Shown: one piece after another, positions 1-64,000 of the stretch
Layout of the letters: the number at the start of each line of letters is the position of its first letter
How positions within the stretch are numbered: position 1 is the stretch's first letter
From: Glutinoglossum americanum
Taxonomy: Eukaryota; Ascomycota; Geoglossomycetes; Geoglossales; Geoglossaceae
DNA length: 64,000 nucleotides
Reading direction: 5' to 3'
Assembly: GCA_020080175.1 (NCBI GenBank)
Contig: JAGHQL010000089.1
Span: 1 to 64,000 of the forward strand
Made by a program: the position numbers and the translations under genes
Notes under the pieces: generated by a model
What the model saw: the letters and a program-made list of their open reading frames with translations, nothing else
Told to the model about the DNA's origin: nothing
Databases searched by the model: none

Positions 1-57
1 GTCGCGAAAAGCGTTCCAACCGGCCATCCGTTCCAACCGGCCATCTCGGACTCTACA
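1..57. repeat. Right end of a TA-type MITE, cut by the window edge
   Basis: The sequence ends in GGCCATCTCGGACTCTA, which matches the right terminus of the complete MITEs at 16427-16942 and 46923-47297. A 15-base block (TTCCAACCGGCCATC-like) occurs twice in tandem just inside the end. The rest of the element would lie left of the window. Confidence 0.6.
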
Positions 58-732
58 TTGTCTTATATTGCTGCTAGCAAAGATGTTACCTCGCCGGGTG
101 GGCTAGTTCTGGCGAAATGGAGAAAACGAACGTATCGGCTCCTGACTGCAATATAAAAAGGAAACCCTTTTTCGGCCGCCCTCGTTTTTCGTTTGGTTTG
201 AACCGGTTCGTCGTCCAATGGGGTGTACTACGAACTTTGGTGATCTACCGATGTCAACCAGTAGGACTGCCAATGCCCGTGAAGCTTTTGGAAAAAACTC
301 CGGGCAGCTGACAGTAGGTAAGTGTTGAGCGTGTAATTGGCGAGTGAGTCTGGACTTTGGCGAACCCCAGTTCAACTTCCAGCGTGTTCGTGGCAGTGCA
401 TGCGGTGGGGGTGCGTGTTATTGCCCGCATTGGTGGAGCGGCAAATTCCGTCATGGACTTGCAGTTGACTGCTCGCCGATAGAAACTACCGGAGGACCTT
501 CCGCATCCGGCGAGTGGACGCGTACGTGTTTGAACAACTACGTGGGGTGAGCAAGTTCGGCGGTTGGCTTTCAGCCTTGCCTACCTGTTCATGACCCTAC
601 CTTATCGTGCAAAACTACCCTTCGAATATCTAACCAGCCTAGCTCCGCCTCCCTAACGGAAACTCAGTACAGACTATATCCCAATAACTGTTACCTGTAA
701 CCACAGCCATCCAAAATATAACCCCATCCCCT
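58..732. other. Gene-free upstream region
   Basis: No open frame here has family resemblance, and only short frames occur on either strand. The right part should hold the promoter and 5' leader of the protease gene that starts at 733. I see no clear TATA box. Confidence 0.4.
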
Positions 733-2418
733 ATGCGCTGTGTATTGACGATTCCATACATCGTGGGCCTATTGTCGCTCGGTGTTGAATCCATCCAGCT
801 CGTTGAACGGCTTGTTAAACGCAGCAACCCAGCCGCAATTGGACTAAACATCCAGAGAGACCGAGCGATCAGCACCGATGTGTGGAGTAAAGTAAAGAAG
901 AGGGAGAGCACAATAAAGGTCACGCTGGACAATGCTGTGAGTACCACTAATGCTTCGTTAAACCCCGTAGGCGTTTTCTAAGACGAACGTCGTAACACGC
1001 TCACTGCCGAACTAGGAAAGATACTATTTCGCCAATGTCACTGTGGGGATGCCTGGGCAATTCCAGAGACTAACTATCGACACGGGAAGCAGTGACACTT
1101 GGTTCAACTGGGCCGAATCACTCATCTGCCAAAATGATACAACCTATTGCCCATTGAAGGAAGGATGTTGTTTAAGCGGCACCTGTAGGATAGGCTCCGC
1201 TGAGCGATAGCTTGCATCGCACGCAGGTGGTACTGGCTAATCGGTGTTGTGTGCAGATAACCCCAACGCATCATCGAGTTACGTTTATGTGTCTAGTGAT
1301 TTCTCCATTGATTACCAAGACCAATCCGGGGTGCGGGGAGACTACGCGACCGACGTGCTGAAGGTTGGGGGGATTTCTTTGACTAATCTGCAATTTGGAA
1401 TCGGCTATAGTTCTACCAGCTCGGGTTAGCCCCTTCCCTATTCTGAGGAGGCTATGAACCCTCCATGGTGGGCCTAAAATTGGGGACTTATACTCCAACT
1501 GCTTAGGTAGACGGTGTACTTGGAATTGGTTACATGGCCAACGAAGCGTTCGCCACCGACAGCGGGAAGCGGTATCCCAATGTCCCGCAAGCACTTGTCG
1601 ACCAAGGCTTCATCAAGTGTAATGCCTACAGTCTTTGGCTCAACGACCTTGATTCCGCAACCGGCCAACTGCTATTCGGTGGTGTCAATACCGAGAAGTA
1701 TATCGGCAATCTCACCACCTTCCCAATCCGCCAATCGCCCCTCAACGACAGCAGTAGCGGTCCCATCGAATTCTTGATCGACCTGGACGGCATCGGCATT
1801 ACAGACGCCCATGGGAAATCTGAGTCTATTAACGACACTTCCACTCTTGCCCTCCTAGACGCAGGCGCCACTTCCATCAACCTTCACCCAGATGCCGTTC
1901 GGACTATATATCGTAGGTTTAACGTTACTATGTATCAAGGCCTAGCTTTCGTCCCCTGCTCAACAGCAGACGACCTAGCGACGGTCGACTTCCGCTTCGG
2001 TACCATGACTATAAGGGTCCCTCTCGGCGAACTCGTCTTCGACCCGGACTATATTCCCCCCGACCTCTCTACCCCAGAGTGCGTGTTCGGCATCGATGCT
2101 ACAGAACCGGAGGCCCCAAACATCCTAGGCGACACTTTCCTTCGCAGTGCGTATGTGGTTTACGATCTTGATTATAATGAAATCTCCCTAGCTCCTACCA
2201 AGTTTAACTCTACTTCCGACAATATCAAAGAGATCGGGACCGGGCGTGGGTCTGTGCCGGGCGCGACGGGAGCACGAATAACGGCGACGCTGAATCCAAG
2301 TGTTACGTACGCTACGGCTGCAAAGGCTACCCATACCAGTGGGGCAGGCGCCAAAGGGGAGGTTCTAGTTGCCGCGCTGACTGCTATTACTGGTATCGTG
2401 TGTTGGAGTCTTCTATAG
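733..2418 (+). CDS. GPI-anchored pepsin-like aspartic protease (yapsin/OpsB type)
   Basis: This is a secreted A1-family endopeptidase likely held at the plasma membrane or wall by a GPI anchor. Four exons are inferred (733-936, 1016-1184, 1257-1424, 1511-2418), with introns of 79, 72 and 86 nt and consistent phases, giving 482 aa. The order is a signal peptide (from MRCVLTIPYIVGLL), a pro-region with a Lys-Arg site before a TIKVTLDN-like mature start, YYFANVTVG, and the first catalytic motif LTIDTGSSDTW (Asp about 90). The flap region follows, then FGIGY, VLGIGYMANE and the second active-site region LALLDAGAT (Asp about 297). The C-terminus is Ser/Thr/Gly-rich and ends in an uncharged hydrophobic tail (VLVAALTAITGIVCWSLL), as expected of a GPI signal. 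The second motif reads D-A-G-A where the family normally has D-S/T-G-S/T, which could lower activity. Family assignment is firm; activity is not. Confidence 0.88.
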
Positions 2419-4899
2419 GATCTCTACTGAATAAAATGAACGAATGAGGGGCCAGATAGCAGCACTGTCTATGAGAAGAAGCAAGAGAAGAATGGTATTA
2501 TTGGTAAACCGCTTGACTTGCGTGATGTGCAAGAAGATGGAAGCAAAGTACAGGAGAGAGCTTCTTATAGACCTCTTGTTAACCAGCCACTCCGCTGGAA
2601 GGTTCCTCCCGATATCGGCACCGATACCGGTCTCCCACACCTCATGGTTAGAACCAATTTAATCAGCACCGGTTACAAGGGCAATCCCAATAAGGGGTAC
2701 ATGAGTGCGCGTGCAAGCGGGCCAAGAAGCAACGGGCTACTCAGTCAATCATTTCAAGCGAATAAACGAACTCACGAATTGCTGGTAATAGGCGGGTACG
2801 AAGGTACTAACTACTTCGGCAAAGTGTAGACCATTCATAAACAGTTCACATGTGGGGGCGGCTGTCTTTGAAGGGACAAATAAATGCCTTTTGGCGGTTT
2901 CGCAGCCCCTCCACTAAATTGCACTTTGACTTACATCACGTCGTAGAAGCCATACCGCTTTTTCGCAGGATTAAGTGTCCCCTAGCATCCCTCTAGGTTT
3001 TTAGTTTAAATGTAGTTGGTTTGACTAAGCTGAAATGAACCGTTTCTAGCATTGAGGTTCTCCCGCTACACCCGTTTTCGCATAGTTGCTATAAGGTAGC
3101 TTACTCGACCACGGTCATTGAAGTCCTACTGCCTATCTAGATGTACCGTCAAATTCACTGGTAGTGTTGTCGGTATGCTCGTGTTGGCGGAATGGTCACG
3201 GGGGTTAACAATTGCACAATATACGTAATCGTAGCTAGCTCAATAGAATAGAATTGATTTAATTACTATATAACATTTGGGGCGACTCGCGGGGTCCTTA
3301 TATGCTCAATAGTATTCAGTCCAGGCCGCCGACAGCTTACTCAGGGGTAAAAAGGGGTAATTGACCAAGACGGTGGCCAAGGTTTTTCGGGCACCTAGCC
3401 ATGAAACAACATAGTATGGCAATACTTATGCTAATATGATAAAACAAGAAGCAACTGAAAAGTAGCTCTTTCATAGAGCAAGGTCTGGCCGAGCGCCATG
3501 CTTGGCCGGCTATTCCCAAATAGGAAGGTGGGAACCTTAGGGCAAAAAGAGTTTTATAGTCGTCACAATAGGCCTGAGGTCGAGAACACCTCCCTGGCGG
3601 ATGCGGATAGGGTACCGAGAACAACAGATAGGAATTTAGAGCCCAGTGCTAACACGCCCTAAGATAGTTCGGACACCCTCGAGATGTCTCAAGCATGAGA
3701 TTAAATTATGATAATTTGACCCTCAACGAAATGACTTACGGTACTGTTTGTTACGGATGGGCTATGCATGTAAGAACGGAAGGTATCGGGTGGATGGAAT
3801 TGATTGTAGACTTACCCAGGTCCTAGAATGAGCGAACCCGGGGGTTCTTGTAGTGTCTGATGGCTGAAAGGAACGGTTCGGTGAACCTCGCCAAAATTGC
3901 ATGGCAGATGTGATTTTCTCAACTTCCGAACCCAATAAAAAATCCCTGAACTGACTTTGGTATATCTTTCATAACCTGGTTCTACTCCTTACCTTAACCC
4001 TGTAGTCTCGTAGGAAGGACGTTTGCTTTATTCAAAAAAGGTTTATATCTTACCGGGCGGAAATTTGGATTTTTAGGCCCTTCTGGAGGGTTAGTCTGGT
4101 ACTCAGGACTGCAGTGTAGCCATTATTTAAATTTTCTACCGGCCTTTATTGAGGGATGCCTATATCATCCTGTTTCTTGAGTTGCAATAGATTTAGAAGT
4201 TGTTGGTGGCTATGGTGGGTTTTTAAAAATATGCGAAAAGTATAGGTTTCCGCTTTACAAGTTTGGTGGGGTTGACGGGTACCGCTCCTTCCAGCCATCC
4301 GTTCCTTTCGGCCATCTCGGGCCCTACCTGCAGGATGTTGCTGGGGCTGTGGGTGAACAAACGTAAAAGGGTAAGGATGAGCACTAATTAATATATTGGA
4401 TCATCGCGGTCCATAGGTCGGTGGCTGGGCACTGCCTGCTCCAACACCGCTCACCGACTACTTTGGCATACTCCTACGCGTTTCTGCACACTCAATTTTA
4501 TCACAAGCGCTTGTAGTTGGCAAAATTACATGTACAAAAAAGAGAGTTCCCAAAGTGCGGTCTGCGAAGGCGGGGATGCGAAGGGCAATTCTCCTAATCC
4601 ACCACATAGACTAATCTCGCCTGTGCCTTCTGGATGGCCTCTTTGACTGCAAGTGCGGGGTCTTAGAGCCTGCACATTACGTCCTTTAGGCGATAGCAGG
4701 GCGTCCTACTAGTGTCGGTTGCGTGCGCCGTATCCTGGTTAGCTGCTCTAAATGGTGGTTCGAGCTCGTGCCTAGTGGGGTGCATATCAGGAAAAATCGA
4801 GTGCGGACAATGCGACCTCATGAGCTTTCCCCTGAGTCCTCAGGAAGGATCGCAAGGGGCGGGAGTGAAGATCGCTAAGATTACTGGTACGGGTGCTAG
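2419..4899. other. Long gene-free stretch with MITE-like debris
   Basis: About 2.5 kb holds only short unconvincing frames. Near 4285-4325 there is a degenerate MITE end (a TTCCxxCCGGCCAT-like block followed by GGCCATCTCGGGCCCTA), close to the family seen at 1-57. The moderately AT-rich composition and lack of family signal suggest decayed repeats. Confidence 0.4.
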
Positions 4900-5406
4900 T
4901 GATGGGTCTAGTATGTAGGGGGTTTTCATCTTTGCAATTGCTTATGGTCCCCTTGGGAGGTCGCTGGTGTTTTGGTATCGCTGTCCTATGCCAAAAGCCT
5001 CAGTTGACGCCTGTATTATGTCAGAAAAGCTTATCCGCCATGGGCGAAACCCCGAAGGGCAGACCTCAAGCGCCCTATTGTAGCTTGGGGAGAGAAGTGA
5101 GGCGGACGGGGTGAGGATGATGTGGGTTGCCCCTCCAGATCTGAGTTTTCCGCTATGAAGACAAGGTACATCAGAATGGTGAAATGTTAGGGTAGATCAC
5201 CGGGTGTCGGTTGCCTATCCCAGCGTCAAATTTTCTCTTCCACTCTATCTCTTACGTGCAACACGAGTTAACCTAGGGTCCGAAACGAGCTCGTATGAGC
5301 ATTGGTGCTTGGCACCCAACTGAAGAGCCGGGTCGTCGCCTCGATTTCATTCCGTTCCTGCTGTTCGCATCAATCATACTATATTTCGTATCTTACGTTC
5401 TAGAGG

Positions 5407-6802
5407 ATGGTCTTTGCTTGGCTTATTTCCGCGTTCTATACGCTCTCATTTCCACAAGCCCAGTTGTACGACTCCCGCCTTGACGAATCTCATTGGAGAA
5501 GTCCAAAAGAGTGAGTCTAGTGGTTAAATCTCGGATGGATGAGTGAATGGATAGCTAACACCGCCTACCTACCCCAAATACAGTGCTATAGACGATATCG
5601 CACGCCTTTTGTGGCACAGGTTGTTCGCGCCCGATGCTGCTGCTACGATTGCCGACGCAATCAGTAGATATGGTTACCGGCTAGAGGGAGAGGAGATGTA
5701 CAGAGCCATTTTGATGGAAACTGTGAAGGTTGACCAAGCGCTTCTAGATTGTGTGCCGGATAAGCATCGGTCCGGCCTGCTAGAATATTGGTCTTCGGTC
5801 AATCCCCTTGCCCGCCGACAGGGCACGTCATCGCTGGCTGTCACCACCACCACCATCACTAAGTTCATTTCTCCAACCACTACAACCAAAACCCCTTCAT
5901 CCACAATCCCAACCACCCCCACAACATTCTCAGTCGCTCCAAAGACTCCCAAGTCTGTGACGACTGATACTATCTTGGTTCCCCCTATTGCACGGACCAA
6001 TTCGACAATTCCCACACTCACAACCTCCCAGGCCGCCATTGGCTCTTCCCGAAGCGCTTTGCGGACAAGCCCGTCAAGTTTGGCACCCACCGGGGGCTCA
6101 TCGCAAACAGTAAGCACAGTGCCGCAAACGAATGGCGCGGCGACCACGCCCTCCACCGGTGGTGCCAGTAGTCTAGGCGGCCTACCAAGGGGTGCCAAAA
6201 TTGGCATCGCGGTCGCGGCTCCAGTCATTATCATCTTACTCGCAGGCATCGCTATTCTCCTTTGGATGAACCGGAGATACAAACGTAAACTAGGGCTACC
6301 ACGTCATAATGATAAGTTACCCATCGAACGGGGTTCCAGCGTCGCTGAGGTGATGTCACAAGAAGTCAAGGGGCCCCAGCATCCGAGCAATATACCAGAA
6401 ATGGATGGTGCCGGAACCCTACACTCATGGTTTCCTTCCCAGAAAAGTGAGCTTCGCGACACTTCGCGAGCAGAGGTAGCTGCAACCCCCGCAACACACG
6501 GCGAGAGCTTCCTCAACACAGGAACTTCAGAGCTCCCTGCGGGGGGACCTACACAGAACTTTGAAGCCCAAAATCCATCCGACACGCTCAAAGAAGCCAC
6601 AACATCTTCTGGATGTCTCTCATGGAAGCCTCCGAGTTCGACCGAGCACGCGGACCCACCCCAGCTCCAAGCCGATAGGGGCAACACCGCAGGCCCTCTG
6701 AGCGAACGCGAAAGTCAGATCCGGGAATTGGAGGAGCAGCGGCAGAAGCTAGGTGCAGAGCAACAAGCCCTTCAGGAACGGCTGAGCAGGCTGCGCGCGT
6801 AA
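5407..6802 (+). CDS. Type I membrane protein, unknown function (paralog A)
   Basis: Two exons are inferred (5407-5510 and 5584-6802) with a 73-nt intron (GTGAGT...ACAG), giving 440 aa. Exon 1 supplies a plausible signal peptide (MVFAWLISAFYTLSFPQAQ) and continues into DSRLDESHWRSPKD. The lumenal or external part has a conserved block (AIDDIARLLWHRLFAPDAA through LLEYWSSV), then a long Ser/Thr/Pro-rich stalk likely to be O-glycosylated. One membrane span follows at about residues 240-262 (IGIAVAAPVIIILLAGIAILLW) with a positive stop-transfer NRRYKRK. The cytosolic tail ends in a charged coiled coil (ERESQIRELEEQRQKLG...). The layout resembles fungal wall-stress or surface sensors, but I do not recognise the ectodomain. 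Conservation of the exon 1 frame, splice sites and start in the paralog at 14898 supports the model. Confidence 0.75.
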
Positions 6803-7127
6803 GGAGCAAGGAGGTGGGTAGGATACTACGGTCCCTCCAAGGGCTTCGTTTCTGTCCGGACTAAATAATCTGTAGGTAAATAGACATATCAAGCTATTCA
6901 ACGTGACATCGTCTTGTTACTGACGATCCCTTCTGCCTTCGTAAAGCTCCCAGTGTCTCGCAAGGTGAAATAAATCACTTGCTTTCCCACCGAAAAATGA
7001 GCTCCGGCTTCAACCTTGCGCAGCTTTAGTACCTTAGTGATTCTGGAGATGGCGTAGTCCCGGTAGTTGCAACAGGACCGCAGGGGCTCTTAGGGCCCTT
7101 AGCTTTGTCCGATGGCGGTGGCCCTGT

Positions 7128-7171
7128 CCTAATAAAATAACCAATTCTACCTAATAAAATAACCAATTCTA
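7128..7171. repeat. Perfect 22-bp tandem duplication
   Basis: The unit CCTAATAAAATAACCAATTC plus TA occurs twice without mismatch. It lies in the 3' part of duplication copy A and is absent from the matching place in copy B, so it arose after the duplication. Confidence 0.85.
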
Positions 7172-7220
7172 CCTTAAGGCTAGAAGTAGTCAGTAGATCT
7201 AGAATGTGCTCTAGCCGTGC

Positions 7221-7724
7221 TCCACTGAAGTTTTTAGCTGACTTGCTATTTTAACATCGAAATATTGGCGAAGCCCCACCTAGTTAAATGATGCCTAACT
7301 ACTAGTAAAACAACAAGCGCTTTCAGTTATTACAACATGATGAGGTAGGGCTGCAGTTGCCGTAGTAATGAAGGTGGAAGATGAGGCTTCTATGTTCGAG
7401 ACCTCTCACCATGGCGGAGGCACTGCCAAGCAGTCCGAGGGGCGTGTGCCACCCACAAAGCAGTTATTTCAGTGTATGTAGCTTCTTGGTAAGGTAGTTA
7501 GATGCTACAAAAATCCTCTTTAACCATCTCCAATTCCACATGCCCGCGGCCAGCCCATAACCGCGAAGATACCTAATTCTCACTTCCTGTATTCGAAGCT
7601 CATAGCTAATAGAGCCTCGGACACGAGTCGCTGAAACCCAGTGCCGATATCGGCGCCGCGACTGGCGAAATCGCTACTGCCCCCACCTTCCGGTTTGGGC
7701 CTCGAGTTTCAACATCAACCATCC
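7221..7724. other. Intergenic region
   Basis: No supported gene is seen in this stretch. It is presumably the upstream region of the gene that starts at 7725. Confidence 0.4.
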
Positions 7725-8396
7725 ATGGCACAAGATCCGAAAGCCAAATATGTGCTCGCACAGCGGGTAGATGGCGACTTAGTTGATGCAGTTTATGCGG
7801 AAATAGAGCTTCCTCACGTGGCTGAGTCCGTGAACACTCACCGGATCGAAGCCGTCGCTCGTGGGATGCCGATGACATCTTGTACAATTAGATGGACGGC
7901 CGCGTGTCAAAACGTTCTGAAACATTTCCAGACAGTAAGGGCCACATGTATTCTTCTTGGGCGGCGTCTGACAATACAGGCCATTCAACCCCACACCGAA
8001 CTAAAGGATACCTGGGTACGGCAATACGGCCTATCCTATTTCCCTAGAAGGAAAACCACTTCTGGGAACATTTCGGTGCCTCTCCCCGACAACGTGTGTG
8101 CCGCCATTATCTGCATCAAGTACAACAGCCGTTTCCCTCGTCTAATACAAAAAGAAAATCTCAATCCCATCACTGGTCATTATCCGCTCCCAGCTACTGG
8201 GAGCGCCTCGGAGTTGGGGCTGGAACCTGGCCAGATCATGGTTCACGGGAGCAAGTACTTCATTGAGTATCCTGCTGGGTATGATGGGACTCACAAAACG
8301 CTTGATGGGGCTGAGGAAGGTGCGGACGGTGGGTTTGCAATTACACTCTTTTGTGAGAAGTATAACACTGGGGCTGGAAATGCGGAGGGGTCATGA
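7725..8396 (+). CDS. Unrecognised protein of about 223 aa
   Basis: I do not recognise the family. The frame opens at ATG 7725 (MAQDPKAKYVLAQRVDGDL) and runs to a TGA at 8394-8396. It is a soluble-looking protein with no signal peptide or membrane span and a mixed alpha/beta composition. Blocks that look constrained include IEAVARGMPM, IRWTAACQNVL, SVPLPDNVCAAIICIKYN and HGSKYFIEYPAGYDGTHKTL. A possible 45-nt intron (GTAAGG...ATACAG, 7935-7979) is in phase, so the protein could be 223 aa or, spliced, 208 aa; splicing would join HFQT directly to IQPHTELKD. Extra 5' exons cannot be excluded. The neighbours give no functional clue. Confidence 0.55.
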   Translation: MAQDPKAKYVLAQRVDGDLVDAVYAEIELPHVAESVNTHRIEAVARGMPMTSCTIRWTAACQNVLKHFQTVRATCILLGRRLTIQAIQPHTELKDTWVRQYGLSYFPRRKTTSGNISVPLPDNVCAAIICIKYNSRFPRLIQKENLNPITGHYPLPATGSASELGLEPGQIMVHGSKYFIEYPAGYDGTHKTLDGAEEGADGGFAITLFCEKYNTGAGNAEGS

Positions 8397-10238
8397 GGAG
8401 TGTATCCTTGATGGGCTGGTTGAAGTCAAGTGGTACTACAGGCCAATAAGCGTCTAGCGACTTGTCAGATACAACGGGGTCGATAACCCTAGTGTAGGCT
8501 GGACATAGAATCACATCGCGGGTAAATACTAGATATGTTGCCAACGTCTTGGGGATTCCGGTTCTTATGTGATCCAAGCTAACCGCAGCCGGCCGCATCG
8601 ATTTGGACGGTCGCGTTATCGCTTCCCCGTCGGTAATGGTAGTAAGTTGCGAATGAGCACGCCTGCGGATGGAAAGGGTATAGTGGGTCGCTGACCTTTT
8701 GTCTCGGGGTTATTCATTAAAGCTAGTGGTGCGAACGAGCTTTAGCCAACCTTCGTTTCTGATATCTCCGCACATGTGTGTTGGAAAACCCGATCTACTA
8801 GTTGGTTGTGCTCATGGACATATATAGAAACAGTAATTTGCTATCTACAGAACACTCACATAAAATCTATATATAAATTTCAGATTCAAGATTTTGTATG
8901 AGATATATCGAATAATATGATGTGTATAATTGCAATACTTATGACTAGTATTTGACATGCCTTTAAAATACCAGTACCCACCGCTTGCCGGGGCACCACC
9001 GTCGACCAAGGCCTCTATTATAGAGCAGCGACATGAATACAAGAGTTGAGATCACTGTCTGTTTCACCACTAAGGCTAGTGTCATCGCCTTCATTACGAA
9101 AAAATGGTGTTGGGGTATGGCATTGCCTACTAATGCACCGAAAGGGTGCCTCTGCCTGACAACATCGCCTCTTTACCGATGCCTCTTTAATTTCCACCAT
9201 CGCTATCTCTCGGCCTCTCCCAACTCTCTATTCTAGCCGGTTAGTGCTTTCCCTTCCACCTAGAGTACACACTTCCTGAACTACGTGTTTAGATGGCCTT
9301 CCATTTCGCCTATGGGCTATAGAGGTAGAAAGGGCGACAGGAGTCTAGCAGTACCACGAACAGATCTCAATTATCTAGTTTCTTGGGCTCCAAGCGAAAG
9401 AATAACCTTTGTTTATTTTCTATGTGTATTGAAACCTGTATTGCGAGATATAAGGTCGGGTGGTAAAAAGCGTCTCGGTCGCCGGCGGTGTCTCGGTAGG
9501 CGGCGGGCACTGGTACTTGATGGGTAGAATCGTTTAATAGGCCTAATCGGAAGTGAAGACTGCTAAAATTTTGGTAAAAGTACTTTGCAGCCAGTTCAGT
9601 ACATATTGGAAGATTTCATCAGTACAACTACTTATAGAGAAGCTGCTGATGTTTCAGTATGGCTGCCCTCTGTTGAAAGACTTAGTCGCCACCTGTGTCA
9701 GGTTCGAAAGCTTATTCGCTGGGGGTGGAATTTTAAACGAGTGAGTCTCAAACGGCCTAGCGCGGGCTGGAGAGGAAAGAAGTAAGGAGGTGAAGAGGTG
9801 TAGTTTAATTAAGTGAACCGTTTAGGCTCTGGCGATACGCCTGTTTTTGTTGTGGGTGTGCTGTGGCGCCGCCACATGAAAACTTCGTCGACGTTCTTCC
9901 TAATCGGAAAAGGGGGAAATCACGTGAATTAACCCTGACCCCTATTCTATAGTCGTCGTAAGGGAGTAAGGGACCGACACACTCCAAGGTGGTTCGAGCG
10001 CGAACTCGAGATATTCGCCAAATTTTGGTTGGTTCACGAAAGCATTCCAAATGGACTCTAGCCCAAATCTAAGCGCGCCCTAAAAAGGCAGGCAGGGTTC
10101 TCTTGGGGTCCTGTTCTAGGATCTGGAGGAGAGCTAGTTTCAGCCAAGGCTATTGCTTGAAGCTCAATTAAGCCCTTTGAATCGTATCTATTATCCATCC
10201 ATTTGGACGGTTCTCTTTGCTAACGTTTCCGCTTCGAA
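8397..10238. other. Gene-free stretch with an AT-rich block
   Basis: No gene is supported. An AT-rich segment lies at about 8800-8970. The stretch also holds a duplicon fragment (9541-9800, listed separately). The last few hundred bases should contain the promoter of the CorA-like gene. Confidence 0.4.
9541..9800 (+). repeat. Duplicon fragment, copy C (upstream part only)
   Basis: This matches 14341-14535 of copy B and, more weakly, about 4900-5040 of copy A. Blocks include ACTACTTATAGAGAAGCTGC and ACTTAGTCGCCACCTGTGTC. Only the part upstream of the membrane-protein gene is present. Read in one frame, copies B and C both encode TTTYREAAxVSxWLxSxxRLSRHLC, which hints that the segment was once coding. 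Confidence 0.7.
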
Positions 10239-11864
10239 ATGGCAGACCCCAGTTCCAGCGGTCCCGGGCCATCATACGACACCTACGCAGACTATGTCGC
10301 ATCAGTCTACGGGGTTAGATATGGTGGATTTGCCTGGCTCGTGGGATTCCTTCGGAAAGGCTATGAAGTCCGCTTTTGGGAGTATCAACAGCCGCAAATT
10401 GAAATCCATGTTCTGGATAGTGTTAACGACACTCTGGAGAGCTGGTCTTTTGTTGCACCAAGGCGCGGACCTGTAGATCAATCGTTCCTTAATGTGCTGA
10501 GAAAACCTCCATCAGAGAGACGTACGCGACTGATATTGCTACAATGTGGGCAACTGGGGGACACCAACGGCTCCTATATTGATGCGATTGGTCTTCATTA
10601 CCTGCTCGATCCGTACTTCTTTTCCGCTCACTTTGACCTATGTCGAGATTTGACCGAGTCCGGGATTATTGGTCGGTCCTATGGACCATCTGCACTTCCT
10701 TCAGGAAGACGTTTTTTGCAAATCGTGACGGACCGAAAAAATAGCTTCATGACCGCAACTTGGAGGATATCGAGCCAAGAGCGCACTTGTAAGCTGACCT
10801 TTGATTTGACGGTCGGGCCCTCCAGCTGACGTATCCCAGTCATCGTGCTTGGACTGGATCATTCCAACCCTGATAGACTCACCAAGCTGCGCGATGAACT
10901 ACTAAAGGACAACTCACCAATAAAGACCAGAATATATGATGAGAATCCCGCCGACTACCTCTTTCCATACGTCCGAGACTCTGCGCGCGCTGCAGCATCT
11001 CTCTGTAATCGGCATGCTCATTTCGATGCGGATCCTGATGGCATCCATGGCGCCAGCCCTTTTACCTGGCAGTGGAACCAAAGTAACCGCCGCGCCTTAA
11101 TCTCCTCCATGAATAGCCTTGCAAGGTTCGTCGCATATCCAGAGATCGACACCGGTGTCAGGCCGCTAAAACTGCGATCGCTATTACCGGATTACGCTGC
11201 TCTCATTAAGGAAGCTGAAGTCACCGGACTTGACTTTCAGGGACTCCTCCAGCAGCGGGCAAACTCGGCGGCCATGGAGGAGACGAAGAGGGGAATAGCC
11301 CAGGCCGATTCAGTTCGAAGGTGATATGCCTTTGGCTACTTTTGAAATCACTGACTGACTTAGCCATCTCACAGGCTTGCGCTAGTTGCTTTCGTTTTCA
11401 TCCCCCTTAATTTCGCCACATCATTCTTCGGCATGAACTTTGAGCAACTGGGAACTGGAACGTTAAATATCGGGTACTTTTTCCTACTTGCTGCTTTGGC
11501 GGGAGGGTTGTCTCTCGCGCTCTCTACGACTTTAAAGCCCATTGAAGCAGCCTGGCTTCAAGCAAGATATCGTTTTGCGCTGCGAGAATACCAAGATAAT
11601 GACAAAGAGCTGGTGGCAAGTATCACGAAGCGTCAGATAATCTGGGCGTTTGTTAGGCGCCACTTCCCGCCCGCCAGAATGGTTTATGAGTCATGGGAGG
11701 ATGCCAAATACAACTCGGATAACCCTGACGAACTTCCTCTCTTCACTACTCTGTATAGTATAGGTTGTAATGGCGCTCGTAGCCGGGCTCGGAGGCTTTG
11801 GAACTCTGGGCCTTTTGCTGCCAAGCCGGCTGCAGATGCACCACAGGATCGACCAGAAGCATGA
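10239..11864 (+). CDS. CorA-like membrane protein (fungal Mg2+-transporter-like family)
   Basis: Three exons are inferred (10239-10788, 10840-11320, 11375-11864) with introns of 51 and 54 nt in consistent phase, giving about 506 aa. The N-terminal two thirds is a large soluble domain. The C-terminal part has two membrane spans, the first ending in the CorA signature: RLALVAFVFIPLNFATSFFGMN, with GMN at about residues 362-364, followed by a second span (YFFLLAALAGGLSLALS). CorA proteins are pentameric Mg2+/divalent channels. This group of fungal relatives has diverged soluble domains, and transport is not proven. The extreme C-terminus (after about 11750) is the least certain part, because a further intron near a GTATAG at about 11754 is possible. 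Confidence 0.8.
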
Positions 11865-12109
11865 GGCGCTTTTGCATGTTGGGGATAAGTACTCTGCCAC
11901 AGACTATCCCCTGAATATCTCGCGAGCCTCAGAACATGTCACTTATCTCCTCGGTAGTAATATTAGCTAGTTGTCAGTTATTCTCTTGTCAGGGGTAGAT
12001 TACCTACCGCACCCACGACTTGCTTAATCTAATCGTCCTTCTACCTACCAGACGAGCTTATACCTCCACAGTAGGCATATTCTTTTAAAGTCTCTACTAG
12101 AATGCACTG

Positions 12110-13440
12110 ATCTGGCTATCCATTGATTCCGCCACTGATCTGGGGGAGCGCTCTGGCTTCGGTAATCACGTCCACCGGGATTGCGATTTGTATCATCACC
12201 CTGTCTACAATGGCAGCACATCATGGCACTGGAGTACTAGTACCTCCGGGATGCTAACAGCAATAGCTAAGTAAGCTACGACTAGCAGGGGATTTTCTCA
12301 TATGCGTCGGCAATATGCATCGGGGGGGCTGGTTTTCAACTCTGCTGCAACGGCGACAAGGGTTAATGCGACTTATATTCACAACCGTCTAAGGCTTGAA
12401 GAATCCCAATTCTCCTACTCTGGCCATTTGTATGGCGTGGGTGCTTCAGTCGGCCTCACTGCCGTCGACGCGCTGGAGACTGCAGGCCAGATCCTAGCCT
12501 ACTGGTATACTGAGACTGGCTACTTTGCTCAAGCCAACTGCATTAGAAGTTCGACGTCCAAATGACACATTGATACTTCTCCCTACTGGTGATACCAAGC
12601 CAACCTATAATTTCGCCCTTGGATCGCTCCCTAACAACCAATACGATGGTCCTGAAGACTACGAATTATCTGCACAAGACAAAAAAGACTTGGTGGCAAT
12701 CGTAGCGGTCATACTGAAGGATAGAGCGTCTTTGCCATTCAGCAGGGGCAATTATGCTCCATTTGGCAAAGCGCAGTGTGAGGCTGTCTTTAAACAAATT
12801 GGGTAGACATTTCAATGGACCCAGCAGGGAAATTTATTACCGTGAGCCGTCTCGACAGTGGCACTCACGTTCTTCTCGAGTGTTGCCACCGGAAATGCCA
12901 GCTCCACACCCCGGAGTGACTCAAAAAGGGCCGTCTTAGCGGCTGTTACTTTGTCTCTTCATCCCATATTAGATGATATCCTACTCGCCTGCTGCGCAAT
13001 TTATGGCCGCAAACGATACATAGCGCTCCGAAACTATTGCTAGGGTCAAACGATAAGAGTTAGGGAGAGAGGGTGACCATGGCCATCATAGCCATTAACG
13101 CCATCACCCGCCCCCTTTACAGTTGGAGGGATTAGGACAATGGTGTGGGCTAGGATGCTACGCCTCAGCCACACTGATGTAAAAGGCATCCTAATCGGCG
13201 CCCCAATGGGAGGAACTAGTATTGCAGAGATGGTCTGCTCTATACACCTAAAGGGAGGGACTGGGTTGGCTGGGGATTCCTCAGACAAGGTCGCAGGAGA
13301 CATTTTGGCGAGACTGAGGAGCGCCGAGGGACATGCCGCGGCTGCCGTGGCGAACGCGGCGGATGTGCCGGCGGGCAGAAGAAGGTGGGAGAAGTACGTA
13401 GCCCTTAGGGATGTCGCGGAGGCTGAAATGAAAATTTACT
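12110..13440 (+). pseudogene. Decayed fungal multi-pass membrane protein gene
   Basis: Consecutive fragments follow the order of a fungus-specific membrane protein with a large extracellular domain. A hydrophobic PLIPPLIWGSALASV segment (about 12120) is followed by SGGLVFNSAATATRVNATY and LYGVGASVGLTAVDALE (12320-12480), then YWYTETGYFAQANCIR, YAPFGKAQCEAVFKQ (12745-12800), VSRLDSGTHVLL (about 12850) and LHPILDDILLACCAIYG (about 12960). These fall in different frames with no convincing introns between several of them, and the middle part usual in the family seems shortened. I therefore call it a pseudogene. Frame 13140-13442 may be its 3' end or unrelated. The function of intact relatives is unknown. 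Confidence 0.6.
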
Positions 13441-13449
13441 AGGCTCGGC

Positions 13450-14340
13450 TCTCACGACTGCAGCTACGAGCAACGGTCGCCTATGGCACGCCCTGAGCAT
13501 GCTCCTTTTTTTACACCTCTCTATCTTCTTACTCGAGTCATCCCTCCTCTAGTTTTTATCCTACTCCATCCTACTCTTGAGGTACGATATACAAAACCAG
13601 TACATAGGGTGCCCCGCGTACAAGGGGAGCCCGCTGGAATTCTTCGTTTGGCGACTTGTAGAGGTGGTGTGGGCATGCTGTTCGGTTGTCTGTATACCCC
13701 TGCGGAAGCGGTTCTTGCGCTGTATTGGGGTCAACTTCCAGTTCTGGGTTACTATTTGCAAGACCTGCTTTATAGGAGGCGGTCCTCATGCACTGTACTT
13801 CGTTTTTTCTGACAAGTCAATTCTGCAACCCACGACCAGCCCACAACAGCAGAGTCACAACACGCGAATTGACATTGAACCGATGGAAGGGTCCAGAACT
13901 GTTAGGTGGTCGCCAACCGCAATCCGCTTCGCAATGCTTTTACTCTGAAAATAGCGCCTTTGTGGCTCTTTCGTAGTAACTGGGGTCGTTTCGAGCTCCG
14001 AGGTCCCGTATAATATCTGCATAAAGTCTCCATTAAGTCTTCGAACGCCCCGGTAGATTTCCCTTGTGCGCCCATCAAACCGTTACCAGCAAAGAACCTT
14101 GAGCTTCGATGCCCTCAAGGCTTACAGGAAACCGTGAAGAACCCTTTCGTGCTTGAAGCGTATTTTAGTGCGATTGCCGGTGCGACAGTACCGAGCCTAC
14201 AGAATCACTAACCCAGCCGTCAACTGAGGTGCAAAGTACAGCGCGAACACTGGCGACAGCGGCATTGCGGGCATGCGGACCATCTAGACGATTCAACCCC
14301 ATAAGCTCATCCTCCAAGCCCTCAAGAAGATTCATGGGGG
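13450..14340. other. Gene-free stretch
   Basis: Overlapping short frames on both strands show no family signal and no consistent splice structure. I see nothing else. Confidence 0.4.
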
Positions 14341-14897
14341 GATGGAAATGAAGACTGCTTAAATTTTCGGTATGAGTATTTTGCAGCCAGGCCAGTGCGT
14401 ACAGGAAGCTTTTATCGGTACAACTACTTATAGAGAAGCTGCTGGTGTTTCAGCATGGCTGCTCTCAGCCAAAAGACTTAGTCGCCACCTGTGTCATGCC
14501 CGAAAGCTTATTCGCGGGCTGGAGAGGAAAGAGGTAAAGAGGTGTGGGGGCGGGCTAAACTGCTTTCCCGGATTCGGTAGGTGTGAAGCTTTTCGCTACC
14601 AGACAGAGTGCTATGAGGGCGGGGTAAATGTCGAAACAGTGAGGCGAGCGGGGTGCTTGCGAGGGCGATTGGATATCGTTGGTCGATTCCAGCGTCACTC
14701 TTCCTTTTCTCCTCTCTCACTCCCACCCTATCTCACACGTGCCCCACGAGTTGGCCGAAAAAGAAACGCGAGCATGTACGAGTATTAGTGTTTTGCCGTC
14801 CCTCAGCCGAAGAGCGGGGTCGTCGCCCCAATTCTCATTCTGCTCCTTCTGTTCACACCGATCGTACTCTACTTCGTATTTTACGTTGCCGCCGAGG

Positions 14898-16336
14898 ATG
14901 GCCTTTGCTTGGCTTATTTCTACGTTCCGTGCGCTGCCATTTCTACATATCCGGCGGAACGACTCCCGCCTCGATGATGACTCTCATTGGAGAAGACCAA
15001 AAGAGTGAGTCCGGTCGCTAGATCTCGGGTGGGTGAGTGAATGGATCGCTAACACCCGTCCACCCACCATATATACAGCGCTATAGAGGAAGTCGCACGC
15101 CTTTTGTGGCACAGATCCTTCGCGCCCGATGTCGCTGCCGCGATTGCTGATGAGATCAACAAATACGGTTATCAGGTTGAGGGGAAGGAGATGTACAGGG
15201 TCATTTTGGCGGACGCCGTTGGGGTCGATCAGGAACTTCTATATTGCGTACCGGATGAGCATCGGTCCGACCTACTAGAATACTGGTCTTCGGTCAGTTC
15301 CCTTGCCCGTCGACAGGCTGCGTCGTCAGTAGTTGCTAGCGTCGCCCCCGCCTCTAGCCCCATCGCTAGCTCCGCCGCCGCTCCAGCCACTGTAACCGTA
15401 ACCCCCCAACCTCCAGCCCCAGCCACTTCAACAGCGCCCTCAGTCGCCCCGACAACGCCCTCAACCGCTCCAAAGGCTCCTACCTCCGCGGCGACTGAGT
15501 CTATATCTATCTTTTTTCCCCCCATTACGCTGTCCAGTCTGACAGATTCCACACTCTTAACCATTCAGACCACCATTGGTCCTATCCAAAGCGCCTCTCG
15601 GGTTGGTCTACCGAGTTCGGCACCCACCGCGGGCTCATCGCGGACGGTAGCCACAGTAATTCAAACAAGCGGTGCGGCGACTACCTCCTCCACCGGCGGT
15701 CCAGGCGGCCTCTCAAAGGGTACCAAAATTGGCATTGCGGTCGCGGTCCCTGTCGCTATCATCTTGCTCGCGGGCATCGCCATCCTCCTTTGGCTAAACC
15801 GAAGATACAAACGTAAACTAGGGTTACGGCATCCCGACGATGGACTGCCTGTCGAACAGGGTCCAGGTGTCGCCGAGGCGATGTCAAATGAAATCCAGGG
15901 GGCCAAGCACCCGAGTGGTATACCGGAAATGGCTGGCGCCGGATTCCCGCATCCATGGCTTCCTCCCCAGCGGAGTGAGCTCCATGACACTTCACGAGTA
16001 GAGGTGGCTGCAATCCCCACACCACCACGCGGCGATATCTTCCTCACCACAGGAACTCCAGAACTCCCGGCGGGAGCACCTACGCGGAACTTTGGAGCTC
16101 AAAATCCATCCAACAACACCTTCAAAGAAGCTATAACGTCTTCTCGGTGGCTCTCGCGGAAGCCCGTAGGCTCGGCCAGGCATGCGGACCCGACTCGGTT
16201 CCACGCCGGCGGAAGCAGCGTCCCAGGCCCTCTGAACGAACGCGAAAGGCAGATCCGGGAATTGGAGGAACAGCGGCAGAAGCTGGATGCAGAGCAGCAA
16301 GCTCTTCAGGAACGGCTGAGTAGGTTGCACGCGTAG
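14898..16336 (+). CDS. Type I membrane protein, unknown function (paralog B)
   Basis: Two exons (14898-15004 and 15079-16336) with a 74-nt intron give 454 aa. The architecture is the same as paralog A: a short hydrophobic N-terminus (MAFAWLISTFRALPFL), NDSRLDDDSHWRRPKD, the conserved block AIEEVARLLWHRSFAPDVA through LLEYWSSV, an Ala/Thr/Pro/Ser-rich stalk, one span at about 250-273 (IGIAVAVPVAIILLAGIAILLW), NRRYKRK, and a C-terminal coiled coil (RQIRELEEQRQKLDAEQQ). The signal peptide is weaker than in paralog A because HIRRN follows it closely. The stalk has diverged most and the membrane and coiled-coil parts least, which points to constraint on both copies. The gene's 3' flank carries the MITE at 16427. 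Confidence 0.75.
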
Positions 16337-16426
16337 GGCTCGGGACCTGTTTAGTTGTGGTTATCCCACCTTAGGATAGTTGGGATCTATTCGCACTGTA
16401 ACTGCTTAAAACGGCCCGCTTCAGTA

Positions 16427-16942
16427 AAGTCCGAGATGGCCATTCGCACCAGATGGCCATTCGTACCACCATGTACCTCGCTTGCTATTATCTGGCAAAA
16501 AGGTACTTAATTTTCGATTTTTTAGACTCGACAAGCCCTTCCACATCTTATTCAAACGAAAAATGGTTTTTTCCATGTAATGAAGAAATGTGTATACAAT
16601 CAATATAGAAAGTTTTATTGTCATTAATACAAAGGGTGTTATAAAGAGTTAAAATTCTACCTTGCTATTTCCTATACAAAATAACTAGTAAAATTTACAA
16701 TATTTGTATAAGAAGTTGATGAAATAGAATTTTTAGTCTATCATAATGTTCTCTGTATTAAATAACAATACTACCTTCAATACTGATTGTATGCATATTC
16801 CTCCATTACATAGAACAGCCATTTTATTCTTGAATAAGTGTAGAAGGACTTATAGTATTTCTAAAAAATCGAAAATTAAGTACCTTTTTGCCATAAAATA
16901 GCAAGCGAGGTACATGGTGGTGCGAATGGCCATCTCGGACTC
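16427..16942. mobile_element. Complete foldback MITE, TA target duplication
   Basis: The 516-bp element lies between TA dinucleotides (16425-16426 and 16943-16944). The arms are inverted for roughly 200 bp each. The ends begin AAGTCCGAGATGGCC and GAGTCCGAGATGGCC, and share CCATGTACCTCGCTTGCTA, CAAAAAGGTACTTAATTTTC and ATTCAA...ATGTAATG...ATACAATC. The left arm has an extra internal tandem copy of a GATGGCCATTCG-like block. There is no coding capacity. TA duplications and the simple ends fit a Tc1/mariner-type MITE. Confidence 0.85.
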
Positions 16943-17245
16943 TAGATACCGTAGTCGACCACCTCCTGGAGCTACCCATGGCCAATAAATCGAGTGCGGA
17001 GCGAGGAGGTGGGTAAGATGCGACGGTCCTTCTGGGGTATTTTATTTCTGGGCAGACCGATTAATCTGTAGGTAGATAGCCTTTCAAGCAAGCCATTCTA
17101 CTCGACGTTGTCTTGTTGCCGGCGATCCCTTAACTGCGGTTACCCTTCCTCCGGGGGGCTCTTAGGGTCCGTACCTCTGTAGTCGATGGCGGTGGTTCGA
17201 GCAACTGCCTTGAGGCTGGATGCAGTAGAATACACCTACTGACGA

Positions 17246-17519
17246 ATCCATTTGAGGGCTAACCGCGTTTAAATCAATATATTAGCAGGCATATATCAGG
17301 AAGAAAACTAGGCCAGGTGGGAATTGGCTGTGGTACTCCCCGGGCCGCCAAAGCTGCCGCCCTGCAAGTGGCGGCTGACAGGCTACCCCTGTCGCAAGGC
17401 TGTGGCTTGGCAATAGCGCTAGATAAGGCTGAACACTGGCCTACGAGGGACGGCATCAAGCAAAGAACCTCCACTTAAGATTCCGCCATCATCAGAATAG
17501 CTAGCAGTCTAACGCCGAA
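17246..17519. other. Intergenic, promoter side of the 17520 gene
   Basis: This is a short region with no supported gene. It should hold the upstream control region of the membrane-protein gene starting at 17520. Confidence 0.4.
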
Positions 17520-19359
17520 ATGTCCGCTATAATTCAATCAGCTTCCCCGCCTGCTCCGCTAGCAAATCGCTGGGGAAGAGAGCTCCTCATCGCGGAAATA
17601 TCCTTCATTACCCTTATCTGGGCTACGGCTCTGGCCTTGCTGATAAGGTCCTACTACAACCGCTTCGACACAAGGGAAAGGGCGGGAGACCTATATCTCT
17701 CCCAGTTGTCACTAATCCCACCATCGCTGTCGAGAGCGACTTCAACATCGCCCATAAAGACGCAGGAGATCGCTAGCCCAAAAGCTCAGAAAGCGGCCCC
17801 AAACATCCTCAGCTGCGTGATGATCTTGTGCATCGCGCCATTGATGCACTGCTTGTTCGTTTTGGCAGTGGCGATTCTGGAGGCGGGGCTACCGACTATG
17901 ACACATACTGGAACTAGGCCTATCGAGTCAGCTGAGCATGTTATCGACCTAACCTGGAAAGTCTTTGTAGGGATGGGTATCTTTCTCTGCCTGATTGCGG
18001 TGGCCTTTCGGGCCACTCTTTTATCGACGTATGGGGTATTGCTGACGGGGTGTGGTGCCTTAATTCGTATCGGACTTAGGCCTATATATATGGAATCGCC
18101 TCTCGTAACACCTATCTCCATTAATACATTATCAATATCCCTGGTAGTATTACCAGCCGTTGTGATCCAATTGCTGCTGCTTGCTGAGCGTACGGGACTC
18201 GAAGTTTTTAGGCGGGTTGGGTATGCTCATTCGCCTTTAGAAGCTCATGGGGTCCGTAAGTTTCTCGGCTACCAGCATGCAAAACGAACATCCCCTTTTG
18301 GGGTCCAGCGTCTAGAATGGACATGCGTAAGCATATAACGCGCGTTTGGAAAGCATCGGATTGCTTACAGTCCCTGCAGAAGTGTGGATACAGTTCTTAC
18401 GACGACTACCAAGTACTGCAGCCAAACGCGCTGACGAAATTAGCAACGGTCCTCTGCCATGCTGGGACTGCCGCGCGGATCAACCAAAACCCCAACCCTG
18501 AATCAAGAATCCAAGCCTTTAGAAGAACAATGACGAACACCTACCACGACTTCTTGAGGCTTCGGAGGAGGCTGGATGACTCGCAAACGCTTCCTACCAC
18601 AAGAGTCTCGGAGTCTGGATGCACCGAAAGGGGTGCTGGCCATGATGCACCTAATAAAACCTACCTCCTAACATGCATCAATAGCGGGAGATTCGCAACG
18701 AGGGTATATCATACGCAGCTTCGGGATGTAAAAAACGACCAGCAACTTCTCACGCGGCTCAGAGCTGAGTACCAAAAGATCCGCGGTTCAGCACTGAGAA
18801 GCGTTTTCTCTCTCAAGGATGTAAACGCGATTAACTTCATCCAGGTAGAATGTTACACCTTCCACACAATATAATCGCCTAGGCCCCTGGGCTAACTCCA
18901 TCTCCTAAATAGTTCGAGCTCCGACCAAACACCTTGGTTGACTGTCTCCAAAAGAACCAGCTTCCACCTGCAAAGAACACAGAGTACATCTACGCCCCAC
19001 GACCTCCGATGGTGATTCCACCCATAGGCGAGCGTTACTTAATGCACATATACACCCACCCCTGTGACGCACCCACCGATACAACCTGCCTGGACCGACT
19101 GCCAAAGAAGTACGAACGACTTTCACTCGGCCTTACAAGCGAGAACCGGGGCTGGGGAATCTATTTTGTAGAAGGAGTGCATTTGCCCAAGACCTTGCTG
19201 GTGCTAGTAGGATTGCTAAGCATCGGCGGCGTGGTGTTTGGCGTTTATTGGACGGTGGTAGAACGCGATATCCAGGGAGCGTGGACGGCTGCAGGGTGTG
19301 TGTTTGGGTTACTAACGTTGGGTATCGCGACGGTGCAGTCTTGGCTTTTTATGCGTTGA
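17520..19359 (+). CDS. Fungus-specific multi-pass membrane protein
   Basis: Three exons are inferred: 17520-18255, 18309-18844 and 18913-19359, with introns of 53 and 68 nt. Phases agree, giving 572 aa. The N-terminal part has about four hydrophobic segments (LLIAEISFITLIWATALALLI; NILSCVMILCIAPLMHCLFV; VFVGMGIFLCLIAVAF; LSISLVVLPAVVIQLLLL). A central soluble domain contains RIQAFRRTMTNTYHDFLRLRR, YLLTCINSGRFATRVYHTQL and SVFSLKDVNAINFIQFE. The conserved C-terminal block is PRPPMVIPPIGERYLMH...HP, then RGWGIYFVEG-like and two membrane spans. Proteins with this central and C-terminal block are common in Pezizomycotina, often beside NLR genes, but have no known function. The 18256 intron joins what could be read as two genes; without it the first frame would end at 18338. 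Confidence 0.7.
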
Positions 19360-19754
19360 GATGGGCTTTCAGCTGCTGCGGAGGCGTAACCCGGGAGAAT
19401 GCGGACCCTGCGGTGGTATAAGGCAGTCCGTATCACTAGTTACACGATACTTTTAGTGTCGCTCTATTAGCTCGTTAGGGTACTCTTGTTAAACTCTCTG
19501 GAGTAGGAGGGGCTGATCGCCGTTATTCTGCCTCGTAGACTTGTAGGCGCAATTTCCTTGCAGTCCGAGACGAGGAAAAATTCCAGAGCCTAGTGTCCAT
19601 CCTTGCCAGCTCCACGAAGAGGCTTTACGAATTAGCTCCATCGGGTGAGACGGCCGATTTGGCAAGTACCCTGAGAGCGCTAAATCTTGTTGTTGATGGT
19701 ATATCTGGCGCTTTCGACTTCTCTCGATTGGTGGGGGTTGGCGACATGCGTTAA
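19360..19754. other. Gene-free stretch left of a MITE fragment
   Basis: No supported gene is seen. Short plus-strand fragments (VRDEEKFQSLVSILASSTKRLY-like, about 19570-19720) could be the 5' part of the NACHT remnant that follows, but this is weak. Confidence 0.3.
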
Positions 19755-19915
19755 GAGTCCGAGATGGCCGGTTGGAGCGTAAGTATCTCGCTTACCAGTT
19801 TTGCAGCGAAAAGGTACTTAATTCCCAACCTTTTAGAAACCCTATAAGCTCCCCCATATTTGTTCAAAGATTAAATAACTTTTTGATATATTAGAAGAAT
19901 GTTTAATATTAAAAT
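19755..19915. mobile_element. Left-end fragment of the TA-type MITE
   Basis: It starts GAGTCCGAGATGGCCGGTTGGAG and continues with the same order of blocks as 46923 onward (GCTTACCAGTTTTGCAGC, AAAAGGTACTTAATTC, TTTTAGAAACCCTATAA, TATTAGAAGAATG). No matching right end is seen before the NACHT remnant, so the element is truncated. Confidence 0.7.
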
Positions 19916-19989
19916 CACGCGGAGCCTGAACCATGGAGTCTTTCCAGCCGCTGTGCGGGGACCACCAGACGATGTTTTCCGCTTGTCGA

Positions 19990-20400
19990 TGGCTACAACG
20001 AGACCTCGAATGAAAGTGTACTAAGGAGACCATACAGGCAAGGTGCACGGGAGGTTTTCTTGACAGAATTGTTCAGATCAGTGGCTGACACGAAGGGCCG
20101 CATCACCCTCATAGGCAGAGATGAGGTCGATCTCAAACGGCAAATTCTCGAAGCCGACCTAATAACTTCTCTCAATGTTCGTACATATAGCATTTGTCCC
20201 GAAGATACGGCTAAAGACGTTCCATCTTTCTCCCGCCAACTGCCGGAGTGTGACTCGAAGGGATGAAGGCTGATATCAAGGAAGAGACCGCAAGGCGGCT
20301 ATCTAATCACTCTCAGGGAGTATTCATGTGGGTCCGGTTGAGTGGAGCAACGCTAGATCCAAGTAGAAGTCTAGCTCGGCTCATAAGAGACGACTAAGAT
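19990..20400 (+). pseudogene. Remnant of a NACHT (STAND) receptor gene
   Basis: The sequence reads as the C-terminal half of a fungal NACHT domain. A DGYNE-like block is followed by a sensor-like stretch (ELFRSVADTKGRITLIGRDEVDLKRQI), LNVRTYSICPEDTAKDVPSFSR, and, after a frame change, DIKEETARRLSNHSQGVFMWVRL, the usual end of the family's NTPase region. Walker A and the receptor's flanking domains are absent, and a truncated MITE lies immediately upstream. It converges on the Helo_like_N gene at 20594. Confidence 0.65.
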
Positions 20401-20593
20401 CCTATTGGCTGAATCAAAGTCACCTTACAGAAATAAGTTCAAGGCGACCATAGTCTTCCAGGCTGTATCTCCCACGATATACGCCTGATTCTCACATCCT
20501 CGACCTCCATCTATACCCTTAAATCCTGCCGATATAAAGGTCTCGCATATCCGCCCAATCCAGTCCAACCCCTTGAATCACGTCAAAGCCTTG

Positions 20594-22395
20594 CTAGGTC
20601 CCAATTGCCCCCGGGCGCGGGACCTCTCCGCCATCCCTCAACAGTCGAGGGAACCATCTCCCTTCAAGTCCTTGCATCTCGCTCCACGGCCCAAAGGCCC
20701 AAACCGAAGGGTGGGAGGACATATACCTCTGCAGCTCCATACCGAGCCTACACAGCTCTAAAAGGTGACGCACGCGTTCCTGGTCGTTGAGGGGGGAAGC
20801 ATATTGTGCGAGATAATCGGACACCTGAGTTGCGATAGCTGGAGAGTCTACATCTCGACTTGGGACTTGGTTAGCGGGGCGAGTTGGGGGAAAAACTCTA
20901 CAGATTGTGGACCCTTACCCCAGGACTATCCCGTCTATAATTGCCCTTGCAATGTACTGGCGAATAGCCGTGTGTCGTGTCCGGGGGTCGTCAAGTCCTG
21001 GTGTCGCGGATTGCGCGCTTGAGGTGCCGTCACGGAGATAGAAGTGTTCGGCGTGTAGGTCAATAAAGGTACCTAGTCGAGAAACGAGATCGATAATGTC
21101 TTTATCATCGATGCATTCCACAGACCGGTATTCCAGTATTGGTGCGAGTTCAGAATGCTCACGTTGGCCCTGCCGGCGGGACGTAGAAGGCCGATCTCTA
21201 GTCGATGGCCTAGTTTGGGATGAGGAAGTTCTCTCTCGTCTCGACGAGGGCGGTCGCCTCGGCGAGGGCGGCCGACCTCCAGACAACAGCCCAATTCGGG
21301 ATGAGGGTCTCTTTCGTCTTGGTGAGGGCGACCATTCGCCCCTAAAGGTCGAAGTGGGCCTCTCTCGTCGCGAATCACTCTGTGGTCCTACGATATCTCT
21401 GTGGGGGAACCTATGGGAAGAGGGATCCGACCCCTGTGGCCCCAGGTTGGTGGGTAGTTGAGAATTACTAGGAAAGTCCGCACCGCTGCTACTGCCGTCA
21501 TACCACTGAGGATTGTAAAGATCACTCAAAGATAATGGCAAAGTTAGGACAGAGATGTTGGACACTTCTGCAAGGCTAAGCATCGAGAGCATCGACCAAC
21601 CAGCCTTAGGCGCCTCTGAGCTGCCTAGGGATATGGCTGAAGGTGAGGATGACGCCCTCCTGTATACTCGAGTATCAAGTAATATCTCTTCGAAGGCACG
21701 GTGAAGCCACCCTACATCTCTGATACCCTGGGGTCCTAATAGTGTGGTGGCTGGATCGGTACCATCGCGCTCCAACCCCTCCTTCTGGGTTATTGATCCG
21801 GGCCTTATTTTCTTCAGCCAGCTTGCCGTGTCGGGGCTGCCTTCAACTAGATTGCAGAGCTTGCTCACACCGCTTCTAGCCTCCGCGGACGATTTACTAA
21901 ATTGATACAGAGCAAAGTGGTATTAGTGAGTAACCCATAAGAAAGGCACTGCAAGCCTCTATACCATGTAAGTATCGTTAGTACTAGCGTTAGTGATGAC
22001 TTGTGAGCTTGCAGGCGTTGAATAAGCTGAGCTATAGCTGGCTTCTTCCATGCCCATTTCATCCGATCCAGAATACTCATCTCGCCATTCTTCTTCAAAC
22101 TATCGACCACTTTCTCCAGCTCTGAAACTGTGTAGACCACTGCTGTCAAAGTAGCAAGGAATCTGTCAACCTCAATCATGGATTCGCGAGACGCTTCAGG
22201 CCGCTCAGTTCTATCGATAAAAGGCTGCAGCTCGGAGACCACAGTGTTAATATCATTGATTTCTGTTCGGACAGCTATCGCGAGGCTGGGAGCATTGATC
22301 GAATTTGAAATGAATCCTCCCAACGAGTTGGAAACTTTGGCGGTTGCTGCGAGCAACCCCACTACCGATGCCGCTACCGATAGCGGGTCCGCCAT
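20594..22395 (-). CDS. Helo_like_N-type (fungal STAND N-terminal domain) protein
   Basis: Three exons are inferred (22395-21965, 21896-20919, 20858-20594) with introns of 68 and 60 nt and consistent phases, giving about 557 aa. The N-terminus MADPLSVAASVVGLLAATAKVSN through KKPAIAQLIQRLQAHKSSLTLVLTILTC is the helical N-terminal module found at the start of many fungal NLR-like proteins. SGVSKLCNLVEGSPD follows across the first intron. The middle (about 200-370) is low-complexity, Ser/Arg/Pro-rich, with repeated RPSS/RRERP-type blocks. The C-terminus (DKDIIDLVSRLGTFIDLHAEHFY, TRHTAIRQYIARAIIDGIV, then SDYLAQYASPLNDQERVRHLLELC) resembles a helical domain shared by other fungal proteins with this N-terminus. 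There is no NACHT or repeat domain, so it is a stand-alone signalling-type protein. The second intron's acceptor was chosen because it alone keeps the frame. Confidence 0.75.
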
Positions 22396-23738
22396 CTAAC
22401 TAATGAGGATGGAGCACCGGTGTTGGTGAGATGGTCAACGAAGCCAGATTTCACCGGGCTTTGCATTTCAGCCTCGCTATCCATGCGCCAAGCTTTCGTA
22501 GCTGCGGCAACTCGCCAGTAAGAATTCCAAAAGGGCTTTTTTCCCCGCACCCCGCAGTTCGCTATCATATTGGTGAAGATGCCACTTAATAGATGACTCT
22601 TCGCCAGCCGACCTGTCTGCCCTCTGGACCTCACGCGGATTATGCCATTTTTACCTGTGATATATGACACGAGGTCCCGACTTTAGGACCCGACAACAGA
22701 CCTTTCCCCAAGCCATGTAGAGTCCAAGATGGCGAAAAGCCCATAATCTTTACTTTCGCGCGGCGCGCGGCCTGCGAACCAATTCAAACACACTCATAAA
22801 TATAGCAACACATATTTTCCGTGGTCTTAAAGATGACTACTAAATGTCAAACTCCTAAACGTTCTTGCTATGTTTTTATCAATGGGATACTACCAACCAG
22901 TGTTTCATTCCTTAGCGGTTTACTCGCAAAGCAACCCGAAGAAACTAAAAAGATATCGTGAGAGGCAAAACGGCTGGTAGCTGTCTAGTTTGAATTGCTG
23001 CAGGGTTTGCGCATATCTACTGAGCTCAAAAACCCAAAATTCAGCTGAACTATATAAACGTATTGGGGATTATGAGGTTCAAGAAATGATTAGGAGTAAG
23101 TACTCCGCCGCCAAAAATTTGTAGGCGAAGTACCTACCGCTTAACTATTGGCTTTTCATCTCGGAACAAGGTATCGGTGGCCTGGGACTACAAGTTAGTG
23201 TCGGTGTCTAGGAGGATTTATATAGGGTAGAGTAGTGTTAACAATTATTCTAGGTGCAGGAGCCGAAGTCCTAAAATGGAGAAAGATGGGTCTCAGATAA
23301 GTCACGAAGTGAGCGATAACCAGGAGCAGTCACAGTAAAAGCGGGGTGGACAGTCAACCCCAGGCGCTTTACCCTTTGATCCAATCATAGCGTCGATATC
23401 CGACAAGGGTGGCGAGGTCGAGCTCCCGAATTCTAGATTGAGGAATCGCCAAATATCGCGTCTGAACCTCAGCCGCAGCTGAAGGAAGGGCCAAAAAGCA
23501 ATAACGTAAGCCATCTTGGCATCACAGAGAGTCATGCACAAGCTTTCAAGCATCTGCATGCATAGGACGGCTCACCATGTTGCGATGCGGTGGGTGTGTG
23601 AGACTTCACGAGCTCGGATCGTTGGTTATACTTCCCCCTAACGATCTCAAATAACCCACGATACACCTTCTGTCTACGTCTGGTTGGAACCAGTGACGGA
23701 TACAGACAATAATCACCAAGGAGAGAACCAGACAAGAA
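22396..23738. other. Divergent intergenic region
   Basis: This lies between the minus-strand Helo_like_N gene and the plus-strand 1223-aa gene. It should hold both promoters. A diverged MITE is proposed at 22720-23167. The minus frames at 23302-23735 show no family signal. Confidence 0.4.
22720..23167. mobile_element. Diverged MITE of the GAGTCCGAGATGG family
   Basis: The left end GAGTCCAAGATGGCGAAAAGCC follows a TA. The right end, read inverted, is GTTCCGAGATGAAAAGCC, preceded by a GGCGAAGTACCTACCGCTT-like block that matches the GCGAGGTACTTGC arm of other copies. The interior is AT-rich and non-coding. The match is partial, so boundaries are approximate. Confidence 0.45.
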
Positions 23739-26700
23739 ATGATTGATAACACCCGATTAGTCGTGCTCCCTTACCTTCAGCGATGGACAGGCTCTGCGTT
23801 GTCCATTCGATTCCTCCTCATCCCCCGGGATAGTCCTCTCGAGAAGCTTGTGCGCAGCGATCCCAAACCGAACGCACCTAGTTTTGCCACCGCGAATCTC
23901 AAATTCGATGTTACTATCGTTCCCAACCCTCTAGGCCTGCCAACGATAGGAGGCGGCACCACCGTGACCACGCTATCCTTTGACGCCCTGCCATCCTCCG
24001 GACAAATCTTCAATGGGCTGCAGGAAAGATATCCCATCGACCCGAACCCACCGGGTGCAAAGCGGGAAGATGCGTCGAGTATGCTCAATGTGGTATGGAA
24101 ACACCTCCCAGTGTCGTATCAAGATGCGGTGGGCTACACGCCTGGGGGGCGGAGCGACGGCATGGTGTTCACGGATAACCGGTACTCGTGCACGCTCAAA
24201 ACAGTTGAGCAGCCGACGAGATATGTCCCCCTTCCACCGGCGAATCCGTTTATCGCATGGGGGAGGCTGATTGCCGCGATTTTGAGGACGTCGAAGCTTG
24301 CTGAAGCGGCGGGAATGATCAGGCAGCCGGATAGTGATATTGAGGTTCCGGCGGGGATGCTTGAGAAAGGGGGTTATGTCTTCTTGACACTTGCGACAGG
24401 GAGTGATGCCAGTGGACTGCAAGCAGCGGGGGGGCTGAAGACGTATGCAGCACGGATACCCATACTTAAGACGGGAGCACCAAGGGACCTTTTCACTCCG
24501 GCGCTCTTTCCGGTAGTGGCTCCGCTGGCGACACCTCCCACAGGAGACTATGACAGTATCTTCGCCGAGGTAGAAGACTATGATGATGGCTGGGCGAAAG
24601 CCGTCCATTGTGCCCAGCCGCAGTGGCTCAACCCTACCCAGGACAAGCTCGACCCAGCTAAGCCACCTGACACAACTCGTCCACTCAAAGAACATGGTAT
24701 CCGCATCGGCTGGGACGATGAGCAAGTCACCATCTGGATGAACCGCCAGATGAACCCCGCCCGGGAGAACATCGACCTTGATGTCCCCACCGGCGTGCAG
24801 GGTTACCGCATTGACGTGCGACCTGCCCCTACCAGCGACTTCTCTCCACCCCGACCCTGGGCCTCCCTCGTTCGTGCCCAAGGTTCCTTCGCTATTAATG
24901 GCACCACCTTCGGGACATTCAATGGCGAACTCGGCGTCGAGGTCCACCCCACCCAGGTTACTGCTAACCGGAGCGCCGAGTTCTGGCTGCCCATGTATTT
25001 CACCGCGTGGACCGGCCCGTCGCTCGTCACCCCGGATATCGAGCGTATGCAGCTCTGCAACCTGCCGACCCCGCACCTCAAGGACAAGCCAGAAGTGAAA
25101 GGCGAGTCAGCGGTTAAGGGGATGAAACCCGCTGTCGAGTTGCTGTATGGAACGACTTACGAGTTCCGCGTGAGATTGATGGATCACACGGGCGGGGGTC
25201 CCGGCGTCGATGGGCAACCTACTAACCCCGGCCCGAGTCTAACATACACGATTCCCTTCCGGCGCTGGATTCGGCCGCTTGCGCCAGACTTTGTGGGCAA
25301 GGCACCCGCATTCGACGACCTCGCCGAAATGGCGCCGGCGACGATCGAGTTGAAGCGCCCATTGCTGCATTACCCAGCAGTGATGTGTACGGAGTATTAT
25401 CGCACTCGCAATCCTCTCGATATGCTGCTGGCGGACCTGGCCATCGCGGGGAAGGACCGAGAGGTCGGGTTGCCGGATCCGGATGTGATGTGGGTGGAGA
25501 TCTTGGTGGAGGTTGAGACGCTGGTGCAGGATACGCTGGCGACGGATGGGAAATTCATGGAATTGTATACGACGACGAGAGCGTTTCCCAGAGACCCAAC
25601 TCAGTCTCTCGTTGTTGAGTTGGACTACAGGGAGGACATCCCTGATGTACTAGACACAGACAAGTTTCATCCTCAGGCTACCGCAGGTCCAGTCGTGTTG
25701 CCTACCGCCCGCACAGTCCGTCTCCACATCAGTTCCCTATGTAAAGAGGACAATACAGACCCCAGTAAGCTCTACTTTGGCAATCCAGATGTCCGGAGAA
25801 GCCACACAACCTTAGCTTCGTTTCGGAAGAACTCCAACACGGAGACCGCCTTCTTTAAGCTTGACAAAGAGAGCGAAGCCTTCAACGCGTACTTCCTCCA
25901 ACCGGACCCGGCACCCACCAGCAACCTCCTCTCCGCACAACAGATGCTGGGAAAACCGAACGAGAGCGGCGCAAACATTGCGTCCCGTCTTGCCGCAGCT
26001 ATAGGCCTGCGAAATACAGGGATGACTCTGCACTCGGTTACCGGGGAAAGAGTTATCTTTGCGTGTTCTTCGGCATTTCGGCACACTCTAGGACCGGATG
26101 GGGGAAGCCTGTCGTTTGCGTCGCAGAGCGACCTGGCGTTGCATTGGATCATGGTGATCAAGCTCACGATCAACCGTGACTGGAGCTGGGACGGGCTCCC
26201 TTACGGCGGCATTGTCGTGAACCGCGATGGCGGGGGTGAGGTGGTGAGATTCTCCCCGAGTCGCAGTCTAAACAGCGAGGCGCTCGCGGGGCCGATCATC
26301 AACCGCGGTTATACCAAACTCTTCATCTTTGATGCCATCGACCCCAAGCCCGTCGGCGATGCAAATCCCCAACAACTTGACCTTGCGTATACCCTTACCT
26401 ACAGCTTCATTGGCACCCCGAACACGACAGAAAACGCACCGCGGCACTACTCCATCACGCTCCCCGTCACGACTCGTCCCCGCCAGACCCCCCGCGTCAC
26501 CTCAGCCGGCATCGCCATGTCCCCCTACGAACGAAACCCCACCTACTCAAGCACCGCCATCCGCAAAAAAGCCCTCTGGATCGAGCTCGCTGAGCCTCTC
26601 CAAGACGACCGCGACCGATATTTCGCTCGTGTTTTGAGCTACGGTCCCGACCCCTTATTGTGCGAGCCAGGCCGCTTCGCCCCCGAGACGCCAGAGTCCT

Positions 26701-27410
26701 CGCTCCCCATAGACGACGAATCAGTGCGCCGCATCATCGTTGGCCAGCAAGACGATGGCGCAGGCCGGGGTGCCATGCAGCCGCTCATCCCCTCCGACTC
26801 ACCACTGCATTGGTCCCTCCCGCTCCCACCGGGCTTGGACGAGTCATCCCCCGAGCTCTTCGGTTTCTTCACCTACGAGCTGCGCGTGGGACACTTCGAT
26901 GAAAACCTGTGGTCTACAGCCCAGGGCCGCTTCGGGGCGCCCTTGCGCGTTGCGGGCGTGCAACACCCGGCGCCGCCTCTCATCTGCACTGCCTCTTGGA
27001 GCGCTAAAGGCATCTCAGTGAGCGCACCGTTCGCAGTGCCCGTGCTGGATGGTGTGACGCAGTTCCCGCGGTACGAGCCACCGCGCAGCAGCATGTGGGT
27101 GATGCTGTATGCACAGGCGGAGCGGATCGACGGCGCGGAACGGCAGAATGTCTTGCTTCTCCAGGCGCCGGCACCGTCAATGCAGGGTGATGGGAAAGTG
27201 TGGACACATTATGGGGTGGCTAGGTTCAAGCGGGAGGATGTGTTTAGTGTCTTGCTGGGGCTAGGGTTCCTGACCACGGCGTCTCTGAGCGTGTTGGCGG
27301 TGGAGATGCTGCCGCAGGCTGATGGCGTGGAGCGTCCACTAGAATCTGGAACCGGACGCCAACGTATTCTGCGGACTTCACCGCTGACACCTGTGCGCCC
27401 ACTATGCTGA
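23739..27410 (+). CDS. Giant intronless protein, 1223 aa, unrecognised family
   Basis: This is one uninterrupted frame from ATG 23739 to TGA 27410. No intron is needed, unlike nearly every neighbour. There is no signal peptide or membrane span; the start is MIDNTRLVVLPYLQRWTG. The protein is rich in beta-type sequence with many Pro/Gly turns. A block at about residues 330-510 looks like a conserved core: GIRIGWDDEQVTIWMNRQM, GVQGYRIDVRPAP, GELGVEVHPTQ, FWLPMYFTAWTGPSLVTPD, then YEFRVRLMDHTGGGP and IPFRRWIRPLAPDF. This part has a fibronectin-III-like rhythm. From memory, similar cores occur in large hypothetical proteins of bacteria, which I cannot verify here. G+C is visibly higher than in the flanks. 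It converges with the 1540-aa gene at 27877, only 466 bp away. No function is proposed. Confidence 0.85.
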   Translation: MIDNTRLVVLPYLQRWTGSALSIRFLLIPRDSPLEKLVRSDPKPNAPSFATANLKFDVTIVPNPLGLPTIGGGTTVTTLSFDALPSSGQIFNGLQERYPIDPNPPGAKREDASSMLNVVWKHLPVSYQDAVGYTPGGRSDGMVFTDNRYSCTLKTVEQPTRYVPLPPANPFIAWGRLIAAILRTSKLAEAAGMIRQPDSDIEVPAGMLEKGGYVFLTLATGSDASGLQAAGGLKTYAARIPILKTGAPRDLFTPALFPVVAPLATPPTGDYDSIFAEVEDYDDGWAKAVHCAQPQWLNPTQDKLDPAKPPDTTRPLKEHGIRIGWDDEQVTIWMNRQMNPARENIDLDVPTGVQGYRIDVRPAPTSDFSPPRPWASLVRAQGSFAINGTTFGTFNGELGVEVHPTQVTANRSAEFWLPMYFTAWTGPSLVTPDIERMQLCNLPTPHLKDKPEVKGESAVKGMKPAVELLYGTTYEFRVRLMDHTGGGPGVDGQPTNPGPSLTYTIPFRRWIRPLAPDFVGKAPAFDDLAEMAPATIELKRPLLHYPAVMCTEYYRTRNPLDMLLADLAIAGKDREVGLPDPDVMWVEILVEVETLVQDTLATDGKFMELYTTTRAFPRDPTQSLVVELDYREDIPDVLDTDKFHPQATAGPVVLPTARTVRLHISSLCKEDNTDPSKLYFGNPDVRRSHTTLASFRKNSNTETAFFKLDKESEAFNAYFLQPDPAPTSNLLSAQQMLGKPNESGANIASRLAAAIGLRNTGMTLHSVTGERVIFACSSAFRHTLGPDGGSLSFASQSDLALHWIMVIKLTINRDWSWDGLPYGGIVVNRDGGGEVVRFSPSRSLNSEALAGPIINRGYTKLFIFDAIDPKPVGDANPQQLDLAYTLTYSFIGTPNTTENAPRHYSITLPVTTRPRQTPRVTSAGIAMSPYERNPTYSSTAIRKKALWIELAEPLQDDRDRYFARVLSYGPDPLLCEPGRFAPETPESSLPIDDESVRRIIVGQQDDGAGRGAMQPLIPSDSPLHWSLPLPPGLDESSPELFGFFTYELRVGHFDENLWSTAQGRFGAPLRVAGVQHPAPPLICTASWSAKGISVSAPFAVPVLDGVTQFPRYEPPRSSMWVMLYAQAERIDGAERQNVLLLQAPAPSMQGDGKVWTHYGVARFKREDVFSVLLGLGFLTTASLSVLAVEMLPQADGVERPLESGTGRQRILRTSPLTPVRPLC

Positions 27411-27876
27411 GCTCATCTTTTGTCCGCTTGTTGTCACCCCCTATCCAAGACAGAATATCTGCCCTGTTCCGTTTCCTCCCCTTTTTGGATCTCTATCTTC
27501 TGTGATACATGAATCATGACTATTTCATTCGGCTCATCCTGTTTAATGAATCACGACAACTGCCTGAAGAGACGACCCTTATTTCTTTGTTATTCCTGTT
27601 ATATTTTGAGACTTAAATTACACGAAATACAATGAAAGCTCTAATAATTTTGGCATTCGGCTGGTAATTAATGGCCAAAAGGATAGGATTGAGGTCAATG
27701 GGCCGGGTGTTCCGAAACAAGGAATAATTATCCCAAGCAGTAAATAAATTATAGGCAAACGCTAGGGTCATTTCTGTTCATGAATTGTGGCTGCCGTTAA
27801 CCTTCATAGTTATCAATTTTCACACTAAGTGGAATAGAAAGCAATAGGCGGCTGAGTTGACAGCCTGCAATGAAAA
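27411..27876. other. Convergent 3' region between the two giant genes
   Basis: This is AT-rich, non-coding sequence between two stop codons facing each other. It presumably contains both 3' untranslated regions and polyadenylation signals (AATAAATT and AATACAATGAAA are seen), with no other feature. Confidence 0.5.
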
Positions 27877-30800
27877 TCACATAATTGCTCCCATCTCTGA
27901 CAACTCGCAAACGTTTCCCTTAAGCCTGCTACTCCATTCCGCCTGCTCGTGCACATGAACGTTAACGACCCAGAAGATACTCACGTCCAGTGCGATGGTG
28001 ACCTGTGCCCAGGCCCAGATAGTATTTTCACCATCACGGGGACACTTGCCTCCAGTCAGCATCAGCGTAGCTTCCAGGAAGAGATCAGCCTGCGCCACCA
28101 GGATGTCTACGTGTGCTTTGATGGCCGATGTGGCAGTGACCCCCCACCCGCCGTGGTCGTTCGCCATAATGGTCTGAGTCTGCGAGTAGTAAGCCGACGC
28201 TCCGAAGACGCCGACCTGGAAACTCACACCTATGCCGACGCCGAGGCTGAAGTCCATGGTGGTCCCGCTGGTGCCCAGGGCGAGGTCGAAGCCGGCGATT
28301 CCAAGGGCCATGGGGCCGAAGCCCGAGTCGACTTTGATGGTGACTTTAATCTTGAGGGAGGTGTCTGAGGTGGAGAGGGTGCTGCGGGATTTTATGCTGA
28401 GCGAGAAATCCTGGAGTATTTTTCTCATGGCGGCCTCGGCCGCGGCCCCGGCCCCGGCGGTGTGGTCTTTGATCTTTGCGAAGAAGTCTTCGAGGCCCAT
28501 GGTGCTGCTAATCTCGAGGGACCATTCGTTGGTCATGGAGACCTTGAAAGGTGGGAGGATGTGGAGGCTATCGAGGAAGGCCACGACTTTCTTGACCTCG
28601 GCGAGTGCGTCGCCGAAAATATGTTGGGGGTTGAGGAACTCCGTCACCTTGCCGGCTTCGCTCGACAGGCCCCCGAGGATGCGGGACACCTCTGCTTTAG
28701 CATCGCCTGCGCCCTGAGTTATCATTTCGACAGCTGGCAGGTTTGCAACCCATGCTTTCGCGGAATTCGCCGTGTCGATGGACAAGTTTTCTAAATCGCC
28801 AGAGAGCTTCACCAGAGAGGCGAAATTCTCATCTTTCTGCAGTTCGCGCATGCTATCTAGAGTTAGTTTCCCCGGGTTGAACAAGAGATTGTTGGCATCC
28901 GTGAGGTGGAGGGTATACTTCGGATCGGGGGGGACAGGGAATACCCCGGGTTGGAGAGGGTTCCAGGGAGGGAGGGGAACACAACTCATAACCGGAGGGA
29001 AAATACCAGAGGATTTGCCAAGTGCAAACGCATCTGCCAGGACCGGAGGAATGCGACTCGTAATGCCCTTTTTAAGGCCCGTGGCTAGATCCTCCAGTTG
29101 GACGGACGGGTTCTGGAACCACAACCGGTGGGAGTCTCCCGCGTGGAGGATGCTGTAATTGATCCTTGGTGAGTCGAGGTTTAGGATATCGCTTGGATCG
29201 GAGAAGTTGTAGGGGATTGGTGCGGTAGGTGGTGGGCTACCGACTGCCCCAGGGCGTACTAGCGGTACCCCTTTGTTACCATCAATCGGCTTAGGCGCAG
29301 CGTCATCTGCGGTATGGTGTGTAAATGACCACTGACCGCCCCCTGGAAAGATCGGAGATCCCCACGCAGCCATCGCAAACTCCCTGCTTCCGCTGGGGTT
29401 GGTCATGGCGGTTGCCGCTACTCCAATGCTTGTGACGCGCATCTTGAAACCTGACCCAGCCACATCAATGACGGCGTCCACCGGCCCACCTAGCGTATTA
29501 GAACCAAGAACCGATACATAATCGGCGGCCGTAGGGGTGGGGCCTGTGCCAGCGTTGTTGGAGCTAGCGCCGGGGCGCAGGACAACATAGCCCACCTGGT
29601 CCCTGGCGGGCACTGGTGCAGTAGCACCTTCAAGTTCGATACTGCAGTCGAAAATCACCAAGCTAGACTTAGGATTCTTGACATCGCGGATATTGGTGAC
29701 ATTAGTGACGCCACGGACCACTCCAGGGTGTGTAACGATGGTGTCGGACGGCTGGGTTGGCGGCGGGAATTTGTATTCGCCATCGCTGGCCGCCTTCCAC
29801 CCACTGTCGCGACGCACAACGGCACCGCTGTTCATGCGCTCGATGGTGATGGTACGTACGACGCGGATCGCATAGGGGAAGATGATACTAGTCATCTGAA
29901 CGACTTCACGTGCAGTGCGGCCTGTGAACACGTCAAGTTGGACCTCCGAGATACCCGGTTCTACTTCGGCGCGCCAATCGCTAAAGACAGATTCCCCGAA
30001 GCCGGATATATCGACACGGGTCACAGGAAGCTTTGGCTTGTTCCCGCTAAAATCCCTATTGAAAGTATCGTCTATAGGTTTTAATACGGAAAGGTTGCTT
30101 ACGCCTGGCAAATAGGCGGCAGCCCCTTCAAGTGGCGGGGTGTTGCGTATGTCGTCTGTAAGGGAGGGGGTAGGCACGCGGATAGAGATCTGATCACCGC
30201 CCGTGAGAGAAGTGCGGTTGTTACCAGTGAGAGGGGGCGGGAAAGCTGGCTGCACTGGCATAACTATAGGCTGGGGGACGTCAGACCGGCTGGCCCTGGC
30301 AATCGCTATAATCCCGAACGGTAGGGAGAATCGTGCTACCACTGGGATTGGCGGAAAGGATGCATTATATCCGTTGAGTACATTGTCAATAGCGTCACGT
30401 GGCGCAATTGATACCAACTTGACGGAGTCCGAAGCAATGTACGTAGCAGGACCAGAATAGAGGAAGGAAAAACTCTCGTCGACCGATCCAGTGGCGGGAT
30501 CCAGTCCGACCATCGCTTCCCACTGTACAGCTGGCAGAGCAAAGACTCGCAGGTTAGCCGCCTGCGTCTGCAGCGCCATCCCGGAGACCGTGTGATCTTC
30601 TGCGAGCGCTGGGAACGAGACGCCAAACTGCGAGACATTAGTCGAGAGGTCCAGGAGTTTTGGACCCTTCTGTTCGGCGATGTTGAACTCGTTTTGTTTG
30701 TCGGCAAAGCCGGTAAGATCAATGCGCGACGGGTCAAACAGGTTGGAGATATCGTCCTCTGGCAAGTACTTAACGGGGAGGCTTCTGAGTGGCGAGGGTG

Positions 30801-32499
30801 GAAGAGCAAGATCCACAGTCACGGGATGCTCCATGTCCCAGGTGAGCTTGATAGTCATGTTACCAATAACGCCCACATCCTGTTGTCCACGAGGGTCATA
30901 GTGAATGTTCGTCGCATATGGGTCCGGGAGGAACGGAAGCACAAAACGCAACACCGAATCCAGCGCCAGAGTCCCGGACGTCAGTGCTCCGTCGGCAAAC
31001 TGACCAACTGCTATGAGGTCGCTTGGGAGATTGGCTTTCAAGAGGAGGTTCTTAATGGCGTAAGATTGAGTCTGTAATGGAGGATCTTTGCTGGATCTAA
31101 TGGTCAGAGTGGTTGTGTGGGCTGTTGTGTCTCGGGTGAGAATGAAGGCAGCACGATTGGCGTACTGCACTCGAGCGCCATTGATCGTGCGTGGCTGATC
31201 AAGAGAGGCGACCAACTCGGTTGTCATGCTCCAAGCTTTGTTGCCGTTTTCCTGCTCGATGAAGCGGAATATAAACGGAGCGGAATTTCGAAATGTCAGT
31301 GTGCTCCTCCTTACGCTGCTGCTATCTCCGCCTCCACCTTTCTTCTGCCCTACCGTGACGATTTGCGCTAGATTCGGCGCTGTCGCTGCATCCCCAGCTA
31401 CCCCGAGTGTCCCAGAATTCGAGGTGATAACAACGCCAGCACCGCAGGTTATCGGACTATCTCGTCCGAGAGGGAGGACAGACACACCGGCACCTAGCGT
31501 TAAGCTAATTCCGCCGGAGCCCAATGCCTCTGCGAACGTGGCTGTGGCGGAAATGGCGATGGGTATTACCCAACTCGCAGCAGCGATTGGAGCAGCTCCA
31601 GTGAATGTAGCAAGGTCTGATATGCTGCTCGTAATCTCAAAGGTCTCCTTGCCCGGAGTGAAGGGGAAATGTAGTCTGCCGTTCTCGATGTTGTAAGATG
31701 GTGGCTGCTGCTGTTGCAGCTTGACTGTCTCCCCGAACGCCGTGATTTCTCCTGGATCAGCACTCAAGAATTTCACCATCTCCGTTCGGGTGAACCTGAA
31801 TGACACTGCTCCAGGTGTCACAGCGGACCCATCAACCATCCCGCCGGTCCCAGCCGTATTTATACCTTCCTGCAACTCCAACGTCACGTTGACATCACTT
31901 AGGAAGATGGAATAGCGAAGCTGTCCACTTTTGACCTTCAGACCCACATACCCATCTAGCTCTCCCCCAAACTGGCTCGCCGGGATCCAGACGCTGCCAG
32001 AGCCGATCGTGGCGAGCTGGAAGTTGATAACCGTTTGCGGCATGGAGATATACATGAAAGGGGGGTCGGCTGCATCGAGGCGGAGAGGAGTGTAGGGGAT
32101 CGGAGTGAAGACATCAATGGCAACGCGTTGGCCGAAAGAATCGAGGAAAGGGCCATGTGTCGCGCTGGGTGCTTGGCCGCCACCGATGGCAATGTCTATA
32201 TGCGGATCTGGAGATAGGGTCGTCGCAAATATGCGGCGGAGAGTGCGCTGGAGACCTGTTGGGGCCGTAAATGAGGACATGAGGTTGTCTAGCGAGGTCC
32301 CATCACCACTGGTGTGCGGTGTATTATCCGCGGTGGATCGGGTAAGGCCAAAGGAACCAGCGTCTTGCCCTGTCAGAACAGATTGCGCAATCGCCAGCTG
32401 CGCGCTCCTCAAGTCTTCTAACTCTCCCGGCGACGTCGACACAGGACGAAGGTCCTGCGTCAGCGATTCGAGCAGCGGTCTCATAGGTTCCCAATCCAT
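27877..32499 (-). CDS. Giant intronless protein, 1540 aa, unrecognised family
   Basis: This is a single open frame of 1540 codons from the ATG ending at 32499, with no intron and no signal peptide. The N-terminus (MDWEPMRPLLESLTQDLRPV) is helical. Next come long beta-rich tracts (IDIAIGGGQAPSATHGPFLD; FGGELDGYVGLKVKSGQLRY; RSTLTFRNSAPFIFRF) and Pro-rich linkers. A helical stretch at about 1230-1390 includes DENFASLVKLSGDLENL and VKKVVAFLDSLHILPPF. The C-terminal 150 residues are glycine-rich alternating strands (FGPMALGIAGFDLALGTSG; DFSLGVGIGVSFQVGVFGAS), then aromatic strands (IWAWAQVTIALDVSIFWVV). Such alternation suggests a beta-barrel or beta-solenoid-like end. Length, absence of introns and G+C match the convergent 1223-aa gene, so the two probably arrived and work together. 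Function is unknown. Confidence 0.85.
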   Translation of the reverse strand: MDWEPMRPLLESLTQDLRPVSTSPGELEDLRSAQLAIAQSVLTGQDAGSFGLTRSTADNTPHTSGDGTSLDNLMSSFTAPTGLQRTLRRIFATTLSPDPHIDIAIGGGQAPSATHGPFLDSFGQRVAIDVFTPIPYTPLRLDAADPPFMYISMPQTVINFQLATIGSGSVWIPASQFGGELDGYVGLKVKSGQLRYSIFLSDVNVTLELQEGINTAGTGGMVDGSAVTPGAVSFRFTRTEMVKFLSADPGEITAFGETVKLQQQQPPSYNIENGRLHFPFTPGKETFEITSSISDLATFTGAAPIAAASWVIPIAISATATFAEALGSGGISLTLGAGVSVLPLGRDSPITCGAGVVITSNSGTLGVAGDAATAPNLAQIVTVGQKKGGGGDSSSVRRSTLTFRNSAPFIFRFIEQENGNKAWSMTTELVASLDQPRTINGARVQYANRAAFILTRDTTAHTTTLTIRSSKDPPLQTQSYAIKNLLLKANLPSDLIAVGQFADGALTSGTLALDSVLRFVLPFLPDPYATNIHYDPRGQQDVGVIGNMTIKLTWDMEHPVTVDLALPPSPLRSLPVKYLPEDDISNLFDPSRIDLTGFADKQNEFNIAEQKGPKLLDLSTNVSQFGVSFPALAEDHTVSGMALQTQAANLRVFALPAVQWEAMVGLDPATGSVDESFSFLYSGPATYIASDSVKLVSIAPRDAIDNVLNGYNASFPPIPVVARFSLPFGIIAIARASRSDVPQPIVMPVQPAFPPPLTGNNRTSLTGGDQISIRVPTPSLTDDIRNTPPLEGAAAYLPGVSNLSVLKPIDDTFNRDFSGNKPKLPVTRVDISGFGESVFSDWRAEVEPGISEVQLDVFTGRTAREVVQMTSIIFPYAIRVVRTITIERMNSGAVVRRDSGWKAASDGEYKFPPPTQPSDTIVTHPGVVRGVTNVTNIRDVKNPKSSLVIFDCSIELEGATAPVPARDQVGYVVLRPGASSNNAGTGPTPTAADYVSVLGSNTLGGPVDAVIDVAGSGFKMRVTSIGVAATAMTNPSGSREFAMAAWGSPIFPGGGQWSFTHHTADDAAPKPIDGNKGVPLVRPGAVGSPPPTAPIPYNFSDPSDILNLDSPRINYSILHAGDSHRLWFQNPSVQLEDLATGLKKGITSRIPPVLADAFALGKSSGIFPPVMSCVPLPPWNPLQPGVFPVPPDPKYTLHLTDANNLLFNPGKLTLDSMRELQKDENFASLVKLSGDLENLSIDTANSAKAWVANLPAVEMITQGAGDAKAEVSRILGGLSSEAGKVTEFLNPQHIFGDALAEVKKVVAFLDSLHILPPFKVSMTNEWSLEISSTMGLEDFFAKIKDHTAGAGAAAEAAMRKILQDFSLSIKSRSTLSTSDTSLKIKVTIKVDSGFGPMALGIAGFDLALGTSGTTMDFSLGVGIGVSFQVGVFGASAYYSQTQTIMANDHGGWGVTATSAIKAHVDILVAQADLFLEATLMLTGGKCPRDGENTIWAWAQVTIALDVSIFWVVNVHVHEQAEWSSRLKGNVCELSEMGAIM

Positions 32500-34408
32500 T
32501 ATCGTTGTTGTCGCTGGTGTTGTTACCTAGGCTGTGCCGGATCCCGCTGTCACTTACTTTACATCTTATCTTTTCCCCAATGCCGAGGAGGGGACACCCA
32601 CCAGCCATTGCAATCATTGCATTGGGCGCCCCCACGCTGGATGGAGAACGTGGATTCCCAGCTAGAGGGGATTAGGGCCGGATGGTTTAGCTTGGCGCCT
32701 CAAGCTGAGAGGTTCTTGACTGGTCAAGTAATTGCCGCAACCACGGCAGTAAGTCGGGGAGATTATTAAGCCGTCCCCAGCGACGCGATCCCACCATCCC
32801 CCCATGGCATCTGCATGGACGATATGACCGCGCAGTATAGGTTCGTGGTCGCGACGTGGGCGTTTTTGCACCTCAGCTACGGCTGAGATTCATCCACCCT
32901 CTAGTTAGTAGGTGCATCTAAAACACCGTGCCGCACTCAATAACTAATGTAGATAACTAATGCAAAAGGGTTCGCACAGGCCACATCCACATGCAATATG
33001 ATGGGGAGTTGAGATACGGAAAAAACGGAGACCAAATCTCGAAAGCGCTTATCTCGTAGATAGGCAGATGCACGATTTTTCGCGGTTGGAAAATATGAGT
33101 TTTGGTGGATATCTAATTGCTGCTGGCGAGGTTGGTGAGTAGCAAGTGGCGCCACGGGAAAAAGAGACGTGGAAAAACAAAGGCCAAATTCGAGAAAGCA
33201 CCCGTCCTCTAGATATATATGCTATTGTTTGCGGCCGAAAAATATCGCAACTAAGAGCGGGGGCCGAGGACTCTACCCCACTCGCTGAGTTGCTGTTGGG
33301 AGCAATAATGTGGTCAAGGGCTAACCCTTTCCCCATCCACGGCGACCTGCATTACATGGCTTTGGCCCGCTCACACACACACCTTGATACGATTGCCCTT
33401 GTAACGGGTGCTTATTTCAATTGGTTCAAACTATGGTGTTACTACCTAACCCCTTATTCGTTCATTCCGTCCAACAGCAACGGTTACTATGACCGCTGAG
33501 GGTTCCGGGGATATCGTAGTACTCCTGACTAACCACATCTGGCTATTCCAAACGAATATCCTATCCTATTCTCCCCTTTACGCCATCTTCATCAACGTTT
33601 ATCGCCTGCCAAGCCGCTGGTGGCCTGGAATCATAAATAAGGGTGGCAGTATCTAGAGGGATTTATGAAACTGAGAGTAAAATAGTATCTTTCTCAACTA
33701 ACTGCCGAGAGAGCTAAGGTAGGAACTTAGCCCGACGACCGGAATACAAGGAAAGGCGTAGAAGGCAGTGCAGCAGCGGTAGAGGAAAGTAGGATAGCTA
33801 AGTAAGTGCACGGGCAGAAGGATGCAACGAGAGGTGCTTGGATGCGGGTTTGGCAATAAGCTCATCTAAGGGATAAGCGGCGTTACGCCTCCGGAGCCGC
33901 CATAGGTTACTTTATCTACACACGAGACGAGATAGTAACTGTAGCAGAGCTTGCATTCGCGACGTGTATCAACAGATCAAGACTAGACCAATAAACCACC
34001 AAACAGGAACCCATGTCGCCAACGTTAACATCACCAATACCCAACAGTAACCGTGCTAGACGGAAAGGACAAAACCACAGGTTGAACTACCCCGCCCCTA
34101 CTGGTATATTAAAATGAAATCTCAAGAGTCAGACTAATTAGTTATATGAAAAGACATCTAAGCTCAAAAGAATGATCGCGTCGCCGCCCACCCGGTTACC
34201 CTCTATGGCAGACATATCACAGTCCCTCATGCGTGTGCTAGAGCCGTTTTGGTGGTTGTTTGCATAACGGGGTTATCTAGCGATGTCTCCCTGTTTGGCT
34301 ATATGCTGCGCTCGCGTTGACCGAAGTGGTGTTATGAAAAACGGGACTCTGGAAATAGGGAAAAGAGATCGGTGGGTGATGGGCGGCTATTGCTTGGAAT
34401 TAATTTAG
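32500..34408. other. Gene-free stretch upstream of the 1540-aa gene
   Basis: The left part should be the promoter of the minus-strand 1540-aa gene. A degenerate direct repeat of about 80 bp is seen (33016-33098 and 33169-33248). No gene is supported elsewhere. The right part is 3' of the receptor gene ending at 34409. Confidence 0.4.
33016..33248. repeat. Degenerate direct repeat, about 80 bp, two copies
   Basis: Copies at 33016-33098 and 33169-33248 share GGAAAAAxA, AGxCCAAATxCGA, AAAGC and a GCGG(T/C)xGxAAAATAT block in the same order and spacing. It is non-coding and the unit family is not recognised. Confidence 0.35.
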
Positions 34409-37400
34409 CTACCATATTAGCCGTCGTTTGGGTCGTCGACTGGACGATCGATTAGCCCCTGCATTGGGGTCTTGCTCGGCCCCATTCTCGAGCAATAGTT
34501 TCGCAATGTCTTCGTGCTCAAGCTCCACAGCCCAGGATAGCGGTGTTTTCCCAGACTTGTCTTTGGAATTCGGATTGGCTCCTAACTCTAGCAGTGCCTT
34601 TATCATGGCATCGTGTCCATTCTGTATGGCCGCCATGAGTGGCGTCTGGCCTCCATTGTCTCTAGAATCCACATTGACTCCCCTTTTAAGCAGCATCCTT
34701 GCGATAGCCACGCGTCCATTCCGTGCGGCACAGAACAGTGGTGTCTGGCCGACATCATCCTTGGGGCCTGGGTCGACACCATTCTGGAGCAGCAGCTCCA
34801 CTTCAGCATCGCACCTGCCATACGCAGCCCACCACAGCGGCGTCCGACGGTTGTTATCTTTGGAATCTGGGTCGGCCCCCCTACATAGCAGCATCCTCAC
34901 CATGTATTCATCTCTGTTTCCCGAGGCCCACGATAGTGGTGTCCGGCCATTATTGTCCCTCGGGTCTGGGTGCGACCCCTTTTGAAGCAGTTCCCTCACT
35001 ATGGTCTCATACCCATACTTTGCAGCCAACAGTAACGATACTGGACTACCACTAGAGCCTGGGAAGGTGATAACTAGCCTTCCAAAGTCTCTGTAACCCC
35101 TCTTTGAGGCTCGTAATATTGGTGTGTCGCCATCTACATCTTCGGGGTCCCGATAAGCTCCTTTTTCGAGCAATATCCTCGCCATAGTCTCACTCCCTAT
35201 ATCCGTCGCCCACCACAGTGGTGTCCGCCCACTCTTATCCGCTGACTCTAGTTTAGCCCCCCCCTCGAGTAGCAGTTTTGCCAGATCCACATGCCCCATC
35301 TTCACCGCCCAAGTCAGCGGTGTCCAGCCATTGTTGTCCTTTGATTCCGCGTCAGCCCCATTCTCGAGCAGCAGCTTCGCTATAGCTCGATATCCCTTCT
35401 GCGCAACCCACACTAGTGGCGTCTGGCCGAATCTGTCCCTGGATTCCGTGTCCGCCCCTCGCTCGAGTAGCAGCTTAGCTATGGCCTCGTGTCCCCTCTG
35501 CGCGGCCTGCGACAGTAGTGACTGACCAAATTTGTCCCCGGATTCTATGTTAGCCCCTTCCCCGAGCAATAGCTCCACCATGGCCTCGTATCCCTCCTGG
35601 ACAGCGAGCGCGAGTGGCGTCCGGCCAAATATATCCTCGAGATCCGGACTAGCCCCGCCCCTGAGCAGCAGCCTAGCCAGAACGCCGCGCTGGTTCTGCA
35701 CGGCCCACGATAAAAGCGTCTCTCCAGACGTGCCCTGGCGATCCGGATTGGCCCCACTCGCAAGCAACAGCTTTCCTGGCATAAACGGATCCTTGGGGAT
35801 TAGCATCAGCGGCGTTTTCCAGACCCAATTAGTCAATTCCATGTTGGCATCCTTTTCAAGTAGCATCACTATAGGTACGTGTCCTCTATTTGCGGCCCGC
35901 ATCGGTGGTGCGTTACCATACAAATCCCCGAATTCGAGTCTAGATTTCTTCCAGAGTAGCTGCCACACTATACTATCGAGTCCAAGATATGATCCTACTA
36001 TTAGGCCAGTGGGCAAAATAGGGCCATAGTCGTTTGGACCATTATCGTTAGCCCAGTATAAAAGAAACCATGTTGGGGATCGCCCGGACCGTGCACAACA
36101 AATATCAAGCGCAGAGTCCAATAGTGCTGTATCCTGCCCAATTCCTATTTTTCCGAAATGGCCAGCCCAGTGTTCTGCAGCATAATCCAGGAAGACATAT
36201 TTATGAGTGTATTCTCGCAGTGAGACCATCCTTCGAACTGGAGGATCGCTCTCAAACTCAGAGAACAGGAGATATAAGACGCAGATCGTGGCAAGGATGC
36301 GGTTTGATTCGACTGGCTGCAATGAATGCTTCCAGCCCCCAAGGCGCATATCATTATGGCCAGACGGTTGGCAATTATCTTCCCCGTTGACCAGATATTC
36401 CTTAGCAGTTTGATGAATCAAATACACCCGCGAATCTACGATATTCACGAAGAGACCGCAGAGGTTTCTGACAGTGGTCCGAAAGGACACTTCTGGCTCG
36501 AGATCAAGATCTTCGTATGACCTGCTACTGACTTCGATTGATAATGCCACATTCATTTCCGCTAAGGTTAGTGGCCTAGCGGCTGAAACGATGATATGGA
36601 GAAGTTTTCTCGCCCTTCTTACATCTGTGCTCCTCTCTAATATCGCTCCGTAGGCCTTGTCAACTGTGTCAGGGATGGTGCCGATGATTCCGTGGAGTCT
36701 CTTTTCAGTGACATCCAAGCGACGGTGGATCACCTCGAGAATTAACTTTAACCAGAGGTAAGTTCGATGTGTAATTTTCAGAAGCTCCCGTTCCAAGGAC
36801 GTCCGTACGGAATCGTCGAGTCCTAAATCAGACCCAATTTCCTGAACCCTAGCTTTGATGACAAGATCAATTTCGCGACTGATGGACTCTGTCTCCTCTT
36901 CACCCGCTAGCCGGATGGTGGGAATGTGGAGGGTCAGCCGCCTGAAATTACGTTCTATGTCGTAGTAAGGCCGACTAGTTACAAGGAACTTCAATCTGGC
37001 CCCCTTTTGGTTACTAGTGGCGCTGCGATAAAATTGATCTAAAATGCTGATGAGGCCAAATCGTCCCGTCTCTTCGCACTCATCGACTGCGTCTAAGATG
37101 CATACGATTTCGCCCGCTTCAGGATCCGATGCTGCAGAGGTCAGAATACGCCACAATGCGTCAAACAACTGAGGGAGCATGGACCCGTCTCGCTCAAAAT
37201 CAGGTACGGCATGCTGGAGAAGGATGCTGTTCTGCGAGAAAAGCTGGTGTAGTAAAGCGCACAGAGCATTCTCTCTCGTCTTTTGCTCAGTGTTATCTTC
37301 CTTGAAGAAAAAGTAACAAGTGGTGCGTGTTTCTGTACTTTGTAGCTCATTGTCCACAAGAGACTTCGAAAGAACGGATTTCCCACAGCCCGGATCAGCG

Positions 37401-38752
37401 GATACCCAAAGCAGACTCGACGTCTTGCTTTCCAGCCAGGTGCGGTAATTTACGTGCCGTAGAAACCATTGGCAGGTTCCGTGAACACGATCTGGGTTTC
37501 TGGCCTTGTGTGCTTCGTAGTCGGAGGTGCGGAGAGTCTGATGGCAAGCCTGTCGGATTTCAGCCTCAAGCCGTGCTTGTTGGGCTTGTATTACAGCTTG
37601 GGCTTCAGTACATATTATTAGCTATGGCACTGAAAGCGCGATGGAACTTTGAATTCCCACTGGGGACCAGGTGAAGGAATGCGCAGTGGAATTTGGGAAC
37701 GGGACGTTATCCTGGCCCTCGTTGACTTCCAGCGTCTCCACTCGAGATTAGAAAGCAGACTCACCAGCGCCAGACACCGCACTAGTCACCATAGCAGCAG
37801 TTGGTGTACTTCCTACTTGACTTATTGGTACGACGCCGAGAAGCTCCTTTGCATATGCCGCCGCCGTGGCGGCGGCATATCCTTGCCATCGCTTGTTCTT
37901 ATGGGTATCCGCATAGTCGCAGACCCCTCGTATGACGAGACATGGAAAATTATCCATTAAGCCGGCTGCCTCCATTTCAAAGCAGAGCATGCCAAGTTCC
38001 TTTCTGAGCCGTTCCCTGGTGGCACCATGTCTCATAACCCGATTGCCAGAGGCGATGAGCCCGTAGTGAATGGCTGGAGTACAGCGCTGATCTCGGTTGA
38101 CCAACTCATTTATATCGCAGTTCTCGCATGTGTCACCGTTTTTGTGGTCGTATCCAGGTTGGAACAATTGATCATGATCTGCACCCTGATATGTATACCT
38201 AGGCTCCATGCTGGGGTACTTTTTCAGCATTTGCGATAGGTGTTGCTGGAGGCGATTCTGCCCCATGAGGTGCTCTGTCTCCAATCTGGAAACTGCTGCT
38301 AGAAGCACGGGAGGCGGCTTGTTCAGTGTACCTGTGCGCACGAACTGGTTCTCTCCAATGGTTTTTCCGAAATCATACTGCATCACTCCACCATAGGTGT
38401 CGAAAGGCTTACTGACTACCACATCACCAAGCCTGATGTCGGTAAGTCCGCCAGGTACTCCACCTCCGATGCCTACCATCAGACCAAACCTTATCGATTT
38501 AAAAGTGGAGAGCATTCGAGCGGCGACTATAGCCGCAGAACTTATACCCGTGACACCCGAACCTAGACAAGCGATGGCGACATTATGATCCCCAATGCTT
38601 CCCAGGATGTAATTATTTTGGTCAGATGGGCGCTGCGGCAGGTCGCCGTGGCGTTCGTCCAGCATCGCAGCAGCCGCAGCCATCTCAGTTGGTAGGGCGC
38701 AGATCCATCCAACAGTGTAGTCCCTGTGCATAAGAGGACTAGAGGACGCCAT
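34409..38752 (-). CDS. PNP-NACHT-ankyrin receptor (fungal NLR-like protein)
   Basis: Two exons are inferred (38752-37765 and 37596-34409) with a 168-nt intron (GTGAGT...CCCAAG), giving 1391 aa. Residues about 10-315 form a nucleoside-phosphorylase-like (PNP_UDP) domain: YTVGWICALPTEMAAAAAML, GLMVGIGGGVPG, DIRLGDVVVSKP, and LGMLCFEMEAAGL with VIRGVCDYADTHK. A linker (DYEAHKARNPDRVHGTCQWFL) leads to a NACHT NTPase with Walker A ADPGCGKSVLSKSL (about 396-409), Walker B VCILDAVDEC (about 494-503) and sensor FLVTSRPYYDIE. About 15 ankyrin repeats fill residues about 885-1375. The layout is that of fungal NOD-like receptors thought to act in non-self recognition: repeats sense, NACHT oligomerises, and the PNP domain is a putative enzymatic effector. 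Start 38752 gives a normal PNP N-terminus; in-frame codons upstream lack an ATG. Confidence 0.87.
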
Positions 38753-39955
38753 CTCGTAGGACTGCAACCACGAGAGCTGTGATTTATGAGAGGAAAGTAT
38801 GCTACTCACGCTCGACGAGATCGATCAGGGGCTTCTCCATAGAGCAAAAGCCTTTTCGCCCACACGTAATATGCGTTTAAAGCAGCACCGCAATTTAAAA
38901 TATCCAACACCGTTAGCGCCCAGCGGAATGACCAATTGCGAAGGACTGACAAAAAGTAAAGCTGCAGCGGGATGCCGCTTTTATGGTGCCCAAGGCAACC
39001 TCTAGGAATGGAGAGGCCAAGCTTTAAAACGGAGCGATGCCTATTACGGGCCAATTTGACATGAAATCGCTACCCATTGAGGGAGGGAGTTGGAAAGTAG
39101 TTGGGGACCTAGGGCTAGTCGAGGAGCCCCAAGTGGCCTTCGGCTATTTTCTTGGCACTCTGGACGGTCCAACTGCAAGGGCTAAACTAATTTGGGTAAT
39201 TAGCGACAGTTGCGACTCGTTCTAACCCAGGCACAGCTAAGGCGGCCTAGCGCTAAAACAGCCGAGGAATTCTCATGGCCTATAGCGGCACACTCCCAAT
39301 AGCTAACAATACACCACGATATCGAATAGGCGCCCTAGTAGTTGTTTGTGTGATGTATCAGGCATTAAGGGTCAGCTCCTAGCGCTCTGGAGCAAACCAC
39401 GGGCCCCGGGCCAGGCGCAAGGCTGCTGGGGAGTGGGAGGCGTAGCATGTTGGAAGTTGAGCGAGCGACTCCATTGTTTGCTTAAATACACAGGAAACCA
39501 ACTAGACTATATAGACGCGGAGAGCTGGAGGCTCTCCATCAGAGGTCTCCTATCGGGTAAACCCAAGGCACTTGCCATGGGAATACGAATGCGAATAGCT
39601 GAGTTGAGAGCTATTTTCAACATAGCAAGCGGGCACGATACAAATTATCTATCCCAGCAGAAAGAAGCCACATACGAATTGGTAAAGGGCAGGAGGCAAG
39701 ACGTAGCCAATCAAACGAGAGCAAACACGATTCAGCGCTATTTCATCCACATGCATGCATAACGCGGTAGCTTTATATATTGCCGCCGCAGATACTACGA
39801 ATGAGCGAGGGTAAGCAGCATCCGAGCCATAGATACGGATACTGTATGAAGAATAATTGAAACGCATTTTATATTCGTACGGATTATGTGAACAGCACTA
39901 AGGAACCCAATAACAACGGGCTGGAATCTCTACAATCCGATACAGACAGCGCCTT
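38753..39955. other. Gene-free stretch left of the Mutator-like element
   Basis: No supported gene is seen. The first few hundred bases are upstream of the receptor's start. A plus-strand frame at 39346-39762 lacks an ATG start and family signal. Confidence 0.4.
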
Positions 39956-39964
39956 CACACGCCC

Positions 39965-40070
39965 GGGCGTCAGTATTGCCACGCACCGGTTTGGTAATGC
40001 CACGCAAGTAGTTTGGTAGTGCCACGCAAATAGTTTGGTAGTGCCACGCATTGATTTTGGTAGTGCCACG
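39965..40070 (+). repeat. Left terminal inverted repeat of the MULE
   Basis: The 106-bp terminus is made of repeated GGTA(G/A)TGCCACGCA units. It pairs with 42013-42118 at few mismatches (CAGTATTG versus CGGTATTG near the tip). Such internal subrepeats could be transposase binding sites. Confidence 0.9.
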
Positions 40071-40139
40071 TACCCGTAACTGTAGATCACCTCAAGAAAA
40101 TTTTTTCATCGCACTTACTGTGCCCGCATCAGCATTACC

Positions 40140-41975
40140 ATGGTCCTACTTCTACTATCAGAGACTGAAGAGTATGATACTCAGCAGTGTCTTATTGCAG
40201 CAATCCAAGCTCATGCAGCAGCGGAAGGATATGCTGTAACAATTCGGAATTCAAACAAAACTACAAAGACAACCTATCTTGGATGCGATAGAGGAAGGGT
40301 TTACCGGAATCGCAATAACCTACATGATGACAATCGCCAGCGGGATACTGCAACAAGGCTTATTAGGTGTCCCTTCTCCATTAGGGCTTCAGAACGGGAT
40401 GGTGTTTGGACTTTAAAGGTGCGTAATCCAGAATATAACCATTTCGCAACAACAGTTGCTTCTGCACATCCTGTACAACGACGTTTTTCTTCCGACATTA
40501 AAAAGCAGATCAAAAATTTATCTACTTCTGGTGTCACACCTTCTCAAATTGTTAGTACTATTCGGCAATCTACTAATCAATCTCTTACTATACAAGATGT
40601 GTACAATACTCAAAAAGAACTAAAATAGGAGAATCTTTATGGTAAAACTCCTATTGAAGCTCTACTTGAGACTTTACAACATGATACATATACTTTTTAT
40701 TATAAAACCAATCTTGTTGATTGAATTACTTATTTGTTTTTTGCACATTCAAAGAGTGTTGACCTATTGAACCAGTTTCCTGAAGTTATATTACTTGATT
40801 GCATATACAAAACTAATCGCTTCAAGCTTCCCCTTTTAAATATTATAAACACAACATGCCTAAATACTACGTTCTATATTGCATTCTGTTTTATCCAACA
40901 TAAAGATGAAGAAAGTTTCACTTGGGCTCTCACCCAATTACAGTCTCTTTATTGTAATAAAACTTTTTAAGTTCTCATTATAGATCGGGATATGGTACAG
41001 CTAAAGGTAGCTCGAATTGTATTTCCTAAAATACTCCGAATGCTTTGTGTTTGGCATATTAAAAAAAATATTCTCGTACATTCTTCCCGATATATTAAGG
41101 ATATAGAGGAGTGGGAGGAATTTATGAAGGACTAGATAAACCTTATCAATAGTTCGACTATTTTGGTTTATGACACTCGATGGAAAGAGTTTGAGGCAAA
41201 GTATCAGCCGTAGTATCCTTTACTAGTGTTATATCTTATAGACACTTGGCTCGGGACTTGGAAAGTTTTAGTGGTTAGGGCATGGGTTGATCAGTACTTG
41301 CATTTGGGAAATTGAGCAACCTTACGAGTAGAGAGGGCACATAGCGTGTTGAAGTCATATCTACAAGTTTCAACTAGTGACCTCAAAGCAGTATACGATA
41401 AAATCACCTTGCTGCTCACAAACCGATTTGCCGAATTTGAAACAGCAGTCGAATCCAATAAAATACGCATCCCACATACAGCACAAGACAGCTTCTATGC
41501 ATCCTTAGTAAGGCAAATCTCTAGTTATACTCTAGACAAACTCTGGGATGAATGACATCACCTCAACTTACCAGATCCTCTTCTGGCCTGCACAGGGTCA
41601 TTCTGGCATTCTATGGGAATGCCTTGTGCTCACGATATGCAAGAACGACTTATCGAACAAGGCACTCTTCAACTTGATGATATTCATCATCACTGGTACC
41701 TAGTAACACCCCTCCCTCGTGTTATGGAGCCGTTAGTATTGGAGCCAGCTCGAGAGAATTTAGGAAAAAGAGTTCAGCTATCCAAGATACAGAGTTGCCG
41801 TAGCAATCGAGCTTCCCGCGCCCGCACATCTACATTACAAGCTGGCATAGCTACCTCACGAACCCATCCAGCTACCCAACGAACTCGTGTAGCTACTTCT
41901 TCTACACGACGAAATCCTTCAGAGTTTGAGGTGGTGCTGAAGAGCCAGCGGCAGCTTAGGAAGCGGCAGAACTAG
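40140..41975 (+). pseudogene. MULE transposase with FAR1-type N-terminus, stop-riddled
   Basis: One continuous frame of 612 codons encodes a FAR1/MULE transposase. A FAR1-like DNA-binding N-terminus (AAAEGYAVTIRNSNKTTKTTYLGCDRG, TGCPFSI-like region) is followed by the catalytic domain with LLDCIYKTNRFKLPLL and VLIIDRD. The C-terminus has a SWIM-like MGMPCAHDM. Seven in-frame stops interrupt it (at about 40626, 40722, 40968, 41134, 41214, 41313 and 41553), yet there is no frameshift. Each stop can be explained by a G:C to A:T change of CAG/CAA, TGG or CGA. The frame is AT-rich. This is the signature of repeat-induced point mutation rather than random decay. Confidence 0.85.
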
Positions 41976-42012
41976 CCATTTTGTATCTAATTTATAATCT
42001 CCACTCTAAGCG

Positions 42013-42118
42013 CATGGCACTACCAAAATCAATGCGTGGCACTTCCAAACTATTTGCGTGGCACTACCAAACTACTTGCGTGGCATTACCAAACCGGTGC
42101 GTGGCAATACCGACGCCC
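42013..42118 (-). repeat. Right terminal inverted repeat of the MULE
   Basis: This is the inverse of 39965-40070, with the same length and subrepeat order, ending GGCAATACCGACGCCC before the CACACGCCC target duplication. Confidence 0.9.
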
Positions 42119-42286
42119 CACACGCCCCTTCGCCCTCCACTCGAGAATGCTCTTTGTGAACGGGGTGTGGAGCTGATGGGGGCCCCTCTCCCACCATGCC
42201 AAACGCTGCCCCGTGTCCCCTAATTCCCTCTCAGGCTTTCCATATATCCATTCTTCCCCTCCCTCAGCCGCCATTCCGCGCTAGAA

Positions 42287-45200
42287 TCATGAACCTCGTC
42301 CTTGGTATGTCCTGAGAATCTTCGCTATGGTCACATGGCCTCTCGCTTCTGCAAGCGTCGCCGCCCTTGAATACTGTGTATCCGCTTCCCCACTGCCAGC
42401 GCCGGCATTCAGCAATAGTTGCAGCATGTCCAGGCGGCCGCGCTCCGCAGCCGCCTCGAGAGCCGTCCTCCCGTATGGTCCCGCCGCCGGTGCGGCATTC
42501 ACATCTGCGTCGCCGCTGAGGAGCATCAGGGCGATTCTGATATAGCCATGATCTGCCGCCCATTGCAGCGCCGTGAAGCTAGAAAATGGGGGTCCGCTTG
42601 CCGGGGCATTGACGTCTGCCCCAAAATTCAGCAGCAACTGGACTAGCTCGGCATTGCCATTACTAGACGCCATCTGGAGCGCAGTTCTCTCGCACGCATC
42701 AACTTCGAGATTGGCGTCCGCTCCAGCTTCCAATAGAATTTCCGCTACCTCAAGGTTGTCCACTTCTGACGCCGCTTGGAGTGCAGTTAATCCGCCTCTA
42801 CCGGCAGGAGCATTTGTGTTCGCGCCTGCCGATAGTAGCATTCGAACTATTTCCGCGTCGCCCCCAAATACTGCTCCTTGGAGTGCGGTTCCATATTCAT
42901 CAGCGGGCGGGGCATTGACATCTGCACCCGCCTCTAGCAGTATTTGAATCATAGCGATGTTCCCCTCGCTCGCTACTCCTTGAAGCGCAGTACCACTATA
43001 GGGGGCCGCTGGAGCATTGACATTTGCACCAGAATAGAGCAGGATTTTTACTAGTTCGATGTTGTCATTCAACGCTGCTTGTTGGAGGGCGGTGGCCGCA
43101 ATCCCATCATTAGCAAGAGTATTGGTGTGTGCGCCTTCACCCAGTAGAACCTGAACTATTTCGATGCTATTACTACCCACTGCCGCCTGTAATGCGGTCG
43201 CTCCATGGTCAGAATAGTCGTTAGCTAGGGCATTGACATCTGCGCCTGCCCCCAACAACAGCTGAACTAATTCAATACCACCGAGGCCTGCTGCCCATTG
43301 GAGTGCAGTTCTCCCACTATTAGGTGGAGCGTTGATATCTGCGCCTGCCTCCAACAACAGCTGAACCAACTCAATACCACCGAGGCTCGCCGCCCATTGG
43401 AGTGCAGTTCCCTCACCATCAGCTGGACCGTCAACATCTGCGCCTGCCTCCAACAGCAACCGAACTAGTTCAATTTCCCCGAGACTCGCTGCCCATTGGA
43501 GTGCGGTTTTACCATTACCTGGATCATCGATATCCGCGCCCGCCTCCAACAACAGCTGAACTAGTTCAATATCAACGAGGCTTGCTGCCCATTGAAGCGC
43601 GGTTCTTCCGCCGGTTGAGGCGCCGATATCTGCGCCTGCCTCCAACAACAGCCGAACTAGTTCAACATTGCCTAGGCTCGCCGCCTGCTGGAGTGCAGTT
43701 CCCCTAAAGCCGATTGAGGCGCCAATATCTGCGCCTGCCTCCAACAACAGCCGAACTAATTCAACATTGCCTAGGCCCGCCGCCCGCTGGAGTGCAGTTC
43801 CCCCAAAGCCGATTGAGGCGTCGATATCTGCGCCTGCCTCCAACAACAGCCGAACTAGTTCAACATTACCTAGGCCCGCTGCCCGCTGAAGCGCAGTTTC
43901 CTCAAAGCCGATTGAGGCGTCGATATCTGCGCCTGCCTCCAACAACAGCCGAACTAGTTCAACATTACCTAGGCCCGCCGCCCGCTGAAGTGCAGTAACC
44001 CACCAGTAGACCGGGGCGTCGACATCCGCGCCTGCCTCCAGCAATAACCGAACTAGCTCGACGTTGCCGTTCCGCACTGCCAGCCCCAGGGAAGTTTCTT
44101 GATACCTTTGGACAGCTGGAGTAATGTGGGCACCTTTATTCAGCAGAATTCGAACTAACCCAACATTGTTGCTCGCTGCTGCTCCTTCGAGCACAGTTCT
44201 ACCACCAAATTTAGCGGCTAGAGCGTTGATGTCTGCTCCCGCCTCCAGCAGATGTTGAGTCATTTCAGTGTCACCGCGCTCTGCTGCCGCCTGGAGTGCA
44301 GTTCCTTTATACGTGTATGCTGGAGCGTTGATATCTGCCCCTCTATTCAATAGTAGTCGAACTAGTTCGGGGTTACCACTTTTTGCGGCCTCCTGAAGTG
44401 CTGTTCCTACATACTCACAACTAGGTCGAGTATTGACGTCCGCACCCGCATCTAGTAGAATGCTAACTAGCTCTATACTCCCGGTTCCCACCGCCCATGG
44501 GAGCGTGTACCCAGGAGCGGCATTAGCGTCTGCGCCTGCATCTAGTAAAATCCGGACCAGCTCGATGTTACCGCGCCTGGCAGCTTCTTGGAGGGGTCTA
44601 TATCCAAAAGCCCCTGGCTGTGCGCTCACGTCAACGCCAGCGTCCAGTAAAATCCGTACAATGTGTAAATCTTCGAGTCGCAGGGCACTTCGGAAGATAT
44701 TTCTCGCGAAAGATTCGATAGATGGGGTCTTAACTGAGAAAAAGGCTCTGAGTATTAACTGCTGTCCCCTATTGATAAACCGCGTCAGGATATCATCAGT
44801 TTGGTCGTCACTCAACACACCATTCGACGAGAGATAAATTGCGAATTTGAGTAGCTGTAACATAGCATTTGCACTGGAGTAGCCAAATAGTTGCTGAACA
44901 CTCGCCGCGAGGTCGCCGTCGCGCCTTTCCAATAAAATGGATTGCAGGTACGAGTGGATGCTCAGCATGCTGCCCCGGCCGGTTCTTGCCGAAAACCATC
45001 CACGGAAAAGGGTCCTCGCCTCGCTTTTAGATATGTCGGAGATCAGTCCCATCAGATTTCCCTGGTTCGGGGGACCCAGTAAGGTTGAGTCAGGTTCGAC
45101 CTCTCGAGCGCTAGCCAGGTCAAAAAATTGTTGGAATGACCGAGGGCCCTGGCTCTCAACAGCTAGCCTTTGAACTGCCTATTGCATCAGCATATAAATC

Positions 45201-45929
45201 CCCGGACAAACCCCGGTCTCTGGGAGGAGTGATAACACACATTGACACTCCATAAACTCTTGATACCGAAAACAAGGGAGGTTATCGAGCCTGAGCCTAT
45301 AGGAGGCCGACCCCGAAGACGGATGGAGGGAAGCAAAAATTTCCTCCGGAATTTGTAGACTTGGAGCCTGGGATGCGGGCGGAGGCGACCCCAGAGTTTG
45401 GAATGCACAAGAGGTCGAACCTGGAGGCGTACAGAGAGAAATGGGGAGGCCTTCTGGAGTCCGTGGACTCGGAGCTTGGACATGGTGAGGACGAGAATCG
45501 CTCAACTAAGAACGGGGCGCAGATGACACTTACCAGAGGCATATTTTTGCTCAAATGTTGGAGGGCAGTGCCGCGAAAGCTCCCTCTTTACCTTTTTCGC
45601 TGGAACTAGGACATCACCGATGTACATCTCGCTTTCCTTTCCGCAGAGTTTTCGTTTCTGCACCTGGTGGTGAACGAACTCCCATTCAGCCTGGTTTAGG
45701 TTTTTGCGTGCGTTCCATTTTTTGAACTGGCGTTCGTATTGAGCCTTACTATTAGCGATGTCAGTCGGCAGATCGAAGGAGCCGGGGCGGATTACGTAGC
45801 ATGGAAATTGCGCTTTTCTTTCATATGCTGCATCACATCCTTGAGAGACATGCCCGCCATGTAGAGGGCGGAGATTTCGTTCTGATGGGAATCCCAATCA
45901 GCTTGTGTGATTTGCCGTCCCGACGACAT
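42287..45929 (-). CDS. Clr5-domain ankyrin-repeat protein
   Basis: Four exons are inferred (45929-45796, 45748-45534, 45474-45239, 45178-42287) with introns of 47, 59 and 60 nt, giving 1158 aa. Residues about 8-65 are a Clr5 domain (ADWDSHQNEISALYMAGMSL, MQHMKEKRNFHATKAQYERQ, FKKWNARKNLNQAEW). A basic segment (GDVLVPAKKVKRELSRH) and a Ser/Pro-rich linker follow, then a helical region (AVQRLAVESQGPRSFQQFFDLA). About 24 ankyrin repeats run from about 360 to the C-terminus. Clr5-ankyrin proteins are common in Pezizomycotina; the Clr5 module is presumed to bind nucleic acid or a partner, not shown here. The 60-nt third intron is in phase and ends in TAG, so retaining it would stop translation. 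Several central repeats are nearly identical in DNA. Confidence 0.82.
43260..44060 (-). repeat. Nearly identical 99-bp tandem units inside the ankyrin array
   Basis: The unit is about 99 bp (33 codons). GCGCCTGCCTCCAACAACAG recurs at exact 99-bp steps (for example 43632 and 43731), and four or five consecutive units encode LGNVELVRLLLEAGADI with very few changes. Outside this block the repeats have diverged. High internal identity indicates recent unit turnover, as in fungal non-self-recognition genes. Confidence 0.85.
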
Positions 45930-46922
45930 TTTTCGTTTGGCTAGGCGACAGAAGCGAAAGTGAGGTAGTGCTAGGAGAAGTATGGTGGGAGGAGCGGAGA
46001 CTGGCTGCGTTCTGAGAAAGTTGAGTTTGGACGGTCTGCTGCGGAGTATATATGCTCAATCTGGGCCTGCCCTGGTCAAGCATCGGAAACGGTTCCACGA
46101 TCTGCCTTTTCAGCAACAAGGCTGTCAACCCCCAAACGTGAATGGTCGCTCATGGTCGGAGCCCACCGCCATCTCATGTGAGCGAAAACCACGGTCGGTG
46201 TTGACAGTTGGCTATTGGCCAGATCCAGAATCTGTTGTCTTGGCTCCAGCTCGGGCGATTGGCTAAATCCAGAATCCGCCAACTCCGCCCGTACGCAGCA
46301 CAGCCGGTTATTGGCGAGATCCAGGATCTGCTCATGGATTGCCCAGCACGGGGCATGCCATAACCATTTGCTCGGTGAGATGAAACGGCCGGATGCGGTG
46401 GCCGATGCCTTGTCCTTAGCTAAGGCTACCCTAGTATGTTTTAGGTTGTTTCTGGTGGAAGCAATGAGGGCTATGGGCTAAGGGCTAGCCCCCTTTCCCC
46501 GTCACGCGGCGACCCGCATTGCGTGTTGCGCGAGGGAGCTGCTCCAATTGTGCGAACCGGTACGCGAGCTGCCGGGAAGGCGAGGCTGAGAACAGCCGGG
46601 ATGCTGAGGTGGAGCAATCCAACATCAATTATCAAGCCATCCCCGATATCAGAATCCAGCTGAGTGACTAACGAATTTAATTTGGGTCGGATATCGAGTT
46701 ACCTGAGCGACTATTCGGAAAGGCGGCCTGCCGGTAGAACAATTTGCTCGACCCACCAAAGGCCATTTAACGCGGCGGTACGATCACCGGGAGGACGGCA
46801 GAGCCATCAACTAGAGGAGATGGTGCTAAGCTTAGTATCTCTGAGTGTTCAAACCCCTAGGCATTTAGAAACACTAGCACGAATCGGGGGAGCGACGAAG
46901 GAGTCGAAAATTTTTCACGGTA
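45930..46922. other. Gene-free stretch upstream of the Clr5-ankyrin gene
   Basis: This is presumably the Clr5-ankyrin promoter on the left. Three imperfect short repeats lie at 46213-46334. No other gene is supported. Confidence 0.4.
46213..46334. repeat. Three imperfect copies of a 22-bp motif, about 50 bp apart
   Basis: ATTGGCCAGATCCAGAATCTG, ATTGGCTAAATCCAGAATCCG and ATTGGCGAGATCCAGGATCTG occur at about 46213, 46258 and 46312. They are non-coding and roughly evenly spaced, so they may be a decayed minisatellite or a set of protein-binding sites. Confidence 0.6.
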
Positions 46923-47297
46923 GAGTCCGAGATGGCCGGTTGGAATGTAAGTACCTCGCTTACCAGTTTTGCAGCAAAAAGGTACTTAATTCTCAAATTT
47001 TTAGAAATCCCATAAACCCCCTGATACTTTAAAAATTAAATAATTTTTGAATGTAGTTATTAGAAGAATGCATGCACATTCTCCAAAAAGCTAAAAAATA
47101 TCAAAACCCATATCAAGATATCATATGACTGTAGTATCGCCTTTGATATTAAATGTATACACATTCTTCTAATATGTCAAAAAGCCATTTAATTTTTGAA
47201 CAAATATGAGAGGATTTGTAGGGTTTCTAAAAGATTGAGAATCGAGCGCCTTTCGCTGCAGAACCGGTAAGCGAGGTACTTGCGCCATCTCGAACTC
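46923..47297. mobile_element. Complete foldback MITE, TA target duplication
   Basis: The 375-bp element lies between TA dinucleotides (46921-46922 and 47298-47299). The ends are GAGTCCGAGATGGCC and, inverted, GAGTTCGAGATGGCG. The arms share GTAAGTACCTCGCTTACC, AAAAGGTACTTAATTCTCAA and ATTAGAAGAATG. It is the same family as 16427-16942, 19755-19915 and 55141-55607, and has no coding capacity. Confidence 0.85.
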
Positions 47298-48237
47298 TAT
47301 ATTAGGGTAGATGACCAAGCACGAAGCATCTAGCTTCCGGATTTCGGCCGGAAATATACTCAACTCGGCTTTATAAAAGTCTATTATGGGATTAGCTTTT
47401 AACACTAATATTAATCAGGTTATTTTGTCTTGTTTACGAAGCCTACTGGCACAACCGTTAACGCCACATGTATATAAAGATCTTTCACCCTCCACCCTCC
47501 TTCCTCCTTCACGCAGCCTCCTGCCTATAATACCATACAATAAATCAATTCTTCTGACAGTACCCCTCTTCCGTGACAAAGTCTTACAAGTTTCCCTATA
47601 ATTATTCAGTCCGCTTGAGGATAACCCTCGCTCGAATGAAATAAATAAAAGCTCAAAAAAAAAATGCAAGTAGAGTCGTGGTTGTGATATCGGATTCTAT
47701 TTCAGCATACGGTTTCTATACAATTTGGGTAGAATTTCCCGTGCTCAAGGTGATTAGCCATTGAACAACAACAACGTATCCGAGCAGTCTCAGATTTTAT
47801 TCTCCGGTAACGCTTGTATAGTGCATGTTGCGAAATTGTTGGACATGAATAATTCATACAACAGAGGTAGTTGCACTTTAGCCTTGTTTACGTCACATTT
47901 AGCCATGTCAGACTCCAGTAGGTACTTACCGTAATGGGAGTTAGGGCTGACTACTCATATACCCCCAGCTAAAGTTGATCAAGGGGGTTATCTCCAAAGA
48001 GGCAGAATGGCCTAAACATGCGATACTGCCGGTGCCTATTTCTCAATTCTCTGATAATACTAATACCACTACCTGAACCTTTCCCCTTTGTCCTTTGGCG
48101 AGGATATTGGTTAAAGGCATAAACCTTTTCGCTGGGTATGCGGGTAAGAAAATAGGGTTTGGGGGTACATGTTTTCTTACAGCATTCCCGACTATAGTAC
48201 ATGACTAGCAATCCCAGCCGAGCATCCTATTCTCCCT
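47298..48237. other. Gene-free stretch downstream of the PKS relic
   Basis: No supported gene is seen. The region has AT-rich and low-complexity parts, including a run of A near 47657. The right end should be the 3' flank of the PKS. Confidence 0.4.
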
Positions 48238-51200
48238 TTACATGACTTTCATCGAGAAATAATCATCACCATTTTTCACAGCCGCTTTACACTTCTCCGC
48301 CTCCCCACCAAACTTAACCCTCAACCCCTCCGCCGCCAGTTTCCCCATCTGCACCACCGACCCGGCATTCAAGATCTCCAGAACGCTAATCTCAAGCCCG
48401 AGGTTCTGGCGCCACCAGTTCCGGACCTCGATCGCGACGAGGGAGTCCACGCCGATGGCGGAGAGGGATTGAGTGACGTCGAGCTCGTCTTCGGAGAGAA
48501 GCATGAAACACGAGAGCCGGGTGCCGATTTCACGTGTCAGGAGGTCGGCGCTAGATTGTGCGTCGAGAACCCGAGGGTTTGCTGCCACGGTGGTGAGGAA
48601 TTGGCGGAGTCCGGCGTCAACGGCACGGTCGGTGGTGTATTTGGTGGTTTCGATGTTGCAGTACATGGACGTGCGGATATCACGGCGCCAGGTGACGCGG
48701 TTGGTTGAGTCGGAGAGTGGCTTTGTGGATTTAAGGCCGATGGCTAGCTGACTTGTGTTGGTGAAGCCGATGGTGTTGTTGGAAGGCTCTGGCGACGGTG
48801 GTGCGCTCCGCATGATCGCGAGTTGTAACGACTCCAGGAGGTCGCGTTCCCGTAGGGTGTGTATCGCTATATTGTGGAAATGATCTAGAATAGCCTTTTT
48901 ATCGCTGATGAACCCGACGTCTTCCACAGCGCCCACGACGAGCACCGACGCCGGAAGCCCTAGGCCATGCCGGTACTGAACGAAAGCGTCCAGGAACGTG
49001 TTTGCCGACGCATAGTTCGCTTGGCTGGGCCGACCGACCATGCCTGAAAGGGAGCTGAAAAGGACGAAGAAGTCTAGAGCGTGGGATGATAGAGCGGAGT
49101 GGAGATTTAACGTGCCTTGGACTTTGGGAGATATGGCAGTTTCCCAATCGGAGTGGGTCATTTGAGTTAAAGCTCGACCCTGCAGCTTATTAGAGGCTGT
49201 ATGCTATTGGGAAGAGAAAATGGGGTCCAATCCTCACCCTCAACACCATAGACATGTTGATAACCCCCGCGATAGGTTTCGCGGCCATAGAAATCACATT
49301 CTCAACGTCCCTCACACAATCAACGCCCCCCGCAAACGCCTTAACTTCACACCCCATTCCCCTTAGCTCCTTAAAAAAAGCTTGATCCCCTGCCCCGCGC
49401 CCCGCGGACCGCGAGAGGTAAATCAAATTCGTCGCCCCGTGCTCGGCTAGCCAGACGGAGACTGCCCGGCCCAAGCCTCCAAGCCCCCCGGGAAGGAGGT
49501 AGGATGCGTCGGGACGAAGACTGAGGGGGTGGGCGATGGGAGTTACCGGGAGGAGATCTGGGTCCGACGGCATGGAGACCACGATCTTGCCAATGTGTTG
49601 GCCTTTCTGCATGCAGCGGAATGCGTCCTCCACCTTGGTACCCGGGAAGAGGGTGACAGACGGGATAGGTTTGATGGAGCCTTGACGGTAAAGATCCATG
49701 CACCGTTCAAGTAACCTGTATAGCATAAATTAGCATCCCCGATCCCACTAGGTATACAAAACTAAAAACCTACCTTTCCGTGACCCCCGGCCTATGCGCA
49801 AATATCCCTGCAAAATCAACCCCGACAAACATCCTATTCCCTTCAAAAAGGTCCATGTCCAACTTGCCTCTCCCCACCAAGTCCCGCTTCCCGATCTCGA
49901 TCATCTTCCCGAATTCGGCGACGCATTGCCATGAGGCGTGGAGGAGCTCGCCTGAAAGGGAGTTTAGGACGACATCCACACCGCGGCTGTGGGTTGCGCG
50001 GAGGATTGAGGGGAGGAAGGAGGTGTTGCGGGAATTGAAGATGTGGTCGCGGGGGATTGAGTATTCGAGCATGAGGTATTGGATTTTTTCCTCGCTGCCG
50101 ACAGTCGTATAGATCTAGGACAGAGGATTATGTTAGTGGGTTTGGTAGGTAGTGCTGTGGCAAAGGGCTCACCTTAGCACCGACCATATTGCATATTTGG
50201 ATTGCCGCTAAACCTATCCCGCCGCAGGCAGAATGTATCAAGACGGTCTAGTTTCTAGTTCAGCAGACGGAACAACCTAAGCTCCATGCGAAATGGCAGA
50301 CTCACCTGCCCTCTCTTGAGCCCCCCAATATCGATCAGCGAATGTACAACGGTCCCGTATACACTCGGCATGGTTGCCGCATCCTCAAACCCGAGATCGT
50401 CTGGGATCTTGGCGCAGAGCCTGGATTCCACAGTTAAGAGGGTGGAGAAGCAGCCTCCTTCAAAGGCGATGACGCGGTCTCCGGGCTTGAGATGGCGAAC
50501 CGCGGGGCCGACGCGGCGGATCACACCGGCGCCTTCACAGCCGAGTCCCTTGCCTTCGATTACGGGACCTTCGATAATGCCCATGGCGATGAGGACGTCC
50601 TAGCAGTTGGTTAGTTTGCTGGCTAATTTTCTGCCTGGAGGTAATATAGTGAATTGGGGGAGCCGGATAGAGGACGGTTAGTCACCTTGAAATTTAGGCC
50701 CACTGCCCGAATATCCACCTCGACTTCGTCGTCCTTCAAGGCCTTCCGAGGTCGCCGCTCCCACTGCAGCGTTTGCAGCAACCCCGGCTTCCCAATCACC
50801 AATTTCTTAACCACCCCTTCCTCCCGAACCACCTCCCGCGACAACTCCCGCGGAACCGATATCCACCGGAATCGGGGTATGTGGATCACCCCACGCAGTA
50901 CCGCATACTCGAAATCCGGATCTAGTTCTGCATCCCTGCGGCGCCGCTGGAATTTCCCTAGAACCTTAGGGATTGTGGAGAAGGACTGGGCATCTAGGGC
51001 GTCGAGCTCGAGGGTCGCGAAGTCGATAGAAAGCTCGGAGCGGATGGTCCGTGCGAGGCCGAGGATTAGCCCGTAGCGCGGATCCTGGCACTGTAGTTGG
51101 GCGGATCGGGTGAGCCATAGGACGCCGGAGGATCTTAGGGCTGTGAGCCAGTAGAGGAGGCACGTGAATTTTTCGGAGGAGATGTTGGAGAGGAAGGGTG

Positions 51201-54200
51201 GGTCTGAGAGGTCAAGGAGGGAGATTATATCTTGGTTTGGAGGGGGAGTTTGGGAGATGCTGCGGAGGTCCACACCGAGGTTTTGGGTTTCTAGGTGGAG
51301 GAGGATAAGGGGGTTGATGGGGTTGTTGTTGTGGAGGAGCGTGATTCTCTTTGGGGTCTTGCGCGTAATGGCATTGTCGGCGGTAGGCGCTATGACCATC
51401 GTGGCGTTGATTTGGTAGGGTGGCTCGTGGTCGTATATTACGGCGCCGACACCACTAAATCCTGTGGCTTTGAGTTCATGATCCCACCGCTCGGGAGAAA
51501 TATAGGGTTCGTCGTGGCGGCCGTCAGCCTCGCCGAGCCACCACCCTGGAAGATTGCCCTACGTGGCAGTTCGCTTTAGTGTGCATTTCAGAGGTCAGCG
51601 GGGAGTACTGTGGGGTTTACCATGATGTAATTTAGACTCTTGGTAGCTAGATGGGGGTACGGACTCAGCAGAGGCCATGCGGAATACGTTTCGTTGCGTC
51701 AATAAATGTGTGGTTTAACCTACCGGTGCAAAGCTCTTGTAGAACCAGTCGACCGTTAGGACTGATTAGCTTCCGTACATTCCGGAGTGTTTGGCTAATG
51801 CTAGGGGTAGCATGAATAACCTATGTGTATTATGAAATAGGTAAGCGATGAATCCTGAGGTATTGGGGAAAGCAGGAGCGTAGTACATTCGGTGCTAGAA
51901 TTAGATCATAGCTATGAGCCTCAAACCCTTGTTCGGACGGATCCTTGGCGATATCTAGAGTGGCAAATTCCATATTTCGAGCGTGCTTGAATCTTTCTTT
52001 AGCAGCAATGAAGAACCCAGCTGAGATGTCAGTATACGTATACGTGGAATACATTCGCGCGCCATTCGGAGATGTAAGGTCTTTGAGCACAGTCGCTGTC
52101 GTCGTGCCGGTCCCAGCCCCGATCTCGAGAATCTTGAGGTTCGGTTTCCCGTGGCTGACTAGGTGTAGGAAGTCTAAAGTTTCCGCGGCTGGCAAAGCTG
52201 TAGACTTCGGTGAGGGTGTTGTCTTTGAGGAGAAGGTCGAGTGGATTTGTGTGACCATCGAAGATGCTCTCTGTGACGTTGAAGACTCGAAGGATAGCGT
52301 CTCCGATAGCGAAAGCGTCTGTTTGTTGGACTTCACTATGAGCTACGCAGATCAGGGCTCTGCGGTCTTGAGACGTGAGAGCCAGGAGCTTGTAGGCGTC
52401 AGGGATGAGAGAGTATTCCCCGCGCTCGGCACGGGCTACCTGGGTGTTAATCCAGGAGCGGTATTTCGAGATATGGTCGGAACCTGGGTGGCGGAAAGAA
52501 AGCCTTTGTCTTGCTTCAATCATACAAAGGAGGGCGAGTTTCTCGAGGAGGAGGTAGAGGCCCTTGGCGTTCTTACGGGGTCGGATCAGGTCCCTGGGGG
52601 AGACGAAATCAATGTCGGGTTTCCAATCGAGTTCCGCTGCGCCATGGGGATCTGTGTCTCCCTCCGTAGAGTCGGTGCCTCTATCTAGTGGTGACAGTTT
52701 GAGGCCTTTAAGGCGGAATACAACTTCCCCTTCTGATACCGCGGTGGCGCCTCCAGTGGCGGAGCCTCCGGGTGTGGGTGATACTGTTGCTTTTGCTCTT
52801 ATTGTAGACGACGTCCGGCGGATATAGAGTTCGTCGATGTAAGTTGGCATGTAGAGCTTGTCAACTAGGCGTGGCAAGCCTTTCGCTGCTGCGATGCTGA
52901 AAAGCTGAAGGCATTGGTCCATCGCCACTGGGTGGATTTGATATGCTGCATCTTCTGTCGCCATACCATTTGGGATCGTTCCTACGGCAGTTTGGTTCTT
53001 TACATCCGTGGAAGTGCGCGTTAGGCCCACGAACGTGGGTCCGTAGTTCAATCCGACCCTTTTCGTTGTCTGATACCATTTCTCAGGTTGCACTTCCCTA
53101 ATGAGAGTCCCAATATCGGGCTTGACGTCACCGTCGGTGGGTGCATGGGTCGGGCCTTCCCTGGCCTGCCCAAAGCAGCGTTTTGTCCATGTAGCTCCAT
53201 TGGAGGATGAGATTGAAAAGTTGTACCACGCTGAGTCTAGACTGTCAGTCAAGCGAACAGGGCTGAGATTGGTTATCATTTCCGTCGCTTTCGACTCGAG
53301 AAGCACCAAGGATGTCTTGATGACAACGTGTCTCATTGTGTAGTCGTGGGAACCGGTAAGCTGGCGGACGGCCTCACCGACCATGCCAATATATCCTGCA
53401 GCCGGAAAGACGACATCATCGAGTACGACATGGTCGCGAATCCACGGCGCGTCTTCCAAACAGAGCATGTTCCTCCAGGTCGGGTTAAGGTCGGTGCCTT
53501 CTAGAACTCGCGAACCTAAGATGCCGTGGCGGAGGGATTTGCGCAACCTCTGGTCCCGAGCCATCCGGCTTTCGTTCCAGTATTGCTTGTCGTGGTGCCG
53601 TGGGTAACATGGAAGGTTGGTTAAGACGGCTCCGCCGGGTGTAATTGCGGGAAAGTGGAGGGGGACACCCTGAAGGTACAATTGCCCCGCCGTCTTCAGC
53701 AAACATTCGACACTATCTGAACCTCTCACCATTGTTGGAATATGGGAGGCGTTCTCTATCTTCGCAGTTTTGAATATCTGCCTTAAGGGACCTGCAAGGG
53801 CAGGATTGGGACCAACTTCGATAAAGAGCATGGCGCCCTGTGGCGACTCATTCAGCAGAGTTTCGACAGCAGATTTGAAGAGCACGGGGGACTCTAGATT
53901 CTGCCGCCAGTAGTTCGAGCCCAGTGGGTTTGGCCCGTTAACCTGGCAGCCGGTGACGCTTGAATAAAATGGAAGACTTGGCCTGCTACTAGTAATATGG
54001 TTGGCGAGTAGGGACTCGTAGAGCTCCCCGCATGATTTCATATGATCTAGGCTACCATTAGCATTGACTCCAGTGCTGTCGCTAACTAGATCTTACGGGA
54101 ATGATAAGCCATATCCACATGGAGCCGACCAACAAAAGTCTCAGGCTGCTCCTCTTTAAGCTGCGCAACTATGGTATCAAGTGGCTGCTTATCCCCGGAT

Positions 54201-56794
54201 AACGTAACGCTACTTGGACTATTCTCGCATGCCACCACCACCCCCTCGACGAGGTATGGTAAAACCTCCTCTCGACTAAGTCCCACAGCAGCCATACCTC
54301 CGGCCTGTAGGCACTCTTTTGTGACCTGCCCACGATAGTACGCAATGATGATACCTTCTGCCAGAGTGATGGCATTGCAGGCATAAGCGGCTGCGATCTC
54401 CCCACTAGAATGACCAATTACAGCGGTAGGTAAGACTCCCCAGGTTCGGAGGAGGTTCACGAGTGCCACTTGAACGGCGGTGCACAGTGGCTGCGAGAAC
54501 TCGGCCTTGTGGAGACGGCTGGACGTTTGGCCTTTCAAGAGCTCATCTAGACCCGATTAGCGGCGCCTTTGGGCAAATGATAAGGAAACTAACCCTCAAT
54601 GGTCCAGCCTGGCGGGGGCGACAACTCAGCAAGTATGTCGTCCATCGCCTTGATGTCGCCGCGGAATGCTGGGCACTCTTCCATCAATTCCATGCCCATC
54701 TGTGCCCACTGGGCGCCTTGCCCAGTGAAGACAAAGGCGACTCCCGTAGGTGCTCCGGGTTTGGTAAATGGCGATAAGTCGAGTGGTTGGCCCCCGTTGG
54801 TAACGCAGAGAGCCGGGTGCTGGAGATGTCCCCTTCGAGCGGCCAGTGTGTATGCCATATCGCCCGACGAAGCAGTATTCTGCTTTATGTAAGCCTGGTA
54901 GTTGTCAACTAGTTTGCGAAGAGAATCCGGACGGTTAGCAGAAAAGACGAGGAGATAAGAGCGGGAAGAGCCCTTCCAGAATCGCGACGCATTGGAACAG
55001 GGGGTGAGAGATGCGGCAGAATCAAGGATAGCCTAGTTGTAACCCCACCATGTCAGTTCTAATACCACCCTTAGCGTTCCAGGCGCTGACAGCAGCTTAC
55101 ATGGGCGTTGGCACCTTCAATGCCAAACGAGTTTACGATGGAGTCCGAGACGGCAGGTTGCAACGTAAGTACCTCGCTTATGTATTTTAGTGGAAAAGAT
55201 ACTTAATTCTTCACTTTTTCAAAGTCCTATAAATAAAACTACCACTGTTTAAGCTATAAAAGAATTATTGTTTATACTAATGTGATGTGTGTAGATAGAA
55301 AAAAAAATAGGATTGGTATTATATGCAATTTTGAGGCCACAAACCCTTTATTTGTATTCTACTGTTCTTTGCTATACAACCAACTTGCATACAATTGCGA
55401 AAAATTTTCTAAAGTCACTACTTCTGCTAATTAAACAACAACAGCATATTCCAATTATTCTAAATCTTGGTAACCATTGGTGCCTGCATCCTAGTACCTA
55501 TTGCTTGTACTTTGAATATGAAGAGTTCATGTCTGTAGAATTTGTTGTGGGTTTGGCGAGGTTGACGTTGCGACCGGCCACCTGTTGCAACCGCCCATCT
55601 TGGACTCTAGTGCTAGGACAGCTCTGATGACGCTGGTAATTCCGGGGGCGCCTTCGGGGTGGCCTACGTTGGGCTTGACCTAGTAGCAAGAAACAGGGCG
55701 CTAGCTTTGCCTCACCACAATAAAACAGGCTACGGAACGAACGGATCCAATAAAAACGCCGCTTTTCCCGAAAACGTTGGCAACGGCTTGGGTCTCCAAA
55801 GTGTCCCCAGTGGGCGTGGCGGTGCCGTGGCATTCTACAAGAGCCGTCTTGGAGAAGTCCCGGAACCCAGCAATGCGGTATGCACGACGTATCGGCGCCT
55901 CGTGGCTCTCTGAAATCGGATACGCGATGGTGTTTTGCCATCACAGTTAGTGGCTGTGGCTCGAATGACAGCACAAATTGGGTCGCCATCGCGGATCGCT
56001 TGGTCCGACCTCTTTATGTAGAGGGCATTGACGGCTTCTCCTCGGGCATAGCCGCCGGCTCGAGCATCAAAGCTCTTGCAAGAGCCAGTCGCTAGCAAGA
56101 TGCCCTGCTCATGCATGGCAATGGCCATAGCAGGGGATATGATAAGATCCGTCCCGCCAGCGATCGCGGAAGAGCATTCGCTAGCGTAGAGCGCCTAGCA
56201 AGCCATATGCAGGCAGTTCAAACCTGAAGAACACCCAGTTTTGATGGCCATACTGTCCCGTATTAGCTTGGTGCTCTAAAAGGCTGGGGGGGCATGCCTT
56301 GGGCCTTTGAAGTCATATTCATAGGATAGGAGACGCGGTTCCTAGGCACGGAGTCCCCATACCAGTGATGTGGTACATTCCCACTTCCTGGGTGTCTTTG
56401 GCGCGGAGATCCAACCAATTCTCTCCGAAGGCGCCAACATAGCAGCCGATGTTCTCCCCCCGCCATTTTGCCTGGCCCGCGTTTTCTAAGCAATCCCACA
56501 CGACTTCTAGCAGTAGTCTCTGTTGCAGGTCAAGCCTCTCTGCCTCTACCCTGCTCATAAAGAAGAAGGATGTGTCCAAGTGCTGTAAGTCAGTATCTTG
56601 GTGGAAGTACCTTGTCTCGTATTTGTTTGTCTCGGTGCAGAAGGCGTCGGCGGTATAGTGGTCTTCTGGAGCGCAACACTGGCCGTCCTTTTTGTTGGCG
56701 AGAAGGTCCCAGAAGGAGTCGCAGCTGTTAACGCCACCAAGGAGCCACATTGCCATACGACAGCGGCTATAGGTGGGAGAGGCTCGCTAGCCAT
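48238..56794 (-). pseudogene. Highly reducing type I polyketide synthase, broken
   Basis: On the minus strand the domain order is KS-AT-DH-MT-ER-KR-ACP, the layout of fungal highly reducing PKSs. Visible signatures are KS TGCSSGLN and DARAGGYARGEAVN; AT GQGAQWAQMGMEL and GHSSGEIAAAYA; DH RDHVVLDDVVFPAAGY; MT ILEIGAGTGTTT; ER GLNFK and GCEGAGV; KR LLPGGLGGLGRAVSVWLAEH and NYASANTFLDAF; ACP GVDSLVAIEVRNWW. The AT-to-ACP part reads as open exons separated by gaps that fit short fungal introns, and looks well preserved. The KS part carries several breaks and a MITE insertion (55141-55607), so the gene as a whole is a relic. Its product is unknown. The MFS gene at 60301 may have belonged to the same cluster. 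Confidence 0.85.
55141..55607. mobile_element. MITE inserted in the PKS ketosynthase region
   Basis: The 467-bp element has the family ends GAGTCCGAGACGGCAGG on the left and, inverted, GAGTCCAAGATGGGCGG on the right. The right flank is TA, the left flank TG (a changed TA). The inner blocks GTAAGTACCTCGCTTA and AAGATACTTAATTCTTCA match the other copies. Ketosynthase sequence is recognisable on both sides. Confidence 0.8.
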
Positions 56795-59700
56795 ATTGTA
56801 CTAAGGGTCACCTTGAGTAAGTTAGCTATCATCCGCTGCCTCTTCCTATCGCGCGGTCCTATCCATACCGGCTACTTCCCCGCTAAAAGAAAACCGGTAG
56901 CTCGCGATGCTTTGGTAGCCGGAAAAGCTGCCTGTGAAGCAACATGTCTTTAATACAGGATATCAGTGATCACCAGACAGTAGATCCTTTGGAATTCGTG
57001 ATGGCGTGAGAGTTGGGTCCGGCCATGTAGAGACGCTGAGAAGTCGGCTGCCCTGACCTTCTGCTACCCGATTATGATATACATCACCAACATGCAATGT
57101 GACGCGGCGGTTCCACGACGCATTGGCCTCGGCGCATATCAAGGATCCCCACGTTAGAATATGTGGACCTCCGTCCTCGACTTTCCGAACTGGGCCGATG
57201 CATGAACCGTTTAATCAACCACGACTACCCCATAAGGCCACTTCTGCTACAAGAAAGTCGTCAACCTTTGTTGCGGAATGCTAAGGTACTGCTTCGTGGC
57301 ACCCCTGTTGAGCTGATGGCGCCCCTTAGTAGCTAAGTGGCGGCACCACCTCAGCTGCTATGGTATGATTAATATCGGTGGAACCGATATGTTTTCAGGC
57401 TGGCCGAAGGATGGCCGGAGCTGCCGCAAGCCGGCAAAAAGGGGCCGCAGAGCAGCCAGCCACCTATATAGCTTCATATCACATAGCCAGCATTTTGGGT
57501 AGTTGCGAGCGATTTGATTAATTGACTCCTATCCATTGTTTACATAGTCTATATGATTCTAGCTACCATTTCCCGTATCGAGCATAACCTCTAACAAACC
57601 TAAAACTGCCTGCTCGATTCAAGGGTTTTGTGACCAAGTGGATAGATCGGATAATGCAGAACTGAAACCGGGCCAAAACGGACCCACCGGGAAAGCCAGT
57701 GACTTGGAGTGGCCGCGTGCAGTCACGTCTTTTGCAGGCAGTTGTGAGATTACTGAGGTAAAACGGTTGTTAGGGTTGCTGGTGATAGGCCCGAAAGGCT
57801 CTTACTAATGACCTGCATAGCACACGGCATATGTGCGGCCCTGCGTGCACAAAATTGCATATAATTTAACCTCGTGCGCCGATTGCGAGTTATGGGCACC
57901 GGCTATATGGAACAGCCTGTTTTGCCTTAGAACCATACGTCGGGACAGCCTCGGGCGACCTCGGAACTTGGGTTCTGAGGTGTCGTACATGGTCTTGAGC
58001 TTCACGGTAGGTCTCTGGTCTGAAGCAAATCGCCTTCTCGGTTTCAAAATACACCCGTTAGAGATGTTGGCTAGAACCCGCCGATAGCCGTAGATCCCGT
58101 GCCCTTGTCAGAAAAACTCCACAAACCGGCTGGATATTACTAGCTCCGAGACAGCAATCCTAGCTTAACCAATCGACCCAACCCCGCGGCGTGCGTCGCC
58201 AGCGCGAATCAACAGTGCAGTAAAATAGATTCCCATGCCGGCAGTGTACCAAAATGGGTATGGCAGTATCTGCGATCTCCAACGATGTGGCCGCCTAAAT
58301 CAATTTATCTATTTATCTGTCGTGCCTCACCCTGTACCTTACAAAGTAGAGCGTTTTCGGGCCGTCGCCTGGGCACTGGATCCTATCTCATGGGATCTCT
58401 GGGGTATTCCCGCTATCGGATCTCAACGGCCGCAGCTCTCGGAACGGATTAAGCTTTTGTTAGGCTAAGTGGTTGATGTGAGAAGGAATCCAGCAACTAT
58501 GGTTAACTTCAATATCGGCCGATATGTCAGATCATCCCATATCCAAACCCGCGGCGGCAGTTCATTCTGTCGTTAAACTCGCTAATCTCAGATCCGCCAT
58601 CAAGCGTAGTCTACGCTGGTTTAAATGCTTCGCAAGGCGTGTACATACCATCCAACTAGCGACTGAAAGCTAGGACCGATCACGCATTTGGCTATTCGCC
58701 TTTGGCTACAACTTACTAGTCTTACTCGCTAGGGTATGGCTGTAGTGACTGTCTGAGACGGGTTCGAGCAACACAATAGCTCTATCGGTGGGGGTGTGCT
58801 TTCAAAGACGGTGTCGGGGTAAAGCAGGCATTCCACGGGTTTAAGGCATGATGAGGACGGAGCTGCTGTTGGCATTTACAAAGGCTCTGCCTTATAGAGT
58901 ACATCGTCGGGTAGGGTACGGAGGCGCCAATTAACAGACCAGTTTGTGCAGCTACACTCTTCCTAACTAGGTCAGGTGTACTTCTCACATGCCCCTCAAA
59001 ATTAAGTACGTACCTAACTTGGGTGCGCCTCTGGCAATAGCTAGGTCTAGTAAAGTGAGTTCCTAGTACTTGGTTTCTTAGTTGTCTAGGGCAATACTCA
59101 AATTGAGCAATTCTGCCACAAACAGGGTAGTTTGTCAGCAATGCTACGCATTGCGCAGCACTCCTTATGCTTGGGATATCATTTCTTCCTTTGGAACACG
59201 GTCTTGGCAGAGATAGCTGCAATAACCCTCCTCCTGCGTCACGGCCGAGCGCTTGGCTGGGTCTTACTACCCTAGGACATAATACCACCCGAAATAGCTA
59301 AGATAGATGATCCGATCGCTGTCCCTGGAGGTTCATCATGTGATTCGTCCGGATGTCCATATTTAGGCCAAATTGGTTCAGAGGTGCGATTTACCCGCTT
59401 GGTGGCCAAGCTTGAACGGTTTTATAGTTCCATCGCTAATTAGGGGCCCTTTATGCGATCCTTGCGGAATAAATACCTGCGATGCACCGCTGCTAGAGCC
59501 GTGCTCTGCATCGATCACCCAGGGCTAAGAAGCCTGCCGGCTGACCTAGGATCCTTGCTTTGGCCCTGGCCTTGGAGGGCGTTTGCCGGGGTCTGCAGGA
59601 TAGTTTCCTTGGATCGCGTGGCGTTAGATTGTTCTGCAGCAACTGGGATGCACCGCCCTTGACTACGCCTCGAAGTTCGATCGAGCCTCCCCTCTCTCGT

Positions 59701-60300
59701 GTTTTAGGTGGAGTTTATTGTAGAGAATACCATAAGACTATAGCACGGCTTCGTCGCAGATATGGGAGTTCTTCCCTCCGTTTGTTTGTATCGGACTATC
59801 CGATCCCGTAGAGGTAGGGAACGACTCAGGCAGCGCACACTCAACACTCCTAGTTGAGCGAATTCAGCGATCAGAGTTTGCGATCTAGCAAGGACCCATA
59901 TCTCCGACATCTCTCACGTCTACCCTCGGCTACCCCGCAACGCCCTTATTCAGACCGTCTGGCTCCGCAGACTCCACCTTCTGCCTCAGCGCTCACCTCT
60001 ACTCGAGTCCATCTACGTTGGGGCAGAAACGGATGTCCGGTTTTCCCGAGACCCTAATTGAACCGTGACATAGGCGGCAACTAGTGAGGCCTATCAAGAT
60101 TAATCACCGCCGCTCCAGAGCGATACTCGCTTCCCCAGGTACGTTCTAACCAGAATACCTCCCGATATGTGGAACACATCTGCAGGAAAACCTCAGCTAA
60201 GCCCCAACTGGGTCTCGCATAAGTGCATAAGTGACTGCATAGCCCAAGCGCCAAGGGAAATAGGCTATTTCCCGTTTGATCAGGCTCGCCAGGCCCACTA
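56795..60300. other. Long gene-free stretch between PKS relic and MFS gene
   Basis: About 3.5 kb has no supported gene. Frames such as 58782-59288 (minus) lack an ATG, introns and recognisable motifs. The left end would be the old PKS promoter and the right end the MFS promoter. Confidence 0.45.
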
Positions 60301-62181
60301 ATGGAATCCTCAGCTGATGCCGAAATCCCGCAGACGCCACGATTGATATCAGTATCCGTCACCCAGCCAAAAAGGCTAACCGTCGATCTGCCCGCTGGGT
60401 TTGTCGCAAGGACGTTTCTCGGGATTGAAGACAAACAAGACCCTAATGACCTCAATGCAGCAGCTGAAAGCAAGGAAGAGCAATGGAAACCCAGACGGCC
60501 AGAGTACCTTGTTATGGCTACTCTCTCATTCATATCTTTGCTGGTAGCACTTGACGCGACGGTGCTTATTCCCGCGCTGCCAGTAGGTCCCACACATCCC
60601 ACAAACGGGTAGAAGAGAGGGTGACTCTAATCGTGCTGAAAGGTGATCTCGCATTCGTTAAACGGATCAGCCATCGAAACTTTCTGGGCAGGAACGTCGT
60701 ACCTCCTGGCCTCAACGGTCTTCCAGCCTACCCTCTCAGCCCTCTCGGACATATTTGGTCGTCGGGAGCTGCTCCTGGTGTCAATATCACTTTTCACACT
60801 AGGCACTGTAGTTGCATGCGTGGCCACAAACTTTACGCAGCTCCTGGCTGGTCGATCTGTGCAAGGAATCGGTGGAGGTGGCATCATCGCTATGGTTCTG
60901 GTCATCTTCACGGATATTGTCCCTCTGCGACAGCGGCCGAAGTATATATCGTTCGTTCAAATGGCATGGGCGCTGGGCACCGTCTCCGGACCGCTGGCTG
61001 GTGGCTTAATCGCAGAGAACACGACTTGGCGTTGGATATTCTACCTTAATTTTCCCTTTTGCGCCATCGGCCTCGTTGTGGTGTCGCTAGTTGTCAAGCT
61101 GGAAATGGCAAGATCATCCCTTAAGTCAAAGTTACTCCGCGTGGACTGGCTCGGCAGTGCGATATTCATCCCAGGCATGACGAGTTTCCTTATTGCCATC
61201 ACTTGGGGTGGGGTGCAATTCCCCTGGGCGAGCGCACAGACCTTAATCCCGCTCTTCTTAGGCGCTGCTGGGATTCTTGCAACGTTGCTCTGGGAGCGGT
61301 GGGGCGCAACCAATCCGTTTATACGGCCATTGGTGTTCAAGAGTAGGTCAGCGGTAGCTGCATACGCTGGTGCAATCATACAGGGGTTGATGGTAAGTAA
61401 AATCGCCTTACGAAATCCCCGGAGGGTTATACCGTTTTATCACTAACCTGGCTAATTCCATCAGCTATACGGCCAATTTTACAATATCCCGCTATATCTG
61501 GAGTCCGTGCAGGGACTCTCTCTTACCATGGTTGGCGTCCATCTGTTTCCAATTAGTTTTGCGATGCTCCCTGCAGGGGCCATGGTTGGGATTCTGGCAT
61601 CGAGAACTGGTCACTTCCGATGGGCCGTCTGGAGTGGCTGGTGTGTCACGATTCTAGGCGGTGGCCTCCTCATCCTCCTAGATGCTAACACTAGGCCAGT
61701 ATCGTGGCTCTTTATTTTCGTGGTCGCAGGGTTAGGACATGGCATGCTTCTCTCGGCCCAAAATATCACTGCCCAAGCCACCTGCAGTCCCCAGGATTCA
61801 GCCTTCGCTGCGGCCATGTATGCATTCATGAGGGGACTCGGAATAACGTTAGGCGTGGCAATCGGTGGCACGGTCTTTGAAAATACTCTTAGCTCCAGCC
61901 TCTCGAATGTTGGGCTTCCCAAAGAGATCTCTCAAAATGCCACAACCTATATCCTAAAGCTTAGAACACTGCCCGTGGATTCACCTCTCAGGCTCCGCTT
62001 GCTGCAAGCGTATTCTAAGGCATTTCAAAGAGTTTTCCAGGTCATGACAGGAATAGGCCTCTTTGGCGGGTTTTTAAGCCTACTTATCGGATCTCACTCT
62101 ATGGACAAGGGACTAGATTCCGGACACGTCCTGCGGAGGAAGGATCGCGATACTCACTCGGTCTGGTCGGGGTATGCCTAG
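60301..62181 (+). CDS. MFS drug/metabolite efflux transporter (14-span DHA type)
   Basis: Three exons are inferred (60301-60582, 60643-61392, 61465-62181) with introns of 60 and 72 nt, both in phase 0, giving 582 aa. A hydrophilic N-terminus of about 75 residues leads into a first span with LVALDATVLIPALPVISHSLNG. The MFS loop signature LSDIFGRRELLLVSI follows, then FTQLLAGRSVQGIGGGGIIAM and an antiporter-type stretch (WALGTVSGPLAGGLIAENTTWRW). Further spans run to LFGGFLSLLIGSHSM. Proteins of this type export drugs or fungal metabolites across the plasma membrane by proton antiport. With the PKS relic 3.5 kb away, it may be the surviving pump of a former metabolite cluster, though it could equally serve general efflux. 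No breaks are seen. Confidence 0.88.
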
Positions 62182-62776
62182 GTCTGATGAGATGTTTAGC
62201 AACAATCTCCGATTAGAGCTAGGTTGGGTAGTGGCGTTGGGGTGGTGAAGAGGTAGCTAAGGTAAGATATTTTCCGGTACGCGGGGAAAACGTCGCCGCC
62301 TGCGCCGGTGTGCAGCGGACCCTTAGCTCTGGTCCTCAGTCTAGCCAATCTTACTCGGGCTGGTGCCTGTGTGGCGCCCGGGTATGAGCACGGCGAAGTG
62401 GGCTGCCGTTGGTGGCTATGGGGGCATTGGCCAACGCGAAGGGAACCTTACACCCACCAACCTCCGGAGGTGGAGCGCCCCACCATTTAAATCTCGGGTT
62501 TAGGGCAATCACCAGATTCCCGGTACTCATAGCGCGGTACCAATCTACGCGACCAGATGGAGTTAAATCCTAAAGATGATATATTAGAAGAAGATCAATG
62601 ACATTCAACCGGTAAATGAAGACAGAAAGGCGCGAGTATGGTTGCCAAATGTAATGTAGGAGCTGAAGACTCCACCAGACAGACTTAAGAGAATGCTCCC
62701 GTGTGATGATAAAAAAATAGACTATTGCGTGGCCAGCTCAGCGAGAATGTGGGCAGGAACACCTCTGCTGCCCACT
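62182..62776. other. Convergent intergenic region
   Basis: The 3' flanks of the MFS gene and of the minus-strand gene at 62777 meet here. No gene or repeat is seen. Confidence 0.4.
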
Positions 62777-64000
62777 TCAACCCCGCTCCGCAGGATCCTC
62801 CTCAGTTATCTTCTCGCCGCCCTCCTCTGGCACACTCTCCACATCAGCTCCCTCCTCGCCCCTCCGCCGCTCCCAGAAAATCTCCCTCCTCACACCCCCA
62901 GCAACCCCCGGTCCCGTGGGCGCCCGCTCCTGGGCCAACGGATTCCATACCCGCTGGTAGTACCCCTGCGCCCTCTGCATCAGCTGACCCCTATCATCAG
63001 CCACAATCCCTGCTCTACTTCCATGTACCAACCGCACGAACTCCTCCACGCCGAATCCCAGCCGCCCGAATCGACTGCGCTGTTTTTTCCCTATGAGATA
63101 GGCGTAGCAGGGAGTGTATCGGCGACTCCAGTGGTGGAGCGTCTGCCCTCGGTTGAGCATGAGCACGAGAAAGGGATTTCTGTGGTCATCTTTTTCGACT
63201 GTGAAGGCAAGGAGGTTGCCGTCCAGCTGGAATGATCCATGGTCGGATATATGCGGCCGAGGGACGGGGTGGTGCCATGCCCTAGCCGTCAGGCCCCAGA
63301 CTTCCTTGTCGTCCTCGCTCGTAGTCTGAGATAGTCCCGCAACGGTCGTGGTCGATTTAGCGCCGGAAGCCTGGAGTGATAAGCTCCCTGTGATTTTGTG
63401 GCCGGCGGGGCTGCGAGCGAGAGTTAACCCTTCATCCCAGGCGTCATGAGGACACCAGGGGTGGGAGGGGTATTGCTCTTCGCTGTTGTAGACCCAACGG
63501 TAGGTGCCCAAGAGTGCGGGGATATCTAGACGGGTTTCAAGAAGCTCCTGGGCGGAAAGGGAAGTGAGTCAGCCAAACTTGTATCGCAACTGCCAATCTC
63601 ACGGATGGGGTGCAACGTACCATATGCTCTAAACCCAATTCTACCCTCTCGTCTTGGATATCTTTCAGCTCGTGTTTGCGTGAAGTCTCTTGGGAAGGAA
63701 ACCGAAAGTTTGACCCCCTGGGGAGCCCCAACCTTTCCACATCGCCTTTTGTAAGGGTGCGATTGCTCCAAGATCTTTTCCCGATCATGAAACTATAAGG
63801 ATCTCCACCTTCCCCAGACCCATTATACATCGTAAAAACAATGTACGGGTGCCCGTCATCATCTTGTACGACAGTAACTGCAAGTTGGTGTCCCCTTAAC
63901 CCCGGCTTTGAGTCGTCGATATCGCCATTCTCGTAGATCCACTCATCTACCTCGATGCCCCAGTATTCATTCCCCTCCCCATCCACGCATGGCGTTAATT
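62777..64000 (-). CDS. 3' part of an unrecognised gene, 5' end outside the window
   Basis: Two exons are visible: 64000-63621 (open at the window edge) and 63547-62777, joined across a 73-nt intron (GTACGT...CCGCCCAG). At least 383 codons are present. I do not recognise the family. Visible blocks are EYWGIEVDEWIYENGDIDDS, RGHQLAVTVVQDDDGHPYIV and SFMIGKRSWSNRTL in the upstream exon. ELLETRLDIPALLGTYRWVY, PHISDHGSFQLDGNLLAFTV and LIGKKQRSRFGRLGFGVEEF follow downstream. The two halves look alike (a beta-rich block, then S/L-FMIGKR or LIGKKQ), which suggests a duplicated domain. The C-terminus is acidic and charged (RRRGEEGADVESVPEEGGEK). No signal or membrane span is seen in this part. Confidence 0.65.

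What the first reader, a model, noticed from the sequence alone, without database searches (positions are those of the whole stretch)
23739..32499. Convergent pair of giant intronless genes (1223 and 1540 aa) of unknown family
Two uninterrupted frames of 3.7 and 4.6 kb face each other across 466 bp. Most other genes here have 1-3 short introns. Both frames are richer in G+C than their flanks, lack signal peptides, and are beta-rich with Pro/Gly linkers. The 1223-aa protein has a well-formed core (GWDDEQVTIWMNRQM to YEFRVRLMDHTGGGP) that I recall, without being able to check, from large bacterial hypothetical proteins. Taken together this suggests a two-gene module acquired from bacteria and kept intact in a decaying neighbourhood beside NLR-type genes.
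Basis: partly seen in the sequence, partly recalled or inferred. Interest (0 to 1): 0.88.

Follow-up and report, generated by a model that had tools for sequence, protein, structure and literature searches.

The report
Bacterial giant-gene pair in a fungus
Two very large, intron-free fungal genes of no known family are relatives of a gene pair that sits side by side in many bacteria, so the fungus most likely took in the pair from bacteria and has kept both genes intact, although what they do is still unknown.

Summary
Both reading frames are real: A, 23739-27410 (+), 1223 aa; B, 27877-32499 (-), 1540 aa. Neither has a meaningful match in Pfam, NCBIfam, PADLOC or PDB sequences. Both have full-length bacterial relatives. 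A genome scan confirmed 186 relatives of A and kept 80. Of 84 bacterial loci read, 79 hold B upstream of A on the same strand; four of the other five are cut by contig ends and one holds only an A fragment. The module is sparse (6 of 397 genomes of one family) and spans eight named phyla. In separate trees of A and B the fungal protein is sister to a Rhodopila MAG inside bacteria, and an outgroup root agrees for A. A keeps 69 of 70 invariant residues. In bacteria the pair is a tight operon; here it is convergent. A is predicted as a chain of fibronectin-III-like domains; B ends in amphipathic strands with weak resemblance to lipid-transfer proteins and barrels. A second, distant clade of paired genes exists. 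Best reading: a bacterial two-subunit module moved to a filamentous ascomycete and kept. Its biochemical role is a low-confidence inference. Fungal genomes could not be searched.

The parts
23739..27410 (+). Gene A, 1223 aa, intronless; predicted chain of fibronectin-III-like domains (from the model of its closest bacterial homolog), no signal peptide found
   Evidence: ORF; bacterial relatives; full-length alignment; trees; 69 of 70 invariant residues kept; model of the L005 homolog and fold searches
24708..25202 (+). Conserved core of A (residues 324-488, GWDDEQ to TGGGP); lies in the region shared with the distant second clade
   Evidence: invariant columns; profile match to clade II, E 3.8e-11, probability 97%
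27411..27876 (.). 466-bp convergent intergenic region, G+C 0.399, with one AATAAA on the + strand (27743; the - strand was not scanned)
27877..32499 (-). Gene B, 1540 aa, intronless; beta-rich, no signal peptide found; bacterial relatives lie upstream of A
   Evidence: ORF; relatives and adjacency; alignments; tree; 51; 73 (model of residues 341-1540)
27922..28356 (-). C-terminal region of B (residues 1382-1526): eight predicted strands, seven with significant hydrophobic alternation; candidate membrane- or lipid-facing sheet or barrel (low model confidence)
   Evidence: strands; pLDDT of the ten-residue blocks 44-75; alternation p <= 0.023 in 7 of these 8 strands, against p < 0.05 in 2 of the 25 other strands tested; weak Foldseek hits

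Best explanation
A and B are the two subunits of a bacterial gene module (order B-A in one tight operon) that entered the ancestor of this filamentous ascomycete by horizontal transfer as a linked pair. The genes were then turned into two convergent genes, presumably each with its own promoter, and have been kept intact by purifying selection. Shown: homology, bacterial adjacency, concordant placement of A and B, intact frames, retention of invariant residues. Inferred: that A and B act together, because they are found together in bacteria. Inferred with low confidence (about 0.25): A is an elongated scaffold or binding arm of fibronectin-III-like domains, and B engages a lipid surface or membrane through its amphipathic C-terminal strands, so that the pair forms a large assembly acting at a membrane or hydrophobic surface. 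No export signal was found, so in the fungus it would be cytosolic or released by a non-classical route.
For: A and B match the same three plasmids, A over 99-100% and B over 64-81% of the query; B of L005 matches over residues 12-1536 of 1540. 186 relatives of A confirmed in genome contigs, 80 kept. B upstream on the same strand in 79 of 84 loci, 67 of them with a gap of -100 to +100 bp. In a phylum sample of 247 genomes (the Algoriphagus centre included), all 8 genomes with a strong A match also have B beside it. Trees of A (90 rows) and B (79 rows) both give (window, Rhodopila MAG) 100*, then with Luteimonas and Massilia 99*; the same for A with LG+C20 on 22 rows (99*, 99*) and in a tree rooted on clade II (98*, 98*). 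A keeps 69 of 70 and B 37 of 40 columns invariant in the other rows; identity to L005 by codon position is 0.63/0.71/0.39 (A) and 0.52/0.62/0.34 (B). Third-position G+C is 0.67 and 0.62, against 0.85-0.86 in L005 and 0.50-0.69 in six window frames. Model of L005 A: pLDDT 90, hits to fibronectin-III tandems. Amphipathic C-terminal strands of B.
Against: No fungal or other eukaryotic genomes could be searched, so a wider eukaryotic distribution is not excluded. Only one fungal copy is known. The nearest bacterium is only about 53% identical in A and 40% in B, so donor and date are open. B keeps fewer near-invariant residues than any other row (0.73, lowest of 53) and A ranks 7th lowest of 63; B has a long branch (1.34). 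This could mean faster drift. Trees are of the quick kind with SH-aLRT support only. Some bacterial relatives have third-position G+C close to the fungal value (L001 0.55-0.57, L002 0.70-0.72), so G+C alone does not separate an ameliorated gene from one of a donor with medium G+C. The membrane or lipid idea rests on a low-confidence part of the B model and weak fold hits (query TM at most 0.12 in the 50 rows listed). No expression data.
Confidence: 0.85

Rival explanations
1. Old eukaryotic genes, lost in most lineages, that only look bacterial because fungal homologs are missing from the searched collections.
For: No fungal collection was searchable here. PMC11898892 (abstract and Discussion read) argues that most Pezizomycotina interkingdom transfer claims dissolve when more fungal homologs are added.
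Against: Two linked genes show the same placement inside a bacterial clade (for A rooted). They are intronless. In bacteria they form a tight pair, with no other constant partner found. Vertical descent with loss would have to reproduce all of this.
Confidence: 0.07
2. Assembly chimera or bacterial contamination: a bacterial fragment joined into a fungal contig.
For: Intronless, G+C-richer genes with bacterial relatives; no reads were available; some bacterial relatives have a similar third-position G+C.
Against: Third-position G+C lies within the range of the window's own frames and far below the three closest relatives (0.85-0.96), and the codon-usage distances of A and B to window frames (0.083-0.131) lie within those among the window frames themselves (0.065-0.154) (distances to bacterial genes were not computed). 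The pair is convergent, not in the bacterial operon order, with an AT-rich gap. No bacterial-type neighbour was recognised among the 30 other window frames scanned with Pfam, and fungal-type genes lie on both sides.
Confidence: 0.04
3. Reverse direction: Rhodopila and its relatives took the pair from fungi.
For: The window protein and the Rhodopila MAG are sisters, and a single fungal tip cannot by itself show direction.
Against: Rooted on clade II the fungal A stays nested among bacteria. The bacterial order is constant whereas the fungal one differs.
Confidence: 0.02
4. The pair is a secreted or released toxin-like complex: A the binding arm, B a barrel-forming subunit that attacks competitors.
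For: Sparse distribution, two genes found together, amphipathic C-terminal strands in B, fibronectin-III-like arms in A that resemble those of phage tail proteins in fold searches.
Against: No signal peptide seen in either family, no Pfam, NCBIfam or PADLOC match, no constantly linked immunity or secretion gene.
Confidence: 0.15
5. The pair is a cytosolic structural or lipid-carrying assembly (coat, scaffold or lipid-transfer particle) without antagonistic role.
For: No export signal seen, no enzyme domain found, weak B matches that include microsomal triglyceride transfer protein (first) and ApoB (third), weak apolipoprotein-like helices in clade II B'.
Against: The fold hits are weak, and the apolipoprotein hits are far below Pfam's cut-off and may reflect plain helical composition. 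Clade II B' carries a Tat-like motif followed by a hydrophobic stretch in 5 of 5 rows, which argues for an extracytoplasmic site there.
Confidence: 0.25

Closest known systems
Bacterial B-A pair (hypothetical proteins, e.g. WP_173945856.1 / WP_173945857.1 of Microvirga terrae plasmid pR24_1)
   Same: Same two families; same pairing
   Different: Bacterial pair is co-oriented B-A; in the fungus the genes are convergent
Clade II B'-A' pairs (loci L095-L100)
   Same: Same gene order and similar sizes; A' shares the core of A (hhalign E 3.8e-11, probability 97%)
   Different: B and B' similarity is only suggestive (best sub-region E 5.1e-4 at probability 31%, full length probability 2.7%); B' carries a Tat-like N-terminus and a long helical segment
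Bacterial operons acquired by yeasts (Goncalves and Goncalves 2019, seen only in the reference list of PMC11952965; the siderophore operon case is recalled, not seen)
   Same: A linked bacterial gene set moved into a fungus
   Different: As far as I recall those encode metabolic enzymes; this pair encodes giant proteins of undescribed families and is convergent
Fibronectin-III tandem proteins (receptors, phage tail proteins)
   Same: Local fold of domains in A by Foldseek
   Different: No sequence match and no global fold match (query TM at most 0.16 in the 50 rows listed per search)
Large lipid-transfer proteins (MTP, ApoB) and outer-membrane barrels
   Same: Weak local resemblance of B
   Different: No sequence relation found; query TM at most 0.12 in the 50 rows listed; low model confidence in the C-terminal part

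Membership tests
Bacterial B-A two-gene module, clade I | A-family protein over full length | tested here: met
   1223 aa aligned end to end; 38/38/36% identity to three plasmid homologs
Bacterial B-A two-gene module, clade I | B-family protein in the same locus | tested here: met
   1540 aa, 466 bp away; relatives on the same three plasmids as A; L005 B matches residues 12-1536
Bacterial B-A two-gene module, clade I | B upstream of A on the same strand | tested here: not met
   Convergent in the window; met in 79 of 84 bacterial loci. I therefore file A and B as members of the two protein families, with a derived gene order, not as a member of the operon type.
Horizontal transfer from bacteria to a fungus | Recipient sequence nested inside a donor clade, with a root outside | tested here: met
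   A: and rooted in 99. B: unrooted (midpoint).
Horizontal transfer from bacteria to a fungus | Patchy absence in other eukaryotes | not testable with these tools
   No eukaryotic genome collection; one search says no genome is held for the window
Horizontal transfer from bacteria to a fungus | Physically part of the recipient genome | tested here: inconclusive
   Fungal-type genes on both sides and host-like third-position G+C; no reads available
Fibronectin-III domain protein | Significant match to a fibronectin-III profile | tested here: not met
   No Pfam match up to E 10; the resemblance is structural only
Outer-membrane barrel or large lipid-transfer protein (B) | Confident fold match | tested here: not met
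   Foldseek E 5.8e-4 at best, query TM at most 0.12 in the 50 rows listed
Known anti-phage defence system | Match to a PADLOC model | tested here: not met
   0 families for 6 proteins (3 A-B pairs) at E up to 1

The most novel reading that the evidence does not exclude
A and B belong to an undescribed, widely mobile class of two-protein assemblies (clades I and II, eight named bacterial phyla for clade I) in which a fibronectin-III-like arm protein works with a giant lipid- or membrane-engaging protein; a fungus has domesticated the whole machine by splitting the operon into two genes under its own promoters, and uses it for interaction with other organisms or for membrane biology.
Probability: 0.25. 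Interest if true: 0.88.

Novelty: new variant of a known kind. Interest (0 to 1): 0.74.

Why it matters
Transfers from bacteria to filamentous fungi are disputed (PMC11898892, abstract and Discussion read). Here two giant genes that are found together in bacteria appear to have moved together, changed from operon to convergent genes, and stayed intact. That gives a case for studying how a eukaryote makes a bacterial operon usable. It also brings to light a large bacterial protein family pair (186 relatives of A confirmed in one pattern-limited scan, plus a second clade) with no Pfam or NCBIfam match, no solved structure found, and no function known to me.

Tried and rejected
Sequence libraries: Pfam, NCBIfam and PADLOC gave nothing for A or B; PHROGs gave one hit at E 0.28 for B. 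PDB sequence searches gave none for A and chance-level hits for B (best E 0.16). No relatives of A or B in phage records; viral contigs were scanned for A only, without a relative.

Shared neighbours: clustering of flanking ORFs found, after A and B, no cluster in more than 15 of the loci, at scattered positions and seemingly mostly Algoriphagus synteny. A Pfam tally of 59 flanking ORFs (of 64 listed, themselves from the lower-G+C members of 37 hand-picked loci) gave no family in more than two members. Catalase genes near the pair on two plasmids looked like a lead, but neither was found in any other of the 100 loci held.

Natural B-A fusion: suspected in L007 and L006 from single long frames; rejected, because the long frames are in other frames than B or A in G+C-rich DNA (my reading of the coordinates).

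A and B as homologs of each other: not supported (hhalign probability 0.1). B against clade II B': only suggestive (full length E 0.017, probability 2.7%; C-terminal part E 5.1e-4, probability 31%; core E 0.087, probability 0.7%; N-terminal part none). An Rfam scan and a tRNA scan of the window were empty. The splice-site pattern search was not used.

Keyword searches listed no paper that I recognised as being about these protein families; that is not proof that none exists.

Full report
Observation. Gene A (23739-27410, +, 1223 aa) and gene B (27877-32499, -, 1540 aa) are uninterrupted frames at the stated places. The longest stop-free run is 1540 codons against at most 350 in 200 single-base shuffles. 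They face each other across 466 bp of G+C 0.399; A is 0.59 and B 0.56, the 10-kb flanks 0.508 and 0.492. Both starts have a purine at -3 (by eye), and one AATAAA lies between the genes on the + strand. Neither gene has a second copy in the window (tblastn at E up to 1).

Setting. The neighbours look like those of a filamentous ascomycete (my reading): a PNP_UDP frame followed by a NACHT-ankyrin frame, a second ankyrin frame, polyketide-synthase pieces and an MFS/TRI12 transporter, an aspartyl protease and a CorA-like frame. No genome is held for the window.

Families. A and B have no match in Pfam, NCBIfam or PADLOC and no meaningful PDB sequence match. In a plasmid collection of 72,556 records A matched 4 and B matched 3 of those, replicons of Chlorohelix (Chloroflexota), Microvirga and Tistrella, where B lies upstream of A. 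A covers 99-100% there and B 64-81% of the query. A genome scan with the A alignment gave 351 pattern matches, 186 confirmed relatives and 80 kept loci; it is limited by its patterns, so the number is a lower bound. By record title these include Bacteroidota, Pseudomonadota, Acidobacteriota, Actinomycetota, Cyanobacteriota, Ignavibacteriota and Thermodesulfobacteriota; with Chlorohelix that is eight phyla. Many are single contigs of MAGs, so single assignments may be wrong.

Adjacency. Of 84 loci (L001-L084), 79 hold B by tblastn, in all 79 upstream of A on the same strand; the gap is -100 to +100 bp in 67 and -100 to +300 bp in 73, larger in six (starts were chosen by script). The five without B: L004 (a 344-aa A fragment) and four where A starts 14-1874 bp from a contig end. 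In three of these four (L015, L071, L077) the C-terminal end of a B protein can be read just upstream (by eye). In an even sample of 247 genomes of the Algoriphagus phylum (its centre included), eight had a strong A match and all eight had B beside it, one of them split over contigs; one further genome had only a partial B. The module is sparse: 6 of 397 genomes of the Rhodopila family and 2 of 245 of the Streptomyces order with full-length A, known carriers included, plus two weak partial hits in the latter. No other constantly linked gene was found.

Trees. A: 90 rows, LG+G4; the window pairs with the Rhodopila MAG L005 (100*), then with Luteimonas and Massilia (99*), inside a mixed bacterial clade. 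B: 79 rows, the same two nodes at 100* and 99*. An LG+C20 tree of 22 A rows agrees (99*, 99*). Rooted with six clade-II sequences over the shared core, the window A stays nested (98*, 98*). All are quick searches with SH-aLRT support only; B was not rooted. L005 looks bacterial by its G+C of 0.658 and gene layout (my reading), but it is a binned contig.

Selection and amelioration. A keeps 69 of 70 columns that are invariant in the other 62 rows and B 37 of 40 in the other 52. For near-invariant columns A ranks 7th lowest of 63 (0.918) and B lowest of 53 (0.731). Identity to L005 by codon position is 0.63/0.71/0.39 (A) and 0.52/0.62/0.34 (B), the pattern of coding constraint; this covers the whole path between the two, not the fungal branch alone. 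Third-position G+C is 0.67 and 0.62, against 0.85-0.86 in L005 and 0.50-0.69 in six window frames; some other relatives (L001, L002) also lie at 0.55-0.72. B has drifted more than A.

Structure. The L005 homolog of A folds with mean pLDDT 90 and pTM 0.66 as a long run of beta domains. Foldseek finds fibronectin-III tandems, with no global match, in PDB and in viral proteins, many annotated as fibronectin III or tail proteins. B residues 341-1540 fold with mean pLDDT 74. The last eight strands (residues 1382-1526) are 9-18 residues long, and seven of them show significant hydrophobic alternation (p <= 0.023; the last, p = 0.082), against 2 of 25 other strands at p < 0.05; model confidence there is low (block means 44-75). 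Weak hits are led by microsomal triglyceride transfer protein, the FimD usher and ApoB, followed by outer-membrane barrels, with query TM at most 0.12 in the 50 rows listed. A Tat motif was seen in no A row (0 of 83) and no B row (0 of 71) whose start is bounded by an in-frame stop, among L001-L084; a hydrophobic N-terminal stretch was seen in one A row (L008) and no B row. One A and eight B rows are open at the 5' side. An earlier count over all + strand rows, partly extended upstream, gave 0 of 90 and 0 of 84 Tat motifs and 4 and 0 hydrophobic stretches.

A second clade. Five genomes in the 247-genome sample and one Streptomyces-order genome carry a protein of about 1411-1453 aa that matches only a central part of A. 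In all six loci a long frame lies directly upstream (1692-1750 aa in five, 1267 aa in L100). A' is homologous to A (hhalign E 3.8e-11, probability 97%). B'' of L100 matches B' at 29-31% over more than 1300 columns. B against B' is only suggestive. B' has a Tat-like motif followed by a hydrophobic stretch in 5 of 5 rows and weak apolipoprotein-like helices.

Mechanism. Shown: a bacterial gene pair whose two members are found together in a fungal contig, intact, in another order. Inferred: joint transfer, a two-subunit complex. Low confidence: A as an arm or scaffold and B as a membrane- or lipid-engaging partner. PMC11952965 (six passages read) reports that a bacterial-type polycistron is not normally expressed in yeast but that bicistronic expression can be activated under selection; two convergent genes would avoid the barrier. 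PMC11898892 (abstract and Discussion read) warns that such claims often dissolve when fungal homologs appear; that search is the first thing to do.

Noticed in passing
window 39965-42118: Inverted repeats of 104 bp (98% complementary) bound a G+C-poor 2.15-kb stretch; a frame inside (40086-40625) weakly matches PF08731 AFT, below its cut-off, suggesting a DNA transposon.
   Followed up: no
window 34409-38824: PNP_UDP frame followed by NACHT (NPHP3_N)-ankyrin frame on the same strand: probably one NLR-like gene with an intron.
   Followed up: no
window 48200-57000: Polyketide-synthase pieces (KS, AT, DH, KR, ACP) on the - strand lie in several frames; either introns or a broken highly reducing PKS.
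   Followed up: no
window 42287-45052: Ankyrin-only frame with 99-bp repeat units, neighbouring copies 89-92% identical in places, a sign of recent repeat turnover.
   Followed up: no
window 5403-6804 and 14894-16338: Two copies, 75-79% identical, of a gene without a Pfam match above cut-off, about 9.5 kb apart; a 159-bp stretch (9564 and 14360) is also duplicated.
   Followed up: no
L095-L100: Second, distant clade of paired giant genes (B' 1692-1750 aa, 1267 aa in L100; A' 1411-1453 aa). In L096-L099 it sits near a frame that looks like ruvB, and in L096, L098 and L099 also one that looks like era (by eye).
   Followed up: partly
L004 15029-16063: A-family fragment of 344 aa on a Microvirga plasmid without a B match: probably a decayed copy.
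   Followed up: no
L003 10276-14988: B of Tistrella pTM1 stops early and about 1 kb separates it from A, so the reading frame of B is probably broken there.
   Followed up: no
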